Both the position numbers and the translations under genes were made by a program. A DNA stretch of 64,000 bases from Actinomycetota bacterium (GTDB lineage: Bacteria > Actinomycetota > Geothermincolia > Geothermincolales > RBG-13-55-18). The notes under the pieces were generated by a model, which was not told the origin of the DNA, ran no database searches, and worked only from the letters and a program-made list of their open reading frames with translations. Numbering within the stretch: the first letter of the stretch is position 1; the number at the start of each line of letters is the position of its first letter. This document shows, in pieces, positions 1-64,000 of the stretch. The DNA lies in NCBI GenBank assembly GCA_014360645.1, contig JACIXD010000015.1, positions 1-64,000 on the forward strand. Reading direction: 5' to 3'.

Positions 1-270
1 CTTCTTGGCCTCGGCCACCCGTACCTTGTCCACCACCTCCCGCCCGTAGGAGGAGATGATGTGAAAGGGGTGGTAGACGATCCCCGCCTGCGGGCACCAC
101 TTCCTCAACGCCGCCTCGAAAGGGTCCCGCATGTCCATACAGCAGGCGAGGACGCCCGAGCAGCTCTCCTCCCCGAAGAGGAAGAAGGTCTCCTCCGGGG
201 TCTCCTGCCCGCGGTCTTTGCCCACCCAGAGCGCCGCCCGCTCCTCGGCGTCGATCGCTGTTCTCCTCGA
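1..270 (-). pseudogene. ISL3-family transposase fragment (remnant, continues past window edge)
   Basis: Read on the minus strand, one open frame from about 258 to 1 gives a stretch typical of the ISL3 (IS204/IS1001/IS1165) DDE transposase core: ALWVGKDRGQE, then CCMDMRDPFEAAL, then AGIVYHPFHIISSYG and VVDKVRVAEAKK. In the family this region reads roughly mDMw.py..av...p.a.ivyD.FHvv...... VD.VR. The Asp expected before the FH pair is His here (YHPFH), so a catalytic position seems lost. Upstream of about 265 the frame is broken and no start is visible, so this is a decayed fragment of an insertion element. The rest lies left of the window. Confidence 0.7.
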
Positions 271-540
271 CCCCTGCGATCTCTGCCACCAGCCCCTTCT
301 CCCCGCTGTCCTTTCCCTCTCCGAAGTCAAGGGCTACCACCCGTTATCCCTGAATGCCCACCGGTTGATCGATATCCTCTTTCCTGACCGTCGTCGCTCC
401 CTTCTGTGCTTGCTTTACTTCCGCAAAAACCTTCGCAGATGGTGGGCGATGGTACTTGTTTCTCACATACTTTATGGAGAAGAACCACATTTCTCAACAT
501 TGATTTCACCTGATGCGGGTGTTGGCAGCACGCGGAAAGG

Positions 541-870
541 CTACATCGCCTCCGCAAGCTTGGCCCTGATCAGAGCCGGCTCCTCGGTAGCTACCCTCCA
601 GGTGAGTTTTAGGTCCACTCCGAAATATTCGTGGTCGATGATGTCCCGCATACCCGCCATCTTCTTCCAGGGGACATCCGGATGCCTCTCCTTGAACTCC
701 TGGGGCAGCCTCTTCGAGGCCTCACCGATTATCTCGGTCCTTCTTATCACTGCGCCTTGCAGCTGAATCGATCGGAGGAAATCCTCCAGCGTCTTGTCCT
801 GGAGATAAGGCTCTATGAGAACGATGCATTCCAAGATATGGCTCAGGAAGACCTGTGGGTCCTTCTTCAC
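541..870 (-). CDS. hepT: HepT-like ribonuclease toxin (DUF86)
   Basis: A 109-residue alpha-helical protein of the HepT/DUF86 family, the toxin half of MntA-HepT systems. HepT is an RNase that MntA silences by AMP-adding modification of a tyrosine. The diagnostic RX4HXY motif is intact as RDIIDHEY, about residues 75-82, followed by [10 protein letters not shown]. Length is normal for the family. The start is GTG, overlapping the stop of the antitoxin gene (GTGA), which is the usual coupled arrangement. The antitoxin partner just upstream is truncated, so an apparently intact toxin sits beside a broken neutraliser. Either HepT is silent or inactive, or another MntA covers it. Confidence 0.85.
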
Positions 871-1100
871 AGGATTACCCTCTGTTGGCCCAGTATGCGG
901 TCCTTGAGAAGAGGATGAAGGGAGTCGTATGTCAACACGTCCACGCTCCTTTCCGGGACCTCCTCCAGCTCCATTTTCAAGCCGGCGAGGTCAAGCAGGC
1001 TTTTCTCCCCCCGCAGCTCCACGAGGATATCGATGTCGCTTGCATCGTCGCCTTCGTCCCTTGCGAGCGAGTCGAAGATCGAGGCCCTGGCAACATCGTG
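867..1100 (-). pseudogene. mntA: MntA-like nucleotidyltransferase antitoxin, 5' truncated
   Basis: The last 78 or so codons of a minimal nucleotidyltransferase of the MntA type: VARASIFDSLARDEG, then SDIDILVEL, and a helical tail ending just before hepT. The family motif GSxARGE...SDIDL is recognisable, but the first Gly is Asp (FDS for FGS). About 20-25 N-terminal residues and the start codon are missing. Upstream of about 1100 the open frame continues only as the antisense of a beta-propeller fragment on the plus strand, so a rearrangement breakpoint lies near 1085-1100. Loss of the nucleotide-binding Gly and of the N-terminus argues against activity. Confidence 0.7.
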
Positions 1101-1690
1101 TTTTCCCTGGACGCCGAGACGGGCAAGGTGCTGCGGCAAAGGGCTGAGGTGGCCCTGGCGGGGATGGCGGGGGCGCCGCTGCTCATCCGCGACGAGCAGG
1201 GAAATCTGAGCATCGTGGTGAGCTGCCTGGGCAAGGTCATCGCCTATGACCCCAACGGCGGCATACGCTGGAGCTCGCCCCTGGGCTTCGCCGAGGTGGC
1301 GATCAGCCCCCACCTGTACCCGGACGGAAAGTCCATCCTGCTGGGCACGAACTTGGGTGCCCTGTACCTCAAGGACGCGGCCAGCGGGCGCGACCTGCTA
1401 CCCCCTTACAGGCCCGCGGGCTTGATGAACCCGAACACCCCCGGCATCGCTTCGGGCGGCACTCCCGGCCTCTGGAGAACCCCTGCCTGAACAACGTCAC
1501 CCTGGTCGACGGCGCCCTGATAGTGCCGGTGTTCCGGGGCGGGCTCAACGGCCTGACCATGGTCACCCAGAAGGGATACGGTCTCCACTGTTACCGGGTC
1601 TACAACAGTTTCTATGCCGCCACGGAGATAGGACCGGACGGCGCGATATATCACGGGACCCTGTACGGGATAAACAGGATGCAGCCCTGA
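1086..1690 (+). pseudogene. PQQ/BamB-like beta-propeller fragment, frameshifted
   Basis: Blade-like repeats of a PQQ-type propeller are clear: NIVFSLDAETGKVL, then GKVIAYDPNGGIRW, then ILLGTNLGALYLKDAASGR. No start exists: the frame runs back into the antisense of the mntA remnant, so the 5' part of the gene was lost at the same breakpoint. Near 1455-1485 the reading frame shifts. The first frame stops at 1490, while the propeller continues in another frame (NNVTLVDGALIVPVFRGG ... IGPDGAIYHGTLYG) to a TGA at 1688-1690. Such proteins are usually exported surface or assembly-factor proteins; no function can be assigned to this remnant. Confidence 0.7.
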
Positions 1691-1938
1691 GCGGCCCTCC
1701 GGCTCCGGGTACCTGGCCACCCGGGGTGAAGGTGGGCGGGTGGCGGAGGTCGGGTTCCGTCATTTTAACGTTCGCTCTAACCGGTTGCCCAATGTGTGGG
1801 AGCCGACTTTGCGCAGCGTCTTTAAACCTGTCACGTTTATGCATGCCCTCGCATACCCGGCCATGGCGGAGGCCTGTGCGCGGCAATGAGGACAGCCTTT
1901 CCAGCTTTTCGTGCGAGTTAAGGGCAGCGCGCCGTCGT

Positions 1939-3162
1939 TCAAGCCTCACCGGTGGGGACCTCGCAGGCCGCCCCCCGCTTCCTCAGGGCGAAGAAGAGAG
2001 CCGCCGAGACCAGGGCGGTGACGCTCCCGAAGATGAAGGGCGCGCTGGGAGCGACGTAGGTCCAGAGGAATCCGGCGATGAGCGAGGCGAAGAAGGTGCA
2101 TATGCCGGTGGCGGTCTGGTAGAGGCCGAAGACCGTGCCCGCCTTTTCCCGCGAGCACAGGTTGGAGATATACGCCTTGCCCACCCCCTCCGTGAAGGCC
2201 ATGTATATGCCGTAGAAGGGGAAGAGGAACCACAGGTAGAGGCTGGAACCGGCCAGCCCGTAGAGTAGATAGACGGCGGAGAAGAGCAGGAAGCCGGCCA
2301 GGAGCACCCTGCGCGGCCCGATCCTGTCCGAAGCGATGCCGGCGGGCATGGAGAAGACCGCGTAGGTGAGGTTGAAGAGGACGTAGGCCAGCACCGCCAT
2401 GACCGTGGACAGGCCCAGGTCTTTTGCCCGCAGGATCAGGAAGGCGTCCGAGCTGTTGCCGATGGCGAAGATCACGCTGATGAGCAGGAACACCTTGAAG
2501 TGCGGGTCGAGCTCGCGCCACCGAAACCGGGGCAGGGTGGGAGAGGCCTCGGCTTCCCTCTTCTCCCGCACCAGCAAGAGCAGGAGCAGGACGCCGATAC
2601 AGGCGGGGATGGCGGCGAGAAAGAAGACGAGGCGGAAGTCTTCTTCCAGGAAATGGATGGCGAGGATGGCGATGAGCGGCCCCACCACCGCTCCCAGGGT
2701 ATCGAGGGCGCGGTGGAAGCCGAAGGCGCGTCCCCGGGACTCGCTCTCGGAGCTCTCGGAGATGAGGGCGTCCCTGGCCGAGGTGCGCACCCCCTTGCCG
2801 AAGCGGTCGGCAAAGCGCCCCGCCAGGACTACCGGCCAGGAGAAGGCCAGCCCCAGGATGGCCTTGGAAAAGGCCGAGAGGGAGTAACCCGCCAGGACGA
2901 AGGGCTTCCTCCTGCGCCAGCGGTCGGAGAGCCAGCCGGAGACGACCTTCAAAGTGCTGGCGGTGGTCTCCGCGATGCCCTCTATCAGTCCTACGACGGT
3001 CGCCGGCGCTCCCAGCACGCCGGTGAGGAAGATGGGCAACAGGGGATAGACTATCTCCGAGGCCACGTCGTTGAAGAAACTGACCAGCCCAAGGACGAAG
3101 ACGTTCCTGGAGATCCCCCATCTCTTCATGCCGTTCGCCTGTCCGGAGACCCCCGCACTCAC
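1939..3162 (-). CDS. Major facilitator superfamily transporter
   Basis: A 407-residue, 12-helix MFS permease. The first helix region FFNDVASEIVYPLLPIFL and the loop 2-3 element (GWLSDRWRRRKP, FADRFGKGVRTSARDALI) are typical of a drug/H+ antiporter-like subgroup whose members often have unknown substrates. The central loop (REKREAEASP...) joins two six-helix halves. The GTG start at 3162 has a GAGGGG Shine-Dalgarno upstream; an internal ATG at 3129 lacks one. The gene stands alone, next to decayed DNA on one side and a long non-coding gap on the other. The substrate cannot be told from sequence. Confidence 0.85.
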   Translation of the reverse strand: MSAGVSGQANGMKRWGISRNVFVLGLVSFFNDVASEIVYPLLPIFLTGVLGAPATVVGLIEGIAETTASTLKVVSGWLSDRWRRRKPFVLAGYSLSAFSKAILGLAFSWPVVLAGRFADRFGKGVRTSARDALISESSESESRGRAFGFHRALDTLGAVVGPLIAILAIHFLEEDFRLVFFLAAIPACIGVLLLLLLVREKREAEASPTLPRFRWRELDPHFKVFLLISVIFAIGNSSDAFLILRAKDLGLSTVMAVLAYVLFNLTYAVFSMPAGIASDRIGPRRVLLAGFLLFSAVYLLYGLAGSSLYLWFLFPFYGIYMAFTEGVGKAYISNLCSREKAGTVFGLYQTATGICTFFASLIAGFLWTYVAPSAPFIFGSVTALVSAALFFALRKRGAACEVPTGEA

Positions 3163-3732
3163 GCCTTCAACCCCTCATTCGAGCAGTCCGGCACCCGTCC
3201 TCCCGAGCACGTATACATACTGGCCAATGCCCCCGCGGCTGAGCCACGCTGGCCTTCTTTACGGACATCCCCTTCCCATCTTCGCGAAAAACCTCTATCG
3301 GTATCTCCGTAAAGGCCATCAGCTCGCCCGATCTCTGGAACTCCAGGATGCCGGCCTCATCGCCTGCCATCGACCATGAACAGAGAGATAGTAGCACGAC
3401 CCGGCCGTGCGCGGACACCTCTTTGCGCGCACGTATCCTGGTAAATACTACAAGCGCTAGATCTACCCGCGCCCCGCCATTCGGGCGGCACGCGATCTGT
3501 CACCCATGTCTTTACTTACCTTCGTTCGTTTCGCCTTACCTCCGGTATGATGGTAAGCTCTTGCCGGCGGACGGCCTGCGACACGGGAGGGCTTACCTTT
3601 TCCGGTAGTGCCCCGCGCGAAGACCATGGCCGCGGGCGGATGGCTATGGAGCCTACCCGCTCGGGCTGGGCGAATGGGAAACGGCATGGCCTTGCGGGCG
3701 CACGGTCATGGAGCTACGGGAGGGAGGAAACG
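3163..3732. other. Intergenic region without a convincing gene
   Basis: About 570 bases between the divergently read MFS and crotonase genes. Short open frames occur on both strands. The least unlikely is 83 codons on the minus strand (3167-3418), rich in charged residues with one TEIPIEVFREDGK stretch. None has a ribosome binding site plus recognisable domain. The crotonase promoter presumably lies in 3480-3720, but no clear -35/-10 pair was found. Confidence 0.4.
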
Positions 3733-4548
3733 ATGGACCATAAGGACATCCTGATGAAGAAGGACGGTCACGTCGCCGTGATTACCCTCAACCGGCCCGA
3801 GCACCTCAACGCCCTGACGTTGGGGATGCAGCAGGAGCTGCTCTCCACCCTGCAGGAGGTGGACGAGGACCCCGAGGTGCGGGCCGTCATCCTCACCGGC
3901 GCGGGGCGGGCCTTCTGCGCGGGCATCGACATGTCCAGCGGCGCCACCGCCGCAGAGGACACCGTGCCCCAGGACCTGCGGGAGGAGAAGGCCAGCATGG
4001 TGAAGCTCCTCTTCTCCCTCAAAAAGCCGGTCATCGTGGCCTATAACGGCGCCGCGGTGGGGGTGGGGCTCACCATGACCCTGCCTCTCGACATCCGCAT
4101 CGCGGCCGAGAGCGCGAAACTCAGCCTGGCCTTCGTGCGCCGCGGCCTGCTCCCCGAGCTAGCCTGCCCCTGGCTCCTCCCCAAGATCGTGGGCATCGGC
4201 CGCGCCGCCGAGCTGATGTACACCGGGCGCGCGGTGACCGCCGCGGAGGCCCTGGAGATGGGGCTGGTGAACCGGGTGGTGCCGGACGGGGAGCTGATGG
4301 CTGCAGCCATGATGCTGGCGAGGGAGATAGCCGAGAACTGCGCTCCCCTGAGCGTATCGCTGACCAAGAAGATGCTCTACGACTTCCTGGCCGAGAGCGA
4401 CGTAGAGAAGGCCGAGAAGGAGAACCACCGTTATCTCGACCGCGTGATGACCCACCCGGACGTGGTGGAGGGGGTCCTTTCCTTCATGCAGAAGCGCAAG
4501 CCGGAGTGGAAGGGGAAGGTGCCCGGCGACCTTCCCGACCTGTACTGA
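3733..4548 (+). CDS. Enoyl-CoA hydratase/isomerase family protein (crotonase)
   Basis: A 271-residue crotonase-fold protein expected to hydrate or isomerise an acyl-CoA. Visible elements are VAVITLNRPEHLNAL near the N-terminus, the first oxyanion-hole segment GRAFCAGIDMS (about residues 57-67), the second AYNGAAVGVGLTMTLPLDIRIA (about 98-119), and the family helix KLSLAFVRRGLLPE. The Glu expected after FVRRGL (L-P-E) is present; the other catalytic Glu of true hydratases is not obvious, so an isomerase or hydrolase role is possible. The chosen ATG follows GGGAGGGAGGAAACG, a strong ribosome binding site; a longer upstream frame is spurious. The gene stands alone. Confidence 0.88.
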   Translation: MDHKDILMKKDGHVAVITLNRPEHLNALTLGMQQELLSTLQEVDEDPEVRAVILTGAGRAFCAGIDMSSGATAAEDTVPQDLREEKASMVKLLFSLKKPVIVAYNGAAVGVGLTMTLPLDIRIAAESAKLSLAFVRRGLLPELACPWLLPKIVGIGRAAELMYTGRAVTAAEALEMGLVNRVVPDGELMAAAMMLAREIAENCAPLSVSLTKKMLYDFLAESDVEKAEKENHRYLDRVMTHPDVVEGVLSFMQKRKPEWKGKVPGDLPDLY

Positions 4549-4620
4549 ACGGGGTCCCCGGGGGCGTGAACCTAGGACCTGCTCGGGCCCCGGTCCCTGG
4601 GGCCGGTCATGCACGTGGGG

Positions 4621-5391
4621 TTACCCCGCCTCTGAGGTTACTGTCTCCTGCACACGTGCGGCTATCTCCCCTCCCGGAAACCAGCGCTGGGTCCTCAGGC
4701 ATATCCTCACCAGCAGGAGCATCACCGGCACCTCGATGAGCACCCCCACCACCGTGGCCAGGGCCGCGCCGGAGGCGATGCCGTAGAGCACGGCGGCGGT
4801 GGCGATGGCCACCTCGAAGTGATTGGAGGCCCCGATCATGGCGGAGGGGGCCGCGTCGCGGTAGTTCAACTTTAGCAGCCTGGCCAGCCCGTAGCCGATC
4901 CAGAAGATGAGCATGGTCTGGATGAAGAGAGGCACGGCGATATAGACGATGGACATGGGCTGCTCGATGATGAGCTCCCCCTTGAGGCTGAAGAGGATGA
5001 CCAGGGTGACCAGAAGAGCGATGATGGTGATGGGGGTGAGGTAGTGGATGAATTTCTCCCGGAACCACTCCATGCCCTTCTTCTTCAGAATCCATTTTCT
5101 GGAATAGTACCCGGCCACCAGGGGCAGGGCGACGTAGATGCCCACCGATAGCACGATGGTCAACCAGGGCACGGGCATGCTGTTGACCCCCAGCAGCCAG
5201 CCGCCCAGAGGGGCATAGAGCACCAGCATGGTGAGGGAGTTGATAGCCACCATGACCAGGGTGTGTCCGTCGTTCCCCCTGGCCAGGTACGACCACACCA
5301 GCATAATGGCCGTGCAGGGCGCGATGCCCAGGAGGATGCAGCCCGAGATGTAGGAGCGGTAGAGCTCGGGGCGCATCACCCCATCCACCAT
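4621..5391 (-). CDS. arsB: ACR3-type arsenite efflux permease, N-terminally truncated
   Basis: This matches the C-terminal two-thirds of ACR3 (bile-acid/arsenite transporter superfamily): [12 protein letters not shown] carries the conserved Cys region of helix 4, [17 protein letters not shown] follows, and [14 protein letters not shown] is the signature of a late helix. ACR3 proteins usually have about 340-370 residues and ten helices; this frame has 256 and opens at the equivalent of helix 4. An in-frame TGA lies about 50 bases upstream of the ATG, and the missing portion is not found before the next gene at 5527. The product is probably non-functional, or a deletion derivative. It sits in an arsenic gene set. 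Confidence 0.75.
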
Positions 5392-5526
5392 GATGCCGCC
5401 CGCCTGCGGGCGGTGCCCCGGCCTTCTTCAACCTGTGTTCTTTCCACCATCTCTCCTTTCCCGTTCCTTTCTCTTCTCACCCGCCTACGATAGGCCTTCA
5501 CACCTTTCCTACGACCGAAATGTCGC

Positions 5527-6588
5527 TCATCCGGCGAACATCCCGAAGACGTAGCCCGTGCCCATGGCGAAGAGGCACACCAGCAGGATATAGGTGCCCG
5601 CTTTTCTGAAGCCCATGACGCGGATGAGCACGATCATGCTGGGGAGGGAGAGCGCCGGCCCCGCCAGCATGAGGGCCAACGCCGGCCCCTTGCCCATGCC
5701 CAGGTCCAGCAGGCCGCGCACGATGGGCACCTCGGTGAGGGTAGCAAAATACATGAAGGCACCGGACACGGAGGCGATGGCGTTCCCGCCGATGGTGTTG
5801 CCGCCCACGTAGCGGGCGATGACGTCGGAGGGGATGAGCTCCTTTACCACCCCCACCAGGAAGACCCCGATGAGCAGCACGGGAAGGATGAGCTTCACCA
5901 TGCGCCAGGTCTCGGAGAACCAGGTCTTTATCTCCTCGCGCGTGAACCAGCGCTTCACCAGGTAGATGAGCAAAGCCACCAGCAGGACCTCGCCCGCGTA
6001 CTTGATGATGGTGGGCATCTTCGCCGTGCCGTAGAGCAGGATGGCGATGAGCACGCCGAAATAGGCGAGGTCCTGAAGGCCGGGGCGCGTGCGGCTCCCG
6101 TCGTCGTAGGCAAAGGCCTCGGCGGCCTCCGCGTCCAGCACGCGGCGCTCCTCCTCCCTGTGGAAGATACCCGCCATGATGAGGCCGATGACGAAGGCGA
6201 AACCCACCGCCCCCACGATGCGCGCCACCCCTAGGCCGTATCCCAGGAGGTGGATGGAGTAGGTCATGGCCAGGATGTTGATGGCCGGCGAGGAATAGAG
6301 GAACGCCACCGCGGGTCCCAGCCCGGCCCCCTTTTCCCTGATGCCGGTGAAGAGGGGGAGCACGGTGCAGGAGCACACGGCCAGGATGGCGCCGGAGACC
6401 GAGGCCACCGAATAGGCCAGTACCTTGTTGGTCTTCGGCCCGAAGTAGCGCATGACCGCGGCGGTGTTGAGGAAGGCGGTGATGGCCCCGGCGATGAAAA
6501 AGGCCGGGATGAGGCAGAAGAGGGTATGTTCCGCCACGTACTCGTAGAGGGTCCGAAGCCCCTCCATCATCAAGCCGCCGAAAGTCAT
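5527..6588 (-). CDS. ArsP-like permease (DUF318/YraQ family)
   Basis: A 353-residue polytopic permease. The first half contains the family hallmark CSCTVLPLFTGIREKG after a transmembrane helix (SVASVSGAILAV), followed by AFLYSSPAINILAMTYS. The second half repeats the pattern (LTEVPIVRGLLDLGMGKGPALALMLAGPALSLPSM). ArsP of this family exports trivalent organoarsenicals; others move unidentified substrates. The central loop (HREEERRVLDAEAAEAF) is cytosolic. The ATG at 6588 has GGAAG upstream; a longer frame to a TTG at 6669 is possible. The neighbouring redox thioredoxin at 6803 is a frequent partner of this permease. The arsenic context supports, but does not prove, an organoarsenical role. Confidence 0.83.
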   Translation of the reverse strand: MTFGGLMMEGLRTLYEYVAEHTLFCLIPAFFIAGAITAFLNTAAVMRYFGPKTNKVLAYSVASVSGAILAVCSCTVLPLFTGIREKGAGLGPAVAFLYSSPAINILAMTYSIHLLGYGLGVARIVGAVGFAFVIGLIMAGIFHREEERRVLDAEAAEAFAYDDGSRTRPGLQDLAYFGVLIAILLYGTAKMPTIIKYAGEVLLVALLIYLVKRWFTREEIKTWFSETWRMVKLILPVLLIGVFLVGVVKELIPSDVIARYVGGNTIGGNAIASVSGAFMYFATLTEVPIVRGLLDLGMGKGPALALMLAGPALSLPSMIVLIRVMGFRKAGTYILLVCLFAMGTGYVFGMFAG

Positions 6589-6802
6589 CTCAACCGCTTC
6601 CTGTCCGTGTATTCCGTCCCATAATGCCGCCGCCCATCCCATTCCGGCCTTTCTCTCCGGAAGCGACAAAACACTCTATCCTCAACGCGTGACCCCGAGT
6701 CCCTCTATTTACCGGGCTTGTCCGCAGGGCCTGCGGGCTGGATACAGGATGCGCTTTCCATCCGGCAGACTTCAGGCTCCGCTCTCTTCGCGCCCGGGAG
6801 GG

Positions 6803-7036
6803 TCAGGACTGCAGCCAGTTGCGGATCTCTTTCTTGTCCGGGACCTTGCCCTTGGAGACCACCTTGCCGTCGATCACCACGCCGGGGGTGATGAGGACGT
6901 TGTACTTCATGATCTCGCTCATCTCCGTGACCTCGTCCACCCGGGCATCCAGGCCTATCTCCTCCACGACCTCCCGGATGGCCTCCTTGGTGGCCTTACA
7001 CTTTTTGCATCCCGGCCCCAGTACCTTGATCTCCAT
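6803..7036 (-). CDS. Small redox-active disulfide protein (TM0996/MTH895 thioredoxin family)
   Basis: A 77-residue thioredoxin-fold protein: MEIKVLGPGCKKCKATKEA places the CKKC redox pair at residues 10-13, and VLITPGVVIDGKVVSKGKVP has the cis-Pro of the fold. Length and layout match the small glutaredoxin-like disulfide proteins found next to DUF318 permeases and arsenic genes. The ATG at 7036 is preceded by GGAGGTGAG at good spacing, which rules out a 38-residue upstream extension. It probably supplies reducing power to a neighbour, for example arsenate reductase or the permease; that is inferred from context. Confidence 0.85.
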   Translation of the reverse strand: MEIKVLGPGCKKCKATKEAIREVVEEIGLDARVDEVTEMSEIMKYNVLITPGVVIDGKVVSKGKVPDKKEIRNWLQS

Positions 7037-7223
7037 TCCGCTCACCTCCGTCATTCCTCCGTTATCCCGATATCCGACTTGCGCGTTCGAATTACACCCG
7101 CTACCGCATGTGTCCATACCGCGCTCAACGGGTCCTTTCCCGGCCGCCACGTCCCGTCATCCTGTCCCGCTGCGCGTCACGGCGTTTCCGCATATCCCCA
7201 TCTCTCACCCCCGCGCCTCATCC

Positions 7224-7748
7224 TCAAAGCCCCAGCTCGCGCAGCTTCTCCAGCTTCTCTCCGGCTCCCTCCTCGAGCAGGGGAGAGCAGTCCTCCGCGC
7301 ACCTCTCGCCCTCCACGAGCGAGGCCGCGAAGGCCATGCACGAGGGCAGGCCGCACTTCCCGCAGTTGGTGCGAGGCAGTTGCTTGAGGACGTCCAGGAG
7401 TTTGGGCGGGACCCTGGTGGTGTGGTCCGGGGTTATCTCCTCCCTGCGCTCCCATATCTCGTTCAGGCGTTCCACCGCCTTGGCGGCCACCCTTTCCGCA
7501 TGGGCGCGGTCCTTGAGGTTGTTGATGCTCAGGGTGTTATCGCGCAGGGCGTACTTGTGCGCCTCCTCTCTCCACACCAGGGTGGGTATCTTGGGGTCAT
7601 AGAACCCCTTCTTCACCTCGGCGTTGACGAAGGGCATCAGGGGCCCCAGATCGGCGTCTGTCTTCACCCTCGCCACCCAGATCGGCGATCCCGGGTCGCA
7701 GGGGGGCGAGAACATCTCCAGCTCGTAGTGGTTTATGAGCATCTCCAT
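7224..7748 (-). CDS. Fe-S cluster domain protein (FeS/ACS-gamma-like motif)
   Basis: A 174-residue protein ending in a Fes domain: CGKCGLPSCMAFAASL, then GERCAEDCSPL, at about residues 129-160. It gives the four-Cys pattern CxxCxxxxC...C that holds a [4Fe-4S] cluster in corrinoid Fe-S proteins and related small proteins. The first 120 residues have no recognised domain (FSPPCDPGSPIW, then VNAEVKKGFYDPKIPTLVW). Similar proteins of anaerobes lie near arsenic permeases and redox thioredoxins, which matches this neighbourhood, but the role is unknown. GTG at 7751 and ATG at 7748 are adjacent start options; GGAAG lies just upstream. Confidence 0.75.
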   Translation of the reverse strand: MEMLINHYELEMFSPPCDPGSPIWVARVKTDADLGPLMPFVNAEVKKGFYDPKIPTLVWREEAHKYALRDNTLSINNLKDRAHAERVAAKAVERLNEIWERREEITPDHTTRVPPKLLDVLKQLPRTNCGKCGLPSCMAFAASLVEGERCAEDCSPLLEEGAGEKLEKLRELGL

Positions 7749-7853
7749 CACCTGCTTCCGTCCGTTTCCTATTCCGCTGATGCCTCCGCTGATGTCCGTG
7801 CGCGTTCCGATTCCGCATGCGGCCGGATTGCGGCCGTCCGTCCCGCGCCGGCG

Positions 7854-8210
7854 TCAAGCGCTTTTTGTCCCATGTCCGGGGCTGACCCCATGATGGCCCA
7901 GGTAGCGCAGGAAGACCCCGGTCAGGGCATCCAGCTTCTCCTCCACCACCCGGTAGTAAGAGGACGTCCCCTCCCTGCGGGCCTCGAGGATACCCGCTTC
8001 CCTCAGCACGCTCAGGTGGTGGGAGGCGAGCTGCTGGGAGATCTTCAACTCCCTTTCCACCTCGCAAACGCATCTCTCCCCTTTCAGAAGCAAGCAGATG
8101 ATACGCAGGCGGTTGGGGTCGGATATGACCTTGAGGCCTTCCGCCAGCTCCAGGATGGCCGGGTCTTCCACACAGCTCAACTTCCTGCTCATCATCTCCC
8201 CCTGAGACAT
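7854..8210 (-). CDS. arsR: ArsR-family transcriptional repressor
   Basis: A 118-residue winged-helix regulator. The helix-turn-helix is CEVERELKISQQLASHHLSVLREAGIL, and ERCVCEVER carries the CVC metalloid-binding pair found in ArsR helix 3. The C-terminal wing reads RREGTSSYYRV. It would repress the divergent arsC side and its own gene until As(III) binds. Two start choices exist: ATG at 8210, or ATG at 8192-8195 just after a GGGGGAG sequence. A perfect dyad at 8228-8245 lies directly upstream. A longer frame reaching 8372 would run through that operator and is rejected. Confidence 0.88.
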   Translation of the reverse strand: MSQGEMMSRKLSCVEDPAILELAEGLKVISDPNRLRIICLLLKGERCVCEVERELKISQQLASHHLSVLREAGILEARREGTSSYYRVVEEKLDALTGVFLRYLGHHGVSPGHGTKSA

Positions 8211-8227
8211 TAACCAATGCTCATATT

Positions 8228-8245
8228 TACAAATTATTATTTGTA
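8228..8245. promoter_or_regulatory. Probable ArsR operator in the arsR/arsC intergenic region
   Basis: A perfect inverted repeat TACAAAT-TATT-ATTTGTA (7-base arms, 4-base spacer) in an AT-rich island of a GC-rich genome, 18 bases upstream of the arsR start and between arsR and the divergent genes. The size and symmetry fit SmtB/ArsR operators. A weaker half-similar element, ACAATTTGT, lies at 8261-8269. Confidence 0.7.
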
Positions 8246-8365
8246 TATTAGCACACCGGCACAATTTGTCAAAGGCGGATATCAACCCTTTCGCTCCCTG
8301 GAGCGTTCTTGATATCGGTGGTAGCATCATGATATTCGTTACCTGCATCTGAGAAGGGATCCGAA

Positions 8366-8587
8366 ATGGCAAGGATGGTAGCCCACCTCGATGACGAGGA
8401 GTATATCTGGCTGAAAAGGATGATGACCGACCAGGATAGAGAAGAGGCCCCGGAGATCATCAATAATTTCTTAAAGCCGCTGGTGAAGGAGGCGGAAAGG
8501 ACATCCGGCCCGTTGAGGGCCTTCGATCCGGGAAGGCCGCTGGGCAGATCGGCGCCCCACGCCGGCATGTCGCCGATTCCATGGTGA
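8366..8587 (+). CDS. Small hypothetical protein divergent from arsR
   Basis: A 73-residue frame beginning MARMVAHLDDEEYIWLKRMM, followed by a charged helical stretch (DREEAPEIINNFLKPLVKEAE) and a Gly/Pro-rich tail. The amino-acid composition looks protein-like, unlike the Arg/Pro-rich shadow frames around it. GAGAAGGG lies ahead of the ATG at a spacing of about 7. It ends 19 bases before arsC, suggesting one transcript from the ArsR-controlled region. No family is recognised. It may be a real ars-operon protein or a chance frame. Confidence 0.45.
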   Translation: MARMVAHLDDEEYIWLKRMMTDQDREEAPEIINNFLKPLVKEAERTSGPLRAFDPGRPLGRSAPHAGMSPIPW

Positions 8588-8606
8588 AAGCGAGGTCTGT
8601 GATCGG

Positions 8607-9008
8607 ATGAGCGAGAAGAAGGTGCTCTTCGTATGCGGCGAGAACGCCGCCCGCAGCCAAATGGCCGAGGCGCTTTTCAACCGCCTCGCTCGGGAATGGC
8701 GTGCCGAGAGCGCGGGCACCCATCCGGGGGGAGAGGTGAACCCCCTGGCCGTCCAGGCCCTGGCCGAGGAGGGCTTGGACATCTCCGCAAACGTACCCAA
8801 GCTTCTCGACCTCGGACGCCTGGACGAATTCGACCGCATCATCTCCTTCGGGTGCATCGTGAAGAGCGTGTTCCCGGCGCGCGACCGCCTGGAGGAATGG
8901 CCGCTGCCCGACCCCGGACGGGGGGACATCGAGATGATGCGCAAGACGCGGGACGAGATCGTGCGCCTGGTCTCGGCTCTGGTCGAGAAGCTGGAAGGTG
9001 ATTCCTGA
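8607..9008 (+). CDS. arsC: Arsenate reductase, low-molecular-weight phosphatase fold
   Basis: A 133-residue protein of the thioredoxin-coupled ArsC class. VLFVCGENAARSQMAEALF carries the CX5R phosphatase loop (Cys10, Arg16), and WPLPDP supplies the general-acid Asp. Classical ArsC uses a Cys triad (10, 82, 89 in the Staphylococcus/Bacillus enzymes). Here Cys83 is present (FGCIVKSVFP), but the following position that should hold the third Cys is Ser or Phe, so the disulfide relay must differ. The nearby CxxC thioredoxin at 6803 may be the reductant. The 3' end of the gene is duplicated downstream. Confidence 0.85.
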   Translation: MSEKKVLFVCGENAARSQMAEALFNRLAREWRAESAGTHPGGEVNPLAVQALAEEGLDISANVPKLLDLGRLDEFDRIISFGCIVKSVFPARDRLEEWPLPDPGRGDIEMMRKTRDEIVRLVSALVEKLEGDS

Positions 9009-9185
9009 GGGGCGAACGCCGCCTGGAGAAACCGCCGCTGCCCGACCCCGGACGGGGGGACATCGAGATGATGCGCAAGACGCGGGACGAGATCGTGCGC
9101 CTGGTCTCGGCTCTGGTCGAGGAGCTGGAAGGTGATTCCTGAGGGGCGAACGCCGCCTGGAGAAACCGCCGCTGCCCGACCCCGG
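8901..9185. repeat. 134-bp tandem duplication of the arsC 3' end
   Basis: The sequence beginning CCGCTGCCCGACCCCGG at 8901, which encodes the last 36 or so codons of arsC plus 26 bases of downstream DNA, recurs at 9035 nearly identically (GAGAAGCTG becomes GAGGAGCTG), and a third copy starts at 9169 and fades after 17 bases. The period is 134 bases, not a multiple of three, and copy 2 lies wholly downstream of the arsC stop. Weaker similarity extends about 16 bases upstream of 8901. Confidence 0.93.
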
Positions 9186-9527
9186 CATGGGAGGCATCGA
9201 GGAAACGGCCCTACCGCCACGAAGGAATCCGCCTCCATGGCCTTGAGATCGAAGGCCTACGTCCTTCCGCTTCTTTCCCGCACCGCTTCGTTTCCGTTTC
9301 CCCACGTCGCCCGCGGCGGGGTCCACTCGGGATGCGCAGCTCAAGATCATTTCGTTCCTTTAGTTTCCCCGAGTAGCCGGCGGCGGGGTCTTTGCGGATG
9401 CGCAGAGCAAGAATATTTCATTCTTGCCTATTGTCATTAATGTAATATTCTTACAAAGATATCCTTTTCACTTCGCCCTCAGGAAGGGGGTGGCTGCCTT
9501 GTGCGATCACCATGAGGTCGGATCCGG
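9186..9527. other. Non-coding region upstream of the padR gene
   Basis: No gene seen. Two diverged copies of a roughly 50-base segment (GCGGCGGGGTC... GGATGCGCAG...) occur near 9311-9360 and 9378-9425. An AT-rich patch at 9412-9462 probably holds the padR promoter and contains the TGTAA dyad listed separately. Confidence 0.5.
9441..9455. promoter_or_regulatory. Candidate PadR operator
   Basis: A perfect inverted repeat TGTAA-TATTC-TTACA lies in the only AT-rich stretch before padR, about 70 bases upstream of its start. PadR-type regulators usually bind such short AT-rich dyads and repress their own operons. The assignment is by position and symmetry only. Confidence 0.5.
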
Positions 9528-9917
9528 GTGTTGCTGCTCGAGCGGCGGCGCGGGGGGAGCCCGAGCGGGCGGTCGGCCTTCCGCTTCGGCGGCAATATTT
9601 CCCGGCACTTCATCCTTCCCGCCATCCTCTTCCTGCTCGACGAGGAGCCGCGCCACGGTTACGCGCTCATGCAGCGGCCTTCCGAGCTCGGCATAACGGA
9701 TGCCGGGGTTAGCCCTGCCACGGCGTACCGCATCCTCTCCAGGCTGGAGGAGGAGGGGCTGGCCGTGCACGAGCACGCCGACGACGGCCAAGGCCCCACC
9801 CGCAAGGTGTACTCGCTCACCGACACGGGGAGGGAGGCCCTCGCAGACTGGAGGTCTCACATCCAGAGGACCCGGGAACTCCTGGACCGGTTCACCCGGT
9901 GGTCCGCGCATGGCTAG
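9528..9917 (+). CDS. PadR-family transcriptional regulator
   Basis: A 129-residue regulator. LPAILFLLDEEPRHGYALMQ is the classic PadR N-terminal helix pair. SPATAYRILSRLEEEGLAV is the recognition helix region, and GPTRKVYSLTDTGREALADW is the beta-wing and following helix, which leads into a dimerisation helix (about 90-125). The start is a GTG with GAGG about ten bases upstream. Its stop codon (TAG) is overlapped by the ATG of the next frame (ATGGCTAG), so it was translationally coupled to the ABC-2 permease downstream, probably as its repressor. No ATPase gene for that transporter is present. Confidence 0.85.
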   Translation: MLLLERRRGGSPSGRSAFRFGGNISRHFILPAILFLLDEEPRHGYALMQRPSELGITDAGVSPATAYRILSRLEEEGLAVHEHADDGQGPTRKVYSLTDTGREALADWRSHIQRTRELLDRFTRWSAHG

Positions 9918-10520
9918 GCAACCCGCGGCCGGGCGGCATTTCACCACGGTCCTCTCCCTCCCGTGCCGCGTGCGGGCGCGCCGCGCGCGGGCATGCCCTT
10001 CAAGAGGACGGCCAGGACCTTCAGCCGCTGCCTCACCGCCCCCAAATCCCTCACCTGGATGGTCTTCGGCAAAACCCTGGCGGGGTTCTTCCTCGGGGTG
10101 GCGGTCTCGGTGGGCTCGCTGCTGGTAGGGGTCATAGGATACGGCACCTCCGCCTCGTCGCCCGCCCTGCTCGTCCTGTCCCTGCTCGCGTGCGGGATGT
10201 GCTTCTCCTGCCTCGGGATCCTGGCGGGGTCCATGCCCAGCGAAGCACCGGGCAACTTCATGACCGTGCTCAACTTCGTGTGCCCGCCCCTGCTCTTGAT
10301 GAGCGTCATCTTCATGCCCCCTGGCGGAGATGCACGCCTGTGGGCGCGCGGCCTGGTGGCGATATCCCCCCTCAGCTATGCTCACGACCTCCTTCGCCGG
10401 AGCACGGGGCTCGCGGCGTTCCTCTCCTGGTGGCTCGACCTGCCGGTGCTGCTCCTCTACGCAGCCACCTGCTTCTCCCTCGCCGCCTGGATCCTCAACC
10501 CCTCCCGTCTCCGCGCATGA
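9910..10520 (+). pseudogene. ABC-2 type transporter permease, 5' portion lost
   Basis: The C-terminal half of an ABC-2 permease is intact from about 9990: a cytosolic arm (SRCLTAPKSLTWMVFGKTLA) followed by five to six hydrophobic helices (FLGVAVSVGSLLVGVIG, LLVLSLLACGMCFSCLGILA, FVCPPLLLMSVIFMPPGG, ISPLSYAHDLLRR). The proper start appears to be the ATG at 9910 overlapping the padR stop, but that frame reads only a short Arg-rich peptide and is out of phase with the permease, and the N-terminal helices are missing. The gene is therefore best called a deletion or frameshift pseudogene; a short product from a start near 9963-9993 cannot be excluded. Confidence 0.65.
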
Positions 10521-10639
10521 TCCGCGGCGGGCGGGATCGGCTCACGGGGCACCGTCATGAATATGGTAAATATTGTCATATGAACGGGCGCTTTCGCCGT
10601 ACGCCGCCCGCCTACAGGTCTGGTGAGAAGGCATGGAGG

Positions 10640-11050
10640 TCAGGCGTCGAACACCCTGCAGACCGTCCTCCAGGGGCAGCGGGTCTCGCAGAAGGCGAAG
10701 GGCGCCCGCTCCTCGATAAGGGCCAGCCACTCCCTTACCACCATGGCCGTCCCGTACGATACGCCCAAGCCTTCCAGTATCCTGGCGTCCCACCTCCTGA
10801 CCTTCTCCTCGTCACCGGCGGGACTCTCGCAACGCCCGTCCTTGAGATCGGGGCAGTGGGGGCACAGGCGGTCCGGGCCCTCGACGAGCACGACGACCGT
10901 GTCGCGCTCCGGCCGCGTCAGCTCCTCGATCTCTTGCACGGCACGGGCGAACTCCTCGTTCCTTACCACCAGTTCCAGGGGCAGGAACCTGTCGCAGAGC
11001 AGATGGTGAGGCCGCAACCGCAGCGGCTCCTGTCCCTCAGCGACGTTCAT
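10640..11050 (-). CDS. DUF1284 family protein, probable Fe-S protein
   Basis: A 136-residue protein opening with LRLRPHHLLCDRF, the hallmark of DUF1284. It has eight Cys residues grouped as C...CPHC...C...CETRCPWRTVC, consistent with a metal or Fe-S site. The middle (RPERDTVVVLVEGPDRLCPHC) is the usual DUF1284 core. Function is unknown in the family; it occurs mainly in anaerobes. Read alone on the minus strand, 95 bases downstream of the MBL hydrolase gene and possibly cotranscribed with it. Confidence 0.8.
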   Translation of the reverse strand: MNVAEGQEPLRLRPHHLLCDRFLPLELVVRNEEFARAVQEIEELTRPERDTVVVLVEGPDRLCPHCPDLKDGRCESPAGDEEKVRRWDARILEGLGVSYGTAMVVREWLALIEERAPFAFCETRCPWRTVCRVFDA

Positions 11051-11145
11051 CCGCGGTCACCTCCTCGCTCTTCACCCTGTGTCCGGCAGGGAAGCCCTCG
11101 CGGCTACATGACGTGTTCCCTGCCGCTCAGGCCCAAACCATACCA

Positions 11146-12006
11146 TCATTCAAGGTCGTAGTCATCCGGGATGACCTTCATGCGGATGAGCTCGGGATCA
11201 TGCCCGGGAATGACGATGTCCGCCATCATGTCCAGCTTTGCCAGCGAGCGCATGATGTCCCCGGGGTTAAGCACCGAGGGGCCGAAATAGCCGCCGTAAC
11301 GGGATCCCCAGACGCGTGCGATGGTCTCCTGGACCTCCGGGTCCTCGAGGTCTACCTTCTGGCCTGCCACGCCGCCCAGGCCGACGATCTCCGCGAACTT
11401 GGCGGGAAAGCGCTTGGCGAGTCCCGCGTACATGTAGGCGGCATCTCCGAAGATGACCGCCTTTCCGCGCGAGGTGTTCACCGCGACGGCCTGATGTCCG
11501 GCGGTATGTCCGGCGGCAAGGATGAGCTCGATGCCGTCCCGCAGCTTGAAATCGCCGTTCACGAGCTTGAACTTGGGGACGAGGTCTATCCAATCCTGGG
11601 GATAACAACCCACCGCCTGGTAGCCCATGGGGAAATAAGACTCCAGCATCTCTTTTTCCTGCACGTAGAAGCTGGCGTTCTCGAAGAGATGCAGGTATCC
11701 CGTGTGGTCGTGGTGCAGGTGGGTGACGATCACGGTGTCGATGGCGAGGGGGTCGACGCCGTACTGCTTGAGCACGTTGGGCACCTCGAGCTCCGGGGTA
11801 CGCGGCTTGGGGCCGAATATCCACTTCGGCACATGGTCATGCACATAACTGCCGTCGACCACGATCTTCTCGCCGTCCTCCCCCTCGATGAGGAACATGA
11901 AGACGGGCAGGTCGGCGAAGTAGCCGGCGGCCAGCGGGCTCATGATGAGGCCCCAGTTCATGTGGAACCAGCCGGTGAGCATGGGTTTGATCCTGTACTC
12001 CTTCAC
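11146..12006 (-). CDS. MBL-fold metallohydrolase (N-acyl-lactonase-like)
   Basis: A 286-residue metallo-beta-lactamase-fold hydrolase. The zinc motif HLHHDHTG (HxHxDH, about residues 96-103) is intact, with a later His in AAGHTAGHQAV, the bridging Asp in VIFGDAAYMYAG, and a last His in VIPGHDPELI. The layout (VVDGSY early, FGPKPRTPELEV loop) resembles the AttM/AhlS lactonase group, but substrates of such proteins range from lactones to esters. The start ATG follows GAGAGCGGG. It stands with the DUF1284 gene in a sparsely coding area. Confidence 0.85.
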   Translation of the reverse strand: MKEYRIKPMLTGWFHMNWGLIMSPLAAGYFADLPVFMFLIEGEDGEKIVVDGSYVHDHVPKWIFGPKPRTPELEVPNVLKQYGVDPLAIDTVIVTHLHHDHTGYLHLFENASFYVQEKEMLESYFPMGYQAVGCYPQDWIDLVPKFKLVNGDFKLRDGIELILAAGHTAGHQAVAVNTSRGKAVIFGDAAYMYAGLAKRFPAKFAEIVGLGGVAGQKVDLEDPEVQETIARVWGSRYGGYFGPSVLNPGDIMRSLAKLDMMADIVIPGHDPELIRMKVIPDDYDLE

Positions 12007-12387
12007 GGTCCCGCTCTCCTTTCTCTCGCATGCCGAATTCCATTAGTTACCATGCCCGGCCGGGCAGGCATGGAAAACATCCTGCCTGCGGACAGGCGGG
12101 CGATCCGCGTCTCTCGACGGTTCTCTCCGCCTCCCCGGCAAAACAGGAGGCGCGAGGCCCTCGCGTTACGGGCACGTCCCGGGGTGGGTCAAACCATACG
12201 CCCCCCGTTCTGTGCGTTACACCGGCCCCCATCAGGCCAAAGCGGCAACAACGGCACTCCCTTCCCGCCTCCACCGGGCGTCATTCCGGAGAAGGTCGAG
12301 AGTTGGCGCCGTGTCCGCGAGGATCCCATTCACGGCCTTGAGCAAGTCTCCCCACGCCGGTCGCGCGTGCGTAAAGGGCACGGTTTC
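12007..12387. other. Intergenic region, nothing recognised
   Basis: About 380 bases between the MBL and flavodoxin genes. Open frames here are GC-rich shadows with Arg/Pro-rich products, and no ribosome binding site, dyad or RNA gene stands out. Confidence 0.5.
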
Positions 12388-12873
12388 TCATGGGTTCGCG
12401 AGCCTGGCGCTCAACGCGCGTCCGAACTCCAGGGCGCGCTCCACCTCGCTCTCGGGCAGGGTACCCCGGTCCTCGCCTTTCCCGGGAGGACTGTATCCCT
12501 CGATGGCGGCCTTGAACGGCGGCGCCAGCGCGACCAGGCCGCCCTTCTCCAGCAGCTCGTAAAGGACCTCGGAGGCCTGAATGAGCGGCTCATCGGTATT
12601 GACGGTACCGCCGGTGCTGAAAGTTGCGAAGGGCTTGCCCTTGAAATCCTTCCCGGTGAGCTTCCTGGCATAACGCTTGATCTTCGGCCAGGCGCCGGGC
12701 CACCTCGTCGCCGCCCCGATGACCACGAAGTCCAGCGACGGATCGGGCTTCCCCGCCTCCTCCACCGCCACCACCTCGACGTCATGCCCGGACTCCCTCA
12801 ATCCCTGCGCGATGGCCTCGGCGATCCTCTTGCAGCTTCCCCACCAGCTCTTGTAGACGACGATTCCCCTCAT
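12388..12873 (-). CDS. Flavodoxin-family protein
   Basis: A 161-residue flavodoxin-like fold protein: MRGIVVYKSWWGSCKRIAEAIAQGL holds the FMN phosphate loop, which departs from the usual T/S-x-T-G-x-T pattern (S-W-W-G-S-C). FVVIGAATRWPGAWPKIKRYARK covers the second flavin loop, and ATFSTGGTVNTDEPL covers the third. The ATG at 12873 has GAGAGGGG upstream; a 30-residue extension upstream is spurious. It is probably an electron carrier or a protoporphyrinogen-oxidase/NADPH-reductase-like protein; no partner gene is adjacent. Confidence 0.82.
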   Translation of the reverse strand: MRGIVVYKSWWGSCKRIAEAIAQGLRESGHDVEVVAVEEAGKPDPSLDFVVIGAATRWPGAWPKIKRYARKLTGKDFKGKPFATFSTGGTVNTDEPLIQASEVLYELLEKGGLVALAPPFKAAIEGYSPPGKGEDRGTLPESEVERALEFGRALSARLANP

Positions 12874-13118
12874 CCTGCCGACCCCTCTCTCCTGGATCCG
12901 TTCCTCCGCCTCTCCTCCGCGACTTCGCGAAGCCCCTGTCTTCCAAGCACACGCCAGCCGCATTTAAGCCGCGAGCCTCAGTTTCGGCACGGCCTCAGCT
13001 CGCGACCCACCGGTCTTTTTTTTACCCAAAACGGGAAGGGCGGAACCAGGCGGCGGCATGACACCCGGCCATGGAGCTTTATCACCGCCGGATATTCTGC
13101 TACTATCTTTATCGTCGC

Positions 13119-13193
13119 GGGCGCTTAGCTCAGCGGGAGAGCGCTGCCTTCACACGGCAGAGGTCGAGGGTTCAAATCCCCCAGCGCCCACCA
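13119..13193 (+). tRNA. tRNA-Val (anticodon CAC)
   Basis: A full cloverleaf: acceptor GGGCGCT pairs with AGCGCCC; the anticodon stem CTGCC/GGCAG encloses loop TTCACAC with anticodon CAC (Val, GTG codon); the T-arm contains GGTTCAAATCC. The 3' CCA is encoded (13191-13193). A weak -10-like TACTAT lies at 13101-13106, and a terminator follows directly. Confidence 0.96.
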
Positions 13194-13200
13194 GCATTCC

Positions 13201-13220
13201 AGGCCTTTACGGCCTTTTTT
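13201..13220 (+). terminator. Rho-independent terminator after tRNA-Val
   Basis: Stem AGGCC/GGCCT with a five-base loop (TTTAC), followed by a run of T residues (13216-13220), eight bases after the tRNA 3' end. Confidence 0.85.
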
Positions 13221-13361
13221 ATTGCTTTTTTGTTTATTACAACCCCACGGAAGCGACGCGCCCATGGGGGCGAAGGTTGCACGCTCTCCAGGGCCTGCCC
13301 TTCGGGCTTCGCGTTGCTCCGGGCGTCGCCGGGCCCCTACGGCTGCCCCTCCGTCCCGCCT

Positions 13362-14759
13362 TTACGCCTCCCCGCCGGCTTCCGGGCGGCGGGTCGCCGG
13401 CCGCCAGGGGAGATAGAGCAGCTCCGCCTCGTCCAGGAGCAGGCCTACAAGCAGGTGGGCGCCCCAGCGGTTGATCTCCGCGGGGAAGGAAAAGGCCGCC
13501 CATCTCACCCTTCCCTTCTCCAGGGCAAGGTGGCAACACACCTCGCCCTCGGGTCCCTCGCAGCGTCCGAACCCCTCGCCCCTGCCGCCCCGCCCGCGCC
13601 TGGCCTCGAGGGGAGGCTCGGGAGGCCACGCGAGGACGCGGCACGCCACGCCCAGCGACTCCCCCACCTCGCGGACCTTCACCCTCACCAGGTCCCCGAA
13701 GACCCTTCCGCTTCCGCATACCGCCATCTCCCATCCCAGCAGGCCGTAGGCGCCCGCCTCCTCCGCCCGCGCATCCACCTCCATACCCAGCGCCCTGGCC
13801 AGGGGACCCGTGAGCGCCGCATCCCCCGCCAGGTCCCGCAATCCCGAGAGCCTCCTCTCCATCCAGCGCGGCGCCCGCAGGGCGAGGACCCGTCCTGACA
13901 ATTCCTCCCAGCGCCGCGAGATCTCTTGCAGCGATGCCGCCGCCTCCGCCGCGCCCGCGAGGGGGAAGTCCTCCCTAACGCCGCCGGGGACCACCCATCC
14001 CCTTCCCAGAGGATCGCCCAGCCACCCCGAGAGCGCCTCCTCTAGGCTTCCGCGCAGTCCGCGGCACGCCGCGGCGGTACGCCGCCTGCCCAGGCAGTCG
14101 GCCGCCATCTCCATCCACGCCAGGTGGCACTGCACCCGCGCCGTCTCGAGGAGCAGGGCGCGCAGGGCCGCGGCGGCGGGAGGCACCCTCAGCCCTCTCG
14201 CCTCCTCGCAGGCCAGCGCGCAGGAAAGGGCGCGGGCCGGACCTTCGTACTCGCCGCAGGCCTCCAACATGCGGCATGCCTCGGCGGCCCTGACCTCCCG
14301 CAGGATCGCGCCCGGATATTCCATGCGCGCCTCCAGCACCCCGAGCACGCGCCCGGCCGAGACCGCGAGGAGGTTTCCCTCCCAGTCCAGGAGCACCGAG
14401 GCCTCCACGTCCGGCGGCAGGTCCTCCGGCGCCGCGCGCGACATCCGCATCCAGCGCGAGGCGGCGGGGAAGTGGGGGGCGGCCTCGGGTAGCAGGCTCC
14501 GCCCTCCCTCCGCCTTCAGGTGCAGGGTCTCGCCGTCGCGGGGGTTATGGAAGTGCAGGGTGCCACCCACACCCGGCACGGGGCTGGCCATGAGCAGTCG
14601 CAGGCCCTGGGCGGCCAGGAACTCCATGCGGGCGGCGTGGTCTCCCCTCGTCTCCTCCAGCCATACGCGCCGCGTGGTCTCCAGGCGCGACCAGTCGACG
14701 CCCTCCCGGGGCAGGAAGCTCAACTGCGCGCGCTCATCTCCACCCCTGTCGCCGGCCAT
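13362..14759 (-). CDS. Hydrogenase large-subunit/NuoCD-like protein lacking NiFe cysteines
   Basis: A 465-residue protein with the architecture of HycE/HyfG-type subunits: a NuoC-like domain (about 1-120) joined to a NuoD/large-subunit-like domain. Recognisable landmarks are ALACEEARGLRVPPAAAALRALLLE for the helix after the proximal motif, VVPGGVREDF for the conserved PGGV turn, and LTGPLARALGMEVDAR for the TGP.aRasG..xDxR segment. Where NiFe enzymes have CGICS this protein has ACGEYEG, and the C-terminal DPCxxC is absent (EGEVCCHLA...AEINRWG). It therefore cannot bind NiFe in the usual way. The ATG at 14759 has GAGGTG upstream and lies just past the stop of the preceding gene, so the genes are coupled. 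It resembles Ehr (energy-converting hydrogenase-related) subunits. Confidence 0.72.
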   Translation of the reverse strand: MAGDRGGDERAQLSFLPREGVDWSRLETTRRVWLEETRGDHAARMEFLAAQGLRLLMASPVPGVGGTLHFHNPRDGETLHLKAEGGRSLLPEAAPHFPAASRWMRMSRAAPEDLPPDVEASVLLDWEGNLLAVSAGRVLGVLEARMEYPGAILREVRAAEACRMLEACGEYEGPARALSCALACEEARGLRVPPAAAALRALLLETARVQCHLAWMEMAADCLGRRRTAAACRGLRGSLEEALSGWLGDPLGRGWVVPGGVREDFPLAGAAEAAASLQEISRRWEELSGRVLALRAPRWMERRLSGLRDLAGDAALTGPLARALGMEVDARAEEAGAYGLLGWEMAVCGSGRVFGDLVRVKVREVGESLGVACRVLAWPPEPPLEARRGRGGRGEGFGRCEGPEGEVCCHLALEKGRVRWAAFSFPAEINRWGAHLLVGLLLDEAELLYLPWRPATRRPEAGGEA

Positions 14760-14767
14760 CCTCCACC

Positions 14768-16381
14768 TCACCTCAAGGCCAGATAGATCATGATCGCCGA
14801 CCAGCCTGCGTACAGAAAGAGGTTTCCAGCGGCGAGGGCCGCGCGCTTCCCGCCCCCCGGCAACCCCTCCCGGCGGAAAGCGCGGCCGCCCGCGAAAAGG
14901 GGCAGCGCGCGCCCGCATGAAGTCCGCACCGGAATCTCCCGGGTCTTCCCCCCGCGCGACCACAGCGCCATCACCGTCGCCGCCGGGACCGCCAGCAGCA
15001 GGACCGAGGCGCCGAGGCCTGCCCATCCCGGCACGGGCACCTCCAGGGGCAGGCCGTATTCGCGCATGAGGAGGTCGGTGAAGGCGCCGGGGAAAAGGCC
15101 CACCGCCACGCAAGCCGCGGCCAGACCGCACGCCCCCAGCCACATCTCCCCATCCCCGCACTTCTCGTCGGGGGGAGCGAGCAAGGAGGCCGAACCCATC
15201 ACCCAGGCCTGCGCCAGCAGGAGAGGGATGCAGGCGATGAAGAAGACCCCCCTCCATCCCGCCATGGCTCCGGCCAGGGCGGAGAAGGCCAACCACAGCC
15301 AGGCGAAGCCGGCCAGAGGAGGCACGCCCAGGAGGGAAGCTCCCCCCAGCACCCCGGGCCATCCCCCTCCCCTGCGCATTTCTCTCCCCAGCTCCGCCAG
15401 GGCCACGGCGGGAAGACCCGCCCACAGCCCCACTCGCATGGCCGCCAGGGCCGCCTGCCCCCCGGGGGCGGCGACCAGCGCCAGCGCCGCCCCCAGGCCG
15501 GAGCAGAGCAAACCCGTCACCTCCCAGCCCTCGCGGGCGCGCATCAGCTCCCGCGAGACCTCGAGGGCGGAGGCGGCGGCCGTCCCCAGGCATATCCACG
15601 TCCAGACCCCGCCCCAGGTGAAGAGGAGCCGCGCCACCGCGAAGAGGAGAAAGGCGCCGGTGGTGATATGCACGGCGAGTACGTGCACCAGAAGCAGGTC
15701 CCTGCCGCCGCGCGAGACCCCCGGCATCCAGCGGTGCATGGGAATAATTCCCAGCCGCAACAGCGCCGCCGCAAGCATCAGCGCGCACGAGGCGGCCCAG
15801 GGTCCCTCCGGTGGCAGGGGAGCGGGGGGTAGCATCAGTCCTCGCGAGGGGTCCGCCAGGTAGAACAGGAGGACTCCCAGCGCCAGGCAGAGGTCGGAAA
15901 GCGCCAGGGGGAGGATAAAAGGTAGCACGCGCCCCGCCGCGCTGCCGCGCAGGACCGCGGCGGCGATGAGGCACCAAGTGGCCAGGGCACACATCCCGGT
16001 GACGAGGAAGAGGTGGTCGCCCATGGCCGCCGCGAGGACCGCGGCGAGGGAAAAGCAGGCAAACGCCGAGGAGGCGTTCTCCTTTTTCCCGGCCCGCTCT
16101 CCTCCCCGCGAGGCCAGCACGAAGAAGGGCGAAAGGGCGGCGAGGGGGAGCACGAAGGCCATCTTCTCCGGGGTGAGCTCCAGGCGCCACAGCGCGAAGG
16201 TCTCGGGACCCACGTGGCGGTCCCAGGCACGGTATGCCAGCACCGCCGCCGCCGGCAGGGAGAGCACGCACCAGGCCGAGGCCACCCTGCGCAGGGCGCG
16301 GGCCGGCACGGCGGCGAGGTAGAGGATGCCCGCGACCGCGGCCGCCAGGGGCATGGCCGCGAGCAGGTGGACGGCTCTCAA
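14768..16381 (-). CDS. NuoL/M/N-HyfB-like membrane subunit, divergent
   Basis: A 537-residue, roughly 14-helix protein related to the antiporter-like subunits of complex I and Hyf/Hyc complexes. Family landmarks are visible: LRLGIIPMHRWMPG (usually K.a.fPfH.WLPdA) and GGASLLGVPPLAGF (usually lS..GlPPlaGF.gK). The functional ionisable residues seem absent by eye. The helix-7 Lys position is Arg, the Lys after GVPPLAGF is Leu, and no Glu aligns in the helix around HLFLVTGMCALATW. If alignment confirms this, the subunit may not pump protons. It is the middle gene of a three-gene minus-strand cluster, nine bases upstream of the NuoCD-like gene. Confidence 0.72.
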   Translation of the reverse strand: MRAVHLLAAMPLAAAVAGILYLAAVPARALRRVASAWCVLSLPAAAVLAYRAWDRHVGPETFALWRLELTPEKMAFVLPLAALSPFFVLASRGGERAGKKENASSAFACFSLAAVLAAAMGDHLFLVTGMCALATWCLIAAAVLRGSAAGRVLPFILPLALSDLCLALGVLLFYLADPSRGLMLPPAPLPPEGPWAASCALMLAAALLRLGIIPMHRWMPGVSRGGRDLLLVHVLAVHITTGAFLLFAVARLLFTWGGVWTWICLGTAAASALEVSRELMRAREGWEVTGLLCSGLGAALALVAAPGGQAALAAMRVGLWAGLPAVALAELGREMRRGGGWPGVLGGASLLGVPPLAGFAWLWLAFSALAGAMAGWRGVFFIACIPLLLAQAWVMGSASLLAPPDEKCGDGEMWLGACGLAAACVAVGLFPGAFTDLLMREYGLPLEVPVPGWAGLGASVLLLAVPAATVMALWSRGGKTREIPVRTSCGRALPLFAGGRAFRREGLPGGGKRAALAAGNLFLYAGWSAIMIYLALR

Positions 16382-16608
16382 GCCGCGACCTCCATTCCCT
16401 CATTCAGCATCTGATGCGTGTCTCCATGACCATGCCTTCGTTTTCCGGCCCTGAAGTCAGGGGCGGTCCCCCGCTTTTCATCATCCGGCAGGGATGCCGA
16501 AACCCGACTTCACGATCCCAACCCACCGGAACAACTCCGTACGGGCCACCGCGCCGAAGGGCCTCTCTCTCCCCGTACCCGGCCCCTCGTCGCCGCCCGG
16601 TGCATCGC

Positions 16609-17493
16609 TCAACCTCCAAGCACCGCGGCCGCCATCGCCAGGGCCAGGGAAAGCGCCGCGAGGGCGGGAGCCGCCAGGAGAGCCCGGCGCCGGAAGACGG
16701 CGTTCCTGCCCTCCAGCCAGGCGCGTCCTCCCGTGGCCGCCAGCGCCATGCCCGATGCCGAAGCCCCCCACGCGAGCGCCCCTCCCGGGCCTTTCCAGGG
16801 ATAGCCGAGGCAGACCAGGACGAAAAGCAACAGGGTCACCGCCCTCTCGGCGCCCTCCGCCAGAGCGGTCGCGGCCGCAACCCCGGATCCCCACCGTTCC
16901 TCTCCCCTCCCGTATGCGGGACGTCCCAGGAGGAAGAAGAACAGCGCCGCCGCCGCGCACGCCTGGGAGGAGAAGATGAGCGCGGAGCCCGCGCCTTTCC
17001 AGTAACGGAAAGCGCCAAACGCCCCCTCCGCGATGAGACCCTCGAGCTCCGGCGCGAACGCCCCCGGGTAACGCATGCTCACGCCGACGGTGGCACATCC
17101 CAACGCGAAAAGGCGCGCCAGGGAGGCGCGGAATCGCAATGGGACCCGCGCCGCGCGCTCTCCCTCTCCGGCCTCCGGGAGCGCGAGGGGCAGCAGTCCC
17201 GGCACCGCGACGAGCAGGGCGAGCGAAAGAAGGTCCCCCTCCACCCATACCAGGAGGACCCCGGCCAGGCCCAGGGCTGCCGGCGGCAGGAGAACGGCCA
17301 GCGCTTCTCCCGGAGAGAGGGGCGGGGAGGGAGCGGCGGCTTTCAGGACGTAACCCCGGGACCCGCCGCCGCCGGCCAGGCGGAACAGTCCCTCTTCCAG
17401 AAAGAGGAACAGCTCTCCGCAGGCGGCCATGAAGAGCAGTCCCGGGAAGAAGAGGACCTTGAGCAGATCCGCGGCCAATCGCATGCGCATCAC
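16609..17493 (-). CDS. NuoH/HyfC-like membrane subunit, divergent
   Basis: A 294-residue hydrophobic protein that opens with LLKVLFFPGLLFMAACGELFLFLEEGLF, in the style of HyfC/EchB/MbhM N-termini (llfpgllf...). It continues with PPAALGLAGVLLVWVEGDLLSLALLVAVPGL, comparable with the family Gdlll..yLLalp segment, then a membrane segment after FRYWKGAGSALIFSSQ and a late EGAERAVTLLLFVLVCLGYPW. Similarity is by pattern rather than by exact motif. The start lies among clustered GTG/ATG codons at 17484-17493. It is the first gene of the hydrogenase-like cluster. No small subunit (NuoB-like) or ferredoxin subunit (NuoI-like) lies beside it; upstream is a divergent DNA glycosylase. Confidence 0.6.
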   Translation of the reverse strand: MMRMRLAADLLKVLFFPGLLFMAACGELFLFLEEGLFRLAGGGGSRGYVLKAAAPSPPLSPGEALAVLLPPAALGLAGVLLVWVEGDLLSLALLVAVPGLLPLALPEAGEGERAARVPLRFRASLARLFALGCATVGVSMRYPGAFAPELEGLIAEGAFGAFRYWKGAGSALIFSSQACAAAALFFFLLGRPAYGRGEERWGSGVAAATALAEGAERAVTLLLFVLVCLGYPWKGPGGALAWGASASGMALAATGGRAWLEGRNAVFRRRALLAAPALAALSLALAMAAAVLGG

Positions 17494-17624
17494 CCCTGGC
17501 GTGTCCGCCTACCTCCGGCCCGCCTGTATCCGGGTATAGACTAGCATATGGCGCTCCCCTCCGCCCGCGGCACCCCCTCCGCCTCTCCCGCTGTCCCTCC
17601 ACGGGGGAATGCGTCTCCCTGCTG

Positions 17625-17637
17625 TATAATCGATGCA
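17625..17637 (+). promoter_or_regulatory. Leaderless-type promoter of the DNA glycosylase gene
   Basis: TATAAT (17625-17630) is followed by six bases and then the ATG at 17637, so transcription should begin at or next to the start codon. No Shine-Dalgarno sequence precedes the gene. No good -35 hexamer was found. The same spacing occurs before two other genes in the window. Confidence 0.6.
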
Positions 17638-18536
17638 TGAGGATAACCTGTAAGGGTCCGTACGATTTCCGCCTCACCTGGGGGCTTTTCTCCGCTCATG
17701 CCGCCGGCAACGCCACCCGGCGCGGCTCTCTGGCCATGTGGTGGGACGGGACGCCCACCCTCATCTATCTGCGACAGACCGGGGAGGAGCCCCCGAGACT
17801 GGAGCTCATCGCCGATCCCATGCCGGCACGGCCGCTCGAGTTCCAGAAAAAGGTAAGGGAGATGCTCTTTGCCGACCTGGAACTGCAGCCCTTCTACCGC
17901 CGCGCGCGCCGCGACCGGTCGCTGCGCCCCGTGGTCAACGCGCTGGTGGGCCTGAAGCCGGTGCGCCCGCCGGACGTGTTCCAGATGGTGGTGATCGCCC
18001 TCAGCGAGCAGCAGGTCTCCATGGCCGCCGCGCACCGTGTACGCGAACGCCTCCTCGCCGCATGCGGGACCAGGGCGGGCCGCCTCCTGGCCTTCCCGCG
18101 CGCCGAGGACGTAGCCGCGCTAGGCCCCGAGGGACTGCGCGCCTGCGGGTTCTCCGCGCGCAAGGCGTCCTGCCTCGCCGCCCTTGCGGAGATGTTCGCC
18201 TCCGGAGACATGGACGTCTCTTCCTGGGAGGAGATGGATGACGAGACGCTCGCCTCCCGCCTGCGCGGCTACCCGGGCATCGGGGAATGGACGGCGGAAT
18301 ACATCCTGCTGCGCGGGCTGGGCCGCCTGGACGCGCTGCCCGCCTCGGACCTCGGCGTGCGCCGCGCCGTGGGACGCTGCCTGGCCGAGGGTGAGGAACT
18401 GAGCGCGGGCGAGGTGCGGGAGCTGCTCGAGCCCTGGCGTCCATGGCGGGGCCTGCTCGCTTTCTACCTCCTCGCCCATCAGCGGCTCATGCGGAAGGAG
18501 CTGGACCAGGCGAAGGGGCTGGACCAGGCGCAGTGA
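17637..18536 (+). CDS. DNA-3-methyladenine glycosylase/OGG-like HhH-GPD protein
   Basis: A 299-residue base-excision repair glycosylase of the AlkA/OGG fold. After an N-terminal beta domain (about 1-100), the HhH-GPD core contains VFQMVVIALSEQQVSMAAA, the helix-hairpin-helix LRGYPGIGEWTAEYILLR (about 222-239), and the catalytic Asp in DALPASDLGVRRAV. No Lys of the bifunctional OGG type is evident at the hairpin, so it is probably a monofunctional alkylbase glycosylase. The last residues (LDQAKGLDQAQ) and the stop fall inside a duplicated copy of the neighbouring gene's 3' end, so its C-terminus has probably been altered by that duplication. Confidence 0.85.
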   Translation: MRITCKGPYDFRLTWGLFSAHAAGNATRRGSLAMWWDGTPTLIYLRQTGEEPPRLELIADPMPARPLEFQKKVREMLFADLELQPFYRRARRDRSLRPVVNALVGLKPVRPPDVFQMVVIALSEQQVSMAAAHRVRERLLAACGTRAGRLLAFPRAEDVAALGPEGLRACGFSARKASCLAALAEMFASGDMDVSSWEEMDDETLASRLRGYPGIGEWTAEYILLRGLGRLDALPASDLGVRRAVGRCLAEGEELSAGEVRELLEPWRPWRGLLAFYLLAHQRLMRKELDQAKGLDQAQ

Positions 18537-18866
18537 CCGTCCTCCTGCTCCGCCCGCAGGTAGCAGAAACCCTCGCCCCGCAGGTCTCCGTCCACGAGGT
18601 CGAAGCCGACCTCCGCCGCTCCCGCGCCGCTCCAGGCCACGGAATATCCCCGTTCGTCACGGCACAGCAGCTCCACACCCCTCCCATCAGCGGCAGATCC
18701 AGATGGGGCTGGACCAGGCGCAGTGACCGTCCTCCTGCTCCGCCCGCAGGTAGTAGAAACCCTCGCCCCGCAGGTCTCCGTCCACGAGGTCGAAGCCGAC
18801 CTCCGCCGCTCCCGCGCCGCTCCAGGCCACGGAATATCCCCGCTCGTCGTGGCGCAGCAGCTCCAC
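18515..18866. repeat. Direct duplication of the 3' end of the PHP-domain gene
   Basis: Two about 162-base copies, 18515-18676 and 18705-18866, offset by 190 bases and differing at only a few positions. The right copy is the real 3' end of the minus-strand gene at 18687-21032; the left copy lies downstream of its stop and encodes the same 50 or so residues with a different tail. The left copy overlaps the last codons and stop of the plus-strand glycosylase gene. Confidence 0.93.
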
Positions 18867-21032
18867 CGAGCGCAGCCGGGAGGTGCCCAGGACGCGGCCC
18901 TGCAGGCGCGGACTGCCGGAGCAGAAATATTCCGTGCCCATGGGGAGGCCGTCCGCGAAAAGCTCCAGGACCATGCGCGCGCCCGTGGTGCCGTAGACCC
19001 TGCGGTTCCAGAGCGCCCTCCACAGGGACTCGGGCGTGAGCTCGTCGGCCCAGATGGCGGTGAGGCCGCGGGGATAGATATCGATGGGATGATAGCGCTC
19101 GTCCACGGCGTAGTCGTGGCGGTCGCTGCCGGCGATGATGCCCAGGCGCAGGCCGGAGGCCAGCGCCTCCTGCACGTAGTTCCCGAACCCCGGCCGGCTG
19201 CGGTCGTCCCGCAGGAAGCGCGGGAACCATCCCCGGGGAGCGCCGTGGGTTATGGGAAAGGGACCGTCGTAGCGCTCGGAGCTGCCGTGCATGCTGTAGA
19301 TCTCCACCAGTCGTTGCTGTTCGTTCTCCGGGCCCCACCAGGTATAGGCCTCCGGCACCTTCATCCTCAGGAACTTCAGCCAGTTGAAGAGGGCCATGAA
19401 GATGCGCCGCCAGGCGGTGTGGTGGGGGACCACGATGGCGTCGCGCTCGCGCAGCAGCCCCTCCAGTCTAGCGGGCGTGTCGCTCTCGCCGTCCACCCAG
19501 CTGAAGAGGGGCGGGTCCGTTTCCTCCGGCGCGTAATAGATCCCCCGGTGCCCCCACCTGTGGTCGGACCACTCGTAGCCCAGGAAGGTCACGAACCTCC
19601 CAGGCTGGTTGTATTCTCTGCACAAACGCTTGACGAGCTCCCACTCCTCCTCCCTGCCCGAGGGCTCGAAGAGGTCCATGGTGTCGTGGGTGGTGATGGC
19701 CGCGAAGTCGAGGCCCAGCTCGTCACGGGCCTCTCGGTAGAAGGCCCCGGGCTCCAGGCATCCGTCGCACAGGGCGGTGTGCACGTGCAGGTCTCCCCAG
19801 TAGAGGCGCAGGTCGCCGCCCACGGGCACGGGATTGCTCTCCCCCGCCAGCCCTCCCGCGAGCGCGCCCACGCGGTAGACCCCGGGGCGGGTCATCCTGC
19901 ACGTCACCGCCGCCACCCCGCGGTCCTGGGGACGGAAACTCACCCGGTAAGGCGCTTCCATGCCCTCCACGGGGACGATCTGCGCCTCTCCCGTGAAGGT
20001 GGGGTCCACCTCCCCTTTTTCGTCCACGGCCCGTATGAGCAGCCTGGCCTCGCCGGCTTCGTCGCAGGCGGAGAGGACGGGCTCAAGGGCCACGGCCCTT
20101 CCGCCCACCGCCTCCAGGACGGGACACGCAGCGATGAGGCGGTAGATGCCCGTGGCCCTCTCGTCCACCTCCACCGCCACGTCCACGCGCGAGGGGTGCG
20201 CGGGGGAGGCCCACCCCGGGCTTCCGTGCCGCCGGTCTCCCAGCACGATCACGATCTCGTCGCCCTCGGCGAGGCGGCCGTCCCTGACCCGGATGCGAAT
20301 CTTCCTCAGCTCCAGATAGAGATAGAAGACGTCCAGGCGGTCCAGCTTCACCCCGCACCGGCGCAGGAACTCCCTGCCCAGGAAGCGCACCGCGCCGCGC
20401 AGGGGGAAATAGCCCTGCGGCACCATCTCCAGGCGGGCGTTCCCGGACGTCTTGAGCTCGCAGGAGTAATAATTTGGCAGGCGCGGGTGGCGGTTCTGCC
20501 TGGGCCCCCAGCCGTCGGCGTAGAGGAAGGTGGGCCGCAGGCCTTTTTCCCCGAAATCGACGAGGCGGCAGAAGGAGACCTTTATTCCCCCGTCCTCGGA
20601 TATCCCCCCGGGACCGCAGCGGAAACGCAGGGTGACGGTCTTCTTGCCCTCACCCGCCCGCACCATGGAGGGCTCGAGCCAGGCCTCGCCGGGCGCGGTC
20701 TCCCGCGAGGGCTCGGGCTTGCGTCCCGGGCGGAAGAACTCGGGATCGTACAGGTAATCCATCACCCCGAAGGCGACGGTCCCGGCCGCGGCGCCCGCCG
20801 CGGCCAGCGGAAGGGCGAGGGCGGCCTTAACGGCCCTGCGCAAGGCGGTTGCCCGGCGCTCTCCGTCCCCCGATGCGGCACTGTCCCCACGCCGCATCCG
20901 CCCGCGGCCCTCCGCCCTGCGCGTCGCGGACCCGCTCTTCTTACGCCGCACGGAAACGCGGGGAGATCCGCTCTGGACCGTTCGTGCTCCGTCCGCACCG
21001 CCCGAAGGGAACCTCTTCTTTCTCGTCCTCAT
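18687..21032 (-). CDS. Large PHP-domain/DUF3604-like metal-dependent protein
   Basis: A 781-residue protein. Residues about 1-90 are basic, with a Tat-like or membrane-anchor stretch (RRATALRRAVKAALALPLAAAGAAAG). Residues 110-430 are beta-rich and unassigned. From about 435 a PHP-type metal site begins (LYWGDLHVHTALCDG), with AAITTHDTMD, FLGYEWSDHRWGHRGIYY, AIVVPHHTAWR and LGIIAGSDRHDYA supplying further His/Asp ligands. This order matches DUF3604 (PHP-related) proteins, whose substrates are unknown. Start ATG follows GGAGAGAGAG; a downstream ATG at 20897 just before the hydrophobic stretch is an alternative. Its 3' end is duplicated beyond its stop. Confidence 0.8.
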   Translation of the reverse strand: MRTRKKRFPSGGADGARTVQSGSPRVSVRRKKSGSATRRAEGRGRMRRGDSAASGDGERRATALRRAVKAALALPLAAAGAAAGTVAFGVMDYLYDPEFFRPGRKPEPSRETAPGEAWLEPSMVRAGEGKKTVTLRFRCGPGGISEDGGIKVSFCRLVDFGEKGLRPTFLYADGWGPRQNRHPRLPNYYSCELKTSGNARLEMVPQGYFPLRGAVRFLGREFLRRCGVKLDRLDVFYLYLELRKIRIRVRDGRLAEGDEIVIVLGDRRHGSPGWASPAHPSRVDVAVEVDERATGIYRLIAACPVLEAVGGRAVALEPVLSACDEAGEARLLIRAVDEKGEVDPTFTGEAQIVPVEGMEAPYRVSFRPQDRGVAAVTCRMTRPGVYRVGALAGGLAGESNPVPVGGDLRLYWGDLHVHTALCDGCLEPGAFYREARDELGLDFAAITTHDTMDLFEPSGREEEWELVKRLCREYNQPGRFVTFLGYEWSDHRWGHRGIYYAPEETDPPLFSWVDGESDTPARLEGLLRERDAIVVPHHTAWRRIFMALFNWLKFLRMKVPEAYTWWGPENEQQRLVEIYSMHGSSERYDGPFPITHGAPRGWFPRFLRDDRSRPGFGNYVQEALASGLRLGIIAGSDRHDYAVDERYHPIDIYPRGLTAIWADELTPESLWRALWNRRVYGTTGARMVLELFADGLPMGTEYFCSGSPRLQGRVLGTSRLRSVELLRHDERGYSVAWSGAGAAEVGFDLVDGDLRGEGFYYLRAEQEDGHCAWSSPIWICR

Positions 21033-21507
21033 CTCTCTCTCCGTTCTGTCTCCCCTCCCGGCCAGGGAATAATTTTATCATCCCGACCGTCCGGCGAGCG
21101 CAACGCCATGGCCTCGTCCCGGGACGGCATACCCCGGCATGACGCATGGTCCGGGCGCACGCGGGTCCGGGTTGCGGGGAGGAGACGCGTCCGGGAGGCG
21201 AGCAGGAGCGATTCCCCACACCGGGAGAGGGAAGCAGGCGCCCCCGCGGTCTGCGTTCTCTCCGCGCGATCTACAGTATATGGAATATATTGCCTTCGTT
21301 GGTCACGCCACCCGTTCACCGCCGCAAGACCCGCACGCAGCATCTTTCACGACGGTTCCTCCCGTTGCCGGAACGGAGGCATTCGCGGGGCCGGCTTCCG
21401 GCGGCGGCATCCGCGGGCCCTGCCGCCATATGCGCCCCGCAGGCATCCCCGTTCGCGAGCACCGCAGGGTCCGCACGCGACGTCTTCGGTCCCTTTTCTT
21501 TCCGCGC
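21033..21507. other. Intergenic region upstream of the PHP-domain gene
   Basis: About 475 bases between dinB's 3' end and the PHP gene's 5' end. No gene recognised. An AT-rich island near 21270-21292 with a short dyad (TATAT-GGA-ATATA) is the only feature that stands out and could be promoter or operator DNA. Confidence 0.45.
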
Positions 21508-22806
21508 TCAGCGGGCGAGGTTCATGCCGGAGAGCGCGAAGTCGCCCAGGAGGGAGGCCCGCGTCACCACCCCCTCCCCGTAGCGGTCACGCAGGGCGTC
21601 GAGGGCGGCGGTGAGCTTTTCCTCGCGCGGGTCCAGGCAGTCCCAGATGGTCACCTGCTTCCCCTCCTCGCGGCGGCGCAACTGAGAGACGGACACCCCC
21701 ACGGTGGTCACCGGCTCCTTCCAGAGCCCCGAGGCGGCCTCGCGGCGCAGCAGGTCCCGCGCCGCGGCATAGACGGGGGAGGGGAGGTCGGTGTATTCCT
21801 CCAGGGTCCTGGCGCGGGCGTAGCCCATGGCGTACCCCACCCGCAGGCGCAGGTTGACCGTTTTCCCCAGGTATCCGTCGCGGCGCATGCGCCGCGTCAC
21901 CGCGTCCACCAGCCCCAGGAGGGTGTTCTCCAGGTATTCCGGGTCGTCGGTGCCACCGCGCAGGGAGAGGCTGTGCCCGAAGGACTTCACCTCGTGGACC
22001 TCCCCGCTGCGCGTCACCGGGCTGTCGTCCTCCCCCCGCGCCGCCCTCCACAGCAGGCGCCCCATGATCCCGAACCGCCACTCCAGCGCCTCACGCGGGG
22101 CGCGGGCCAGGTCCCCCACCGTCTCGATGCCCATGGCGCGGAGGTTGCGGCGCATGCGGGCTCCCACCCCCACCAGCCTGTCCACGGGCAGGGGGGCCAG
22201 GACGTCCGGGAGCTGTTCCGGCCGGATGACGGTGAGGCCGTCGGGCTTCTGGAACTCGGAGGCCATCTTGGCCACCAGCTTGTTGGGGCCTATGCCCACG
22301 GAGGCGGTGAGGCGCAGCTCGCGGCGGATGTCCTCCTTCAGGGCCGCGCCCAGCCTGCGCGCCTCCTCCCAGCGCTCCTCCCCCGCGGGGCGGGAACGCA
22401 GGAGGGGGGTGAGGTCCAGGAAGACCTCGTCTATGGAAAAGACTTCCACCCGATGCGAGCGCCGCTCGCAGATGCGCAGGATGCGCCGGGCGTTGTCCAG
22501 GTACTTGGGGATGTCGGCGTGCACGAAGCACGCCCGGGGACAGCGCGAACGCGCCTCCCACACCGACATGCCCGCCTTCACCCCCCAGGGACGGGCCTCG
22601 TAGGAGGCGGTGGCCACCACCCCGTGGGAGCAGAAATCGCTGGAGGTGTGACAGACCACGAGGGGACGACCGCGGTAGATGGGGACGTCCCTCTGCTCCA
22701 CGGAGGCGAAGTAGGCGTCCATGTCCAGGTGGAGCACGCAGCGTCCCTCCCTCGCCCTGCCCTGGTCGGCGGGGCGGAGGAGACCGTGCATCACGAACTG
22801 GGTCAT
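21508..22806 (-). CDS. dinB: DNA polymerase IV (Y-family)
   Basis: A 432-residue Y-family translesion polymerase. Catalytic motifs are intact: HLDMDAYFASVEQ (first Asp), VFSIDEVFLDLT (SIDE Asp-Glu pair), SVGIGPNKLVAKMASE, then the helix-hairpin-helix VDRLVGVGARMRRNLRAMGIETVGDLA and the little-finger domain (SFGHSLSL...). There is no beta-clamp QLxLF tail at the C-terminus in obvious form. The start ATG at 22806 was chosen as the first Met of the homologous region; a much longer open frame upstream is only antisense of other DNA. It precedes no SOS box that I could see, though lexA lies 1.2 kb upstream in the same direction. Confidence 0.92.
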   Translation of the reverse strand: MTQFVMHGLLRPADQGRAREGRCVLHLDMDAYFASVEQRDVPIYRGRPLVVCHTSSDFCSHGVVATASYEARPWGVKAGMSVWEARSRCPRACFVHADIPKYLDNARRILRICERRSHRVEVFSIDEVFLDLTPLLRSRPAGEERWEEARRLGAALKEDIRRELRLTASVGIGPNKLVAKMASEFQKPDGLTVIRPEQLPDVLAPLPVDRLVGVGARMRRNLRAMGIETVGDLARAPREALEWRFGIMGRLLWRAARGEDDSPVTRSGEVHEVKSFGHSLSLRGGTDDPEYLENTLLGLVDAVTRRMRRDGYLGKTVNLRLRVGYAMGYARARTLEEYTDLPSPVYAAARDLLRREAASGLWKEPVTTVGVSVSQLRRREEGKQVTIWDCLDPREEKLTAALDALRDRYGEGVVTRASLLGDFALSGMNLAR

Positions 22807-22856
22807 CCGTACGTCGTCCCTTCTCCTGCCTCGACGGTCACCTCGGCCGCCAGCAC

Positions 22857-23108
22857 CTAACCTTCTCCGTGCACGCGCACCAGGCTCCAGCTCATGCCCT
22901 CGGTGGAGAAGCGGAGCTCGTACACCTCGGGGTTGTCGCTCATCACCGAATAATAGAGCTCCAGGTAGCGCCCCTTCATGGCGCGGTAGGTACCCAGCAC
23001 CCGCCGCACCTCGTACCTCCTGCCGCGCCAGAGGAATGCGGTGGGGCGCAGCTTCCCGCCGCGGAAAACCGCCGCCACGTCCACCGGCTCCTCTATGAGG
23101 GTCACCAT
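22857..23108 (-). CDS. DUF6504-like small protein upstream of dinB
   Basis: An 83-residue protein (MVTLIEEPVDVAAVFRGGKL ... YEVRRVLGTYR ... YYSVMSDNPEVYELRF) that resembles the small all-beta DUF6504 proteins that accompany dinB in Actinomycetota. It ends 50 bases before dinB on the same strand. The ATG at 23108 is preceded by GGAGAGGAG; a longer upstream frame reads through repeat DNA. Function is unknown; a role alongside DinB or LexA in the damage response is inferred from context. Confidence 0.7.
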   Translation of the reverse strand: MVTLIEEPVDVAAVFRGGKLRPTAFLWRGRRYEVRRVLGTYRAMKGRYLELYYSVMSDNPEVYELRFSTEGMSWSLVRVHGEG

Positions 23109-23188
23109 GCCGAACCACTCCTCTCCCGGGCGACGCGCGCCGACTTCGCGCCTGCCTATCCCCTTCGCGAGGAAGGCAGGGAGGGCGT

Positions 23189-23354
23189 TGCGCCCTCCCT
23201 GGATGCCTCTCTCCGTCCCCCGCCCGCTCCTCGCGGCCATGCGGGGCGGGACCTTTCTTCCGCTCCCCTTCCGGGGTCTCGAGCGGGGAGAGCCTCTTGC
23301 GCCCTCCCTGGATGCCTCTCTCCGTCCCCCGCCCGCTCCTCGCGGCCATGCGGG
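23189..23354. repeat. 57-bp direct repeat between lexA and the dinB unit
   Basis: Identical 57-base copies at 23189-23245 and 23298-23354 (TGCGCCCTCCCTGGATGCCT...GCCATGCGGG), offset by 109 bases, in non-coding DNA downstream of lexA and upstream of the DUF6504 gene. Copy 1 contains the start of a spurious longer frame of the latter. Confidence 0.9.
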
Positions 23355-23387
23355 CGCAGAACCCGGCCGCGGCGAGGCGGGGGCGGG

Positions 23388-23993
23388 TCAGATCCGCTCC
23401 CGCAGCAGCGCCACCACCTTCCCCGCCAGCCTCACCTCCGCCTCGCCCCGCTCCACCCGCAGGACAGGATAGGCGGGGTTGGAGGCCACCAGCTCCACCG
23501 CCTTCCCACGCCGCCGCAGCCTCTTCACGGTGGCCTCGCCGTCCACCAGGGCCACCACCACCTCGCCGTCCTCCGCATCCGGGCGGGGATCCACCACCAC
23601 CAGGTCCCCGTCCTTTATGCCGTCGCCGACCATGCTGTCGCCCCTCACCCGCAGGATAAAACGTCCCCGGCCTCCCCAGCGCGCGGGCACGGGAAGCCAC
23701 TCCTCCACCTCCTCGGAGGCGTACCGCAGGGGGCCGGCGGGAACCTCGCCCACCAGGGGAAGGTAGGACGCCGCCTCCCTGAACCCTCCCCGCACCTGGA
23801 TGGCGCGCGCGCCGGGGGCGCGGGATATGAAGCCCTTCCTCTCCAGGGCCTCCAGGTGGCGCTGGGCACCGCGGGTGGAGGACATCCCCAGGGCCTCGCA
23901 TATCTCCCGCACGCTGGGAGGGTACCCGCTGCGCTCCAGCTTCTCCAGCACGAAGCCGAGCACTTCCTCCTGCCTGGGCGTGAGTTCGTCCAA
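23388..23993 (-). CDS. lexA: LexA SOS-response repressor
   Basis: A 201-residue repressor with S24 autoprotease. The winged helix-turn-helix is in the first 70 residues (ELTPRQEEVLGFVLEKLE, then PPSVREICEALGMSSTRGAQRHLEALERKGFI). The cleavage site is Ala-Gly in VGEVPAGPL, the nucleophile is Ser in VRGDSMVGDGI, and the base is Lys in EATVKRLRRRG. The start is a TTG at 23993 just after GGAGGTGAGAGGAG. The only ATG upstream (24029) would lie before the likely transcription start defined by the promoter at 24016-24044. It is autoregulated through the operator overlapping the -35 region. Confidence 0.93.
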   Translation of the reverse strand: MDELTPRQEEVLGFVLEKLERSGYPPSVREICEALGMSSTRGAQRHLEALERKGFISRAPGARAIQVRGGFREAASYLPLVGEVPAGPLRYASEEVEEWLPVPARWGGRGRFILRVRGDSMVGDGIKDGDLVVVDPRPDAEDGEVVVALVDGEATVKRLRRRGKAVELVASNPAYPVLRVERGEAEVRLAGKVVALLRERI

Positions 23994-24015
23994 TCTCCTC
24001 TCACCTCCCCGGCCT

Positions 24016-24055
24016 ATTATAGTATACATGCGTTTACCTGTAAACACCCGTTTAC
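24016..24055 (-). promoter_or_regulatory. lexA promoter with overlapping LexA-type operator
   Basis: On the minus strand, -35 TTTACA (24044-24039) and -10 TATAAT (24021-24016) are separated by 17 bases. Three half-sites surround the -35 box: GTAAAC (24055-24050), GTTTAC (24045-24040) and GTAAAC (24037-24032). The first two form GTAAAC-N4-GTTTAC, the same geometry as the GAAC-N4-GTTC box of Gram-positive LexA. The second and third form a further dyad with a 2-base spacer. Confidence 0.8.
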
Positions 24056-24238
24056 CATAAAGCGCTCCCTCCGGCCCGGCGGAGGCGCGGCCGGGGACGG
24101 GGAGGAAGGGCCTCCGCCGGGCCGGCGGGAAAGAGGTGCGGCGCGGAGGTTTCAAGACGAGGGGTTAGGGGTAAATAATGCATGGACCTCACCACCGCCG
24201 GAAAGTATCCGGCCTGACGATCACTCGGAGGTGAAAAA

Positions 24239-24397
24239 ATGGTGCGGGGACCTCACGGCCATGAGAAGACGAGCGTCGAAGTACTGCGGGTTCTCTGCCC
24301 AAAGTGCAACAACCGCGTCACCATCGAGCCCGGCGAAGACCAGGCCAAGTGCCCCAAGTGCGGCAACACGGTGAAGCGGCCCGCAAAGCCCAGGTAG
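24239..24397 (+). CDS. Small zinc-ribbon protein
   Basis: A 52-residue frame starting [17 protein letters not shown]. Two CPKC knuckles ([17 protein letters not shown], then [11 protein letters not shown]) make a complete four-Cys zinc ribbon, about 12-41. The ATG is preceded by CGGAGGTGAAAAA, an ideal ribosome binding site. It ends 48 bases before the STAS gene on the same strand, so all three small regulatory genes may be one operon. Tiny zinc ribbons of this sort are widespread and usually uncharacterised; an anti-sigma or nucleic-acid binding role is possible. Confidence 0.75.
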
Positions 24398-24444
24398 CCG
24401 GATGCCCCCGAAGGGCTCCGGCCCGGAGCAACGGTGAGCAGAGC

Positions 24445-24816
24445 ATGGTAGAAGAGGAGAGAGGAGGCACCGTCCTCGACGTCGCGGTGGAGAGCGTGGG
24501 TGGACGCTCCCTCATCGCCTTGAGCGGAGAGGTCGATGTATACAGCGCCTACAAGCTGCGCGATACCATCAAGGACCTCGTGGAGGAGGGACATTACCAC
24601 ATCGTCGTGGACCTCGAAAAGGTCGCCTTTCTCGACAGCACCGGCCTGGGCGTCCTGGTGGGCGGCCTGAAGAGGGTCAGGAACCACGGCGGCGAGCTGG
24701 GGATCATCTGCAGCCAGGAAAAGATCCTGCGCGTCTTCCGCATCACCGGGCTCACCAAGGTCTTCCCGATTTACGCTTCCAGGGAAGAGATGCACGCAAA
24801 AGCCGAGGAGGCATGA
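24445..24816 (+). CDS. STAS-domain anti-sigma factor antagonist
   Basis: A 123-residue SpoIIAA/RsbV-type STAS protein. [21 protein letters not shown] is the first strand-helix unit, and [19 protein letters not shown] contains the phosphorylatable Ser of the DSTGLG motif. Dephosphorylated forms of such proteins capture an anti-sigma kinase; here the kinase is the next gene, overlapping by ATGA. The start ATG lies in a weakly purine-rich leader. The sigma factor controlled by this pair is not in the window. Confidence 0.88.
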
Positions 24817-25247
24817 TATTGCCCCGAGAGGAGACCACCGAGTTCGAGCTGGAGATGCCGGCGCAGGCGAAGTACGTGGGGCTGGCCCGGCTGCTGGCCG
24901 GCTCCATAGCGCGGCGCATGCGCTTCAGTGAGGAGAGCATCGACGACCTCAAGATCGCCATCTCCGAGATGTGCACCAACGCCATCGTGCACACCGGCAA
25001 CGGCGAAGCCACCAGGCCTCCCATACTGGTACGCTACCTGGCGGGAGACGGTTTTTTAACCGTCGAGGTACGGGACCGCGGGCCGGGTTTCGACCCCGCC
25101 TGCGTGCTGGACCGCCAGCGCGAAGACCTCCTCGGCAAGGGATTCGGGATCCCGTTGATAAGAAGCCTGGTGGACGTGTTCGAGTGCGACTCCAGCCCCG
25201 GCAGCGGCACGGTGGTCACCATCACCAAGTTCGTGGACAGGGAATGA
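24813..25247 (+). CDS. RsbW/SpoIIAB-type anti-sigma serine kinase
   Basis: A 144-residue GHKL ATPase. The N-box is [13 protein letters not shown] (about 49-61), the G1 box is [10 protein letters not shown], and G2 is [16 protein letters not shown], ending with the strand [11 protein letters not shown]. It should bind a sigma factor and phosphorylate the STAS partner. Its ATG overlaps the stop of the STAS gene, a coupling seen in nearly all such pairs. In turn its stop overlaps a possible upstream start of pcm (ATGA at 25244). Confidence 0.88.
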
Positions 25248-25303
25248 GGAGACGAGAGGGATCCCGCGGCCGCCGCCGCAACCCTGAAGGCATCTCCGGC
25301 ATC

Positions 25304-25975
25304 ATGGATAAGGAATATTTTACCAAGGCACGCAAGGCCATGGTCAGGCAGCAGATCGCCGCCCGCGGCGTCGAGGATCCCCGCGTTCTGGAGGCCATGC
25401 GCAAGGTCCCGCGCCACCTTTTCGTCCCCGCCCACCTCGCGGACCGCGCCTACGACGACTCGCCCCTCCCCATCGGAGAGGGACAGACCATCAGTCAGCC
25501 CTACATGGTGGCCTGGATGACGGAGCTCCTCGAGCTGAAAGAAGATTCCAGGGTTCTAGAAGTGGGCACCGGTTCCGGCTACCAAGCCGCAGTGCTGTGT
25601 GAGCTGGCGCGCGAGGTGTACACGGTGGAGAAGATCCCGGAGCTGGCGCGCGAGGCGGAGCGCCGCCTCCTCTCCCTCGGCTACCGCAATTTCCACCTCC
25701 GTGTGGGCGACGGCACCTTGGGCTGGCCAGAGGAGGCCCCCTTCGACGGCATCATCGTCACCGCGGGGGCTCCCTCCGTCCCCCAGCCCCTCGCCGAGCA
25801 GCTGGCCGACAGGGGAAGGTTGGTGATCCCCGTTGGGCCCTCGGGCATGCAGATGCTCACGGTCATCCGCCGCGAGGGCGGCGGGTTCACGCGCAGCGAG
25901 AAGGGGTCCTGCGTCTTCGTCCCCCTGGTGGGGGAGCACGGATGGAAGCGGGGACGCAACCGCTGGTACGACTAG
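25304..25975 (+). CDS. pcm: Protein-L-isoaspartate O-methyltransferase
   Basis: A 223-residue SAM-dependent repair enzyme that methylates isoaspartyl residues of aged proteins. The family signature RHLFVPAHLADRAYDDSPLPIGEGQTISQPYM is intact, and the SAM-binding motif is VLEVGTGSGYQAAVL (about 80-94); the C-terminus ends in RNRWYD. The start at 25304 gives the usual length. An in-frame ATG at 25244 overlaps the preceding stop and would add 20 mostly Arg/Gly residues, so it is a plausible coupled start. It follows the STAS/RsbW pair. Confidence 0.9.
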   Translation: MDKEYFTKARKAMVRQQIAARGVEDPRVLEAMRKVPRHLFVPAHLADRAYDDSPLPIGEGQTISQPYMVAWMTELLELKEDSRVLEVGTGSGYQAAVLCELAREVYTVEKIPELAREAERRLLSLGYRNFHLRVGDGTLGWPEEAPFDGIIVTAGAPSVPQPLAEQLADRGRLVIPVGPSGMQMLTVIRREGGGFTRSEKGSCVFVPLVGEHGWKRGRNRWYD

Positions 25976-26008
25976 GGTCGCAACGGCCCATCCGCACCCC
26001 CCGGGTGC

Positions 26009-26021
26009 TATAATCGTCGCA
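26009..26021 (+). promoter_or_regulatory. Leaderless-type promoter of the mannosyltransferase gene
   Basis: TATAAT (26009-26014), six bases, then ATG at 26021. The local context (GCTATAATCGtcGCATG) closely matches that before the glycosylase gene at 17625-17639. No Shine-Dalgarno sequence precedes the ATG. Confidence 0.6.
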
Positions 26022-26743
26022 TGCGTGAACTGACCGTGGTGCTGCCGACCTACAACGAGCGCGAGAACATCGAGCGCATCGTGGAGGCCATCCTGCGCCA
26101 GCCACTGGACCTGGGCATCCTGGTGGTGGACGACAACTCCCCCGACGGGACGGGGGAGGTAGCCGACCGCATAGCCGCGGCGGACCCCCGGGTGGAGGTC
26201 CTGCACCGGGAGGGGAAGGGGGGGCTGGGTACCGCCTACCGCGCCGGGTTCCGCTATGCACTGGAGAGGGGAGCGCAGTACTGCTTCGAGATAGACGCCG
26301 ACTTCTCCCACAACCCCGACGACCTCCCCCGCCTCTACGCCGCGGCTCGCGAGGCGGACGCCGCCGTGGGGTCGCGCTACATCAAGGGAGGGGGCGCTCC
26401 CGACTGGAGCTTCTACCGCTGGCTGATCAGCCGCGGCGGGAACCTCTACACCAAGATGGTAGCGCGCACCAGGACGGTGGACACCACCTCGGGATTCCGC
26501 TGCTACTCGCGGCGCGTGCTGGAGGCCATCCCCCTGGACCGCGTCACCTCGCAGGGCTACGCCTTCCAGATCGAGATGACCTTCGTTGCCGAAGCGCTGG
26601 GCTTCCGCATCGTGGAGGTCCCCATCATCTTCGTGGACCGCAAGGGCGGCGAGTCCAAGATGGACTCCGATATCTTTTGGGAGGGCTTGAAGGTGGTCTG
26701 GGGTCTGCGGCGCAAGTACCGGGACCTCGAGCCCGTGGTCTGA
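26021..26743 (+). CDS. Polyprenol-phosphate mannosyltransferase-like GT2
   Basis: A 240-residue GT2 glycosyltransferase of the dolichol/polyprenol-phosphate mannose synthase type. VVLPTYNERENIERIV, ILVVDDNSPDGTGEVAD and the DXD-like EIDADFSHNP are present, followed by GSRYIKGG and a QGYAFQIEM segment. It lacks C-terminal membrane helices, as do the single-domain catalytic proteins of Actinomycetota (Ppm1-like). It should transfer mannose or glucose from a nucleotide sugar to an undecaprenyl carrier at the inner membrane face. It is a single gene with its own leaderless promoter. Confidence 0.87.
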   Translation: MRELTVVLPTYNERENIERIVEAILRQPLDLGILVVDDNSPDGTGEVADRIAAADPRVEVLHREGKGGLGTAYRAGFRYALERGAQYCFEIDADFSHNPDDLPRLYAAAREADAAVGSRYIKGGGAPDWSFYRWLISRGGNLYTKMVARTRTVDTTSGFRCYSRRVLEAIPLDRVTSQGYAFQIEMTFVAEALGFRIVEVPIIFVDRKGGESKMDSDIFWEGLKVVWGLRRKYRDLEPVV

Positions 26744-26784
26744 GCCTTCACCCACCAAGGCATGGAATGGGGCGGCGGCCTACC

Positions 26785-28140
26785 TCAGGCGGACTCCGCC
26801 CCCAGGTCGTCAGAGTACAAGCGCACGTTGTTGGGACCTGCCGCCCTGGCGGCGGCTAGGGCGGCAAGGGCCCGGTTCACGAGGTCGGTATCGTTGTCGG
26901 CATTGGCGGGGTACGACGACACCCCCACGCAGACCGTCAGCCTTTCCACCTCTTTCCTGACCCGCGAGGGGAAGGGGTATTCCTCCACCACCTTGCGGAT
27001 GCGTTCCGCCAGCCGCATGGCCCCCAGGCGCCTCGTCTCCGGAAGGAGCACCCCAAAGAGGCTCTCTCCGTAACGCGCCGCGGTGTCCACCTCCCGCGTG
27101 TTGCGCCTGACGACGGCGCCCAGGTCTTTCAAGACGAGGTCCCCCAGGTAGCGCCCGTTGCGCTCCACGTAACCCTCGTAGTCGTCGATCTCGAAAAAGA
27201 GGAGGCAGATGTTGAGGCTGTAGCGGCGGGCGCGGCTGACCTCCCTTTTCACCTGGTGGATGAAGTATTCACGGTTGAACAGTCCGCTGGCGGCATCCCT
27301 GACCGCGTTGGTCTCCAGCTCGGAATAGAGACGGGCGATGAGCACCGTGAGGGCCGCCTGGTCCGCGACCAAGGCCAGCACGGGCATCTTCAACGCCTCC
27401 AGCTCCTCTTCTTCCATCCCCAGGGCGAGCACGCCGACGACCCTTCCCTCCGCGCGTAGGGGCAACCCGATGAGGCTTCCTATCCCGGTATCCGCCAGGT
27501 GACCGTATTCCGCGTGCTCCGGGCGCAGACGCTCCTGGATCACGGCGCCCGAGTCGAAGGAGGCGCCGCAGACGGAGGTCCTGGCGTCCAGGGTTTCCTC
27601 CACCAGGGCCTCCGCCGCCTCGCCCCTCGCCAGCACCACCTTGAGCTCGTCCACCGCCGCTCCCGGCAGCAGCACCATGCCCAGCGCCGCGCCGCAGAAG
27701 GCCATGGCCCGGTCCAGCAGCTGGGCGAGCTTGGGAAGGGGGTCGGTGTAGGCCTCGATGACGTTGACGCCGGAGCAGATGTCCATGAAGCCGTATATCG
27801 CCTCCCGGCTCAACTGCGCCGCATGCCCCGCGGCCGGCAGGGACTCCAGCAGCCGCGCCAGGGGCGAGCCGTCGCGCGCGTCCAGCACCTGGCAGTGGGC
27901 AGGGATTCCTTTGAGCTCCCCCACCCCTTCGTCGGCCACCAGCACCAGATCGGGCGCGGCGGTACGGAAGAGGTCCCTGCGTGATGTGAAGACGGCGGGG
28001 GGATCCAACGACTCGGGCCAGAGTGAGGGGATTCCCCGGGAGAGGAGTCCCACCACCTCGCTGCCCTCGCCCTCGGCCAGCAGCTTCGCCAGGCGCGAAC
28101 AGGCCTGGTTGAACCCTATGAAAGCGATCCTTGTCTGCAT
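26785..28140 (-). CDS. Signalling protein with Rossmann-like, GAF and degenerate GGDEF domains
   Basis: A 451-residue protein. Residues 1-110 resemble a nucleotide-binding Rossmann unit (RIAFIGFNQACSRLAKLL), an unusual N-terminus for this class. Residues about 130-290 look like a GAF sensor (SVCGASFDSGAVIQE, then GSLIGLPLRAEGRVVGVLAL). Residues 297-445 have the GGDEF fold (DAASGLFNREYF, then RRNTREVDTAARYGESLFGVLLPET). The signature motif is GESLF in place of GGDEF, so cyclase activity is probably lost; it may bind GTP or c-di-GMP, or act as a scaffold. The start ATG follows GGGGAGAGG. It is monocistronic. Confidence 0.8.
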   Translation of the reverse strand: MQTRIAFIGFNQACSRLAKLLAEGEGSEVVGLLSRGIPSLWPESLDPPAVFTSRRDLFRTAAPDLVLVADEGVGELKGIPAHCQVLDARDGSPLARLLESLPAAGHAAQLSREAIYGFMDICSGVNVIEAYTDPLPKLAQLLDRAMAFCGAALGMVLLPGAAVDELKVVLARGEAAEALVEETLDARTSVCGASFDSGAVIQERLRPEHAEYGHLADTGIGSLIGLPLRAEGRVVGVLALGMEEEELEALKMPVLALVADQAALTVLIARLYSELETNAVRDAASGLFNREYFIHQVKREVSRARRYSLNICLLFFEIDDYEGYVERNGRYLGDLVLKDLGAVVRRNTREVDTAARYGESLFGVLLPETRRLGAMRLAERIRKVVEEYPFPSRVRKEVERLTVCVGVSSYPANADNDTDLVNRALAALAAARAAGPNNVRLYSDDLGAESA

Positions 28141-28235
28141 ACGCGACCTCTCCCCGCGCCTGAAAACGCAGCCTCAAGCGACAGGTCAATTGTAATGGAT
28201 TATCCGAAAGTTGGAAACCGCTGCCGCTTGCTGTC

Positions 28236-28480
28236 GGACGCCTCGCGGTGCTCACAGCCCACCATGTCGACGGGGAAGGGGGATTCCGCCCTGCCGGGGC
28301 TCCGCGATGAAAAGCTCGTTCCGCTCATCTCGCGCCTACGCCCCCCGCACCCGCCACTCCGGGCGCGACCGAGGGGTGCGGGGCGGGCAGACAGGGGGCG
28401 GGACTCCTACCTGGCGGCCGCCTCGCGGTGCTCGCGGTCCACCATATCGATGGGGAAGGGCAACTCCGCCCCTTCCGGGA
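28236..28480. repeat. Diverged duplication of the radical SAM gene 3' end
   Basis: 28236-28300 is a copy, about 80% identical, of 28416-28480, the 3' end of the minus-strand radical SAM gene, offset by 180 bases in direct orientation. The downstream copy still reads ESPFPVDMVGCEHREAS in frame (compare ELPFPIDMVDREHREAA) and runs to its own stop about 30 bases on. Confidence 0.75.
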
Positions 28481-29633
28481 TCTTATGGATGTATTTTCTG
28501 CGGAACTCGGGGTCCTGCATACGGCAGGTCATGGTCTTGCGGTCGTACTCGGGGTGCACCTTCATGCGGTGCCAGATGTCCCACAGCGGCTCTTCCTTGA
28601 CGTTGCCGAAGTGCAGGGGATTGAAGTCGCAGGGGGTCACGAAGCCGTTGTGGGTGATATGGATCTGCCACTTGACCCCGAAGCACCCCATGATATGGGG
28701 GTCGTTGACGTGGCACATCAGGCATACTCTGGGCCCCTTGAAGTCCTTCCACTGTTCCTCGTGGATGACCCGGAACTTCTCGCGCTCGGCGTCGGTGAGG
28801 ATGAGCTCGTCCTCCTTGATGCACTTTCCGGTGGGCACGAGGTCGAAGACGGTGAGCTCGCGTACCCCCAGTTCGCGGCAGAGCTCCAGGAACCTGTGAT
28901 GGTAATCTCTGGCAATAGACTCGCGGTTCATATAGGTGGAGACGCCGACGGCCATGCCGCGGGCCACCGCACGCTCGATACCCTCCACCGCCCGCTGGTA
29001 AAGGCCGGGCACGCCCCGCAGGCGGTCGTGTTCCTCCGGCACCGGGCTGTCCAGACTCACGAAGATGGTGTCGCAGCCGGCGGTACTCAGCTTGTCCAGG
29101 TTCTCCTCGCTGAGCAGGGACCCGTTGGTGAAGATATCCGCGACGCAGTCGTTCTCCACGATACGGCGGATTATCACGTCCAGGTCCGGGCGCAGCAGGG
29201 GCTCGCCGCCGGTGATGATGATGTCGGTGATGCCCAGTTCCGCGCACTGGTCGACGACCTCGCACCACTGTCCCGTGGTCAGGGTCCCCTCACGGCTGCG
29301 CCGGAAGGCGCTGCAGTGTACGCAGTGCGCGTTGCAGTCCTGGGTCACCGCGATGGTCACGGCATGGGGCCCCCATTCCCTGCCCAACCCGCGGTCGATG
29401 ATGTTGCGGTAGAAGCGTTCATAGGCGCGCGATTTCACGGGCGGAAGGTGGTAGGAGAACCTGTCCGGCCGCGCGAACTTGATGAAGGGCATGCGCGGCC
29501 CGATGCTCTTGAGTATCCATCCCCCCGCCACCATGAAGAGGGGGAAGGTGGGAGGCCCGAAGGCCTGGTAGAAATTGCGCCTCATCCTGCGGGTCAGCTT
29601 CGCCCCGTTCTTGCCGTTTCCCTGCTGCGACAT
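28407..29633 (-). CDS. Radical SAM protein with C-terminal Cys-rich extension
   Basis: A 408-residue radical SAM enzyme. The [4Fe-4S]-SAM motif CNAHCVHC (CX3CX2C) lies about residue 100, followed by the GGEPLLRPD SAM-binding loop, then a TIM-barrel core. The C-terminal region has further cysteines (VCLMCHVNDPHIMGCFG, then NGFVTPCDFNPLHFGN, and TCRMQDPEF), typical of SPASM/twitch-like auxiliary clusters. The N-terminal 90 residues include a hydrophobic stretch (FPLFMVAGGWILKSIG). Start ATG 29633 fits the promoter at 29696-29724; an ATG at 29696 falls inside the -10 box and is excluded. No peptide substrate gene was recognised nearby. Confidence 0.85.
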   Translation of the reverse strand: MSQQGNGKNGAKLTRRMRRNFYQAFGPPTFPLFMVAGGWILKSIGPRMPFIKFARPDRFSYHLPPVKSRAYERFYRNIIDRGLGREWGPHAVTIAVTQDCNAHCVHCSAFRRSREGTLTTGQWCEVVDQCAELGITDIIITGGEPLLRPDLDVIIRRIVENDCVADIFTNGSLLSEENLDKLSTAGCDTIFVSLDSPVPEEHDRLRGVPGLYQRAVEGIERAVARGMAVGVSTYMNRESIARDYHHRFLELCRELGVRELTVFDLVPTGKCIKEDELILTDAEREKFRVIHEEQWKDFKGPRVCLMCHVNDPHIMGCFGVKWQIHITHNGFVTPCDFNPLHFGNVKEEPLWDIWHRMKVHPEYDRKTMTCRMQDPEFRRKYIHKIPEGAELPFPIDMVDREHREAAAR

Positions 29634-29977
29634 GTCCTTCACTCCCGTTCCGCTGTCCGTGCTCCTCTCCCTGCCCCCAAGGCGAATCGCCAACATTTAT
29701 ATTCCTTTTCGGCAACCTTATCAACACCTTTCAACGGATAGTGTAAATATACTAAAAAGTCATTAGTGATGTCTATTATATCGGGTTCACGCGAATAAGG
29801 CGGATCCCCCCGCCCTCATGGGATCCGCGGTAGCGACGATCTCATGCGGCGCATGGAGGGTTCCGAGGACGATCCGCGCCGCCTGAGCGCTCAGCCCACC
29901 CGGCCGGAACATCTCGCCCCGGCAGGCCGGCCCCTTCTCCCGATCCCCGGTGCCGGATGCCGCCGCCATGCCGGCGG
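29634..29977. other. Intergenic region between tagO-like and radical SAM genes
   Basis: It holds the promoter at 29696-29724 and an AT-rich stretch to about 29785 with a second TATAAT-like site on the minus strand near 29775-29780. The remainder (29786-29977) is GC-rich with no gene seen. Confidence 0.5.
29696..29724 (-). promoter_or_regulatory. Promoter of the radical SAM gene
   Basis: On the minus strand, -35 TTGATA (29724-29719) and -10 TATAAA (29701-29696) are separated by 17 bases. The predicted start of transcription near 29689 lies about 55 bases ahead of the ATG at 29633. Confidence 0.65.
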
Positions 29978-31117
29978 TCAATCCCCCTCGCCTTCCTCCT
30001 CCACGGGGGCCTCTTCCTCCTCCCGGTCCAGCTCGCGGCTGCCGATGACGATGCGCGGCAGGGTGGTGGCCAGGAACACCCCCACCCCCACCCCCAGAAG
30101 CACCAGCACCACCGTCTTGGAGGCCACGAACTCCAAGGAGAGGGCGATGCCGGTGAGGAGGGCCGTCCACAGGTAGATGATCAGGACCGCCTGCCGCTGC
30201 GAATGCCCGATGTAGAGCAGCCGGTGGTGGATGTGCTCCTTGTCCGCGTGATGGAAGGGCTTTCCTTTCCTCGCCCGCCTGAGAATGGCCAGACCGGTGT
30301 CAGCGATGGGCACGGCGAGGATGATGAGGGGGGTGAACATGGTGGCCACCGCGGTGCGCTTCAGGATGCCCTGGATGCTGATGGCGCCGAGGACGAAGCC
30401 CAGGAACTGGGCCCCCGAGTCGCCCATGAAAATGCTCGCGGGGTTGAAGTTGTAACGGAGGAAACCCAGACATGCCCCCCCCACCGCGGCGGATATGACC
30501 ATGGCCTGCAGGGTGTTGGGGTCCGCCCCCACCCGTGTGCCGTAGAAGAAGAAGGCCGCCACGGTGATGAGGGAGATGCCCGCGGCGAGGCCGTCCAGGC
30601 CGTCGATGAGGTTGATGATGTTGGTGAAGGCCACCGTCCAGGCCACGGTGAGGAGGATGGAGAGGACGGGGCTCGCGGTGAGGTCGATGACGTTGCCACG
30701 CGGCAGGGCCAGGGTGGTTATCTCCACCCCGAATGAGACCAGGATGAGGGCTCCCATGATCTGGCCGGCGAGCTTCATCCAAGGGGAGAGGTGGCGCATG
30801 TCGTCCAAGGCGCCCAGCACGGCGATGAAGGTGGAGGCGAGGATGATCCCCAGGAGCTGGGCCGAGGACAGTGCGTCCACCATCCCCAGGGGCTTGGCGA
30901 AGGGGGCGGAGAAACTGGTCAGGACCTTGGCCATGAGCAGGGAGAGCACCACGGCCAGGAAGATGGCCATCCCCCCCAGGGTGGGGGTGGGCTGCTCGTG
31001 CACCTTGCGGTCGTGGGGCATGTCTATGGCGCCCAGCCACACGGCGGCGCGCCGTGCCAGGGGGGTCAGGAGCAGCGAGAGCACCAGCGCCGCCACGAAG
31101 GCGAAGACATAAATCAA
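29978..31117 (-). CDS. tagO: Undecaprenyl-phosphate GlcNAc-1-phosphate transferase (TagO/WecA type)
   Basis: A 379-residue multi-helix glycosyl-phosphate transferase of the MraY/WecA superfamily, which starts teichoic-acid, O-antigen or arabinogalactan-type polymers. Hallmarks: IDMPHDRKVHEQPTPTLGG, the DDMRHLSPWMKL loop, INLIDGLDGLAAGI, FMGDSGAQFLGF, and the HIHHRLL loop (KEHIHHRL). The cytosolic C-tail is acidic (DREEEEAPVEEEGEG). A TTG start overlaps the stop of the deaminase gene. It is last in a conserved cluster whose homologous arrangement in other bacteria continues into the atp operon, which is absent here. Confidence 0.9.
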   Translation of the reverse strand: MIYVFAFVAALVLSLLLTPLARRAAVWLGAIDMPHDRKVHEQPTPTLGGMAIFLAVVLSLLMAKVLTSFSAPFAKPLGMVDALSSAQLLGIILASTFIAVLGALDDMRHLSPWMKLAGQIMGALILVSFGVEITTLALPRGNVIDLTASPVLSILLTVAWTVAFTNIINLIDGLDGLAAGISLITVAAFFFYGTRVGADPNTLQAMVISAAVGGACLGFLRYNFNPASIFMGDSGAQFLGFVLGAISIQGILKRTAVATMFTPLIILAVPIADTGLAILRRARKGKPFHHADKEHIHHRLLYIGHSQRQAVLIIYLWTALLTGIALSLEFVASKTVVLVLLGVGVGVFLATTLPRIVIGSRELDREEEEAPVEEEGEGD

Positions 31118-31572
31118 TCCCCGTCCTCCTCCGGCAGCGGGGTGACGGCCATCCCCGCCTCGCGCGCCATCTCGTCGGCCATGGGGTCTTCGTATCCCTC
31201 CGCGTAATAGACCTGCCTGATGCCGGCGTTGATGAGCATCTTGGTACAGAGCACGCAGGGCTTATGGGTGCAGAAGATGCTGCCGCCCCCCACCGCCGTG
31301 CCGTAGAGGGCAGCCTGGATGACCGCGTTCTGCTCCGCGTGCAGGCCCCGGCACAGCTCGTGCCTCTCGCCGGAGGCGACCCCTCGCTCCTCGCGCACGC
31401 AGCCCACGTCCTCGCAGTGGGGCAGCCCGGATGGAGCCCCGTTGTAACCGGTGGACACGATGCGCTTCTGCAGCACGATGACGCATCCCACCTGGCGGCG
31501 CAGGCAGGTGGAGCGCGTGGCCACCTGCCGCGCTATGGACATGAAATAGGTCTCCCAGCTCGGTCTGGTCAT
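31114..31572 (-). CDS. Deoxycytidylate (dCMP) deaminase
   Basis: A 152-residue zinc-dependent deaminase, dCMP to dUMP for thymidylate synthesis (ComEB-like). The zinc motif is complete: GLHAEQNAVIQAA (HAE) and THKPCVLCTKMLI (PCxxC). The N-terminus MTRPSWETYFMSIARQVATRSTC matches family members, and VGCVIVLQKRIVSTGYNGAPSGLPHC is the conserved nucleotide-binding segment. It sits between glyA and tagO in the housekeeping cluster and is coupled to tagO by overlap. Confidence 0.93.
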   Translation of the reverse strand: MTRPSWETYFMSIARQVATRSTCLRRQVGCVIVLQKRIVSTGYNGAPSGLPHCEDVGCVREERGVASGERHELCRGLHAEQNAVIQAALYGTAVGGGSIFCTHKPCVLCTKMLINAGIRQVYYAEGYEDPMADEMAREAGMAVTPLPEEDGD

Positions 31573-31610
31573 GACGCCGCCTGCCTCCCCGGGAAAACCG
31601 CGGCCTGACG

Positions 31611-32857
<1,247 letters not shown>

Positions 32858-32861
<4 letters not shown>

Positions 32862-33316
32862 GGTCTCCTTCCTCCGTGTCGAGCCTCCATCTCCGCCAGC
32901 CGCTCCAACCTGCGCGCGTGGCGGCCGCCCTCGAAGGGGGTCTCCATCCAGGTGCGCACGATCTCCTCCGCCACCCCCGGCCCCACCACCCTGGCTCCCA
33001 GGGTGAGCAGGTTGGCGTCGTTGTGCAGGCGGCTGTAGCGAGCGGTGTAGATGTCGTTGCAGGCGGCCGCCCGCACCCCCGGCAGCTTGTTGGCGGCCAT
33101 GGCCATACCGATCCCCGTCCCGCAGATGGCGACCCCCCTCTCCGCCTCGCCGGAGGACACCATCCGCGCCACGCGTTCCGCGAACTCGGGATAATCACAG
33201 GATTGCTCGGAGAAGGTCCCCTGGTCCAACACCTCGTGTCCCGCCTCCCGCAAGCAGCGGGAGACCAGCTCCTTCAAAGCGAACCCCGCGTGGTCACAAC
33301 CGAGTGCGACTCTCAT
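32858..33316 (-). CDS. rpiB: Ribose-5-phosphate isomerase B
   Basis: A 152-residue RpiB/LacAB-family isomerase of the pentose phosphate pathway. [18 protein letters not shown], the catalytic Cys and anion hole of [17 protein letters not shown], and [17 protein letters not shown] are present. The start ATG at 33316 has GGAAGG upstream; a longer frame is spurious. It is coupled to glyA by a 4-base overlap. Confidence 0.93.
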
Positions 33317-33416
33317 CGCGCCCTTCCTTCCTCGCCGCGGAGGCGCCACCACGCCGCCGCCGCCCGTCCCTTCGCGCATTTCCGGCCGTCCCCGCCATGC
33401 CGGTGGACGTGGAGCA

Positions 33417-34031
33417 TCAACCCTGTGCCCGGGGCACGCCGAAGAAGACCCGCATGGCCCCCTCCAGGGAACCGTCTATATCCTCCGCCACTCCCAGGTA
33501 AACGCGCAGGGAGCCGCCAATGGGGTCAATTATATCAGAGGCGCCCGACTCGATATCGGCCAGGAAACCGTCCTGCGGCGAGAGCCCGCGCAGCAGCTCC
33601 AGAGTCCGCCCCAGCCGCCTCCTGACCTCCTCCTCGTCCAGCACCGGCCCCTCGCCCAGCTCGGTCAGGAGCTCTTTTTCCACCCCCGCTACGTGTTTCA
33701 AGGCCACACTCCTCTCAAGGGCGTCGGGCTCCAGCCTGCCTATGGAGAGCAGATGCTCGCGCGCCATGACCACCACCAGGTCGGCCCCGCGCAGGAGGCC
33801 GGGGGTCAGCTCGCTGGCGCGGTGGCTCTCCAAGTCAATGCCCCACAGGTCCATGGTCTGCACCGCCGAGGAGGTGGCGGGATTGCCCTCCACCGCCGAG
33901 GTGCCGGCGGAATGCGCCAGCACGAAGGGCTCAAGGTGCGGGTAGTCGCGCCGCAAGCGCTCCTGGAAGAGCGCCTCCGCCATGGGGCTACGGCACATGT
34001 TGCCGGTGCACACGAAGAGGATGTCGATCAA
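33417..34031 (-). CDS. Low-molecular-weight protein tyrosine/arginine phosphatase
   Basis: A 204-residue phosphatase of the LMW-PTP/YwlE group. The phosphatase loop is FVCTGNMCRSPMAEALF (CX5R). Standard members have about 150 residues and end soon after a D-P general-acid motif; here that motif is not obvious (GPVLDEEEVRRRL), and about 45 extra residues follow (DIESGASDIIDPIGGSLRVYLGVAEDIDG...). The added tail resembles a small helical extension seen in some Actinobacteria, role unknown. A TTG start overlaps the sua5 stop (TTGA) with GGAAAGG upstream. Confidence 0.85.
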   Translation of the reverse strand: MIDILFVCTGNMCRSPMAEALFQERLRRDYPHLEPFVLAHSAGTSAVEGNPATSSAVQTMDLWGIDLESHRASELTPGLLRGADLVVVMAREHLLSIGRLEPDALERSVALKHVAGVEKELLTELGEGPVLDEEEVRRRLGRTLELLRGLSPQDGFLADIESGASDIIDPIGGSLRVYLGVAEDIDGSLEGAMRVFFGVPRAQG

Positions 34032-34714
34032 AACCCTTTCCTTTCCTCCGTGCCGGCGTCCCGCTCCGCGGCCGCCGGTCCCTCCCCGCGCAGCAGCGCG
34101 GATATGATGTCCTCGCCGATCTCCCCCCGCCGCAGGAGCGCGTATTCCGAGCCCCTGATCTCCACCACCGTGGAGGGCGTGCCCGAGCCGCATTCCCCCG
34201 CGTCCAGGGCGATGGCCACCCGCTCCAGCAAGACGGGATCTATCTCGGCGAAAGAACGGGGGGCGTCCCTTCCCGAGAGGTTGGCGCTGGTGACCGCAAG
34301 GGGGCCGCTGCGCGGGAGCAGCCGCAGCAGGAAGGCATGGGCGGGGACGCGGATGCCGAGGGTATCCGTGCCCGGAGCGAGATATTCCCTCCATGGGATA
34401 TCCACAGCCCTCACCACCACCGTCAGGGGACCCGGCCACAGCGCCGCGAGCCGCCCCAGGGATGCGCGGTCCTCGGGAACCGCGAGGCGCAGCGCCTCTC
34501 GCGCGTCTCCCACCATCACCACCAGGCTCTTGGCGCTGTCCCTTCCCTTGGCGGCGAATACAGAGGCGACGGCGGCGGGCGCGTCGGCCCGGGAGGCGAG
34601 CCCGTAAACGGTATCGGTGGGAAGCACCGCCAGATCGCCCGCCTCCAGGGCCGCGGCGCACCGCTCGAGGGCGGTATCCTCCCCGCTTCTGTCCAGTCGC
34701 ACGATCTCCGTCAT
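34028..34714 (-). CDS. tsaC: Threonylcarbamoyl-AMP synthase (TsaC/Sua5 YrdC domain)
   Basis: A 228-residue YrdC-fold enzyme that makes threonylcarbamoyl-AMP for the t6A37 modification of ANN-decoding tRNAs. LAVLPTDTVYGLASRADAP and FAAKGRDSAKSLVVMV provide the ATP/threonine pocket (the family motif is K-x-R-x-x-x-x-P-L). VTSANLSGRDAP and the GTPSTVVEI end segment are standard. It lacks the C-terminal Sua5 domain, so it is the short TsaC form. It is first in the housekeeping cluster, with a leaderless-type promoter. Confidence 0.93.
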   Translation of the reverse strand: MTEIVRLDRSGEDTALERCAAALEAGDLAVLPTDTVYGLASRADAPAAVASVFAAKGRDSAKSLVVMVGDAREALRLAVPEDRASLGRLAALWPGPLTVVVRAVDIPWREYLAPGTDTLGIRVPAHAFLLRLLPRSGPLAVTSANLSGRDAPRSFAEIDPVLLERVAIALDAGECGSGTPSTVVEIRGSEYALLRRGEIGEDIISALLRGEGPAAAERDAGTEERKGF

Positions 34715-34726
34715 AGGGCTATTATG
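34712..34726 (-). promoter_or_regulatory. Leaderless-type promoter of tsaC
   Basis: On the minus strand CATAAT (34726-34721), six bases (AGCCCT), then ATG at 34714. No ribosome binding site lies ahead of the ATG. Same spacing as at 17625 and 26009. Confidence 0.5.
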
Positions 34727-34908
34727 GCAGGTTTTGCGCCGCTCTTCCCCGTCTTTCGGTAATCGTCCCCTGAACGGCGGCCGCGCGGTCCCGCGCCTCC
34801 TTCTCCCCCGCCGGAGAGATCCGCACCCGTCGGGGACCGCTAATGTAGGCGCCCGGCGCGGTCGATAAAATATAGCTAGAGAAGGGTTGGCGAAAGGACC
34901 GGGGGGAG

Positions 34909-37479
34909 ATGGACGAGGACCGGGTGGTGACGGACGCCGGGGACGAGCTGGCGCGCAGGGCGGTCGAGCTCCTCATCGCCCTCAACGCCGCCATGATCAA
35001 CATCCACATGTACCCGCCCACTAGCGACATGATCTCCGCCTCGGTGGAAACGGCCTATGCCCGCATGGAACCCCTCCTCTCCCAGACCGGCAAGCTCACC
35101 CTGGGCGAGGCGGACAACCTGCTGCTGGTGAACGGGGAGAAGCTACACGACCGCGACCAGGTCAGGCCCCCGGTGCTCTCTTTCCTCGACGGGCTCCGCC
35201 GCAGGGATATCTACAGCATCACCTTCTCGGCCGGCATGGACCAGGAGGAGTTCCTGAGGTTTCTCTACATCATGGCCAGGGAACCCGAGGAACTGCGGCA
35301 GCTGGGAGGGCTGGCGGAGGAGGTGGCCCGGCATGGCTGCGGCCATATCCTGGTGAACGAGAAGCGCTTCGTGTCCGTCGCCGACGACGAGGTCATAGCC
35401 ACGGAGGAGGGCGAGAGGGAGGAGGGGCGTTTCCGGGAGGAAGAGCTCGCGCGCCTCAACGAGAAGCTCAAGGACGAGCGCTTCGTGAACTACATCACCG
35501 GGAAGACGGGACGCGCGGAGGCCGGCGAGGACACCATCCGCGACATCACCGGCAACCCGCCTCGTCTGGGACTTCTGCTGCGCCAGGCGGTGCGGGAGAT
35601 CGTGGTGGAGATCGAGGACCCGGAGGCGGCCCTGGACGAGGTATGCCGCACCCTGGAGAGGAGCGCCCTGCTCCTGAAGGAGCTGGACGACGACGAGCTG
35701 CGGCGCATGGACGTGGATGAGATCGCCAAGGCCGCCGCCTTCCTGGAACCCTCTGAGCTCAAGGGATACCTGCTGCGCGAGAAGCCCGAGGCCCTGCGCG
35801 AGCTGGAGCTGCGCCGCCTCATCCTGGACAGCCTGCGCGAGAACAAGGCACTGGACCTCCTGGAGAGCACCATCCGCGAGCACGAAGCCCTGCAGCGGGT
35901 GGTGGAGGACCCGGAAGTCGGTTTCTCCCCCGAACAGGAGCTGCGTTACGAGGCGCTCTCCGCCCTCATCGACGAGATATATCAGGCCTCGGTGGGAAAG
36001 CCCTGGGAGTCCCGGATAAGCGACCGCATCTTCCAGGCCGACATGTGGAAGAAGATCGTCAACGGCTCCGGGAGGGAAAGGGGAAGCGCGGGGGCGAGCA
36101 CACTGGTGTACCAGATCAGCAACATGCTGGTGAGCGAGGGCCTCACCCTGGACATCGACGAGCTCACCCGGGACATCACCATCGACGAGAACATCCCCCG
36201 CCTGATGCAGAAACTGTACCGGGCGCGCCGCCACGAGACGGTGCTCAAGCTCCTGGAGAACCTGCTGGACAACCTGGAGGACATGAGCCCAGAGATCAGG
36301 CTGAAGACGGCGGAGACCCTGCGGAACATACCCGCCGCCCTGGAGATGAGCAAGCGGCTGCAGGAGTTCCCCGTCGCCTTTGAGATGAAGGACCGCCTCC
36401 TGGAGCGCCTGGAGAGAGAGCGGGAGCTCAGCGAGGTCTATACCACCCTGGCCTCCTGCCTGGCCAGCCTGGCCCAGACCTTCATCCTCTCCCGGGAATA
36501 CGACGCCGCGCTGGAGATCATCGACACCTTCTGGCGCCACAACAGCGCCGATGACACCCGCAAGCCGGAGCAGAGGCGCACCGCCCTGGAGGCGGTGGCC
36601 ACCGTGGCCAGCCCCGAGGTGCTTGAGAACCTGGCCAACATCCTGAGGGAGGGCGACATCCAGACCATCACCGAGGTGGCGGAGCTGCTCATCAAGTTCG
36701 AGGACAAATCCATCCAGCCCCTCATCCAGGTGCTCAAGGACAGCGAGGACCTGCTGGTGAAGAGGGTCACCTTCGAGGCCCTGGAGAACATCGGCAAGGA
36801 CGCCATCCTGGGGTTGATAAACGACCTCGAGAAATACAACCCCTGGCACATGTACCGCAACATCGTCTCCATCCTCGCCGAGATCGGCAACCGCTCCATC
36901 ATCCAGTCCCTGGCGCGCTTCATCCGCCATCAGAACCCCGAGGTGCGGCGCGAGACCATCAAGGCCGTATCCAGGATACGCACCGCGGAGACGGTGGCGC
37001 TCCTGGTGGAGGCGCTGGAGGACCGGGACGAGCAGGTGCAGCGGGAGGCCTGTATCGGGCTGGGTTACCTGCGCGACGTGTCCACGGCCCCGGTGCTCAT
37101 GGACATCATCAAGCCCCCGCGCAGCTTCAAGAAAGAGCGCCGGCGCACCAACGCCGTCAAGGCGGCAGCCCTCTGGGCTCTGGGAGAGATCGGCGACCGC
37201 TCGGCCATCCCCTACTGCCAGCGCATCCTGCGCAGGAAAGCCCTGCTTCCCTTCATGGCCCGGGGCAGAAGCGAGCTGCGCGCCGCCGCGGCCCTTGCCC
37301 TGGGAAGGATCGGAAGCGACGAGTGCCGCGATATCCTCCAGGCCTACGTGGAGGACCGCAGTGACAGAGTGAGACGCGCGGCGCTGGAGGCCCTGCGCGG
37401 GATACAGAGGAGGAGGGCGCAGGAAGGAGCGAGCTCTCCCAGGCCCGCGGAGGCGGAGGCGGTCTCCCGCCCTGCCTGA
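34909..37479 (+). CDS. HEAT-repeat protein with conserved N-terminal module
   Basis: An 856-residue cytosolic protein. Residues 1-160 form a unit (LLIALNAAMINIHMYPPTSDM, then LLSQTGKLTLGEADNLLLVNGEKL, then SITFSAGMDQEEFLRFLYIM) that I have seen in front of HD- or HEAT-containing regulatory proteins of Actinobacteria and Deltaproteobacteria; its role is unknown. Residues about 210-560 are helical with acidic segments. Residues 560-840 are a HEAT/PBS-lyase array (ILAEIGNRSIIQSLARFIRHQNPEVRRETIKAV, then ALALGRIGSDECRDILQAYV). The tail is low-complexity. ATG follows GGGGGGAG. HEAT arrays act as protein scaffolds; no partner is identified here. Confidence 0.85.
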   Translation: MDEDRVVTDAGDELARRAVELLIALNAAMINIHMYPPTSDMISASVETAYARMEPLLSQTGKLTLGEADNLLLVNGEKLHDRDQVRPPVLSFLDGLRRRDIYSITFSAGMDQEEFLRFLYIMAREPEELRQLGGLAEEVARHGCGHILVNEKRFVSVADDEVIATEEGEREEGRFREEELARLNEKLKDERFVNYITGKTGRAEAGEDTIRDITGNPPRLGLLLRQAVREIVVEIEDPEAALDEVCRTLERSALLLKELDDDELRRMDVDEIAKAAAFLEPSELKGYLLREKPEALRELELRRLILDSLRENKALDLLESTIREHEALQRVVEDPEVGFSPEQELRYEALSALIDEIYQASVGKPWESRISDRIFQADMWKKIVNGSGRERGSAGASTLVYQISNMLVSEGLTLDIDELTRDITIDENIPRLMQKLYRARRHETVLKLLENLLDNLEDMSPEIRLKTAETLRNIPAALEMSKRLQEFPVAFEMKDRLLERLERERELSEVYTTLASCLASLAQTFILSREYDAALEIIDTFWRHNSADDTRKPEQRRTALEAVATVASPEVLENLANILREGDIQTITEVAELLIKFEDKSIQPLIQVLKDSEDLLVKRVTFEALENIGKDAILGLINDLEKYNPWHMYRNIVSILAEIGNRSIIQSLARFIRHQNPEVRRETIKAVSRIRTAETVALLVEALEDRDEQVQREACIGLGYLRDVSTAPVLMDIIKPPRSFKKERRRTNAVKAAALWALGEIGDRSAIPYCQRILRRKALLPFMARGRSELRAAAALALGRIGSDECRDILQAYVEDRSDRVRRAALEALRGIQRRRAQEGASSPRPAEAEAVSRPA

Positions 37480-37603
37480 AACCCTTCCCGGGCGCCGCGG
37501 ACGAAGCGCGTTGCGGCGCGAGCGCGGTCCCATTGGTAGAACATCAGTTCAGGCGGCACGCCGGGGTTATAAAGGGGTTTCGCGCCTCTTCAGGCGCTGC
37601 CCC

Positions 37604-38851
37604 CTACCGGGTTGGGAGGTAAAGCCAGCCGTCCCTCTTGGCCGACAGCGTCCCTTCCAGGTCGTTCCAGTAGCCGGGGGTCACCGCGGGACCCCTTGCG
37701 GCGAGTACGCGGGCTTGTCTCTCTCCCGCTCCTTCCCCGCCGCCGGTGCGCACGCGGTTGGGAGGTATTACCATCCCGCGACCTTCACGCGGCCATATCC
37801 AGCCCCGGAACGAGAGCTTCAGGGCGAGCATGGCGGCGTTTCCGTCCACGTCGCCTATCTCCACCACCGGGGCAGGCACGGGGCGCTCCCCTCCCCCCGA
37901 GGTGCCCAGCTCCGCCACTTCCTCCCGCGCAAGCCCGTAGCCCCAGCACAGCCAGAGCCACACACCGCGGGCACCGGCGCCCACCCCTCCGGCCTGCAGT
38001 AGCCGGGAATACTGCTCAGGGGACGCTGCGAAGACGTGCGGCCTCTCCGACGCGAGCGCCGCCGCCAGGGGCCCGGTGTCTCCCTCCGCCGTGAAGGCGA
38101 CCCGTATGCCGGCCAGCAGCGCCGCCACCGCGGTCGCGAACCCCCCCGTGCCGACCGGCGAGAGCGCACTGAGGAAACGCCTCCCGGGGCCGCAGAGAGC
38201 CCACGGCGCGAAAAGCCGTCTCGTCCCCAGGATCATCTCGTTCGTGGCCATGACCGCCTTGAGGGAAGCGTCCCTCATGCGGGTATGAAACAGCCCCACC
38301 ACGCTCCCCGGCTTGAGGGTGTAGGGGAGGAAGAATCCCGATGACGCGTCCAGGGCCGCGTCGAGGGAGGGAACGCCTTCCGGCGCCCGCGAGCGGGGCC
38401 CCGAGGCCATGACGCGCTCCACCCCCGGCATGCACCGCGACAGTCCCGGGCGTTCCGCCAGCAGGCGTCCGTCCACGACGGCCAGGGTGGCCCCGCATCC
38501 CGCCGCACGGCGGGACGCCTCTTCACCGGAGAGGCCGTATGGGAGGGGCACGGCGATCCCTCCGGCTTTCATCAACGACACGGAGGCGAGCAACAACTCC
38601 ACGGGTTCGGGGATCATGAGCAGCACGCGCTCTCCCTTCTTCAGGTCGAGCTCCCGGATGAAGGCCTCGGCGGCCAGGTTGCTGAAACGGAGGCAGTCGG
38701 CGAAGGTTAGGGTGGCGGAGGGAAAGAGGCGATAGCCCAGCGGCTCGCGGGCCGCCAGGGCCTCACCCTCGCCGTAGGCCTCGTGCAGGTTCTCGAAGAG
38801 GTTGGCCATGGTCAGGAGACGACGCACGGCCAGCCGGGTTCTCTCCAACAT
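37604..38851 (-). CDS. Acyl-CoA synthetase-like (ANL) protein, truncated and degenerate
   Basis: A 415-residue relative of AMP-forming acyl-CoA ligases. The N-terminal half is clear (LTFADCLRFSNLAAEAFIRELDLKKGERVLLMIPEPVELL, then LMKAGGIAVPLPYGL), but the AMP-binding loop YTSGTTGxPKG is replaced by GLFHTRMRDASLKAVMATNE, which lacks the Ser/Thr/Gly run. The protein ends near LSAKRDGWLYLPTR, where a normal enzyme has TGD...DR, so the C-terminal lid domain (about 110 residues) is missing. Catalysis as a ligase is unlikely. It starts at an ATG without Shine-Dalgarno, possibly leaderless. It lies next to the CoA-transferase gene. Confidence 0.75.
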   Translation of the reverse strand: MLERTRLAVRRLLTMANLFENLHEAYGEGEALAAREPLGYRLFPSATLTFADCLRFSNLAAEAFIRELDLKKGERVLLMIPEPVELLLASVSLMKAGGIAVPLPYGLSGEEASRRAAGCGATLAVVDGRLLAERPGLSRCMPGVERVMASGPRSRAPEGVPSLDAALDASSGFFLPYTLKPGSVVGLFHTRMRDASLKAVMATNEMILGTRRLFAPWALCGPGRRFLSALSPVGTGGFATAVAALLAGIRVAFTAEGDTGPLAAALASERPHVFAASPEQYSRLLQAGGVGAGARGVWLWLCWGYGLAREEVAELGTSGGGERPVPAPVVEIGDVDGNAAMLALKLSFRGWIWPREGRGMVIPPNRVRTGGGEGAGERQARVLAARGPAVTPGYWNDLEGTLSAKRDGWLYLPTR

Positions 38852-39015
38852 ACCCGCTATTCTGTTATCCGGGCGGGCTCAAGTCAAACCGCCTCGACGC
38901 GGCAGGGGCTCAGTGCGGGCCGTTGTCCGCACCGCAGCATGAAACTCACCGCGCCCGGGAATAATTGATGGGGGGTTCACGGCGGCGGGCCGCCCGGATC
39001 GAGGAGGTAAGAGAT

Positions 39016-40209
39016 ATGCGTTCCATGCTGGAGGGGATAAGGGTCATAGACTTCACCAACACCGTGGCCGGGCCGGGCTGCACCTTCTTCCTGGCGGACA
39101 TGGGGGCGGAGGTGATCAAGGTGGAGAGGCCGGGCATCGGCGACGAGGCCCGCCTCTTTCCGCCCTACAAGGAAGGGGTCTCGGCCTCCTTCGCGGTGCT
39201 CAACCGCGGCAAGCGCGGCGTGGTCCTCGATCTCAAGCACCCCCGCGCGTTGCAGGTTTTCAAAGAGCTGGTGGCGGTCTCCGACGTCTTCGTGGAGAAC
39301 TTCCGGCCCGGGGTGGTGAAGAAGCTGGGCATAGACTACGAGACCCTCAAGGCGGTCAACCCACGCCTGGTGATGTGTTCCATCTCCGGCTACGGGCAGT
39401 ACGGACCCCTGGCGCATCTACCGGCTTATGACGCGGTGCTGCAGGCATTGAGCGGATTGATGAGCACCACCGGCTTTCCCGACGGGCCGCCCACCCGCGC
39501 CGGAACCCTCATCGTGGACATCTCCTGCGCATTCTACGCCGCCTTCGGCGTGTGCGCCGCGCTCTTCGCGCGGGAGCGCACCGGGGTGGGGGAATACCTG
39601 GACATCTCCATGTACGATGTGGCCATCAACCTCCTGGAGGCCAAGTTCGTGGACTACACCGTCACCGGCAACATACCCAGGCGCACCGGCAACCGCTATC
39701 CTTACGTCACCCCCTTCGACGCCTACCGCACCGCGGACGGTTACGTGATGATCATCTGCGTGGGCGACCAGCCCTTCCACAACCTGTGCAGGGCCATGGG
39801 GCGTCCGGAGCTGGCCGAGGACGAGCGCTTCCGCGACCTCATGGCCCGCAACGCCAACGAGCCGGAGCTGAGGAAGATCATCGAGGAGTGGACCGCCGGC
39901 CTGACCAATGCCGAGATCTGGGAACTGCTGCAGGAGCACGAGGTGCCCGGGGCTCCCGTCAACGACGTCAAGGCGGTGGTGGAGAACCCCCACACCGCTG
40001 CCCGCGGCATGCTGGTGGACCTGGAACAGCCGGGAGCCGGCATCATCACCATCTTCGGCTCGGCTATGAAGGCGCTGGGGAGCGAGAACAGGCCGCGCGG
40101 TCCCGCGCCCGCGCTGGGACAGGACAACCGCTGGCTGCTGGAGGAGGTGCTTGGCAAGGACGCCCGGGAGGTGGAGGAGATCCTCTCCTCGGGAGCCATG
40201 GGGTCGTGA
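39016..40209 (+). CDS. Family III CoA-transferase (CaiB/BaiF)
   Basis: A 397-residue class III CoA-transferase, which moves CoA between carboxylic acids. Features: LEGIRVIDFTNTVAGPGCTFFLADMGAEVIKVERPG at the N-terminus, SISGYGQYGPLAHLPAYDAVLQA with the catalytic Asp (about residue 152), then DISMYDVAINLLEAKF. The ATG at 39016 follows GAGGAGGTAAGAGAT; an upstream extension is rejected. Substrates in this family include carnitine, bile-acid, oxalate and aromatic thioesters, so the specific acid is unknown. It lies with a LarA-like and an ANL-like gene in an acid-metabolism neighbourhood. Confidence 0.88.
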   Translation: MRSMLEGIRVIDFTNTVAGPGCTFFLADMGAEVIKVERPGIGDEARLFPPYKEGVSASFAVLNRGKRGVVLDLKHPRALQVFKELVAVSDVFVENFRPGVVKKLGIDYETLKAVNPRLVMCSISGYGQYGPLAHLPAYDAVLQALSGLMSTTGFPDGPPTRAGTLIVDISCAFYAAFGVCAALFARERTGVGEYLDISMYDVAINLLEAKFVDYTVTGNIPRRTGNRYPYVTPFDAYRTADGYVMIICVGDQPFHNLCRAMGRPELAEDERFRDLMARNANEPELRKIIEEWTAGLTNAEIWELLQEHEVPGAPVNDVKAVVENPHTAARGMLVDLEQPGAGIITIFGSAMKALGSENRPRGPAPALGQDNRWLLEEVLGKDAREVEEILSSGAMGS

Positions 40210-40463
40210 GCCGGTTCCTGCGCCGGAACGCAGCCTCCATCTTCGGTCGTTTCGATGCGCAACGGGGCGAGCCATAGGATCCGCCGTCGGGATATACCGA
40301 TAGCAGGGCGTTCGTGATGAGGGTAACATGTGGGAGTAGCGTCGGTGTGGCTCCCGGAGTATGGCCAGGGGGCTTCGCTCTTCGGTCACGTCGATAGGTC
40401 CGGGGAAACGCTCATCTTCAGCGTAATCGAAGATCGAGACCGGCATCTCACCGGAGGTGTAAG

Positions 40464-41993
40464 ATGCACAGGCTGGTGTTCTACGGCGACGACATGGTAC
40501 GGGTGGAGCTGCCCGACCGCACCCGTGTGCTGAAGGCGCCTCCCCCTCTGGCGCCTCTTCCGGACTATCCGGGCGCGGTGCGCAGGGCGCTGCGCGAACC
40601 CCTCGGCTGCCCGCCCCTGCAGGAGCTGGTGGGCCCCGGGTCGCGGATCACCATCGCCTTCGACGACCCCTGCCTTCCCCTCCCCCCGGTCTGGAGGGAC
40701 CCGCGGGGCCCGGCGGTGGAGGCGGTGCTGGAGGAGCTCTTCTCCCTCGGAGTGCGGAGGGAGGACATCGAGCTGGTCTGCGCGGTGGGCCTGCACCGCA
40801 AATGGACGGAACGCGAGCTCAGACATGTACTGGGAAAGCGGGTCTGGGCGCTGATGGGCCCCTCGCGCGTCCGCAACCACGACGCCGAGGACCCCGCCGG
40901 AAACGTGCACCTGGGCAGCACCCCGGAGGGCTACCCGGTGGAGGTAAACCGCTGCCTGCTGGAATCGGACCTCACCGTCTACGTCAACCTCAACTGGACG
41001 AGCATGAACGGGGGGTGGAAGTCCTACCTTGTGGGCCTGGGCACCTACCGGTCCATCCGCGCCCACCACAACCCGGCGACGCTCATCGAAGGCGGCACGG
41101 TCATGGACCCCGCCAGCCGCTTCCACTCCATCCTGCGCGCCCAGGGAGCATATCTCGCACGGCACGCCAGGGTCATGAGTGTGGAGACGGTGCTCAACAA
41201 CCGCGTATGGCCAGGTCCCCTCGACCGCTACCTCTCCCTGGAAAGGGAGGGGGTGCCTTTCCCCTTCCGCGTCTCGCGCCACGCGCCGCAGGCCTTGAAG
41301 TCGGCGGTGTCCTCGACCCTGCGCAGTTCCTACGCGCCCATCGCGGTGAATGCGGGCCGCCCCGACGCGGTACACGAGATCACCCTGCGGGAGCTCTACC
41401 GCCAGCAGAACGTGAGCGTGGAGGGGCAGTTCGACGCCCTCTTCCTCGCCCTACCCAATCTCTGCCCCTACGCCGCCTTCTCGCGTATGAACCCGCTGCT
41501 GGCCGCCAACTCCGCTCTGGGATACGTGTTCAACCTGCACATGCGGCGTCCGCTGGTCCGCGACGGCGGGATGCTGGTGCTCATGCAGCCCTTCCTCCCC
41601 GGTTTTAACCGCCGCCACCACCTGCCCTACGTGGAGTTCTACGAGAAGGTGCTGCCGGAGACACGCGACCCCCGGGAGATGGAGGTGCGCTTCGAGGAGA
41701 GCTTCGCCGACCGCAGGGAATACATCGAGGCCTACCGCCATCACCATTCCTACCACGGCGCCCACCCCTTCTACGTGTGGTACTGGTGCGGCCTGGCACT
41801 GGAGCGCCTGGGCCGCGTCGTGGTAGTGGGGGCCAGGCGGAAAGAGGTGGTGGAGCGCCTGGGGTTCGAGGCCGCCTCCTCCCTGGAGGAGGCCTGGCAC
41901 AGGGCGGAGGACATCCTCGGAAAGGGGTATTCCATCGCCCACCTCGCCATCCCTCCCATCTTCGCCACCCGGGTGAAGGATCCCCGGCCATAA
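40464..41993 (+). CDS. LarA-like (DUF2088) lactate-racemase-family protein
   Basis: A 509-residue protein related to nickel-pincer racemases/epimerases (LarA, DUF2088). The N-terminal domain has SRITIAFDDPCLPLPP and DIELVCAVGLHRKWTERELRHVLG, matching the family GxHr.mt..E segment, then VRNHDAEDPAGNVHLG with the His-rich motif found in LarA. The C-terminal domain carries an AHPFYVWYWCGLALERLG segment. LarB, LarC and LarE, which make and install the nickel pincer, are not in the window. It may act on an acid other than lactate, or lack the cofactor. ATG follows ACCGGAGGTGTAAG. Confidence 0.78.
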   Translation: MHRLVFYGDDMVRVELPDRTRVLKAPPPLAPLPDYPGAVRRALREPLGCPPLQELVGPGSRITIAFDDPCLPLPPVWRDPRGPAVEAVLEELFSLGVRREDIELVCAVGLHRKWTERELRHVLGKRVWALMGPSRVRNHDAEDPAGNVHLGSTPEGYPVEVNRCLLESDLTVYVNLNWTSMNGGWKSYLVGLGTYRSIRAHHNPATLIEGGTVMDPASRFHSILRAQGAYLARHARVMSVETVLNNRVWPGPLDRYLSLEREGVPFPFRVSRHAPQALKSAVSSTLRSSYAPIAVNAGRPDAVHEITLRELYRQQNVSVEGQFDALFLALPNLCPYAAFSRMNPLLAANSALGYVFNLHMRRPLVRDGGMLVLMQPFLPGFNRRHHLPYVEFYEKVLPETRDPREMEVRFEESFADRREYIEAYRHHHSYHGAHPFYVWYWCGLALERLGRVVVVGARRKEVVERLGFEAASSLEEAWHRAEDILGKGYSIAHLAIPPIFATRVKDPRP

Positions 41994-42078
41994 GCCCCTC
42001 CGGCCGCCCGTTGACGGAGCGCGAGACCGTGGAGTGAGGAGGCTCACCCCCTTCTTCTCTCCATCCCCATCTTTCTCG

Positions 42079-42345
42079 CCTTGGCCGCACGGGCGGGAAA
42101 GCTGAGCGGGGATCCGGGGCTCAGCCGGACCCGCCACGCGCCTCTCCCTGCTGGAAGGCGACGAGAAGGCAAGGGCCGCGTGGCGCACCGTGCCGGGGAA
42201 CCCTTTATCTGCTGTGCCTTGGCCGCACGGGCGGGAAAGCTGAGCGGGGATCCGGGGCTCAGCCGGACCCGCCACGCGCCTCTCCCTGCTGGAGGGCGAC
42301 GAGAAGGCAAGGGCCGCGTGGCGCACCGTGCCGGGGAACCCTTTT
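42079..42345. repeat. 129-bp direct repeat with internal hairpin
   Basis: Two copies, 42079-42207 and 42217-42345, offset by 138 bases and nearly identical (for example GCTGGAAGGC versus GCTGGAGGGC). Each contains GCTGAGC...GCTCAGC flanking an 11-base loop, a hairpin able to form in RNA or single-stranded DNA. They lie downstream of the LarA-like gene (stop at 41993). The repeats create overlapping spurious frames on both strands. No coding meaning recognised. Confidence 0.9.
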
Positions 42346-42702
42346 GTTAGCATATTATGGAAAATGATTCAAGACCGGAGGATCTACCCCAGTGCGCCTG
42401 CTTCCGACATTGCGTCGATAAATCGCCTCGTGTTAGTATATCCGGGGGCGGCGACCCGCCTCTGCGTCCGCGGAGGGGTGGAGGCTGTCGAGCGGTCACA
42501 TGGTGACCGGGGCAGGACGCCGATCGGCAACGCGGATGCGTCATTCCGAGCGGGCAGACCACCGGGAGCGCGGAAACGCCGCATCCCGGACAGCGGAAAA
42601 ACCGCGGGAAGGGTTTTGGCGCGGCAGGATCGGCATGCGGGGGGTCGGAAGCAGACCCTTCCTCCCCGAGCGCGACGGCCGGCGGTACGGCAAAGAAGGG
42701 GG
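42346..42702. other. Intergenic region upstream of the Cys-rich ferredoxin gene
   Basis: About 357 bases with no gene recognised. An AT-leaning patch (42345-42375) could hold a promoter. The ferredoxin gene's frame stays open through here by chance, since its reading is arginine-rich and lacks homology. Confidence 0.45.
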
Positions 42703-43590
42703 ATGGAGGACATGGCTTCCAGGCGCGGCAGGAGCAAGAAGAGTTTCGATCGTTTTCTCCGGCTCTACAAGTACAAGGACACCGCCTTCCGCATGACCAA
42801 CTGGCCCTTGTTCAAACAGGCGGGGCGCCGGGTGCTGGACGCCGACAACACCTGCCTCACCTACGTGCCCATAAACGAGGACCTGGAGCTGCCCGAGGGC
42901 GTGGCGGCGCCCGTCTCCGTGATCGAGCACTTCATCCGCGAGGCCAGCCACCGCCTCATCCTCTCCCGCTGCCCCTGCCGCAGCGAGAACGGGTGCAAGG
43001 ACTTCGACCCCTATTTCGGCTGCACCTTCCTGGGCCCGGCGGTGCTCGACGTGGACCCAGAGGTAGGCAGGCTGGTGAGTATGGAGGAGGCGCTGGAGCA
43101 CCTGCGCCAGGCCACGGAGGCGGGCCTGGTCTCCTGTCTGGGCAAGTTCAAGGGCGACGCCATCATGCTCGGCCTCAGGGACCACCATCACCTGATGACC
43201 ATCTGCCACTGCTGTCCCTGCTGCTGCATCTCCACCGCCATCCCCCTGGCCTCGCGGGAGACCAGGGAAGTGCTGGTGAAGATGGAAGGGCTTACCATCA
43301 GCGTGGACGCGGAGAAGTGCACCGGGTGCGGAAAGTGCGTGAAGGCATGCGTCTTCCGGCAGGTGACCCTGGAGGACCGGGCGGAGCCTGCGGCGCGCGG
43401 CGGCGGGGAGGAGAGCGACGCGGGCGGCAAGAAGCGCCCCGGAAAAGTGGCGGTCATCGGCGAGGAGTGCAAGGGCTGCGGGCGCTGCGCCATGGTCTGC
43501 GAGCAGAACGCCGTCAGCGTGCACATCGACGACCCTTCCTACATGGAGGCCTGCATCGAGCGCATCTCCTCCAAGGTGGCCATACGCTGA
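42703..43590 (+). CDS. Cys-rich protein with C-terminal 2[4Fe-4S] ferredoxin domain
   Basis: A 295-residue Fe-S protein. Residues 1-195 contain cysteines in unusual groups (SRCPCRSENGCKDFDPYFGC, then CHCCPCCC), which resemble an Fe-S protein family found beside anaerobic oxidoreductases. Then come two ferredoxin motifs separated by about 35 residues: CTGCGKCVKACVF and CKGCGRCAMVCEQNA, each CxxCxxCxxxC. It probably shuttles electrons between CoA-thioester metabolism and the respiratory chain; the donor is not identifiable. The chosen ATG (42703) lies after GAAGGGGG; a second ATG at 42712 has GGAGG. Confidence 0.75.
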   Translation: MEDMASRRGRSKKSFDRFLRLYKYKDTAFRMTNWPLFKQAGRRVLDADNTCLTYVPINEDLELPEGVAAPVSVIEHFIREASHRLILSRCPCRSENGCKDFDPYFGCTFLGPAVLDVDPEVGRLVSMEEALEHLRQATEAGLVSCLGKFKGDAIMLGLRDHHHLMTICHCCPCCCISTAIPLASRETREVLVKMEGLTISVDAEKCTGCGKCVKACVFRQVTLEDRAEPAARGGGEESDAGGKKRPGKVAVIGEECKGCGRCAMVCEQNAVSVHIDDPSYMEACIERISSKVAIR

Positions 43591-43594
43591 GGGA

Positions 43595-44683
43595 CTATTC
43601 CTTCACCACTCGCAGCTTTGAGACGTCCACCTCGTTGGCCGTGCTCACGGTGTGGTAATACCATTTCCCTTTCTGTATGTCGTACCACAGCGACCAGTTG
43701 CTGCTGGAGGTGAGCACCTTCTCCCTGCCGTTGCGGTCTATCACCACCAGGCTGTAGCCCTTCTCGGGGGTCACCTTCACCCGCGAGCCGGCGGGGCTGT
43801 AGATGATGTTGTCCACGGGGTTCTTCCAGAACTCCGGGTCCAGCCCGATGTCGGTGTAGGCGTAGTCCCCCCAGTTCCTCGGATACCTGCCGTTCTTCTC
43901 GTAGTACTGTTTGATGAGGTCCACCATGCCGGTGGTTATCTCGCCGAAGGTGTCGCCGAGGGGGGTCTTCTTCCCGGAAGCCGCCTTGCCGAGGACATGG
44001 TCCCAGGCCACCTTGCGCGGCTGGTCGTGCTGAAACCTAGTGCCGTCCGAACGCATGCCCACCTGGCTGTCGGTGAGGCAGGCCACGGAGAGCCCGTCGG
44101 TCACGTAGTCGTATCTCCCCGCCACCTCGCCCACTCCCCTGCCGTTGGAGGGGCAATCGAAGGGACCGTGTCCCGTACCTCCCGCGTCCCCCATCACCGC
44201 CACGGGAAAGCCGGGAAGGGTGCAATAGGGGTTGAACGGGGCTCCGCCTCGCGCCTCGAAGTATTCGGCGAGGGAGCGGTCGGTATCCCCGGCGATGTTC
44301 CCCTCCAGGTCTATATAGGCCTCCCCACCGCCGGGGAGGTAGCCGCCCTCCAGCAATGACTCGTCGGGGTGGTCGGCCCTCCACCTCATGATGGCGTACT
44401 CGATGGACCTCTCGTTGTGCAGGCAGACGCTGCGCTCCGCCACCTCCTTCACCGAGACATAGACGGGGACCGCCAGAGCCGCGAGGATGCCGATGAGCAG
44501 GATGACTATAGTTATCTCGATGAGGGTGAAACCGGGATGAAAACCCCCTCTTCCGATCGCAAGGTCCGGGCGGCTCCACGCTTTCCCGGCCTTCCCGGGG
44601 CCTTGCCGGAACACCCCCGCCTCCGCGCGCATCCGCCCGTTCAGCCTCCTCGCTGCCGCCTCGAACCGGTGCAGTTCAGCCAT
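43595..44683 (-). CDS. Type IV prepilin-like pseudopilin
   Basis: A 362-residue protein with a canonical class-III signal: after a 51-residue leader, GFTLIEITIVILLIGIL shows the Gly / Phe-Thr-Leu-Ile-Glu processing site (Glu at +5 after cleavage) and the hydrophobic helix. The rest is a large globular domain (about 280 residues) with a Cys-containing region (NPYCTLPGFPVAV) and an aromatic-rich C-terminus, far larger than standard pseudopilins. No prepilin peptidase, PilC or PilM/N/O gene is in the window. It ends this pilus-like set, next to the B-box protein whose stop lies five bases upstream of its ATG. Confidence 0.85.
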   Translation of the reverse strand: MAELHRFEAAARRLNGRMRAEAGVFRQGPGKAGKAWSRPDLAIGRGGFHPGFTLIEITIVILLIGILAALAVPVYVSVKEVAERSVCLHNERSIEYAIMRWRADHPDESLLEGGYLPGGGEAYIDLEGNIAGDTDRSLAEYFEARGGAPFNPYCTLPGFPVAVMGDAGGTGHGPFDCPSNGRGVGEVAGRYDYVTDGLSVACLTDSQVGMRSDGTRFQHDQPRKVAWDHVLGKAASGKKTPLGDTFGEITTGMVDLIKQYYEKNGRYPRNWGDYAYTDIGLDPEFWKNPVDNIIYSPAGSRVKVTPEKGYSLVVIDRNGREKVLTSSSNWSLWYDIQKGKWYYHTVSTANEVDVSKLRVVKE

Positions 44684-44687
44684 GGTA

Positions 44688-45326
44688 TCACCCCCCGTTT
44701 CCGGCTTCCGGGGCCGTGCCGCCCTCGCGCGCGGGCACGGAGACGTCGCTTCCCTTAAGGGAACCCGCTCCGTGGTCCTGCGGGTTGGGGCACGCTATCT
44801 CGTATCCCGTTCCCTTCAGCCTATAGACATAAGGCGCCTGCGTGGCCGGGCACGCCGCCTTCACCCGGAGGTAGGGGCCCAGCGCCTCCAAGTCGGCCGG
44901 ATAGTCCCCGTGCTCATCGTGGTAGGCGCGTAGGGCCAGGCGCACCTCCTGCATGTTGATGATGCAGTCGTCGCCGCTCCAGGCCTCCTGCTGCTCCGGC
45001 GAACCTTCGGCCGGCGCGGCGTCGAAGGCGAAGTGTTTGTAGATGATGAACCCGGAAGCTCCCGCGATGAGCAGCGCCGCGGCGACCGCCACCGCCAGGA
45101 AGGCGCGTGAACCCACCTTCCTTTTCCCCGTCTCTCCCGGCGCCCCGGTTGCCCTCGCCTCCGCCTCCCTGCCCCGGAACTCCGCCAGCTGCCTGTCCAC
45201 GGCGCAGTCGTAGCAGTAGGCGCCTTCCTCCTCCAGGAACTCCACGCAATCCTCGCATATCGGCTTCCCGCAACCCGCGCAGGCGCGGCCCGCCTCGCGG
45301 TCGGGATGGTTCATGCACCTTGCCAT
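44688..45326 (-). CDS. B-box-type zinc finger membrane protein with pilin-like C-domain
   Basis: A 212-residue protein: an N-terminal zinc site (CMNHPDREAGRACAGCGKPICEDCVEFLEEEGAYCYDC, a B-box-like Cys/His set), a single transmembrane helix (AFLAVAVAAALLIAGASGFIIY), and an exported C-domain (IINMQEVRLALRAYHDEHGDYPADLEALGPYL) that reads like a short pseudopilin or secreted propeptide domain. The zinc box probably faces the cytosol. It sits between GspE/PilB and the large pseudopilin, so it is a likely pilus-assembly or minor-pilin component, but I do not recognise the family by name. Confidence 0.75.
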   Translation of the reverse strand: MARCMNHPDREAGRACAGCGKPICEDCVEFLEEEGAYCYDCAVDRQLAEFRGREAEARATGAPGETGKRKVGSRAFLAVAVAAALLIAGASGFIIYKHFAFDAAPAEGSPEQQEAWSGDDCIINMQEVRLALRAYHDEHGDYPADLEALGPYLRVKAACPATQAPYVYRLKGTGYEIACPNPQDHGAGSLKGSDVSVPAREGGTAPEAGNGG

Positions 45327-45344
45327 CCTCCATCACCTCCCCGT

Positions 45345-47024
45345 TCAACGCGGCACGGTGCGGGCGATCTCCTCCACGGAAGTGACCCCCTGCACCACCT
45401 TGTTCACGGCGTTCCGCCACATGGTGGCCATGCCCTCCTCCACCGCGCGGGCCTTCACCTCCCCGGGGTTGACCTGCGCGTCGGTCAGGGCCCTGATGCC
45501 CTCGCTCATGGGCATGACCTCGAAAACGCCGATCCGCCCCTTGTAGCCGGTGTTGCCGCAGTACCTGCACCCCACGGGGCGGTAGAAGCGGTGGCTGCCC
45601 TCTATCCCCAGCTCCACGAGGACCTCCGGGGAAGGGGTATAACCCTCCTTGCAGCGGGGGCAGAGCTTCCTCACCAGCCTCTGAGCGATGACCAGCTTCA
45701 CCACCTCGCGCACGTAGTACGGCTCTATGCCTATGTCCACCAGCCTGGGCACCGTCTCCGGCGCGCCCGTGGTGTGGAGGGTGCTCAGCAGGAGATGTCC
45801 GGTGAGGGCGGCCTGCACCGAGATGTGGGCGGTCTCCTTGTCCCTTATCTCCCCCACCAGGATGATGTCCGGGTCCTGGCGCAGCACCGATCTGAGGATG
45901 GTGGCGAAGTCCAGGCCGATCTTGTGGTTGACCGGGATCTGGCTCACCATCGCCAGGCGGTATTCCACGGGGTCCTCGATGGTGATGATCTTGCGGCTGA
46001 CGTCGGTGAGCTCGTTGAGCACCGCATAGAGAGTGGTGGTCTTGCCGCTCCCCGTGGGGCCGGTGACCAGGATGAACCCGTGGGGTTCCTCCAGGGCCTT
46101 GAGCAGCTTGCGCAGGTCCGCGTCCTCCAGCCCCAGTTCGACCAGGCTCACCCGTGCCTTGGACTGGTCCAGTATCCTGATGATCACCTGCTCCCCGTAG
46201 ATGGTGGGGGAGGTGGCTACGCGGAAGTCCACGTCCTTGCCGCCGTACTTGACGAAGAAGCGCCCGTCCTGGGGGAGGCGCCGTTCCGCGATGTTCAGCT
46301 CCGCCAGCACCTTCACCCGCGAGACCAGGGCGTTGAGCACCTCCACGGGAAGGATCCTGGCCTCGGCGAGCAGGCCGTCCACGCGGTAGCGTACCCGGAC
46401 CAGGTTCTCCTGCGGCTCGATGTGGATGTCGCTGGCGCCCTCCTTGATGGCCCGGGTGAGGAGGAGGTTGGCAAGCCTTACCACCGGACCCTCGTCCACC
46501 CTCACCTCGTCCAGGACCTCCGGCTTGTAGCGGTCCACGAACTCCAGGCGGTCCTCTTCCCAATCCACCAGCTCGTTCTCCAGGCCTCCATCCTTGAAGA
46601 AATAGTCGATGGCCTCGAGGATGTCCTCCTCGTCGCTGAGGATGGGCTCCAGGGTATAGCCGGAGGCGAAGGCCAGCATGTCCAGGGAAGCGGTGTCGAA
46701 GGGACAACTCACCGCCACGGTGAGGATGTCGCCGATGAGGGTGACGGGGATAGCCACCAGGTTCCTGGCCACGTTGGCGGGGATGAGCTTCACCGCCTGG
46801 GGATCTATGAGATCGACGGAGAGCTTCACGTAGGGGATGTCCACGTTATGGGATATGAACTCTTTGAGCTGCTCGCGGGTGGTGAAGCCCTCCTTGACGA
46901 GGATGTCCTTGAGCCGCTGCCCGGTGGTCTTCTGCAGCTTGAGGGCGAGGTCCAGCTGTTCCTGGGTGATCATCCCCTTCTCCACCAGGACGCTTCCCAG
47001 CCCTCCGTCCGCGTTGCCGGTCAT
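45345..47024 (-). CDS. GspE/PilB-type assembly ATPase
   Basis: A 559-residue secretion/pilus motor ATPase. An N-terminal MshEN-like domain (about 1-150: LVEKGMITQEQLDLALKLQ) precedes the catalytic core: GPTGSGKTTTLYAVLNEL (Walker A), DPVEYRLAMVSQIPVN (Asp box), SVLRQDPDIILVGEIRDKETA (Walker B), and the His box TGHLLLSTLHTTGAPET. A zinc-binding pair CPRCKEGY...CRYCGNTGYKGR follows, as in GspE/PilB. It powers assembly of the pseudopilins encoded just downstream. The inner membrane partner (PilC/GspF) is absent from the window. Confidence 0.93.
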   Translation of the reverse strand: MTGNADGGLGSVLVEKGMITQEQLDLALKLQKTTGQRLKDILVKEGFTTREQLKEFISHNVDIPYVKLSVDLIDPQAVKLIPANVARNLVAIPVTLIGDILTVAVSCPFDTASLDMLAFASGYTLEPILSDEEDILEAIDYFFKDGGLENELVDWEEDRLEFVDRYKPEVLDEVRVDEGPVVRLANLLLTRAIKEGASDIHIEPQENLVRVRYRVDGLLAEARILPVEVLNALVSRVKVLAELNIAERRLPQDGRFFVKYGGKDVDFRVATSPTIYGEQVIIRILDQSKARVSLVELGLEDADLRKLLKALEEPHGFILVTGPTGSGKTTTLYAVLNELTDVSRKIITIEDPVEYRLAMVSQIPVNHKIGLDFATILRSVLRQDPDIILVGEIRDKETAHISVQAALTGHLLLSTLHTTGAPETVPRLVDIGIEPYYVREVVKLVIAQRLVRKLCPRCKEGYTPSPEVLVELGIEGSHRFYRPVGCRYCGNTGYKGRIGVFEVMPMSEGIRALTDAQVNPGEVKARAVEEGMATMWRNAVNKVVQGVTSVEEIARTVPR

Positions 47025-47066
47025 CTCTCTTCACCTCGCCTCCTGCCCGCGCCCTTCCGAGGCGGT

Positions 47067-47474
47067 TCAGCTCTCCTTTGACCGCGCCGCCAGGCTCGCG
47101 TCCCCCACCAGCTCCTCGACCCTGCGCAGGAACTCCTCGCGCTCCTCAGGCCTGGCGGGCTTGGGGAGATAGAGGTCGGCTCCAGCCTCCCTGGCCACCC
47201 TGTGATAGTTCTGCTTCATGTAGATGGCGCTGGTCATGACCACCGGGGTCCTCTCCTCCCCCTCCAGGTCCCGGATGCTCTCCACCAGCTTGAAGCCGTT
47301 GAGCTTGGGGATGAGGCAGTCCGTGATCACCAGGTCGGGCTTTTCCTCCAGAAACCTGCGCAGGGCCTCCTCGCCGTCCCGGGCGACGATGACCTCGTGT
47401 CCCCTGGCCTCGAGGGCGTCCTTGGTGATCTGCAGGATGAGCTCGGAGTCCTCTACCAGAAGTATGCGGGCCAT
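47067..47474 (-). CDS. Stand-alone response regulator receiver (CheY-like)
   Basis: A 135-residue single receiver domain. The acidic pocket is VEDSE (about residues 7-11), the phospho-acceptor is Asp52 (LVITDCLIP), Thr/Ser is in VVMTSAIYM, and the Lys is in LYLPKPARPEE. Nothing follows the receiver, so it is likely a CheY- or PilG/PilH-like protein. It lies 42 bases upstream of the PilB-like ATPase in the same direction, suggesting it tunes pilus assembly or motility. Its kinase is not seen. Confidence 0.9.
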   Translation of the reverse strand: MARILLVEDSELILQITKDALEARGHEVIVARDGEEALRRFLEEKPDLVITDCLIPKLNGFKLVESIRDLEGEERTPVVMTSAIYMKQNYHRVAREAGADLYLPKPARPEEREEFLRRVEELVGDASLAARSKES

Positions 47475-47858
47475 CTCTCCTCACCCCTCTCCAGCGCCAA
47501 CGCAGCTCGCTCCCTTTGCCTCCCAGCGCATGCCACCGGCCTTACGGGGATATGGAGGCCGCCTACGGGGCCTTTCGGCCGCGGTGCCTTACGGGGCCAC
47601 TTCCATATCTTCCAGCCGTGCGCGACGGAGTAAACGCTTTCACTCGCGGTATCGTCATTCTTTGAAGGATGTAAATAGCCTGGACGGGTGAAGGGGATCA
47701 CCCGTTCGGGCCATTGTGGCGCCGGGTACATGGCGGGCCGCCCAGGAAGGCCTTCAGGCGGAGCCAGGAGCGACCGTAAAGCCCCGCTTATCGGGGCGCC
47801 GTGCGTCGCCGAGCCGGAGTGGCGCATGCGTCACGCCCCGCCGCGGTCAAGCATGATT
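47475..47858. other. Intergenic region between the receiver gene and the tandem repeat
   Basis: About 384 bases upstream of the receiver gene (minus strand). GC-rich, with several short frames but no gene recognised. The receiver operon's promoter should lie here; only a weak AT-leaning area (47630-47680) was noticed. Confidence 0.45.
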
Positions 47859-48143
47859 GCGTCCCGGCAGGCAGGGGACCTGCTTGAGCGCCGCGGGAGC
47901 AGGGAGCGCCCCGCCCGGACCCCGGGAGGGGCGGCGCTGCGCCGGGCGGGGCGACGTTTACGGAAGGCTTTGCTCAGGCGTAATAGCGTCCCGGCAAATA
48001 GGGGACCTGCTTGAGCGCCGCGGGAGCAGGGAGCGCCCCGCCCGGACCCCGGGAGGGGCGGCGCTGCGCCGGGCGGGGCGACGTTTACGGAAGGCTTTGC
48101 TCAGGCGTAATAGCGTCCCGGCAAATAGGGGACCTGCTTGAGC
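47859..48143. repeat. 127-bp tandem repeat covering the 3' end of the micropeptide gene
   Basis: Units start at 47859, 47986 and 48113 (period 127). The third, rightmost unit is the true 3' end of the minus-strand gene at 48101-48286; the other units repeat its last codons (LLKQVPYLPGRYYA plus stop) and an intervening GC-rich hairpin-forming segment (GCCCGGACCCCGGG). Copy 2 is nearly perfect; copy 1 differs at its edge (CAGGCAGGGG for CAAATAGGGG). Confidence 0.92.
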
Positions 48144-48286
48144 AGGTGGACGATGAAACGTCTCCTCGATTCGTCCAGGCGCGCGAACCGCACGGCTAGC
48201 AGGCCCAGCGCCAGGACCAGGAAGACGGGCATCAGCTTTCCCGCCATGCCCCCGCCGCCGGTCTCGGCTTTTCCGCTCTTCAGCAT
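48101..48286 (-). CDS. 61-residue membrane micropeptide downstream of flavoprotein 1
   Basis: A 61-residue protein with one predicted transmembrane helix (KLMPVFLVLALGLLAVRFA, about residues 17-35) flanked by basic residues, then a cytosolic-looking tail ending LLKQVPYLPGRYYA. ATG is preceded by AGGAGGTCCAC, an excellent ribosome binding site. It lies 51 bases downstream of the phytoene-desaturase-like gene on the same strand. A second tiny protein with the same topology and end motif occurs in the same position after flavoprotein 2 (56071-56220). It probably anchors or positions the flavoprotein at the membrane. Its own 3' end is tandemly duplicated. Confidence 0.7.
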   Translation of the reverse strand: MLKSGKAETGGGGMAGKLMPVFLVLALGLLAVRFARLDESRRRFIVHLLKQVPYLPGRYYA

Positions 48287-48337
48287 GTGGACCTCCTGGG
48301 TCGATCATCTACATCCGGCACTTTTGCCCGTTTCCCT

Positions 48338-49834
48338 TCACTCGTACTTCTCGATGAGCCGCGAGGCGATGTATCCCGATGCGACGGCCGAGGGCACCCC
48401 CCCGCCGGGGTGGGTGGAGGCGCCGGTGAGGTAGAGCCCCCTGATGGACTTGGACTTCGCCGCCGGCCGGAATACCGCCTGGGCGGGAAGGTCCATCTGC
48501 AGGCCGTATATGGCCCCGCCGGGCGAGAGCAGGCGGCGCTCGAAATCCAGCGGGGTGGAGACCTCGAGGACCTTCACGTGGTCCTTCAGGCCGGGTATTG
48601 CCTTCTCCGAGAGCCCCTCGATCATGCGCTCCGCCACGCGCTGTTTCTCGCGGTCCCAGTCGGTACCCGAGAGGCGGTAGGGGCCCATGCCCATGATGTT
48701 GAGCACGTGGCAGCCCTCCGGGGCCATGGAGGGATCGGACTCCGTGGGCCAGCAGATAAGGCCGTGCACCTGCTGCGGTATCTCCCCCCTGCGGTATTCG
48801 TTCCACCAGAAGTCGTTCATCATCTCCAGGGGGCCGATGGTCAAGCTGTGGTGTGCCTCCAGGGGTGGGCGGTAGTCAAGCCCCACGTAGAGCATGACGC
48901 AGGACATGGAGACCTCGTAGCTCTTGATGCCGAAGCGGGCCAGCCAGGGAAGGTGCTCCTCGCCGATCATCTCCAGGTAGAGCTTCTTGGCGTTGACGTT
49001 GGAGACCACCAGGTCGGAGGTTATCTCGGTCCCGTCCGCCAGGCGCACCCCCTCAACCCTGCGGTCCCGCACCATGACCCTGTCCACCTCGGTGCCCAGC
49101 CTCACCTCCATGCCCAGCCTCTCGCCGCAGCGCCGGAAGGCCTCGGGGATCCGGATCATGCCGCCGCGCGGATACCAGATGCCCTCGTGTTCCGAGTAGG
49201 GGATGAGGGCGATGAAACCGGGCGCGAGCTCGGGCGGCAGGCCGCAGTAGAAGGACTGGAAGGACATGGTCTGCTGCACCACGTCGTTCTTGAAGTACTT
49301 CTTGATCACGTCCTGGTAGCTGGTGAAGAAGAGGGGGAGGAACTTGAGCATGCGCGGGTTCTTGAGGCCCATCTTCATCATGTCCGCCATGCCGTTGCAG
49401 GGGTTGGTGAAGAAGGCCTCGATGGTCTGCTTCATCATGTCGGCGAAGTAGTCCGCGAGCTGGTACCATTGCCTGCCGTCCTCGGGGGAGATGGCGGAGA
49501 TCACCTCCGCCGTCCCCTCCAGGGAAAGGGGATAGTTCACCCGGGAGCCGTCCTCGAAGATATAGCTGTAGATGGGATCGCAGAGCATGAGTTCCACCTC
49601 CGCCTGGAAGGAGGTGCCAAGAGCCTCGAAGGCCTTCTCGATGGGGTTGATCACCTCCACGATGGAGGCTCCCACGTCGAACCGGAAGCCGTCCTTCTCG
49701 AAGGTGGAACAGCATCCCCCCACCCGATCGCTCTGCTCCAGCACCAGCACCTTGCGGCCCTGCCTGGCCAGCAGGGCGCCCGCGGAGATGCCCCCGCATC
49801 CGGCTCCGATCACGATCACGTCGTAGTCCGCCAT
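48338..49834 (-). CDS. Phytoene-desaturase-like FAD oxidoreductase 1
   Basis: A 498-residue flavoprotein of the carotenoid desaturase/isomerase and retinol-saturase type. The FAD-binding fold opens with YDVIVIGAGCGGISAGALLARQGRKVLVLEQSDRVGGCCSTFE; the C-terminal GDG-like element is GLYLTGASTHPGGGVPSAVASG. Regions SMSCVMLYVGLDYR and the Pro-rich AHHSLTIGP match the second flavoprotein. The ATG follows AAGGAGTGACGTCAC. The gene follows the GlcD-like gene at about 180 bases and precedes the micropeptide. Substrates in this superfamily include isoprenoids; nothing here fixes one. The paralogue at 56299 shares most motifs. Confidence 0.85.
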   Translation of the reverse strand: MADYDVIVIGAGCGGISAGALLARQGRKVLVLEQSDRVGGCCSTFEKDGFRFDVGASIVEVINPIEKAFEALGTSFQAEVELMLCDPIYSYIFEDGSRVNYPLSLEGTAEVISAISPEDGRQWYQLADYFADMMKQTIEAFFTNPCNGMADMMKMGLKNPRMLKFLPLFFTSYQDVIKKYFKNDVVQQTMSFQSFYCGLPPELAPGFIALIPYSEHEGIWYPRGGMIRIPEAFRRCGERLGMEVRLGTEVDRVMVRDRRVEGVRLADGTEITSDLVVSNVNAKKLYLEMIGEEHLPWLARFGIKSYEVSMSCVMLYVGLDYRPPLEAHHSLTIGPLEMMNDFWWNEYRRGEIPQQVHGLICWPTESDPSMAPEGCHVLNIMGMGPYRLSGTDWDREKQRVAERMIEGLSEKAIPGLKDHVKVLEVSTPLDFERRLLSPGGAIYGLQMDLPAQAVFRPAAKSKSIRGLYLTGASTHPGGGVPSAVASGYIASRLIEKYE

Positions 49835-50014
49835 GTGACGTCACTCCTTCCGTACCGCACTCGCCGCGCCGCCGGGGACCCTCCCACAGGGCCCGCGGGT
49901 AGGCGTCCCGGCGCCGTTCCCTTCCCTGCTCCCGTCTCTTACCCTTCCGCGCGCGGGGCCCGCGCTCCGCGCCGCCTTCTCCGCCGCACCCGCTCCCGGG
50001 CGCCGACCACCCCC

Positions 50015-51628
50015 TTACAGCGCCGCCTTCTTCATGCGCAGGGTGTCGTAGTCGAAGCGGCGGAGGCAGATGTTGTTGGGGTCGTAGATCATCTTCATGT
50101 CCCGGTAGGCGTCCACATAGGTGCCCGCCTGGGGGAAGACGAAGCCGATGAGGTCGTGCAGCGGCCCCGCCCCCTCCACCAGCGCCCACACCCCGAAGCA
50201 TATCCCCGATCCCTTGCGGAAGGAGGCAGCCATGGCCGCCAGGGTCCCGGAGATGGTGCGCAGGCTGTCCTCGGGGTTGGACTGGTCGATGAAGATGTCG
50301 AACTCGATGAAGCCCAGCCGCCCCATGTCGTAGGGCTGGAAATAGGTGGCGATGAGATCGGCGGAGATGACGTTGTCGTCCGTACCCACCTGCTGGGTCA
50401 TGGCCCGCATCATCTCCCGGTTGATCTCCGGGAGGTACTCAAGGTGGTCGAGGCCGAAGCCCACGAAGAAGGAGCCCTTCACCCGCTGCACGCGCACCGA
50501 CTCGCGGAAGAACTTGGTAAATTTATCCACACCGAGGATGCGTCCCTCCGAGATGTCCTCCACCACCTCCCAGTCCATGAACTCGAACTCCGGCGCTACC
50601 GCCAGGATGTCCTCCTCGCACACCTTGCACTTGACCTCCGTCTCCTCCTCGGAATAGCCGCCGGTCACCGGCACCACGTAATGGCGCGGGAACATGGGGA
50701 TGAGCTTGGAGGACTCCGCGTTGGTCTCCGCCAGGAAGATGCCCATGTAGGTGTTCTGGAAGTAGGCGTTCTCGATGACGATGTTGCGCTGGCTGATGGC
50801 CTTGAGGGCGGGGGCGATGTGATCCCAGCTCTCGGAGTCGCTGATGGGCACGGTGAGCTTGACGTGCTCGGGGTTGGGATAGAGGCGCAGGGTCATCTCG
50901 GTGATGATGCCCATGGTCCCCAGGGAGCCGCGGATGAAGGCCCGCACGTCGGGGCCGGGTCCCGGCATGTGCACGGGGTCGGCCCCGTATGCCGTCGGGC
51001 CTCCCACCATCACCTGCCCCTCGGGGAGCACGATCTTGTAGCCGATGATGTGGTCCAGCCCCACCCCGTACTTGTTGGCCAGGGTGGAGATGTTGCCCAT
51101 CATGATGTTGGAGACCACCGAGGCGTTGGCGGAGGTGGAGGGATTGATGAGGCGCAGGCCGCGCTTGAGGGTCTCCGTCTGCAACTGGGCGAAGGTCACC
51201 CCGGGGCCGATGGTGCAGAACATGTTCTCCTCGTCGATCTCCATGATCTCGTCCATGCGCCGCAGGTCGCAGAGGAGGCCGCCGTAGGGCGGGATAGTCA
51301 TGCCCAGGGTGTTGAGGCCCGTGCCGTAGGGGGTGACGTCTATGAGGTACTTGTTGGCGATCTTCATGATCGCCACCACGTCCTCCGTGGAGCCGGGCAG
51401 GGCCACGATGTGGGGATGGTTCATGGGCACCACCGACTGGTCGCGGGCGTAGGCCACGGTGATGTTGATGTCGTTGGAGACCCATTCCTCGCCCAGCGCC
51501 TCCTGCAGCTCGCGGTAGGCCTTCTCCAGGTTCTCCGGCAGGTTGTGGGTGCCGTCGATCTCGTGCTTCACCGGCACCCTGATGACCTTGCGCTCGCGCA
51601 GGTCCTTCTGCAGGTCCTTTCCCTTCAC
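50015..51628 (-). CDS. FAD-linked oxidase, GlcD/VAO-type (subunit A)
   Basis: A 537-residue flavoprotein of the vanillyl-alcohol-oxidase/GlcD fold. The FAD-binding domain occupies about 60-260 (HPHIVALPGSTEDVVAIMKIANKY, then DVTPYGTGLNTLG, then GPGVTFAQLQTETLKRGLR). The substrate domain follows, ending with YDPNNICLRRFDYDTLRMKKAAL. It contains KCKVCEEDI. Its ATG comes immediately after the stop of the Fe-S gene (51629), so the two are tightly coupled. It is probably a hydroxyacid or alcohol dehydrogenase with the Fe-S partner as electron acceptor. Confidence 0.87.
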   Translation of the reverse strand: MKGKDLQKDLRERKVIRVPVKHEIDGTHNLPENLEKAYRELQEALGEEWVSNDINITVAYARDQSVVPMNHPHIVALPGSTEDVVAIMKIANKYLIDVTPYGTGLNTLGMTIPPYGGLLCDLRRMDEIMEIDEENMFCTIGPGVTFAQLQTETLKRGLRLINPSTSANASVVSNIMMGNISTLANKYGVGLDHIIGYKIVLPEGQVMVGGPTAYGADPVHMPGPGPDVRAFIRGSLGTMGIITEMTLRLYPNPEHVKLTVPISDSESWDHIAPALKAISQRNIVIENAYFQNTYMGIFLAETNAESSKLIPMFPRHYVVPVTGGYSEEETEVKCKVCEEDILAVAPEFEFMDWEVVEDISEGRILGVDKFTKFFRESVRVQRVKGSFFVGFGLDHLEYLPEINREMMRAMTQQVGTDDNVISADLIATYFQPYDMGRLGFIEFDIFIDQSNPEDSLRTISGTLAAMAASFRKGSGICFGVWALVEGAGPLHDLIGFVFPQAGTYVDAYRDMKMIYDPNNICLRRFDYDTLRMKKAAL

Positions 51629-52828
51629 CTACACCACCTCCCCCAGCCCGGAAGCCAGCACCTCGTAGATGTCGTACACCGGCAGGCCGCCCGTGGTCGC
51701 GAAGTGGTCCTCGCAATGCGGGCAGGCGGTGACCAAGGCCTCGGCTCCCACCGCCCGCGCTTCCTCCATGCGCTCGGATGCCGTCCAGGACGCCAGCTCG
51801 GGTCTGGCGGCGCGTACCCCACCGCCGGCGCCGCAACACCAGGAGTTCTCGCGGTTACGCTGGAACTCCAGCAGCTCCAGTCCCGGCACCGCCGCCAGCA
51901 GACGGCGCGGCTGCTCGTAGATCTCGCACCACCTGCCGAGCATGCAGGGATCGTGGTAGGCGGCCCTGAGGGCGCTCTCGCCCTGGAAGCGCAGGGCCTT
52001 CTTCTTGAGCGCCCTGGCGAGGATCTCCGCGGGATGCACCACCTCCAGGTCCATGGCCTTGCCGTATTCGTCACGCAGGACCTGCAGGCAGTGGGGGCAG
52101 GGGGCGATGATGCGCGAGGCGCCGGTGGAGCGGAAGAGGTCGATATTCTCCAGGGCGCGCTCCTCGAAGCCGTCGCGGTCTCCCAGGGCGAGGTTGAAGC
52201 TGCGGCAGCAGGGCTCGGCATCCCCCAGCACCCCGATATCCAGTCCCGCCGCCCTCAGCAGCCTGACCAGGGAAGCGAGCCTCCCGCGCATCCTCTCGTC
52301 GGAGGCGTAGGCGCAGCCCACGAAGAGCAGGTTCTCGGCCTTTTCCCGGCTGAGGTCCTTGACCCCGAGTTCCCGTGCCGCCTCGCCCTTGAAACCTTTC
52401 TCCAGCCCCATGGGGTTGTCCCTGTCGGCGGTGGAATCGAGCATGGCGCGGTGACCCTCCAGGAGGCCCCACCCCTCCTCCACCGCCTTCTCCCGCATGA
52501 GCTGGATGATGCGCGTGGTGTGCAGGCCCTTGAGAGGGAAGCACATCTCCTGGCAGAGCCCGCAGAGGTTGCAGGAATAGATGATCTCCGCCGTCTTGGG
52601 GGTGGGTTCGAACTCCAGATTGGTGATGGCCCTGGCGATCTCCATCATCCCCGCGGCGTAGTAGGACTCGAAGCGGTAACGGGTGCCGCAGGGACAGTTG
52701 TAGGAGAAGCGCGCGCTCTCGAACACCTGCACGTTCATGGACTGGCACATCTTGCACTTGCCGCATACCCAGTAATCGTCACGGTAGTCGGTGAGCTTCT
52801 CCCTTTTCCTGGTAAGCCCGCGTTCCAT
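51629..52828 (-). CDS. Fe-S oxidoreductase with two CCG domains (GlcF/HdrD-like)
   Basis: A 399-residue protein. Its N-terminus has CGKCKMCQSMN and CPCGT followed by CNLCGLCQEMCFP, an array for one or two [4Fe-4S] clusters, though the first group departs from the usual CxxCxxCxxxCP. Two CCG domains follow: LLFVGCAYAS...AEPCCRSF and YHDPCMLGR...SWCCGAGGGV, then CPHCEDHF. CCG domains hold non-canonical clusters in HdrB/D, GlcF and LutA proteins. It is sandwiched between two FAD oxidases, so both may feed electrons into it. Confidence 0.88.
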   Translation of the reverse strand: MERGLTRKREKLTDYRDDYWVCGKCKMCQSMNVQVFESARFSYNCPCGTRYRFESYYAAGMMEIARAITNLEFEPTPKTAEIIYSCNLCGLCQEMCFPLKGLHTTRIIQLMREKAVEEGWGLLEGHRAMLDSTADRDNPMGLEKGFKGEAARELGVKDLSREKAENLLFVGCAYASDERMRGRLASLVRLLRAAGLDIGVLGDAEPCCRSFNLALGDRDGFEERALENIDLFRSTGASRIIAPCPHCLQVLRDEYGKAMDLEVVHPAEILARALKKKALRFQGESALRAAYHDPCMLGRWCEIYEQPRRLLAAVPGLELLEFQRNRENSWCCGAGGGVRAARPELASWTASERMEEARAVGAEALVTACPHCEDHFATTGGLPVYDIYEVLASGLGEVV

Positions 52829-52831
52829 GTC

Positions 52832-54202
52832 CTACACCCCCTCCATGAGCTGCCCGGGATTGAGCAGGCCCTTCGGGTCCAGGACCCGCTTGAGGTTCTT
52901 GATCATGCGGATGTTCTCGGGGTCCATGCGGGAATAGACCAGCTCCGCCACCTCGCCACGGGGACGGTTGACGTGCGCTCCCCGGTCGAGGACGGTCCGG
53001 TAGGCACGCAGCCAGGCCTCGCGCGCCCCGCCGTCCCCCTCCGGGTGGTGGATGTCCGTCTCGCAGTAGAAGGCGGCGCCGTAATAGGAGGGGATGGCCA
53101 CCCTCCCCAGAGGATACCCGGGCGCCTCCCCTTCCACCGCCGCGAACAGGCCCGCCACCTTGCCCGCGAAGGTGAAGTAGTCCACCGCCGTCACCTCGCC
53201 GCGGTAGTAGGCGCGCTCGGACAGGTACCACGGCCACTCGAACTTCTCCCGCATGCGGCGCGCCAGCTCCGCGTCTCCCTCCCTGCCCCCGCAGGAGAGC
53301 GCCATCCCGCGCGTCTGGCGGTCCCATATCTCCACCAGGGAGGGGTGGTTGTCGAAGCCGAAGACCACGCTCCAGGGCGGCAGCTCCCCCGCCAAGGAGT
53401 CCGCCTCCCCGGCGCTCTCCGAGAGCAGCACGGAGAGGTAGCGGCGGTCAGCGACCACGCACTCGAAGACCTGGTCGTGGCGGGAGGCGAGACGCGCCGC
53501 CCTCACCGCCGCCTCCGCGTCCTCGAAGGCGTAGACGGTGACCCTGCGCTCCTCCCAGCGCTTGTAGATCCACGCCTTCATGGCATAGGGTATGCCGAAG
53601 ATGTCCTCGCTGGCATGGAAGAGATTGGAATACATCGGCCCCAGGTCCTCTCGGAACTCCGAGTGGCCGTCGGGAGTGTACTGGTCGGTGCCGCTCATCC
53701 ACAATCGCCCGTCGGCCAGGATGGCGTGGAAGGTGGTGAACTGGTAGGGCCGGGTGGCGCCGTTGGCCAGGATGACGTCGCGGTCCAGGTAAGAGCGCAC
53801 GATGGAGGAGGAGGTGGCCGCCGCGGGCATGAGGATACGGAGGCCGCGGGCGTCCAGCTCTCTTTTCAGGCCCTCGAAGGTGACGCCGTATTCCACGAAG
53901 GCCAGCAGGTTGGGCTCGTCGATGCGCACGATGCGGTCCATTCCCCTCAAGTCGATGAGCACCCCGCCGGACTCCGCCACCGCGGGGTCCACGAAGCCGC
54001 GCCGGTAGGTGAAGATGGGGATGCCGTTCTCGTAGGCGCAGGAGGCGATGTCCGCCAGCTCCAGGCTGTCCCGCGGTAGAGCGAGTACCAGGTCCAGCCG
54101 CGGCGGCGGCGGCCGGAAGTAGTCCTTGAGGGCGTCCGTCCCTTCCCGAATCGCCCCCGGGCCCGCGGCATCCCTGAGTCTTTCTCTGGTCCTGACGCTC
54201 AT
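52832..54202 (-). CDS. FAD-linked oxidase, GlcE/GlcD-like (subunit B)
   Basis: A 456-residue relative of subunit A: FAD domain (PRDSLELADIASCAYENGIPIFTYRRGF, then EYGVTFEGLKRELDARGLRI), an MPAAATSSSIV segment where VAO oxidases bind FAD, and a C-terminal VLDPKGLLNPGQLMEGV tail. The FAD-domain PGG/GG glycine signature is weaker than in subunit A. It lies three bases upstream of the Fe-S gene, so order B, Fe-S, A, flavoprotein 1, micropeptide forms one operon of five genes. Two flavoprotein oxidases sharing one CCG protein resemble the GlcDEF layout. Confidence 0.82.
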   Translation of the reverse strand: MSVRTRERLRDAAGPGAIREGTDALKDYFRPPPPRLDLVLALPRDSLELADIASCAYENGIPIFTYRRGFVDPAVAESGGVLIDLRGMDRIVRIDEPNLLAFVEYGVTFEGLKRELDARGLRILMPAAATSSSIVRSYLDRDVILANGATRPYQFTTFHAILADGRLWMSGTDQYTPDGHSEFREDLGPMYSNLFHASEDIFGIPYAMKAWIYKRWEERRVTVYAFEDAEAAVRAARLASRHDQVFECVVADRRYLSVLLSESAGEADSLAGELPPWSVVFGFDNHPSLVEIWDRQTRGMALSCGGREGDAELARRMREKFEWPWYLSERAYYRGEVTAVDYFTFAGKVAGLFAAVEGEAPGYPLGRVAIPSYYGAAFYCETDIHHPEGDGGAREAWLRAYRTVLDRGAHVNRPRGEVAELVYSRMDPENIRMIKNLKRVLDPKGLLNPGQLMEGV

Positions 54203-54464
54203 CCTTCCACCTCCCCTGATCCCAGGGCGCTTCCCTTTCGCCCTGACCCTTGCACTCTCCTAAACCGGCGCCAATACTCCTCTTCTCCCGAGGGCGCCCC
54301 TCGCGGTCCCGGCGCGCGCTTGACGCGCCTCTCTCCGGCATGGACCGGGGAAACGCCGCACCACTCCCTTCCGCGCCCCTCTCCCCGTTTCAAGGCTCGG
54401 AGAGAGCGAGGCGCGCCCGTCCCCTCCCATCGCGCCCGCTCCGCAAGACATGCGTCCTCTCTCC

Positions 54465-55883
54465 TTATCCGCACCGCGCACGTTCCCCTCCCGCCCGCGC
54501 CCGGCGCATACCGTAGCGGGCCAGGGCCCAGGCGGCCCCCACACACCGCTCCACGGTGTCGTACACCGGCACCCCGATATCCTCCAGGGAAGTGAACCAG
54601 CGGCGGCGGTCCTCCTCCGAAGCCCCGAGGATGCAGGCCAGCAGCGGCTTTTGCGGGTGCTCCTCCCTGATCTCCGCCAGCAGGGCCGCGGCGTCGAACT
54701 CCGACTCCGGCACCAGGGTGAAAACCGCCATGAGCATGTGCATGTCCTTTTCCGAGGCAAAGGCGCGGAGGATCACGCGGTAGGCGTCCTCCACCGTGCC
54801 CTGCAGGGTCGCGGCCCAGATGTCCATGGGGTTGCCGAGGCGCACCCACGGCGGCAGACCCTCTCCCGCCAGGCGTTCCGCCCGCGGCGAGGGCGGAGGG
54901 AGGGGCAGCCCCCGGCGCTGGCAGGCGTCGGCCACCAGCACCGTGCCCGCGCCGGTGATGGAGACCACCCCCAGGTTGGGTCCGGCGGGAACCGGACAGT
55001 AGGAGAGGGCCTTGGCCGCGTCGAAGAGGCCCTCGATGCCCTCCACCGCAATCACCCCCGCCTGGGCCAGCGCCCCTCGCAGCACCGCTTCCTCTCCGGC
55101 CAGGGTGCCGGTATGACTGGCGGCCATCCTGCTCCCCAGCTCGCTCCCGCCGCCTTTGAGCATGAGCACGGGCTTGGTGAGCGTGACCTCCGACGCCAGT
55201 TCCAGGAATTCCCTGCCCCTCTGGATCCCCTCCGAGTAAACGGCGATGACCCCGGTGGAGGCGTCGTCCCGGAGGTAGGCGAGCACGTCCACCTCGTCCA
55301 CGTCCGCCTTGTTGCCCAGGCAGGCCACCTTGGAGATCCCGAAACGCTGGGTGGAGCTCACCCAGCGCGCGAACCCGCCCGCGAAGAGCCCGGTCTGGGC
55401 GACGATGGAGATGTCTCCCGCCCGCAGGGGGTCCAGGGACATGAGGGAGGTGACGAAACCGGAGGAGGTGGAGATGGTCCCCACGCTGTTGGGGCCCATC
55501 ATGCGCATGCCGCGCTCGCGCACCGCGCGCTTAAGGCGCCTCTGCATCTCCGCCCCCTCGGCCCCCGCGTCGGAATACCCCGCCGCGCAGACGATCACCC
55601 TCCTCACCCCGGCGTCGGCGCAGTCCCGGACGAAGGGGAGCATGTGGTCCCGGGGGAGCACCCCCACCGCCACCTCCACCGGCTCTCCGATGTCTCGCAG
55701 GGAGGGGAACGCGGGCACCCCTAAGATCTCCCCGGCCCGGGGATGGATGGCGTAGATGCGCCCGCGGTAGCCGAAGCGCAGCAGGTTGGACAGGGTCACG
55801 TTCCCGAGCTTGGCGGTCGAGCTGGAAGCCCCGGCCACGGCCACGCTCGCCGGGTTGAAGAAAGGCTCCATGTCCTGTACCAC
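54465..55883 (-). CDS. NDP-forming acyl-CoA synthetase, alpha subunit (CoA-binding)
   Basis: A 472-residue protein of the acetate-CoA ligase (ADP-forming) alpha type. The Rossmann CoA-binding domain begins FFNPASVAVAGASSSTAKLGN; two succinyl-CoA-ligase-like domains follow (GMRMMGPNSVGTI, then ISIVAQTGLFAGGFARW). The phospho-His is in ASHTGTLAGEEAV (about residue 259). The ATP-grasp beta subunit is not adjacent, so it must lie elsewhere, or the complex uses another beta. A CoA ligase next to CoA-transferase and acid-oxidising genes suggests a carboxylic-acid pathway. GTG and a downstream ATG at 55871 are both possible starts. Confidence 0.85.
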   Translation of the reverse strand: MVQDMEPFFNPASVAVAGASSSTAKLGNVTLSNLLRFGYRGRIYAIHPRAGEILGVPAFPSLRDIGEPVEVAVGVLPRDHMLPFVRDCADAGVRRVIVCAAGYSDAGAEGAEMQRRLKRAVRERGMRMMGPNSVGTISTSSGFVTSLMSLDPLRAGDISIVAQTGLFAGGFARWVSSTQRFGISKVACLGNKADVDEVDVLAYLRDDASTGVIAVYSEGIQRGREFLELASEVTLTKPVLMLKGGGSELGSRMAASHTGTLAGEEAVLRGALAQAGVIAVEGIEGLFDAAKALSYCPVPAGPNLGVVSITGAGTVLVADACQRRGLPLPPPSPRAERLAGEGLPPWVRLGNPMDIWAATLQGTVEDAYRVILRAFASEKDMHMLMAVFTLVPESEFDAAALLAEIREEHPQKPLLACILGASEEDRRRWFTSLEDIGVPVYDTVERCVGAAWALARYGMRRARAGGERARCG

Positions 55884-56070
55884 CGTGATCCCCCCTGCCG
55901 GGACCGCGTCGTGGTCCCGTGTCCTCCGTGCATGCCCGCGTCTCCGGGCCCCTCTCGCTCTCTCCCTGCGCGGGAGAGCGGCGCTACATGTTTCCGTTTC
56001 CAGCGTCTTCCGCTCTTTCTACGGCGCCGCTTTCGATCCCCTCGCGGGCGCGAGCGGCGCCGCGCGGAGA

Positions 56071-56220
56071 TCAGACGAAATAGCGGAAGGGCATCTTGGG
56101 CAGCTGGGTGAGCAGGAGCTTGGCGTAACGCCAGTCGGAGGGCTCCGTGGTCGCGGCCAGCCATGCCGCCAGCCCGCCCGCGATCCCCAACGCGATCACC
56201 GCTTTCGTCCCCGCCTTCAT
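56071..56220 (-). CDS. 49-residue membrane micropeptide downstream of flavoprotein 2
   Basis: A 49-residue frame beginning MKAGTKAVIALGIAGGLAAWL (one short hydrophobic helix) and ending LLLTQLPKMPFRYFV. The end motif L-L-x-Q-(V/L)-P-x-(L/M)-P-x-R-Y-(Y/F) matches the 61-residue protein at 48101-48286 (LLKQVPYLPGRYYA). Both small genes lie 51-78 bases downstream of a phytoene-desaturase-like gene. The ATG is preceded by a GGGAGGCGAGG stretch. I do not know the family. Confidence 0.65.
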   Translation of the reverse strand: MKAGTKAVIALGIAGGLAAWLAATTEPSDWRYAKLLLTQLPKMPFRYFV

Positions 56221-56298
56221 CCTCGCCTCCCGTCTTCAGGGTATTCCGTCCGCCACCTATCCGCCGTAAATCCGCGTGCTTGCCCCGCGCCCCTCCCC

Positions 56299-57816
56299 TC
56301 AGGCGTTGTCCCTCACGATGAGGCCGCCGGTGATGATCCCCCCCGCCACCACCGCGGGCACCCCTCCGCCGGGATGGGTGGAGGCTCCCGCCAAATAGAG
56401 GTTCTTGATGCACTTGGAGCGGTTGGCGGGACGGAACACCGCCATGTGGCTCAAGTCGGTCTGGATGCCGTAAACGGCTCCGCCCGGATGCAGGAGCATG
56501 CGCTCGAGGTCCTTGGGCGTCGCCATGTCCCGATAGACCACGTGCTCGGAGAGGTCCGGGATGATATAGCGCTCGATGGTGGCGATGGCCTCGTCTATGT
56601 ACCTCTCCTTGTAGCGGTCCCAGTCGTTGCCCGCCAGGTTGTAGGGAGCCAGCCCCATGTGGGTCAGCACGTGCTTTCCCGGGGGGGCCAGCGAGGAGTC
56701 GATCTTGGAGGCCCAGGAGATGAGGCCCATCACCTCCACGCGCCCGTCCTTCTCGTAAAGCCTGCCCTTGAGGTAATAATCGCTCCAGTAGTCGTTCATC
56801 ACCTTGGGGTCGGTCAGGGTCAGGGTGTGGTGGGCGTTGAGGGGCGGTTCGTAATCTATTCCCAGGTAGATCATGGGGCAGGGCATGGAGAGGACCAGCG
56901 AGCGCACCCCTCTCCAGACGTGCCAGGGGAGGTGCTCCCTCCCGATCATCTCCTCGTAGAGCTTCTTGGCGTTGATGGCCCCCACCACGTTGCGGGCGGT
57001 GATCTCGGTGCCGTCCCACAGCTCCACTCCCACGGCCCGGCGGTTCTCCACCATCACCCGCACCGCGCGGGCGTCGAAGCGCGTCTCGCCCCCCAGGTCC
57101 TCGAAGGCCTGCTGGATGCCGGCGGGGATGCGTATCATGCCTCCCTCGGGGTAATAGATGCCCTCGTGCTCCAGGAGCCCCACGATGGCATACAGCCCGG
57201 CACACATGTCCGGCGGCAGGCCGGCGTAGAAGGATTGGAAGGCCATGGAAGCAAGCACGTCGGAGTTCTTGAAATATCTGGCAACTATCTTCTGGTGGGT
57301 GGTCACGAACATGGGGAGCACCGAGATCATCTGGGGATATTTGACGATAAGCCTGATGGTGTCCATGAACCCCAGGGAAGGCGCGTAGAAGAAGTTGTCC
57401 ACCAGCCCCTTGATCTTGGGCGTGTAGTCCTCAGCGAACTTCAGGAAAGCCCGGGCGTCCTCGGGGGAGAACTCCGCGATCACCCGCGCCGTGCCCTCCA
57501 CCGAGGTGGGATAGGCGAAGCGCACCCCCCGGGTGTTGTCGCAGTAGTCGTAGATGGGGTCCACGGGGATGAGGGGGATGTATCTCTCCCGGGGCAGCTC
57601 CAGGCGCTTGAAGAGCTCGTCGAAGGCGCGGGTGACCTCCACCACGCTCGCCCCCACGTCGAAATGGAAGCCCTCCGCCTCGTAGGTGGAGCAGCAGCCG
57701 CCGATGCGCTGCGACTGCTCGAGCACCAGGGTCTTCATCCCCGCCTTCTGACAGAGGGCTGCCGCCGAGAGACCGCCGATCCCCCCGCCTATGACCACCA
57801 CGTCGTAATCGCTCAT
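56299..57816 (-). CDS. Phytoene-desaturase-like FAD oxidoreductase 2
   Basis: A 505-residue paralogue of the flavoprotein at 48338. The FAD motif is DVVVIGGGIGGLSAAALCQKAGMKTLVLEQSQRIGGCCSTYE, and the C-terminal part is NLYLAGASTHPGGGVPAVVAGG. Additional shared segments are IIPDLSEHVVYRDMATPKDLE and the YVPLIPVDPIYDYCDNTRG region. It has its own 49-residue micropeptide downstream (56071). The two flavoproteins differ substantially, so this is an old duplication or two recruitments of one module, rather than a recent copy. ATG follows GGGGGTAAGCGCC. Confidence 0.84.
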   Translation of the reverse strand: MSDYDVVVIGGGIGGLSAAALCQKAGMKTLVLEQSQRIGGCCSTYEAEGFHFDVGASVVEVTRAFDELFKRLELPRERYIPLIPVDPIYDYCDNTRGVRFAYPTSVEGTARVIAEFSPEDARAFLKFAEDYTPKIKGLVDNFFYAPSLGFMDTIRLIVKYPQMISVLPMFVTTHQKIVARYFKNSDVLASMAFQSFYAGLPPDMCAGLYAIVGLLEHEGIYYPEGGMIRIPAGIQQAFEDLGGETRFDARAVRVMVENRRAVGVELWDGTEITARNVVGAINAKKLYEEMIGREHLPWHVWRGVRSLVLSMPCPMIYLGIDYEPPLNAHHTLTLTDPKVMNDYWSDYYLKGRLYEKDGRVEVMGLISWASKIDSSLAPPGKHVLTHMGLAPYNLAGNDWDRYKERYIDEAIATIERYIIPDLSEHVVYRDMATPKDLERMLLHPGGAVYGIQTDLSHMAVFRPANRSKCIKNLYLAGASTHPGGGVPAVVAGGIITGGLIVRDNA

Positions 57817-58109
57817 GGCGCTTACCCCCTGTACAGCTAGTGATTCTGACTTGTGAATATTATATTACTATCTATTTTTATGAATATCAAGCTCGTCATC
57901 GCAGCGGGGCGTAGGGGAGGGGCGGGAGTGGGAAGAGATGGGAAGGACCTCCTTTCCGCGCGCCCCACCATCGAGGCGTGGAAACCGGGGGAGCAGCCGG
58001 GGGCGGGCCGACCCCAGACGGCAGGTGGCGATGAGGAGGCGGGCGCTGCCGCGCGCCGTCCGCCGGACTCGAGGAGTCCCGCGCCGACGCCTTCCGGCGC
58101 GGCCGGGGT

Positions 58110-59315
58110 TCAGCGCAGCATCTCTATCTCCACCTCGGCGCCGGGCTCCAGGCGGCCGACGTCCTCGGGAAGCACGGCAAGGGCGTTGCCGAGCACCATG
58201 GAGCGCAGGATGCCGCTGCCCTGGGGGCCGGTGGGGCGGACATGGTAGCGGCCGTCGCGCCAATCCGCGATCACGCGTATGAACTCCGTGCGTCCCTCTC
58301 TGCGCCCCATGGGGGCGTCGAGGACCGCGGTGACGCGGGGTCGGAAGAGCTCGCGGCGCCCCATCATCTTGAGGAGCGCGGGGCGCACGAACTGCTCGAA
58401 GGAGACCATCACCGAGACGGGGTTCCCGGGCAGGCCGAAGAGGGGCTTGCCGCCTATGTGGCCGAAGGCCTGGGGCTTGCCGGGGCGCATGGCCACCTTC
58501 CAGAAGTTCATCTCCCCCAGCTTTCCCAGCACCTCCTTGACCATGTCGTAGTCGCCCACCGAGACCCCTCCGCTGGTGACGAAGAGGTCCACCCTTTCCA
58601 GGTTGTCGAGGATGGTCCGCTCCAGGAGGGCGGCGTCGTCCCGCACCACGCCCAGGCGCAGGGGCTCCGCCCCCGCCTCGCGCACCATGCCGAAGAGGGT
58701 GTAGCTGTTGGAGTCGCGGATCTTCCCCGGCGCCAGCTCCTCCTCCACTCCCACCAGCTCGTCGCCGGTGGAGATGATCCCCACCCTGGCGCGGCGGAAA
58801 CACCGGGGGCGGGCGTATCCCAGGCTGGAAAGCATCCCCAGTTCCGCGGGCCCGATAGGCGTCCCCGGTGCCAGCACCGTCTCGCCCTTCCTCACGTCCT
58901 CTCCCGCCCGGCGCACGTTGGACCCCCGAGCCACCGCCTTCAGGACCAGCACGCTCCCCTCCCCGGCGCGGGTCTGCTCCACGGGGACCACGGCGTCGCA
59001 CCCCTCCGGCACCGGCGCTCCGGTCATGATGCGCAGGGCCTGTCCCCGCTCCAGGGCCACCCGGGGCGCGTACCCCGCAGCCAGGTCGCCCAACACCACC
59101 AGCTCCACGGGGCTCTCCTCCGAGGCGCCGGCCACGTCCTCCGACCTCACCGCGTAGCCGTCCATGGCCGAGTTGTCGAAGGGGGGGATGTCATGCCGCG
59201 CCACCGCCTCCTCCGCCAGGGTGAGCCCCAGCGCTTCGAGGAGAGGCGTCTCCGCCGTCTCCAGCGTCCCCACCGCCTCCAGCACCTTCTCCCTCGCCTC
59301 TTCCACCCTCAACAT
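58110..59315 (-). CDS. moeA: Molybdopterin molybdenumtransferase
   Basis: A 401-residue MoeA, which inserts molybdate (or tungstate) into molybdopterin-AMP. The segments IPPFDNSAMDGYAV, GTPIGPAELGMLSSLGY, VGIISTGDELV, TSGGVSVGDYDMVKEVL and FGLPGNPVSVMVSFE are family hallmarks. The ATG at 59315 has GGGAGGTC upstream; a longer frame extends into Arg-rich non-coding DNA. It lies next to the tup transporter genes, so W cofactor is the probable product here. The anaerobic physiology hinted at elsewhere in the window would use tungsten enzymes. Confidence 0.93.
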   Translation of the reverse strand: MLRVEEAREKVLEAVGTLETAETPLLEALGLTLAEEAVARHDIPPFDNSAMDGYAVRSEDVAGASEESPVELVVLGDLAAGYAPRVALERGQALRIMTGAPVPEGCDAVVPVEQTRAGEGSVLVLKAVARGSNVRRAGEDVRKGETVLAPGTPIGPAELGMLSSLGYARPRCFRRARVGIISTGDELVGVEEELAPGKIRDSNSYTLFGMVREAGAEPLRLGVVRDDAALLERTILDNLERVDLFVTSGGVSVGDYDMVKEVLGKLGEMNFWKVAMRPGKPQAFGHIGGKPLFGLPGNPVSVMVSFEQFVRPALLKMMGRRELFRPRVTAVLDAPMGRREGRTEFIRVIADWRDGRYHVRPTGPQGSGILRSMVLGNALAVLPEDVGRLEPGAEVEIEMLR

Positions 59316-59593
59316 CCCCAACGACCTCCCGTGCTTACCGGGAAGCGCCGCTGCGCCTCCGTGTTCCAAAGGTATCCCGAAAACGGCTTCCGGCCCAACC
59401 CGTCCCCGCGGACAGGCGCCGCCGCGCCGCGACCCACCGTACTCATCCCGCCCGGAAGACGCCCTCCCCGCCGCGCGCCGCATGCGGGCCGCGGCGCGTA
59501 TGCCATATTCTGGTAAACATTCGCGGACCGCCGCCGCCTCCCGCGTCTCCGGTCACCGCGCGGGCGCGGCGTTTCCGCACCTGCGCCGACACC

Positions 59594-60415
59594 TCACTGT
59601 GTCGGAGGCCTCCAGGGACCCGTCCCCAGATGTCCCTGCCCCGCCTCCGAGAGCAGGTAGGAGATGAACTCCAGCGCGCCGGCCACGTCGGTATCGGGGT
59701 AGGTGAGGGTGCTCACCACCATGGCGTGATAGGAGTCCTCCAGGTCCTCTCCCCCTTCCCTGACCACCTCCAGGCCTAGCTCTCCCGCCAGCCTCTCGAA
59801 GGCATGGCGCATGGTGAGGGCATACGCCCTCTCCGCCGCCGCCTCCCGCAGGGCTCCCTCCTCGCTCTCCATGGAGCGCCGCAGCCAGTCTCCCGCCTCC
59901 TCCAACCCCGCCAGGGACCATAGGCCGCCGGCCTTGATGGCGGCGCCGGACCCGTCCACGCGGAGCACGAAGGGTTGCCCCGCCTCCGCTATCCTCCTCA
60001 GGGCTCCGGGGATCCCGTCCGCCTCCCGGGCGCCCGCGGGATCTCCGGGCGGCCCCACCAGCATGTATTCTCCCCGCATGACCTCCTGCCTGTCCGTCAC
60101 GTAGCCCGACCTCTCCAGGCTCTCCTCGTCGTGGGATACATGGGTGAGGATGAGGTCGCACTCGCCGTGGCGCGCCATGTCGCACACCCGGTCGTCGGTG
60201 TCCGTGACCACCTCCACCGCGCGCCCGCTCCGGCGCTGGAAATCGCTCGCCCATGCCTCGAGGAGCCCGCTCCCCTCCAGGTCGCTGGTGGCCGCCAGCA
60301 CCAGGGGAGGCCTTCCCTCCGACCCGCAGCCCGGTAAAGCGCAGAACAGCAGGGCGCAGAGGAGCACGGCCGCGGAAGCGCCGATCCCACGCCGTGACAA
60401 CGATATCTTCGCCAT
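59594..60415 (-). CDS. TupA-like substrate-binding lipoprotein (paralogue, divergent site)
   Basis: A 273-residue periplasmic-type binding lipoprotein. The signal peptide ends in LPGCGSEG (lipobox LPGC). It aligns with TupA along its length (LAATSDLEGSGLLEAWASDFQ, then HGECDLILTHVSHDEESLERSGYVTDRQ, then SYHAMVVS). The TupA ligand-binding residues differ: TTTST becomes ATSDL and the RADESGTHT segment becomes RVDGSGAAI. The ligand is thus likely altered. Start 60415: TAGAAT at 60428-60423, seven bases, then ATG, a leaderless-type arrangement. It lies in the moeA/tup region. Confidence 0.72.
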   Translation of the reverse strand: MAKISLSRRGIGASAAVLLCALLFCALPGCGSEGRPPLVLAATSDLEGSGLLEAWASDFQRRSGRAVEVVTDTDDRVCDMARHGECDLILTHVSHDEESLERSGYVTDRQEVMRGEYMLVGPPGDPAGAREADGIPGALRRIAEAGQPFVLRVDGSGAAIKAGGLWSLAGLEEAGDWLRRSMESEEGALREAAAERAYALTMRHAFERLAGELGLEVVREGGEDLEDSYHAMVVSTLTYPDTDVAGALEFISYLLSEAGQGHLGTGPWRPPTQ

Positions 60416-60640
60416 GGGGTACATTCTACACCAGGCGGCCGCCCCGCCTCGACGCACGCAGCCGGCGCCGCCGCCGCGCCGCGGACCGTGCCGTACATCT
60501 CCCTTCAGGGAAGAACGTCCATGCCGTCGAGGAGCCCGATGGACGGAGCGTTTCACGCCGGGCACCGCATCCCGGCGGGAGAAAACGCCGCGCCGCGGCA
60601 AAGGGCGACGGGGGGCGGTAACGCGCCGGGCACCGCCATC

Positions 60641-61738
60641 TCAGCGGGAGGTGAAGGGCATGACGTGGACGGCGGTGGCCTTGACCGCCGCGGTGACCTC
60701 CGCCCCGGGCTCGATCCCCATCTCCTCGCGGGAGGTCCGGGTAATATACGCGGAGAAGGGGAAGCCGCAGTCCAGGCCCACCCTCACCAGCGCCCCCATG
60801 GGCCTGACCGCGACGACACGCGAGCGCAAACGGTTGCGCACCGATCCCGCCTCCGTGGTCCCGGGCAACAGGGCCACCTCCTCGGGATGGATGAGCACCT
60901 TTGCCCTGGAGCCCGGCGGCAGCTCGCACAGGGCCTCGATCTCCACGCCGGCGATGTCCAGGCGGCACATGCCCTCGCGGCATTCCCTGACCACCCCCTC
61001 CAGGAGGTTCTCCGCGCCCAGGAACTCCGCCACGGTTTCGCTGGCGGGCCTGCCGAACACCTCGCCCGGCCTCCCCGTCTGGAGCAGCTCTCCGCCGATG
61101 AGCACCGCCAGGCGGTCGGCGATCTCCAGCACCTCGTGGTAGTCGTGGGATACGTATATGGCGGTCACCCCCATCTCCCGCGCCAGGCCCGAGATGTACG
61201 CCAGCAGGTCCCGGCGGGAGGGGGCGTCGAGGGAGGCCAGGGGCTCGTCCAGGAGCAACAGGCGGGGCTTGAGCACCATGGCCCTGCCCAGGGCCACCTT
61301 CTGCGCCTCGCCCCCGGAGAGGGTCATGGCGTCGCGCTCCGCGAGATCCGCCAGGTTCAGCCTCGCGAGCATCTCGCCGGCCAGGCGCCTCCTCTCCTCC
61401 CTGCCCACCCGGCGCGCCTTGAGGCCGTACTCGACGTTCGCCCGCACGCTGCGCTTGAAGAGCAGCGGTTCCTGGAAGATCATGGCCATCTGCCTCGCCA
61501 GGTGTTTTCTCTTCCCGCGGTCCATGCCCGAGAGGCGCGTGCCGTCCCAGTAGGCCACCTCCCCCCGGGCAGGCTTCTCCAGCAGGTCGAGGATGCGCAG
61601 CAGGGTGCTCTTGCCAGAGCCGTTGGGGCCGACCACCGCCAGGATCTCCCCCTCCACGACCTCCAGGCGTTCCACGTCGAGCACCTTGCGCCCGCCGTAG
61701 AAATGCCGCAGGCCCTCGACGGTCACCAGCGCCCTCAA
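60641..61738 (-). CDS. tupC: Tungstate ABC transporter ATP-binding protein
   Basis: A 365-residue ABC ATPase. Walker A GPNGSGKST, Q-loop IFQEPLLFKRSV, signature LSGGEAQKVALGRA, Walker B LLLLDEPLASLD and the His of VSHDYHEVLE are intact. A C-terminal TOBE-like anion-binding domain (about 285-365: VLIHPEEVALLPG, then VRVGLDCGFPFSAYI) is typical of Mo/W importers. The ATG overlaps the stop of the permease gene (61735). It should energise tungstate uptake with TupA/TupB. Confidence 0.9.
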   Translation of the reverse strand: MRALVTVEGLRHFYGGRKVLDVERLEVVEGEILAVVGPNGSGKSTLLRILDLLEKPARGEVAYWDGTRLSGMDRGKRKHLARQMAMIFQEPLLFKRSVRANVEYGLKARRVGREERRRLAGEMLARLNLADLAERDAMTLSGGEAQKVALGRAMVLKPRLLLLDEPLASLDAPSRRDLLAYISGLAREMGVTAIYVSHDYHEVLEIADRLAVLIGGELLQTGRPGEVFGRPASETVAEFLGAENLLEGVVRECREGMCRLDIAGVEIEALCELPPGSRAKVLIHPEEVALLPGTTEAGSVRNRLRSRVVAVRPMGALVRVGLDCGFPFSAYITRTSREEMGIEPGAEVTAAVKATAVHVMPFTSR

Positions 61739-62502
61739 GCCGCGGCCTCCTTGCGGCGCCGGGAGAAGAGGCCGCGCGCGACCCTGGCCGGATGGCTGAG
61801 CAACGTCCCCTGCTGGAAGAGGGTCATCACCCAGACCAGGAGGATGGTGATGGACAGGAGGATGATCCCCAGAGCGATGGCCATCTCGCTGTTTCCCTTG
61901 CTCACCTCCAGGACGGTGGCCGTGGTCAGGGTGCGGGTGTAGGGCTCCCCCCCGATCAACAGGTTTCCCCCCACCATCATCGCCGCGCCCACCTCGGAGA
62001 TGATCGCCCCGAAACCGGCGATGACCGCGGCCACCAGGGAAAGGCGGGTCTCCCGCAGGAGGGTGAGGAGGGAACCTATCTCGCCGGCACCCAGGGACTT
62101 GGACTGCATGCGCAGCCGGGGATCGACGTTCTGCAGGGCGGCCATGGTGATGCCGGCGATGAGCGGCATGGCCAGCACCACCTCGGCCAGGATGATGGCC
62201 CTGGGAGTATAGAGCCAGCCCAGGAAACCGAGGGGGCCCCTCCTCTTCAGGAACATGTACACGAACAGGCCCACCACCACCGGCGGAAGGCCCATGCCGG
62301 CGTTGACCAGGGTTACCAGTATTTTCCTGCCGCGGAAACGGTAAACGGCGAGCGCCGATCCCAGGGGGATGCCCAGGAGCATGCCCGCCGCCGTGGCGAT
62401 GGCGCAGACGTAGAGGGTGAAGAGGGTTATCTTCATCACGTAGGGATCCAGGTGGACGATGAGCTTCAGGGCCTCCACCAATCCCCGCCAGATCTCTCCC
62501 AT
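61735..62502 (-). CDS. tupB: Tungstate ABC transporter permease
   Basis: A 255-residue membrane permease with about five to six helices. Family elements are VNAGMGLPPVVVGLFVYMFLKR, SLGAGEIGSLLTLLRETR and GAIISEVGAAMMVGGNLLIGGE (the EVGAA loop). The start ATG 62502 follows AAGGAGGAGAAACGG; a ten-residue extension upstream is unlikely. It is coupled to tupC by overlap and lies 95 bases downstream of tupA. Confidence 0.9.
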   Translation of the reverse strand: MGEIWRGLVEALKLIVHLDPYVMKITLFTLYVCAIATAAGMLLGIPLGSALAVYRFRGRKILVTLVNAGMGLPPVVVGLFVYMFLKRRGPLGFLGWLYTPRAIILAEVVLAMPLIAGITMAALQNVDPRLRMQSKSLGAGEIGSLLTLLRETRLSLVAAVIAGFGAIISEVGAAMMVGGNLLIGGEPYTRTLTTATVLEVSKGNSEMAIALGIILLSITILLVWVMTLFQQGTLLSHPARVARGLFSRRRKEAAA

Positions 62503-62597
62503 CCCCCGTTTCTCCTCCTTCCCGCGGGTCAAGACACGGGCGGCGCGGCCCCGGCCTCCCCGCCGGGGCCGTCGCCCACGATCATCTTCTGCCTATT

Positions 62598-63455
62598 CTA
62601 GAGAGCGTCGGGGTAGAACAACTGCTCCCCGTACTCCTCCACCCCGAAGACGTTGAGAAATTCCTGTGCCGCGGCCGAGACGCAGAAGGCGTTGAAGGCC
62701 CGTGCGCCCTCGTAGTTCACGTCCGGCCATTTCTCCGGGTTGACGTTCATGACGTGATAATTGTTGAAGAGTATCGGATCGCCCTGGAAAAGGATCTCCA
62801 GGTCCAGTTCGTCCTTCATGCTGAGAAAGGTGCCGCGATCGCTGAGGGTGTAGGCCCCTTCCTCCGAAGCGATGCGCAGGGTGTCCCCCATGCCCTTGCC
62901 GCTTTCCATATACCACGCTCCCGCCGGGGAGATGTCGGCGGCCTTCCAGATGTTCTTCTCCTTGGTATGCGTCCCGGACTCGTCCGCCCGGGATACGAAC
63001 CCGGACTGCGAGGCGGCGATGGCGGCAAAGGCGTCCTTGGCGGAGGCGGCCTCCTTCGCCCGGGCGGGATCGGCGGCCGGCCCGACGATGATGAAATCGT
63101 TGTGCATGACCGCGTTGCGGTCTATGGCGTAACCCTCCGCCACCAGCTGTTCCTCGGCGGCGGGGCTGTGTACCAGCATGACGTCGCACTCGCCCTTCTT
63201 CCCCATCTCCATGGCCTCGCCGCTGCCCACGGCGATGACCTTCACCGCATAGGGGTTGTCCTCCTCGAACATGGGGATCCATTCGTCCAGGAGGCCGGAG
63301 TCCTGGGTGCTGGTGGTGGTGGCCAGGATGAGCTCCGTCCTCTCCACCTCTTCCGCCTTCTTCTCCCCGCACCCCATGATCATGGCGGCCATGGCCAGGA
63401 CGGCGAGTGTCCCCGCCATGAGCGCTGCCCATCTCTTGGTCTTCGTCATCCGCAC
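62598..63455 (-). CDS. tupA: Tungstate ABC transporter substrate-binding lipoprotein
   Basis: A 285-residue lipoprotein with lipobox-like AAMIMGCGEKK (Cys about 29). The oxyanion-binding signature ILATTTSTQDSGLLD (about 44-58) and FVSRADESGTHTKE are those of TupA/WtpA-like tungstate binders. The affinity for W over Mo in this family is known to be high. It starts the operon tupA-tupB-tupC (minus strand) and is preceded by a structured leader (63456-63775). Confidence 0.93.
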   Translation of the reverse strand: MRMTKTKRWAALMAGTLAVLAMAAMIMGCGEKKAEEVERTELILATTTSTQDSGLLDEWIPMFEEDNPYAVKVIAVGSGEAMEMGKKGECDVMLVHSPAAEEQLVAEGYAIDRNAVMHNDFIIVGPAADPARAKEAASAKDAFAAIAASQSGFVSRADESGTHTKEKNIWKAADISPAGAWYMESGKGMGDTLRIASEEGAYTLSDRGTFLSMKDELDLEILFQGDPILFNNYHVMNVNPEKWPDVNYEGARAFNAFCVSAAAQEFLNVFGVEEYGEQLFYPDAL

Positions 63456-63775
63456 GATTCCTTTCTGCTTCCGAGAACTGCTCTTACCGCTCCGGATGCT
63501 CTATCGCCACCGGACGTGTCCCGCGGGCAAGGGCGACTCCTTGCCCGCAATGGCCAAACCCTTGCCTTACTTCACCATTCGAATGCGACCACCTCCTTTC
63601 CAAGCACGGGAGGCGCGGGGGTTTCCCCCCGCACCCTGTCGGCTCATATCCATAGCCTTACGGCCTTAGGAACGGAGCTCGGAGGTCTTCCGCTTCTCCT
63701 GTGTTTTCAAGGTTCCGGTCAGGTCGCGGCAGGGCAGGGCTTCACCGGCCCCGGCTACCACGCCGCATGGCCGTT
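63456..63775 (-). promoter_or_regulatory. Structured leader upstream of tupA; candidate RNA regulator
   Basis: No gene recognised in about 320 bases. Two strong hairpins stand out on the minus strand: GCGGGGG-GAAA-CCCCCGC (63615-63632, GNRA tetraloop) and a 10-base-pair stem GCGGGCAAGG/CCTTGCCCGC (63523-63548). Between them lies a Shine-Dalgarno-like AAAGGAGGTGG and an open 28-codon frame (63653-63567). A molybdenum/tungsten-cofactor riboswitch (Moco motif) is a fair candidate, but I could not match its consensus. Confidence 0.4.
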
Positions 63776-63958
63776 TTAAAAGCAGCCCAGGGAGCAGGCC
63801 ACGATCTTTATCCCCAGGGCGTTGGCCGCCTTGCCCACCTCCAGGGCGGGGACCCCCAGCTCCTCGGCCAGCTTCAGCGCCACGGCGCAGGGGATACGGC
63901 CTTCCTCCGCCCTTTCCTTCACCGCCTCTTTCACCCTCTCGTCCACCCCGTCGGACAT
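63776..63958 (-). CDS. Conserved small protein with C-terminal CSLGCF
   Basis: A 60-residue soluble protein, MSDGVDERVKEAVKERAEE then RIPCAVALKLAEELGVPALEVG and ending KIVACSLGCF. The ATG follows GGGAGGTGAG at good spacing. The two-Cys terminus CSLGCF is distinctive, as is the Cys in the middle; such proteins recur near molybdenum/tungsten and formate-dehydrogenase genes in anaerobes, in my recollection, and may bind an Fe-S cluster or a metal. It lies upstream of tupA. The role is unknown. Confidence 0.7.
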   Translation of the reverse strand: MSDGVDERVKEAVKERAEEGRIPCAVALKLAEELGVPALEVGKAANALGIKIVACSLGCF

Positions 63959-64000
63959 GTGCTCACCTCCCACTCTTCCCGCCGCGCGCGAGAGTACCAC

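Follow-up and report, generated by a model that had tools for sequence, protein, structure and literature searches.

We think it rather likely that three adjacent genes of a hot-spring actinobacterium encode a small membrane assembly that derives from a group 4 [NiFe] hydrogenase or an energy-converting hydrogenase-related (Ehr) complex, has lost the redox machinery and most of the proton path, and is maintained by selection for a non-redox job. The window, i.e., the whole stretch of 64,000 nt that was analysed, belongs to contig 15 of a 3.38-Mb genome (98% complete) of the class Geothermincolia, whose nearest named relatives are actinobacterial metagenome-assembled genomes (MAGs), including Candidatus Solincola daggyaiensis. 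Between positions 13362 and 17493 the minus strand carries, in the order H, L and D, the genes of a membrane anchor, an antiporter-type subunit and a large subunit (Table 1). A preliminary description of the locus had called them NuoH/HyfC-, NuoL/HyfB- and HycE-like. Its coordinates are right and its assignments are borne out by profiles and by structure models of H and D, with D, the L family and the evidence for H all matching complex I or hydrogenase families. Taken together, the profile, model and outside-hit evidence makes the NuoH/HycD-, NuoL/HycC- and HycE-like identities of the three subunits secure.

Table 1 Features of the H-L-D locus (positions in the window)
Feature	Position	Strand	Basis or remark
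HhH-GPD DNA glycosylase gene	17637..18536	+	divergent from the trio block
H, NuoH/HycD/MbhM-like membrane anchor, 294 aa (P0001)	16609..17493	-	structure model and family profile
H-L gap, 227 nt	16382..16608	-	site of the NuoB-like gene in the sister four-gene operon
L, NuoL/HycC/MbhH-like antiporter-type subunit, 537 aa (P0002)	14768..16381	-	profile matches
Asp163 codon of L (TM6)	15893..15895	-	invariant in 18/18 trio, f4, f5 and f6 members
Arg209 codon of L, at the TM7 channel lysine position	15755..15757	-	invariant in 18/18
D, HycE/EhrL-like large subunit, 465 aa (P0003)	13362..14759	-	profile and structure model
ACGEYEGP of D, replaces the N-terminal CGIC NiFe motif	14238..14261	-	alignments, eight copies
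D residues 389-444, most conserved segment, replaces the hydrogenase canopy segment GxGRxEAPRGExxHY	13428..13595	-	alignments
Cys408-Cys409-His410 of D	13530..13538	-	invariant in 8/8 trio copies

As a single protein, D matched the Complex1_49kDa (9e-10) and NuoD (1.2e-17) models, and a profile built from eight family members found HycE (2.9e-21), MbhL (8.6e-21) and MbsL (1.1e-20) as its best matches among solved structures. The AF2 model of D, of which the fold alone was used at a mean pLDDT of 58.8 (low confidence), superimposed on HycE (7z0s_E) with a Z score of 21.0 and 3.3 A over 252 residues, and Foldseek aligned it to HycE along the full chain length. We placed the start of D at an ATG downstream of a purine-rich tract; the mechanical ORF extends further upstream. 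Like HycE, D is probably a CD fusion, with a NuoC-like N-terminal domain and a NuoD/hydrogenase domain, since its N-terminal FPAASRWxELLYG resembles the NuoC pattern ...AnWxERexxD..., a resemblance read from alignments and not from a profile hit.

The trio might instead be a diverged fragment of complex I, made of Nuo paralogues and not derived from a hydrogenase or Ehr complex, because the curated families that match best are NuoD models. We regard such an origin as very improbable, given that the best solved profile matches are HycE, MbhL and MbsL, that the N-terminal domain of D seems to be HycE-like, that the sole outside match of the H profile is a group 4 HyfC, and that the family genomes encode no complex I NuoD or NuoH: PF00146 (NuoH) had no match in any of 15 family genomes, the source genome included, and D is the only PF00346 match in its own genome, which holds no other NuoD.

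In alignments of the eight complete copies of D, all from MAG-based data and forming the basis of the residue comparisons given here, none of the four NiFe ligand cysteines is present in any copy. Both the CxxC near the N-terminus and the DPCxxC near the C-terminus are missing and no pair occurs at a shifted position, in agreement with the earlier statement that both cysteine pairs had been lost. The same account had put ACGEYEG in place of CGICS; this stretch does replace the motif, with the refinement that CGIC aligns onto GEYE, the cysteine of ACGEYEG being unconserved and not a displaced ligand. With group 4 hydrogenases from the same phylum (L055, L057 and L058) as reference, all eight copies also lack the canopy Arg of EAPRG, the canopy Asp of DPCxxC and the His of the beta1-beta2 loop (GPxHP); according to the structure paper on formate hydrogenlyase (FHL), hydrogenases, and for the most part complex I, conserve the canopy residues Arg478 and Asp529 and the beta1-beta2 loop (PMC9474812). 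D retains the structural GG, GP..R and D.R motifs, and the eight copies share 82 invariant columns, 25 of which fall within residues 389-444. This segment, with GxGGRGEGFGRCEGPEGEVCCHLALEKG, has as its hydrogenase counterpart the canopy over the NiFe site, and it includes a Cys-Cys-His triplet that is absent from the hydrogenase, Ehr and f4 proteins used for comparison (f4 is a sister family, see below). Metal binding or thiol chemistry at this triplet would be the most likely local activity of D.

For H alone, Pfam and NCBIfam returned no usable match, a phmmer search of the PDB returned none, and the H profile obtained chance hits only against the PDB. Chains of the NuoH superfamily filled the top 50 places when its AF2 model (pLDDT 57.2, low confidence) was compared with known structures, HycD (7z0s_D) aligning with a Z score of 11.5 and 4.5 A over 254 residues. 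Across 396 sampled genomes of the phylum, the H profile detected no trio outside the family, and its single outside match was the first helix of a HyfC that adjoins a real [NiFe] large subunit with DPCFSC. The eight H copies lack the QxRxGP / QPxxDxxKLxxKE quinone loop as well as PFDIPEAExE with its E-channel acids, equivalences that come from distant, very low-identity alignments. In HycD, Glu138 and Glu199/201/203 are required for in vivo H2 production (PMC9474812).

The L family profile matches MbhH (6cfw_H, 4e-4), the NuoN model matches L (3e-4) and some members of the family match PF00361 (2e-4), while L alone gave nothing usable in Pfam and NCBIfam and no phmmer match in the PDB. Compared with MrpD and MrpA, the D/A-type subunits of Mrp antiporters, and with HyfB, all eight copies of L have lost the TM5 Glu, TM8 Lys, TM10 His/Lys and TM12 Lys and carry Arg instead of the TM7 Lys. 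These equivalences are based on MAFFT and on the alignment with MbhH, at very low identity; the TM5 column differs by one between the alignments with Glu in neither, and hhalign, run on the L alignment and local Mrp/HyfB proteins, covered the C-terminal 94 columns only. Since HycC of FHL has Leu at the TM7 lysine position (PMC9474812), the TM7 change alone is no sign of lost function, and it is the sum of the changes that counts. All 18 L proteins from the trio and the related families f4, f5 and f6 have an Asp(TM6)-Arg(TM7) pair, versus none of the four Mrp/HyfB references. The loss of proton-path residues from the membrane subunits goes beyond the preliminary description.

L and D are separated by 8 nt, the tight spacing remarked on before, and the distance between H and L varies from 4 to 398 nt among relatives. 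A tblastn search with six NuoB-like proteins against all trio gaps, which together make a tiny database, reached a best E of 0.045 and thus detected no remnant of NuoB in the H-L spacing. A tRNA-Val gene lies on the opposite strand past the 3′ end of the trio block. Several trio loci share a DNA glycosylase, a DUF3604 protein and DinB- and LexA-type genes on one side and a response regulator, DUF166 and ribonucleotide reductase on the other, and in four loci a flavodoxin gene is located downstream.

The trio occurs in nine of the 15 sampled family genomes, in four genera, and on complete contigs the order is always H-L-D. All complete copies are open, amounting to 24 intact frames with 32-72% identity to the window copies, and contain no premature stops; the 'TAG' reported as one in genome G008 is the gene's regular stop codon. 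Pairwise dN/dS ranged from 0.23 to 0.51 in all three genes, accompanied by a third-position excess; dS is near saturation, which makes the values rough, and several pairs, at 0.3-0.5, are not particularly low. In GC-rich DNA, open frames would alone be weak proof, and it is the conservation at 32-72% identity together with dN/dS that carries the case. Two genomes (G001 and G002) retain the flanking genes at the same site with no trace of the trio. Based on the conservation, open frames, shared flanks and clean absences, the trio is, as far as sequence comparison reaches, under purifying selection and not a decaying fragment, as the preliminary description had argued, and it is an old, probably vertically kept family trait. 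It is missing from six of the 15 family genomes and therefore dispensable.

The gradual disappearance of residues and subunits across the class, the absence from six of 15 genomes (clean where checked) and the moderate dN/dS would also be expected of a relic in slow decay, no longer functional and on its way out of the lineage. That explanation is improbable in view of the 24 intact frames across four genera, the dN/dS of 0.23-0.51 with third-position excess in all three genes, and the 82 invariant columns of D with their new invariant motif, features that pseudogenes would not hold at this divergence.

No small (NuoB-type) or ferredoxin subunit gene lies beside the trio in complete loci, which extends what had been stated for the window, and possible NuoB-type partners were sought elsewhere in the genome. 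Only two PF01058 (NuoB-family) proteins are encoded there (C8:50716 and C2:81172). One belongs to a group 1-type [NiFe] hydrogenase beside Rnf genes, the large subunit of which has CGVC and DPCLAC intact, and the other lies in a second [NiFe]-like cluster that includes a large subunit of its own; a Tat-type leader is present on one PF01058 protein, the one next to the Rnf genes. The two-PF01058 pattern is also found in family genomes without the trio, and an Mrp cluster on contig 3 contains no hydrogenase genes. Both NuoB-family proteins thus have their own partners, leaving no orphan small subunit for the trio. This bears on the possibility that H-L-D is a redox Ehr complex that NuoB and ferredoxin subunits encoded elsewhere join in trans, for which the two PF01058 proteins would be the candidates and to which the NuoB retained between H and L in the f4 operon and the flavodoxin gene downstream in four loci would lend some plausibility. 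We consider it quite unlikely, as both candidates sit in hydrogenase clusters with a large subunit of their own, the same two proteins occur where the trio does not, and D and H no longer have their electron- and proton-receiving residues.

The trio belongs to a class-wide family with four-gene and two-gene versions, another point beyond the preliminary description. Family f4 of the same class has a four-gene operon H-B-L-D (L073-L076 and L086-L088) with the gene order of the trio apart from B. Its H protein, found in eight of nine f4 genomes, has lost the same quinone loop, and the Asp-Arg pair of L and the lost canopy Arg of D are likewise shared with the trio. The f4 operon differs in encoding B, a NuoB-type small subunit of ~140 aa with four cysteines, in mostly keeping the TM5 Glu and TM12 Lys of L, and in its D, where the motif near the start reads CxxS instead of CxxC and a CxxC stands at the very end, i.e., three of the four NiFe cysteines, with neither the NuoC-like domain nor the Cys-Cys-His. 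Families f5 and f6 have the H-L pair alone, adjoining the same adenine deaminase gene as follows the f4 operon, and a search with P0003 gave no match for D in their genomes (G112, G143 and G267). The nearest canonical source seen was the group 4 hydrogenase of family f10, whose HyfC has the same FPG(F/L)LF start. Trees of H, L and D set the trio and f4 apart from the comparators, but long branches meet in these trees and three NuoD rows are mis-framed, so we rely on the Asp-Arg pair and gene order. The shared Asp-Arg pair, the H-(B)-L-D order and the lost canopy Arg point to one ancestor of the trio, f4 and f5/f6 with stepwise loss, in which B would have been lost in the trio and both B and D in f5/f6; the trees, for all their long branches, are in agreement with this. 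The trio is part of an apparently undescribed, stepwise-reduced branch of energy-converting hydrogenase-related complexes.

Several known systems can be set beside the trio. Ehr complexes are group 4 relatives without NiFe ligands, in the definition cited in PMC6349859. The trio shares with them a group 4-like large subunit without these ligands and NuoH- and antiporter-type membrane subunits; it has three genes only, no small (NuoB/EhrS-type) or ferredoxin subunit, and has lost proton-path residues. By the sequence of its large subunit the trio is counted under Ehr, the small-subunit feature being absent, and with the known residues for redox-coupled charge translocation lost, the usual translocation would not be expected. 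A literature search, which reached few subscription papers, found no account of a three-subunit Ehr complex or of the present complex in Geothermincolia.

The best profile and structure match is the Hyd-3 module of FHL (HycC-HycD-HycE-HycG-HycF), which has the same minimal arm of one NuoH-like and one NuoL-like subunit and the same type of large subunit; HycG, HycF, the NiFe cysteines, the canopy Arg/Asp, the beta1-beta2 loop and the E-channel glutamates have no counterpart in the trio. Group 4 [NiFe] hydrogenases as a whole require the CxxC and DPCxxC that are missing here. The large subunit of the membrane-bound sulfane sulfur reductase MBS (MbsL/MbsM/MbsH), which the D profile matches at 1e-20, has likewise lost NiFe ligands: of the four cysteines, MBS has lost two and complex I every one, and MBS needs the Fe-S cluster of MbsJ, showing that such losses are compatible with redox work if a small subunit is present (PMC7684303). 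Unlike MBS, the trio has neither the two retained cysteines nor a gene beside it for an MbsJ small subunit with its three-Cys proximal cluster, and unlike respiratory complex I, it lacks the GPxHP loop, the QxRxGP...KE loop and an adjacent NuoB. In their gene and residue content, f4 and the trio are a loss series separate from MBS and complex I, in which the trio seems to have shed also the Fe-S partner and the proton path.

A NuoL-family membrane subunit is used for a non-redox purpose in the carbon uptake complexes DAB2/MpsAB as well, where the soluble partner is an unrelated DUF2309 zinc carbonic anhydrase (Cys2His), NuoH is absent and the proton residues are retained; DAB2 is driven by the membrane potential (PMC13144422). 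With this precedent, in which a Cys2His zinc enzyme partners a NuoL-family subunit (PMC13144422), the trio could be a non-redox enzyme of the same kind, driven by the membrane potential, in which D binds Zn via Cys408/Cys409/His410 and H-L passes ions, and the invariant Cys-Cys-His with its acidic and Arg neighbours and the invariant Asp-Arg pair in L would agree with that. We rate it as unlikely: the NuoL proton residues are conserved and needed in DAB2 (PMC13144422) and mostly lost here, for which reason the trio is not assignable to DAB2; adjacent cysteines would be an unusual single-zinc site, the f5/f6 relatives keep H-L without any D, and D is not a DUF2309 protein.

In the non-redox assembly that we favour, H and L would form the membrane part, as HycD-HycC do in FHL, and D would cap them on the cytoplasmic side, sitting on H as in FHL. 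Electrons would not pass through the trio, since it retains no known cofactor site and lacks an Fe-S subunit. The remodelled pocket of D, consisting of the Cys-Cys-His and neighbouring Arg, Glu and Pro, may now bind a metal ion or offer reactive thiols, the Asp(TM6)-Arg(TM7) pair that L retains may be the working element of the membrane part, and both together could make a membrane-coupled enzyme, transporter or sensor without redox function. The features kept by selection are the fold, the membrane Asp-Arg pair and the Cys-Cys-His pocket of D. Counting against the non-redox reading, a small subunit could in principle be supplied in trans, and single residue losses are not decisive, as MBS is redox-active despite lost cysteines and HycC lacks the TM7 lysine, and to these come the low confidence of the models, the very low identity of the membrane alignments, the moderate dN/dS and the absence from six of 15 genomes. 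More tentatively, we propose a redox-free assembly of the complex I superfamily that places a Cys-Cys-His site on a membrane module in whose rewired channel Asp(TM6)-Arg(TM7) has replaced Glu(TM5)-Lys(TM7), Geothermincolia preserving the shedding steps H-B-L-D, H-L-D and H-L with a membrane part that is still functional.

How the complex I superfamily couples electron transfer to ion pumping is a long-standing question, and here the redox half has apparently been removed in steps with the membrane half still under selection. If they can be expressed, H-L or H-L-D would show what a NuoH-NuoL module is capable of without a cofactor and which residues it needs, and the trio adds a loss series to set beside the known route from hydrogenase via MBS to complex I. 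Automatic annotation would probably label these genes as NADH dehydrogenase subunits or as nothing, and in the former case respiration would be wrongly inferred.

In family f4 of class Geothermincolia, a sister complex of the trio is encoded by a four-gene operon comprising NuoH-like (H), NuoB-type (B), NuoL-like (L) and large-subunit (D) genes, in which B is a NuoB-type Fe-S subunit and the large subunit retains three of the four NiFe cysteines. We found no description of this operon in the literature searched. An adenine deaminase gene follows it, and in families f5 and f6 an H-L pair occupies the same site upstream of that gene. Neither D nor B was found with these H and L genes (L083, L084, L085), and the pair is a membrane pair without a peripheral arm of any kind.

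The genome of the window also encodes a group 1-type [NiFe] hydrogenase, with a Tat-like leader on the small subunit and CGVC and DPCLAC in the large subunit; RnfC- and RnfD-like genes follow immediately. A second large subunit (L060) has RICGGDS where RxCGxC is expected and PCIPC at its C-terminal end, and belongs to another hydrogenase-like enzyme, apparently one from which a single NiFe cysteine has been lost. Its own small subunit and a 96-aa ferredoxin adjoin it.

Features of the sister complexes, the other hydrogenase-like enzymes and the trio locus
Feature	Locus	Position	Strand	Remark
H and L genes alone	L083	8282-10939	minus	L083-L085: families f6 and f5
	L084	4280-6980	plus	
	L085			
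H-B-L-D operon	L073-L076, L086-L088			family f4
[NiFe]-like large subunit	L060 (C2:74001-88000)	5297-6616	minus	second in genome
Its small subunit	L060	6710-7618		adjoining
Group 1-type [NiFe] hydrogenase, Rnf-like genes	L059 (C8:44001-60000)	6464-12261	plus	
Flavodoxin	window	12388-12873	minus	downstream of trio, same strand
Large DUF3604/PHP-like protein	window	18687-20843	minus	beside trio

The DUF3604/PHP-like protein next to the trio is kept across the family, including in genomes that lack the trio. A flavodoxin gene lies near the trio in three further loci (L037, L040 and L044).
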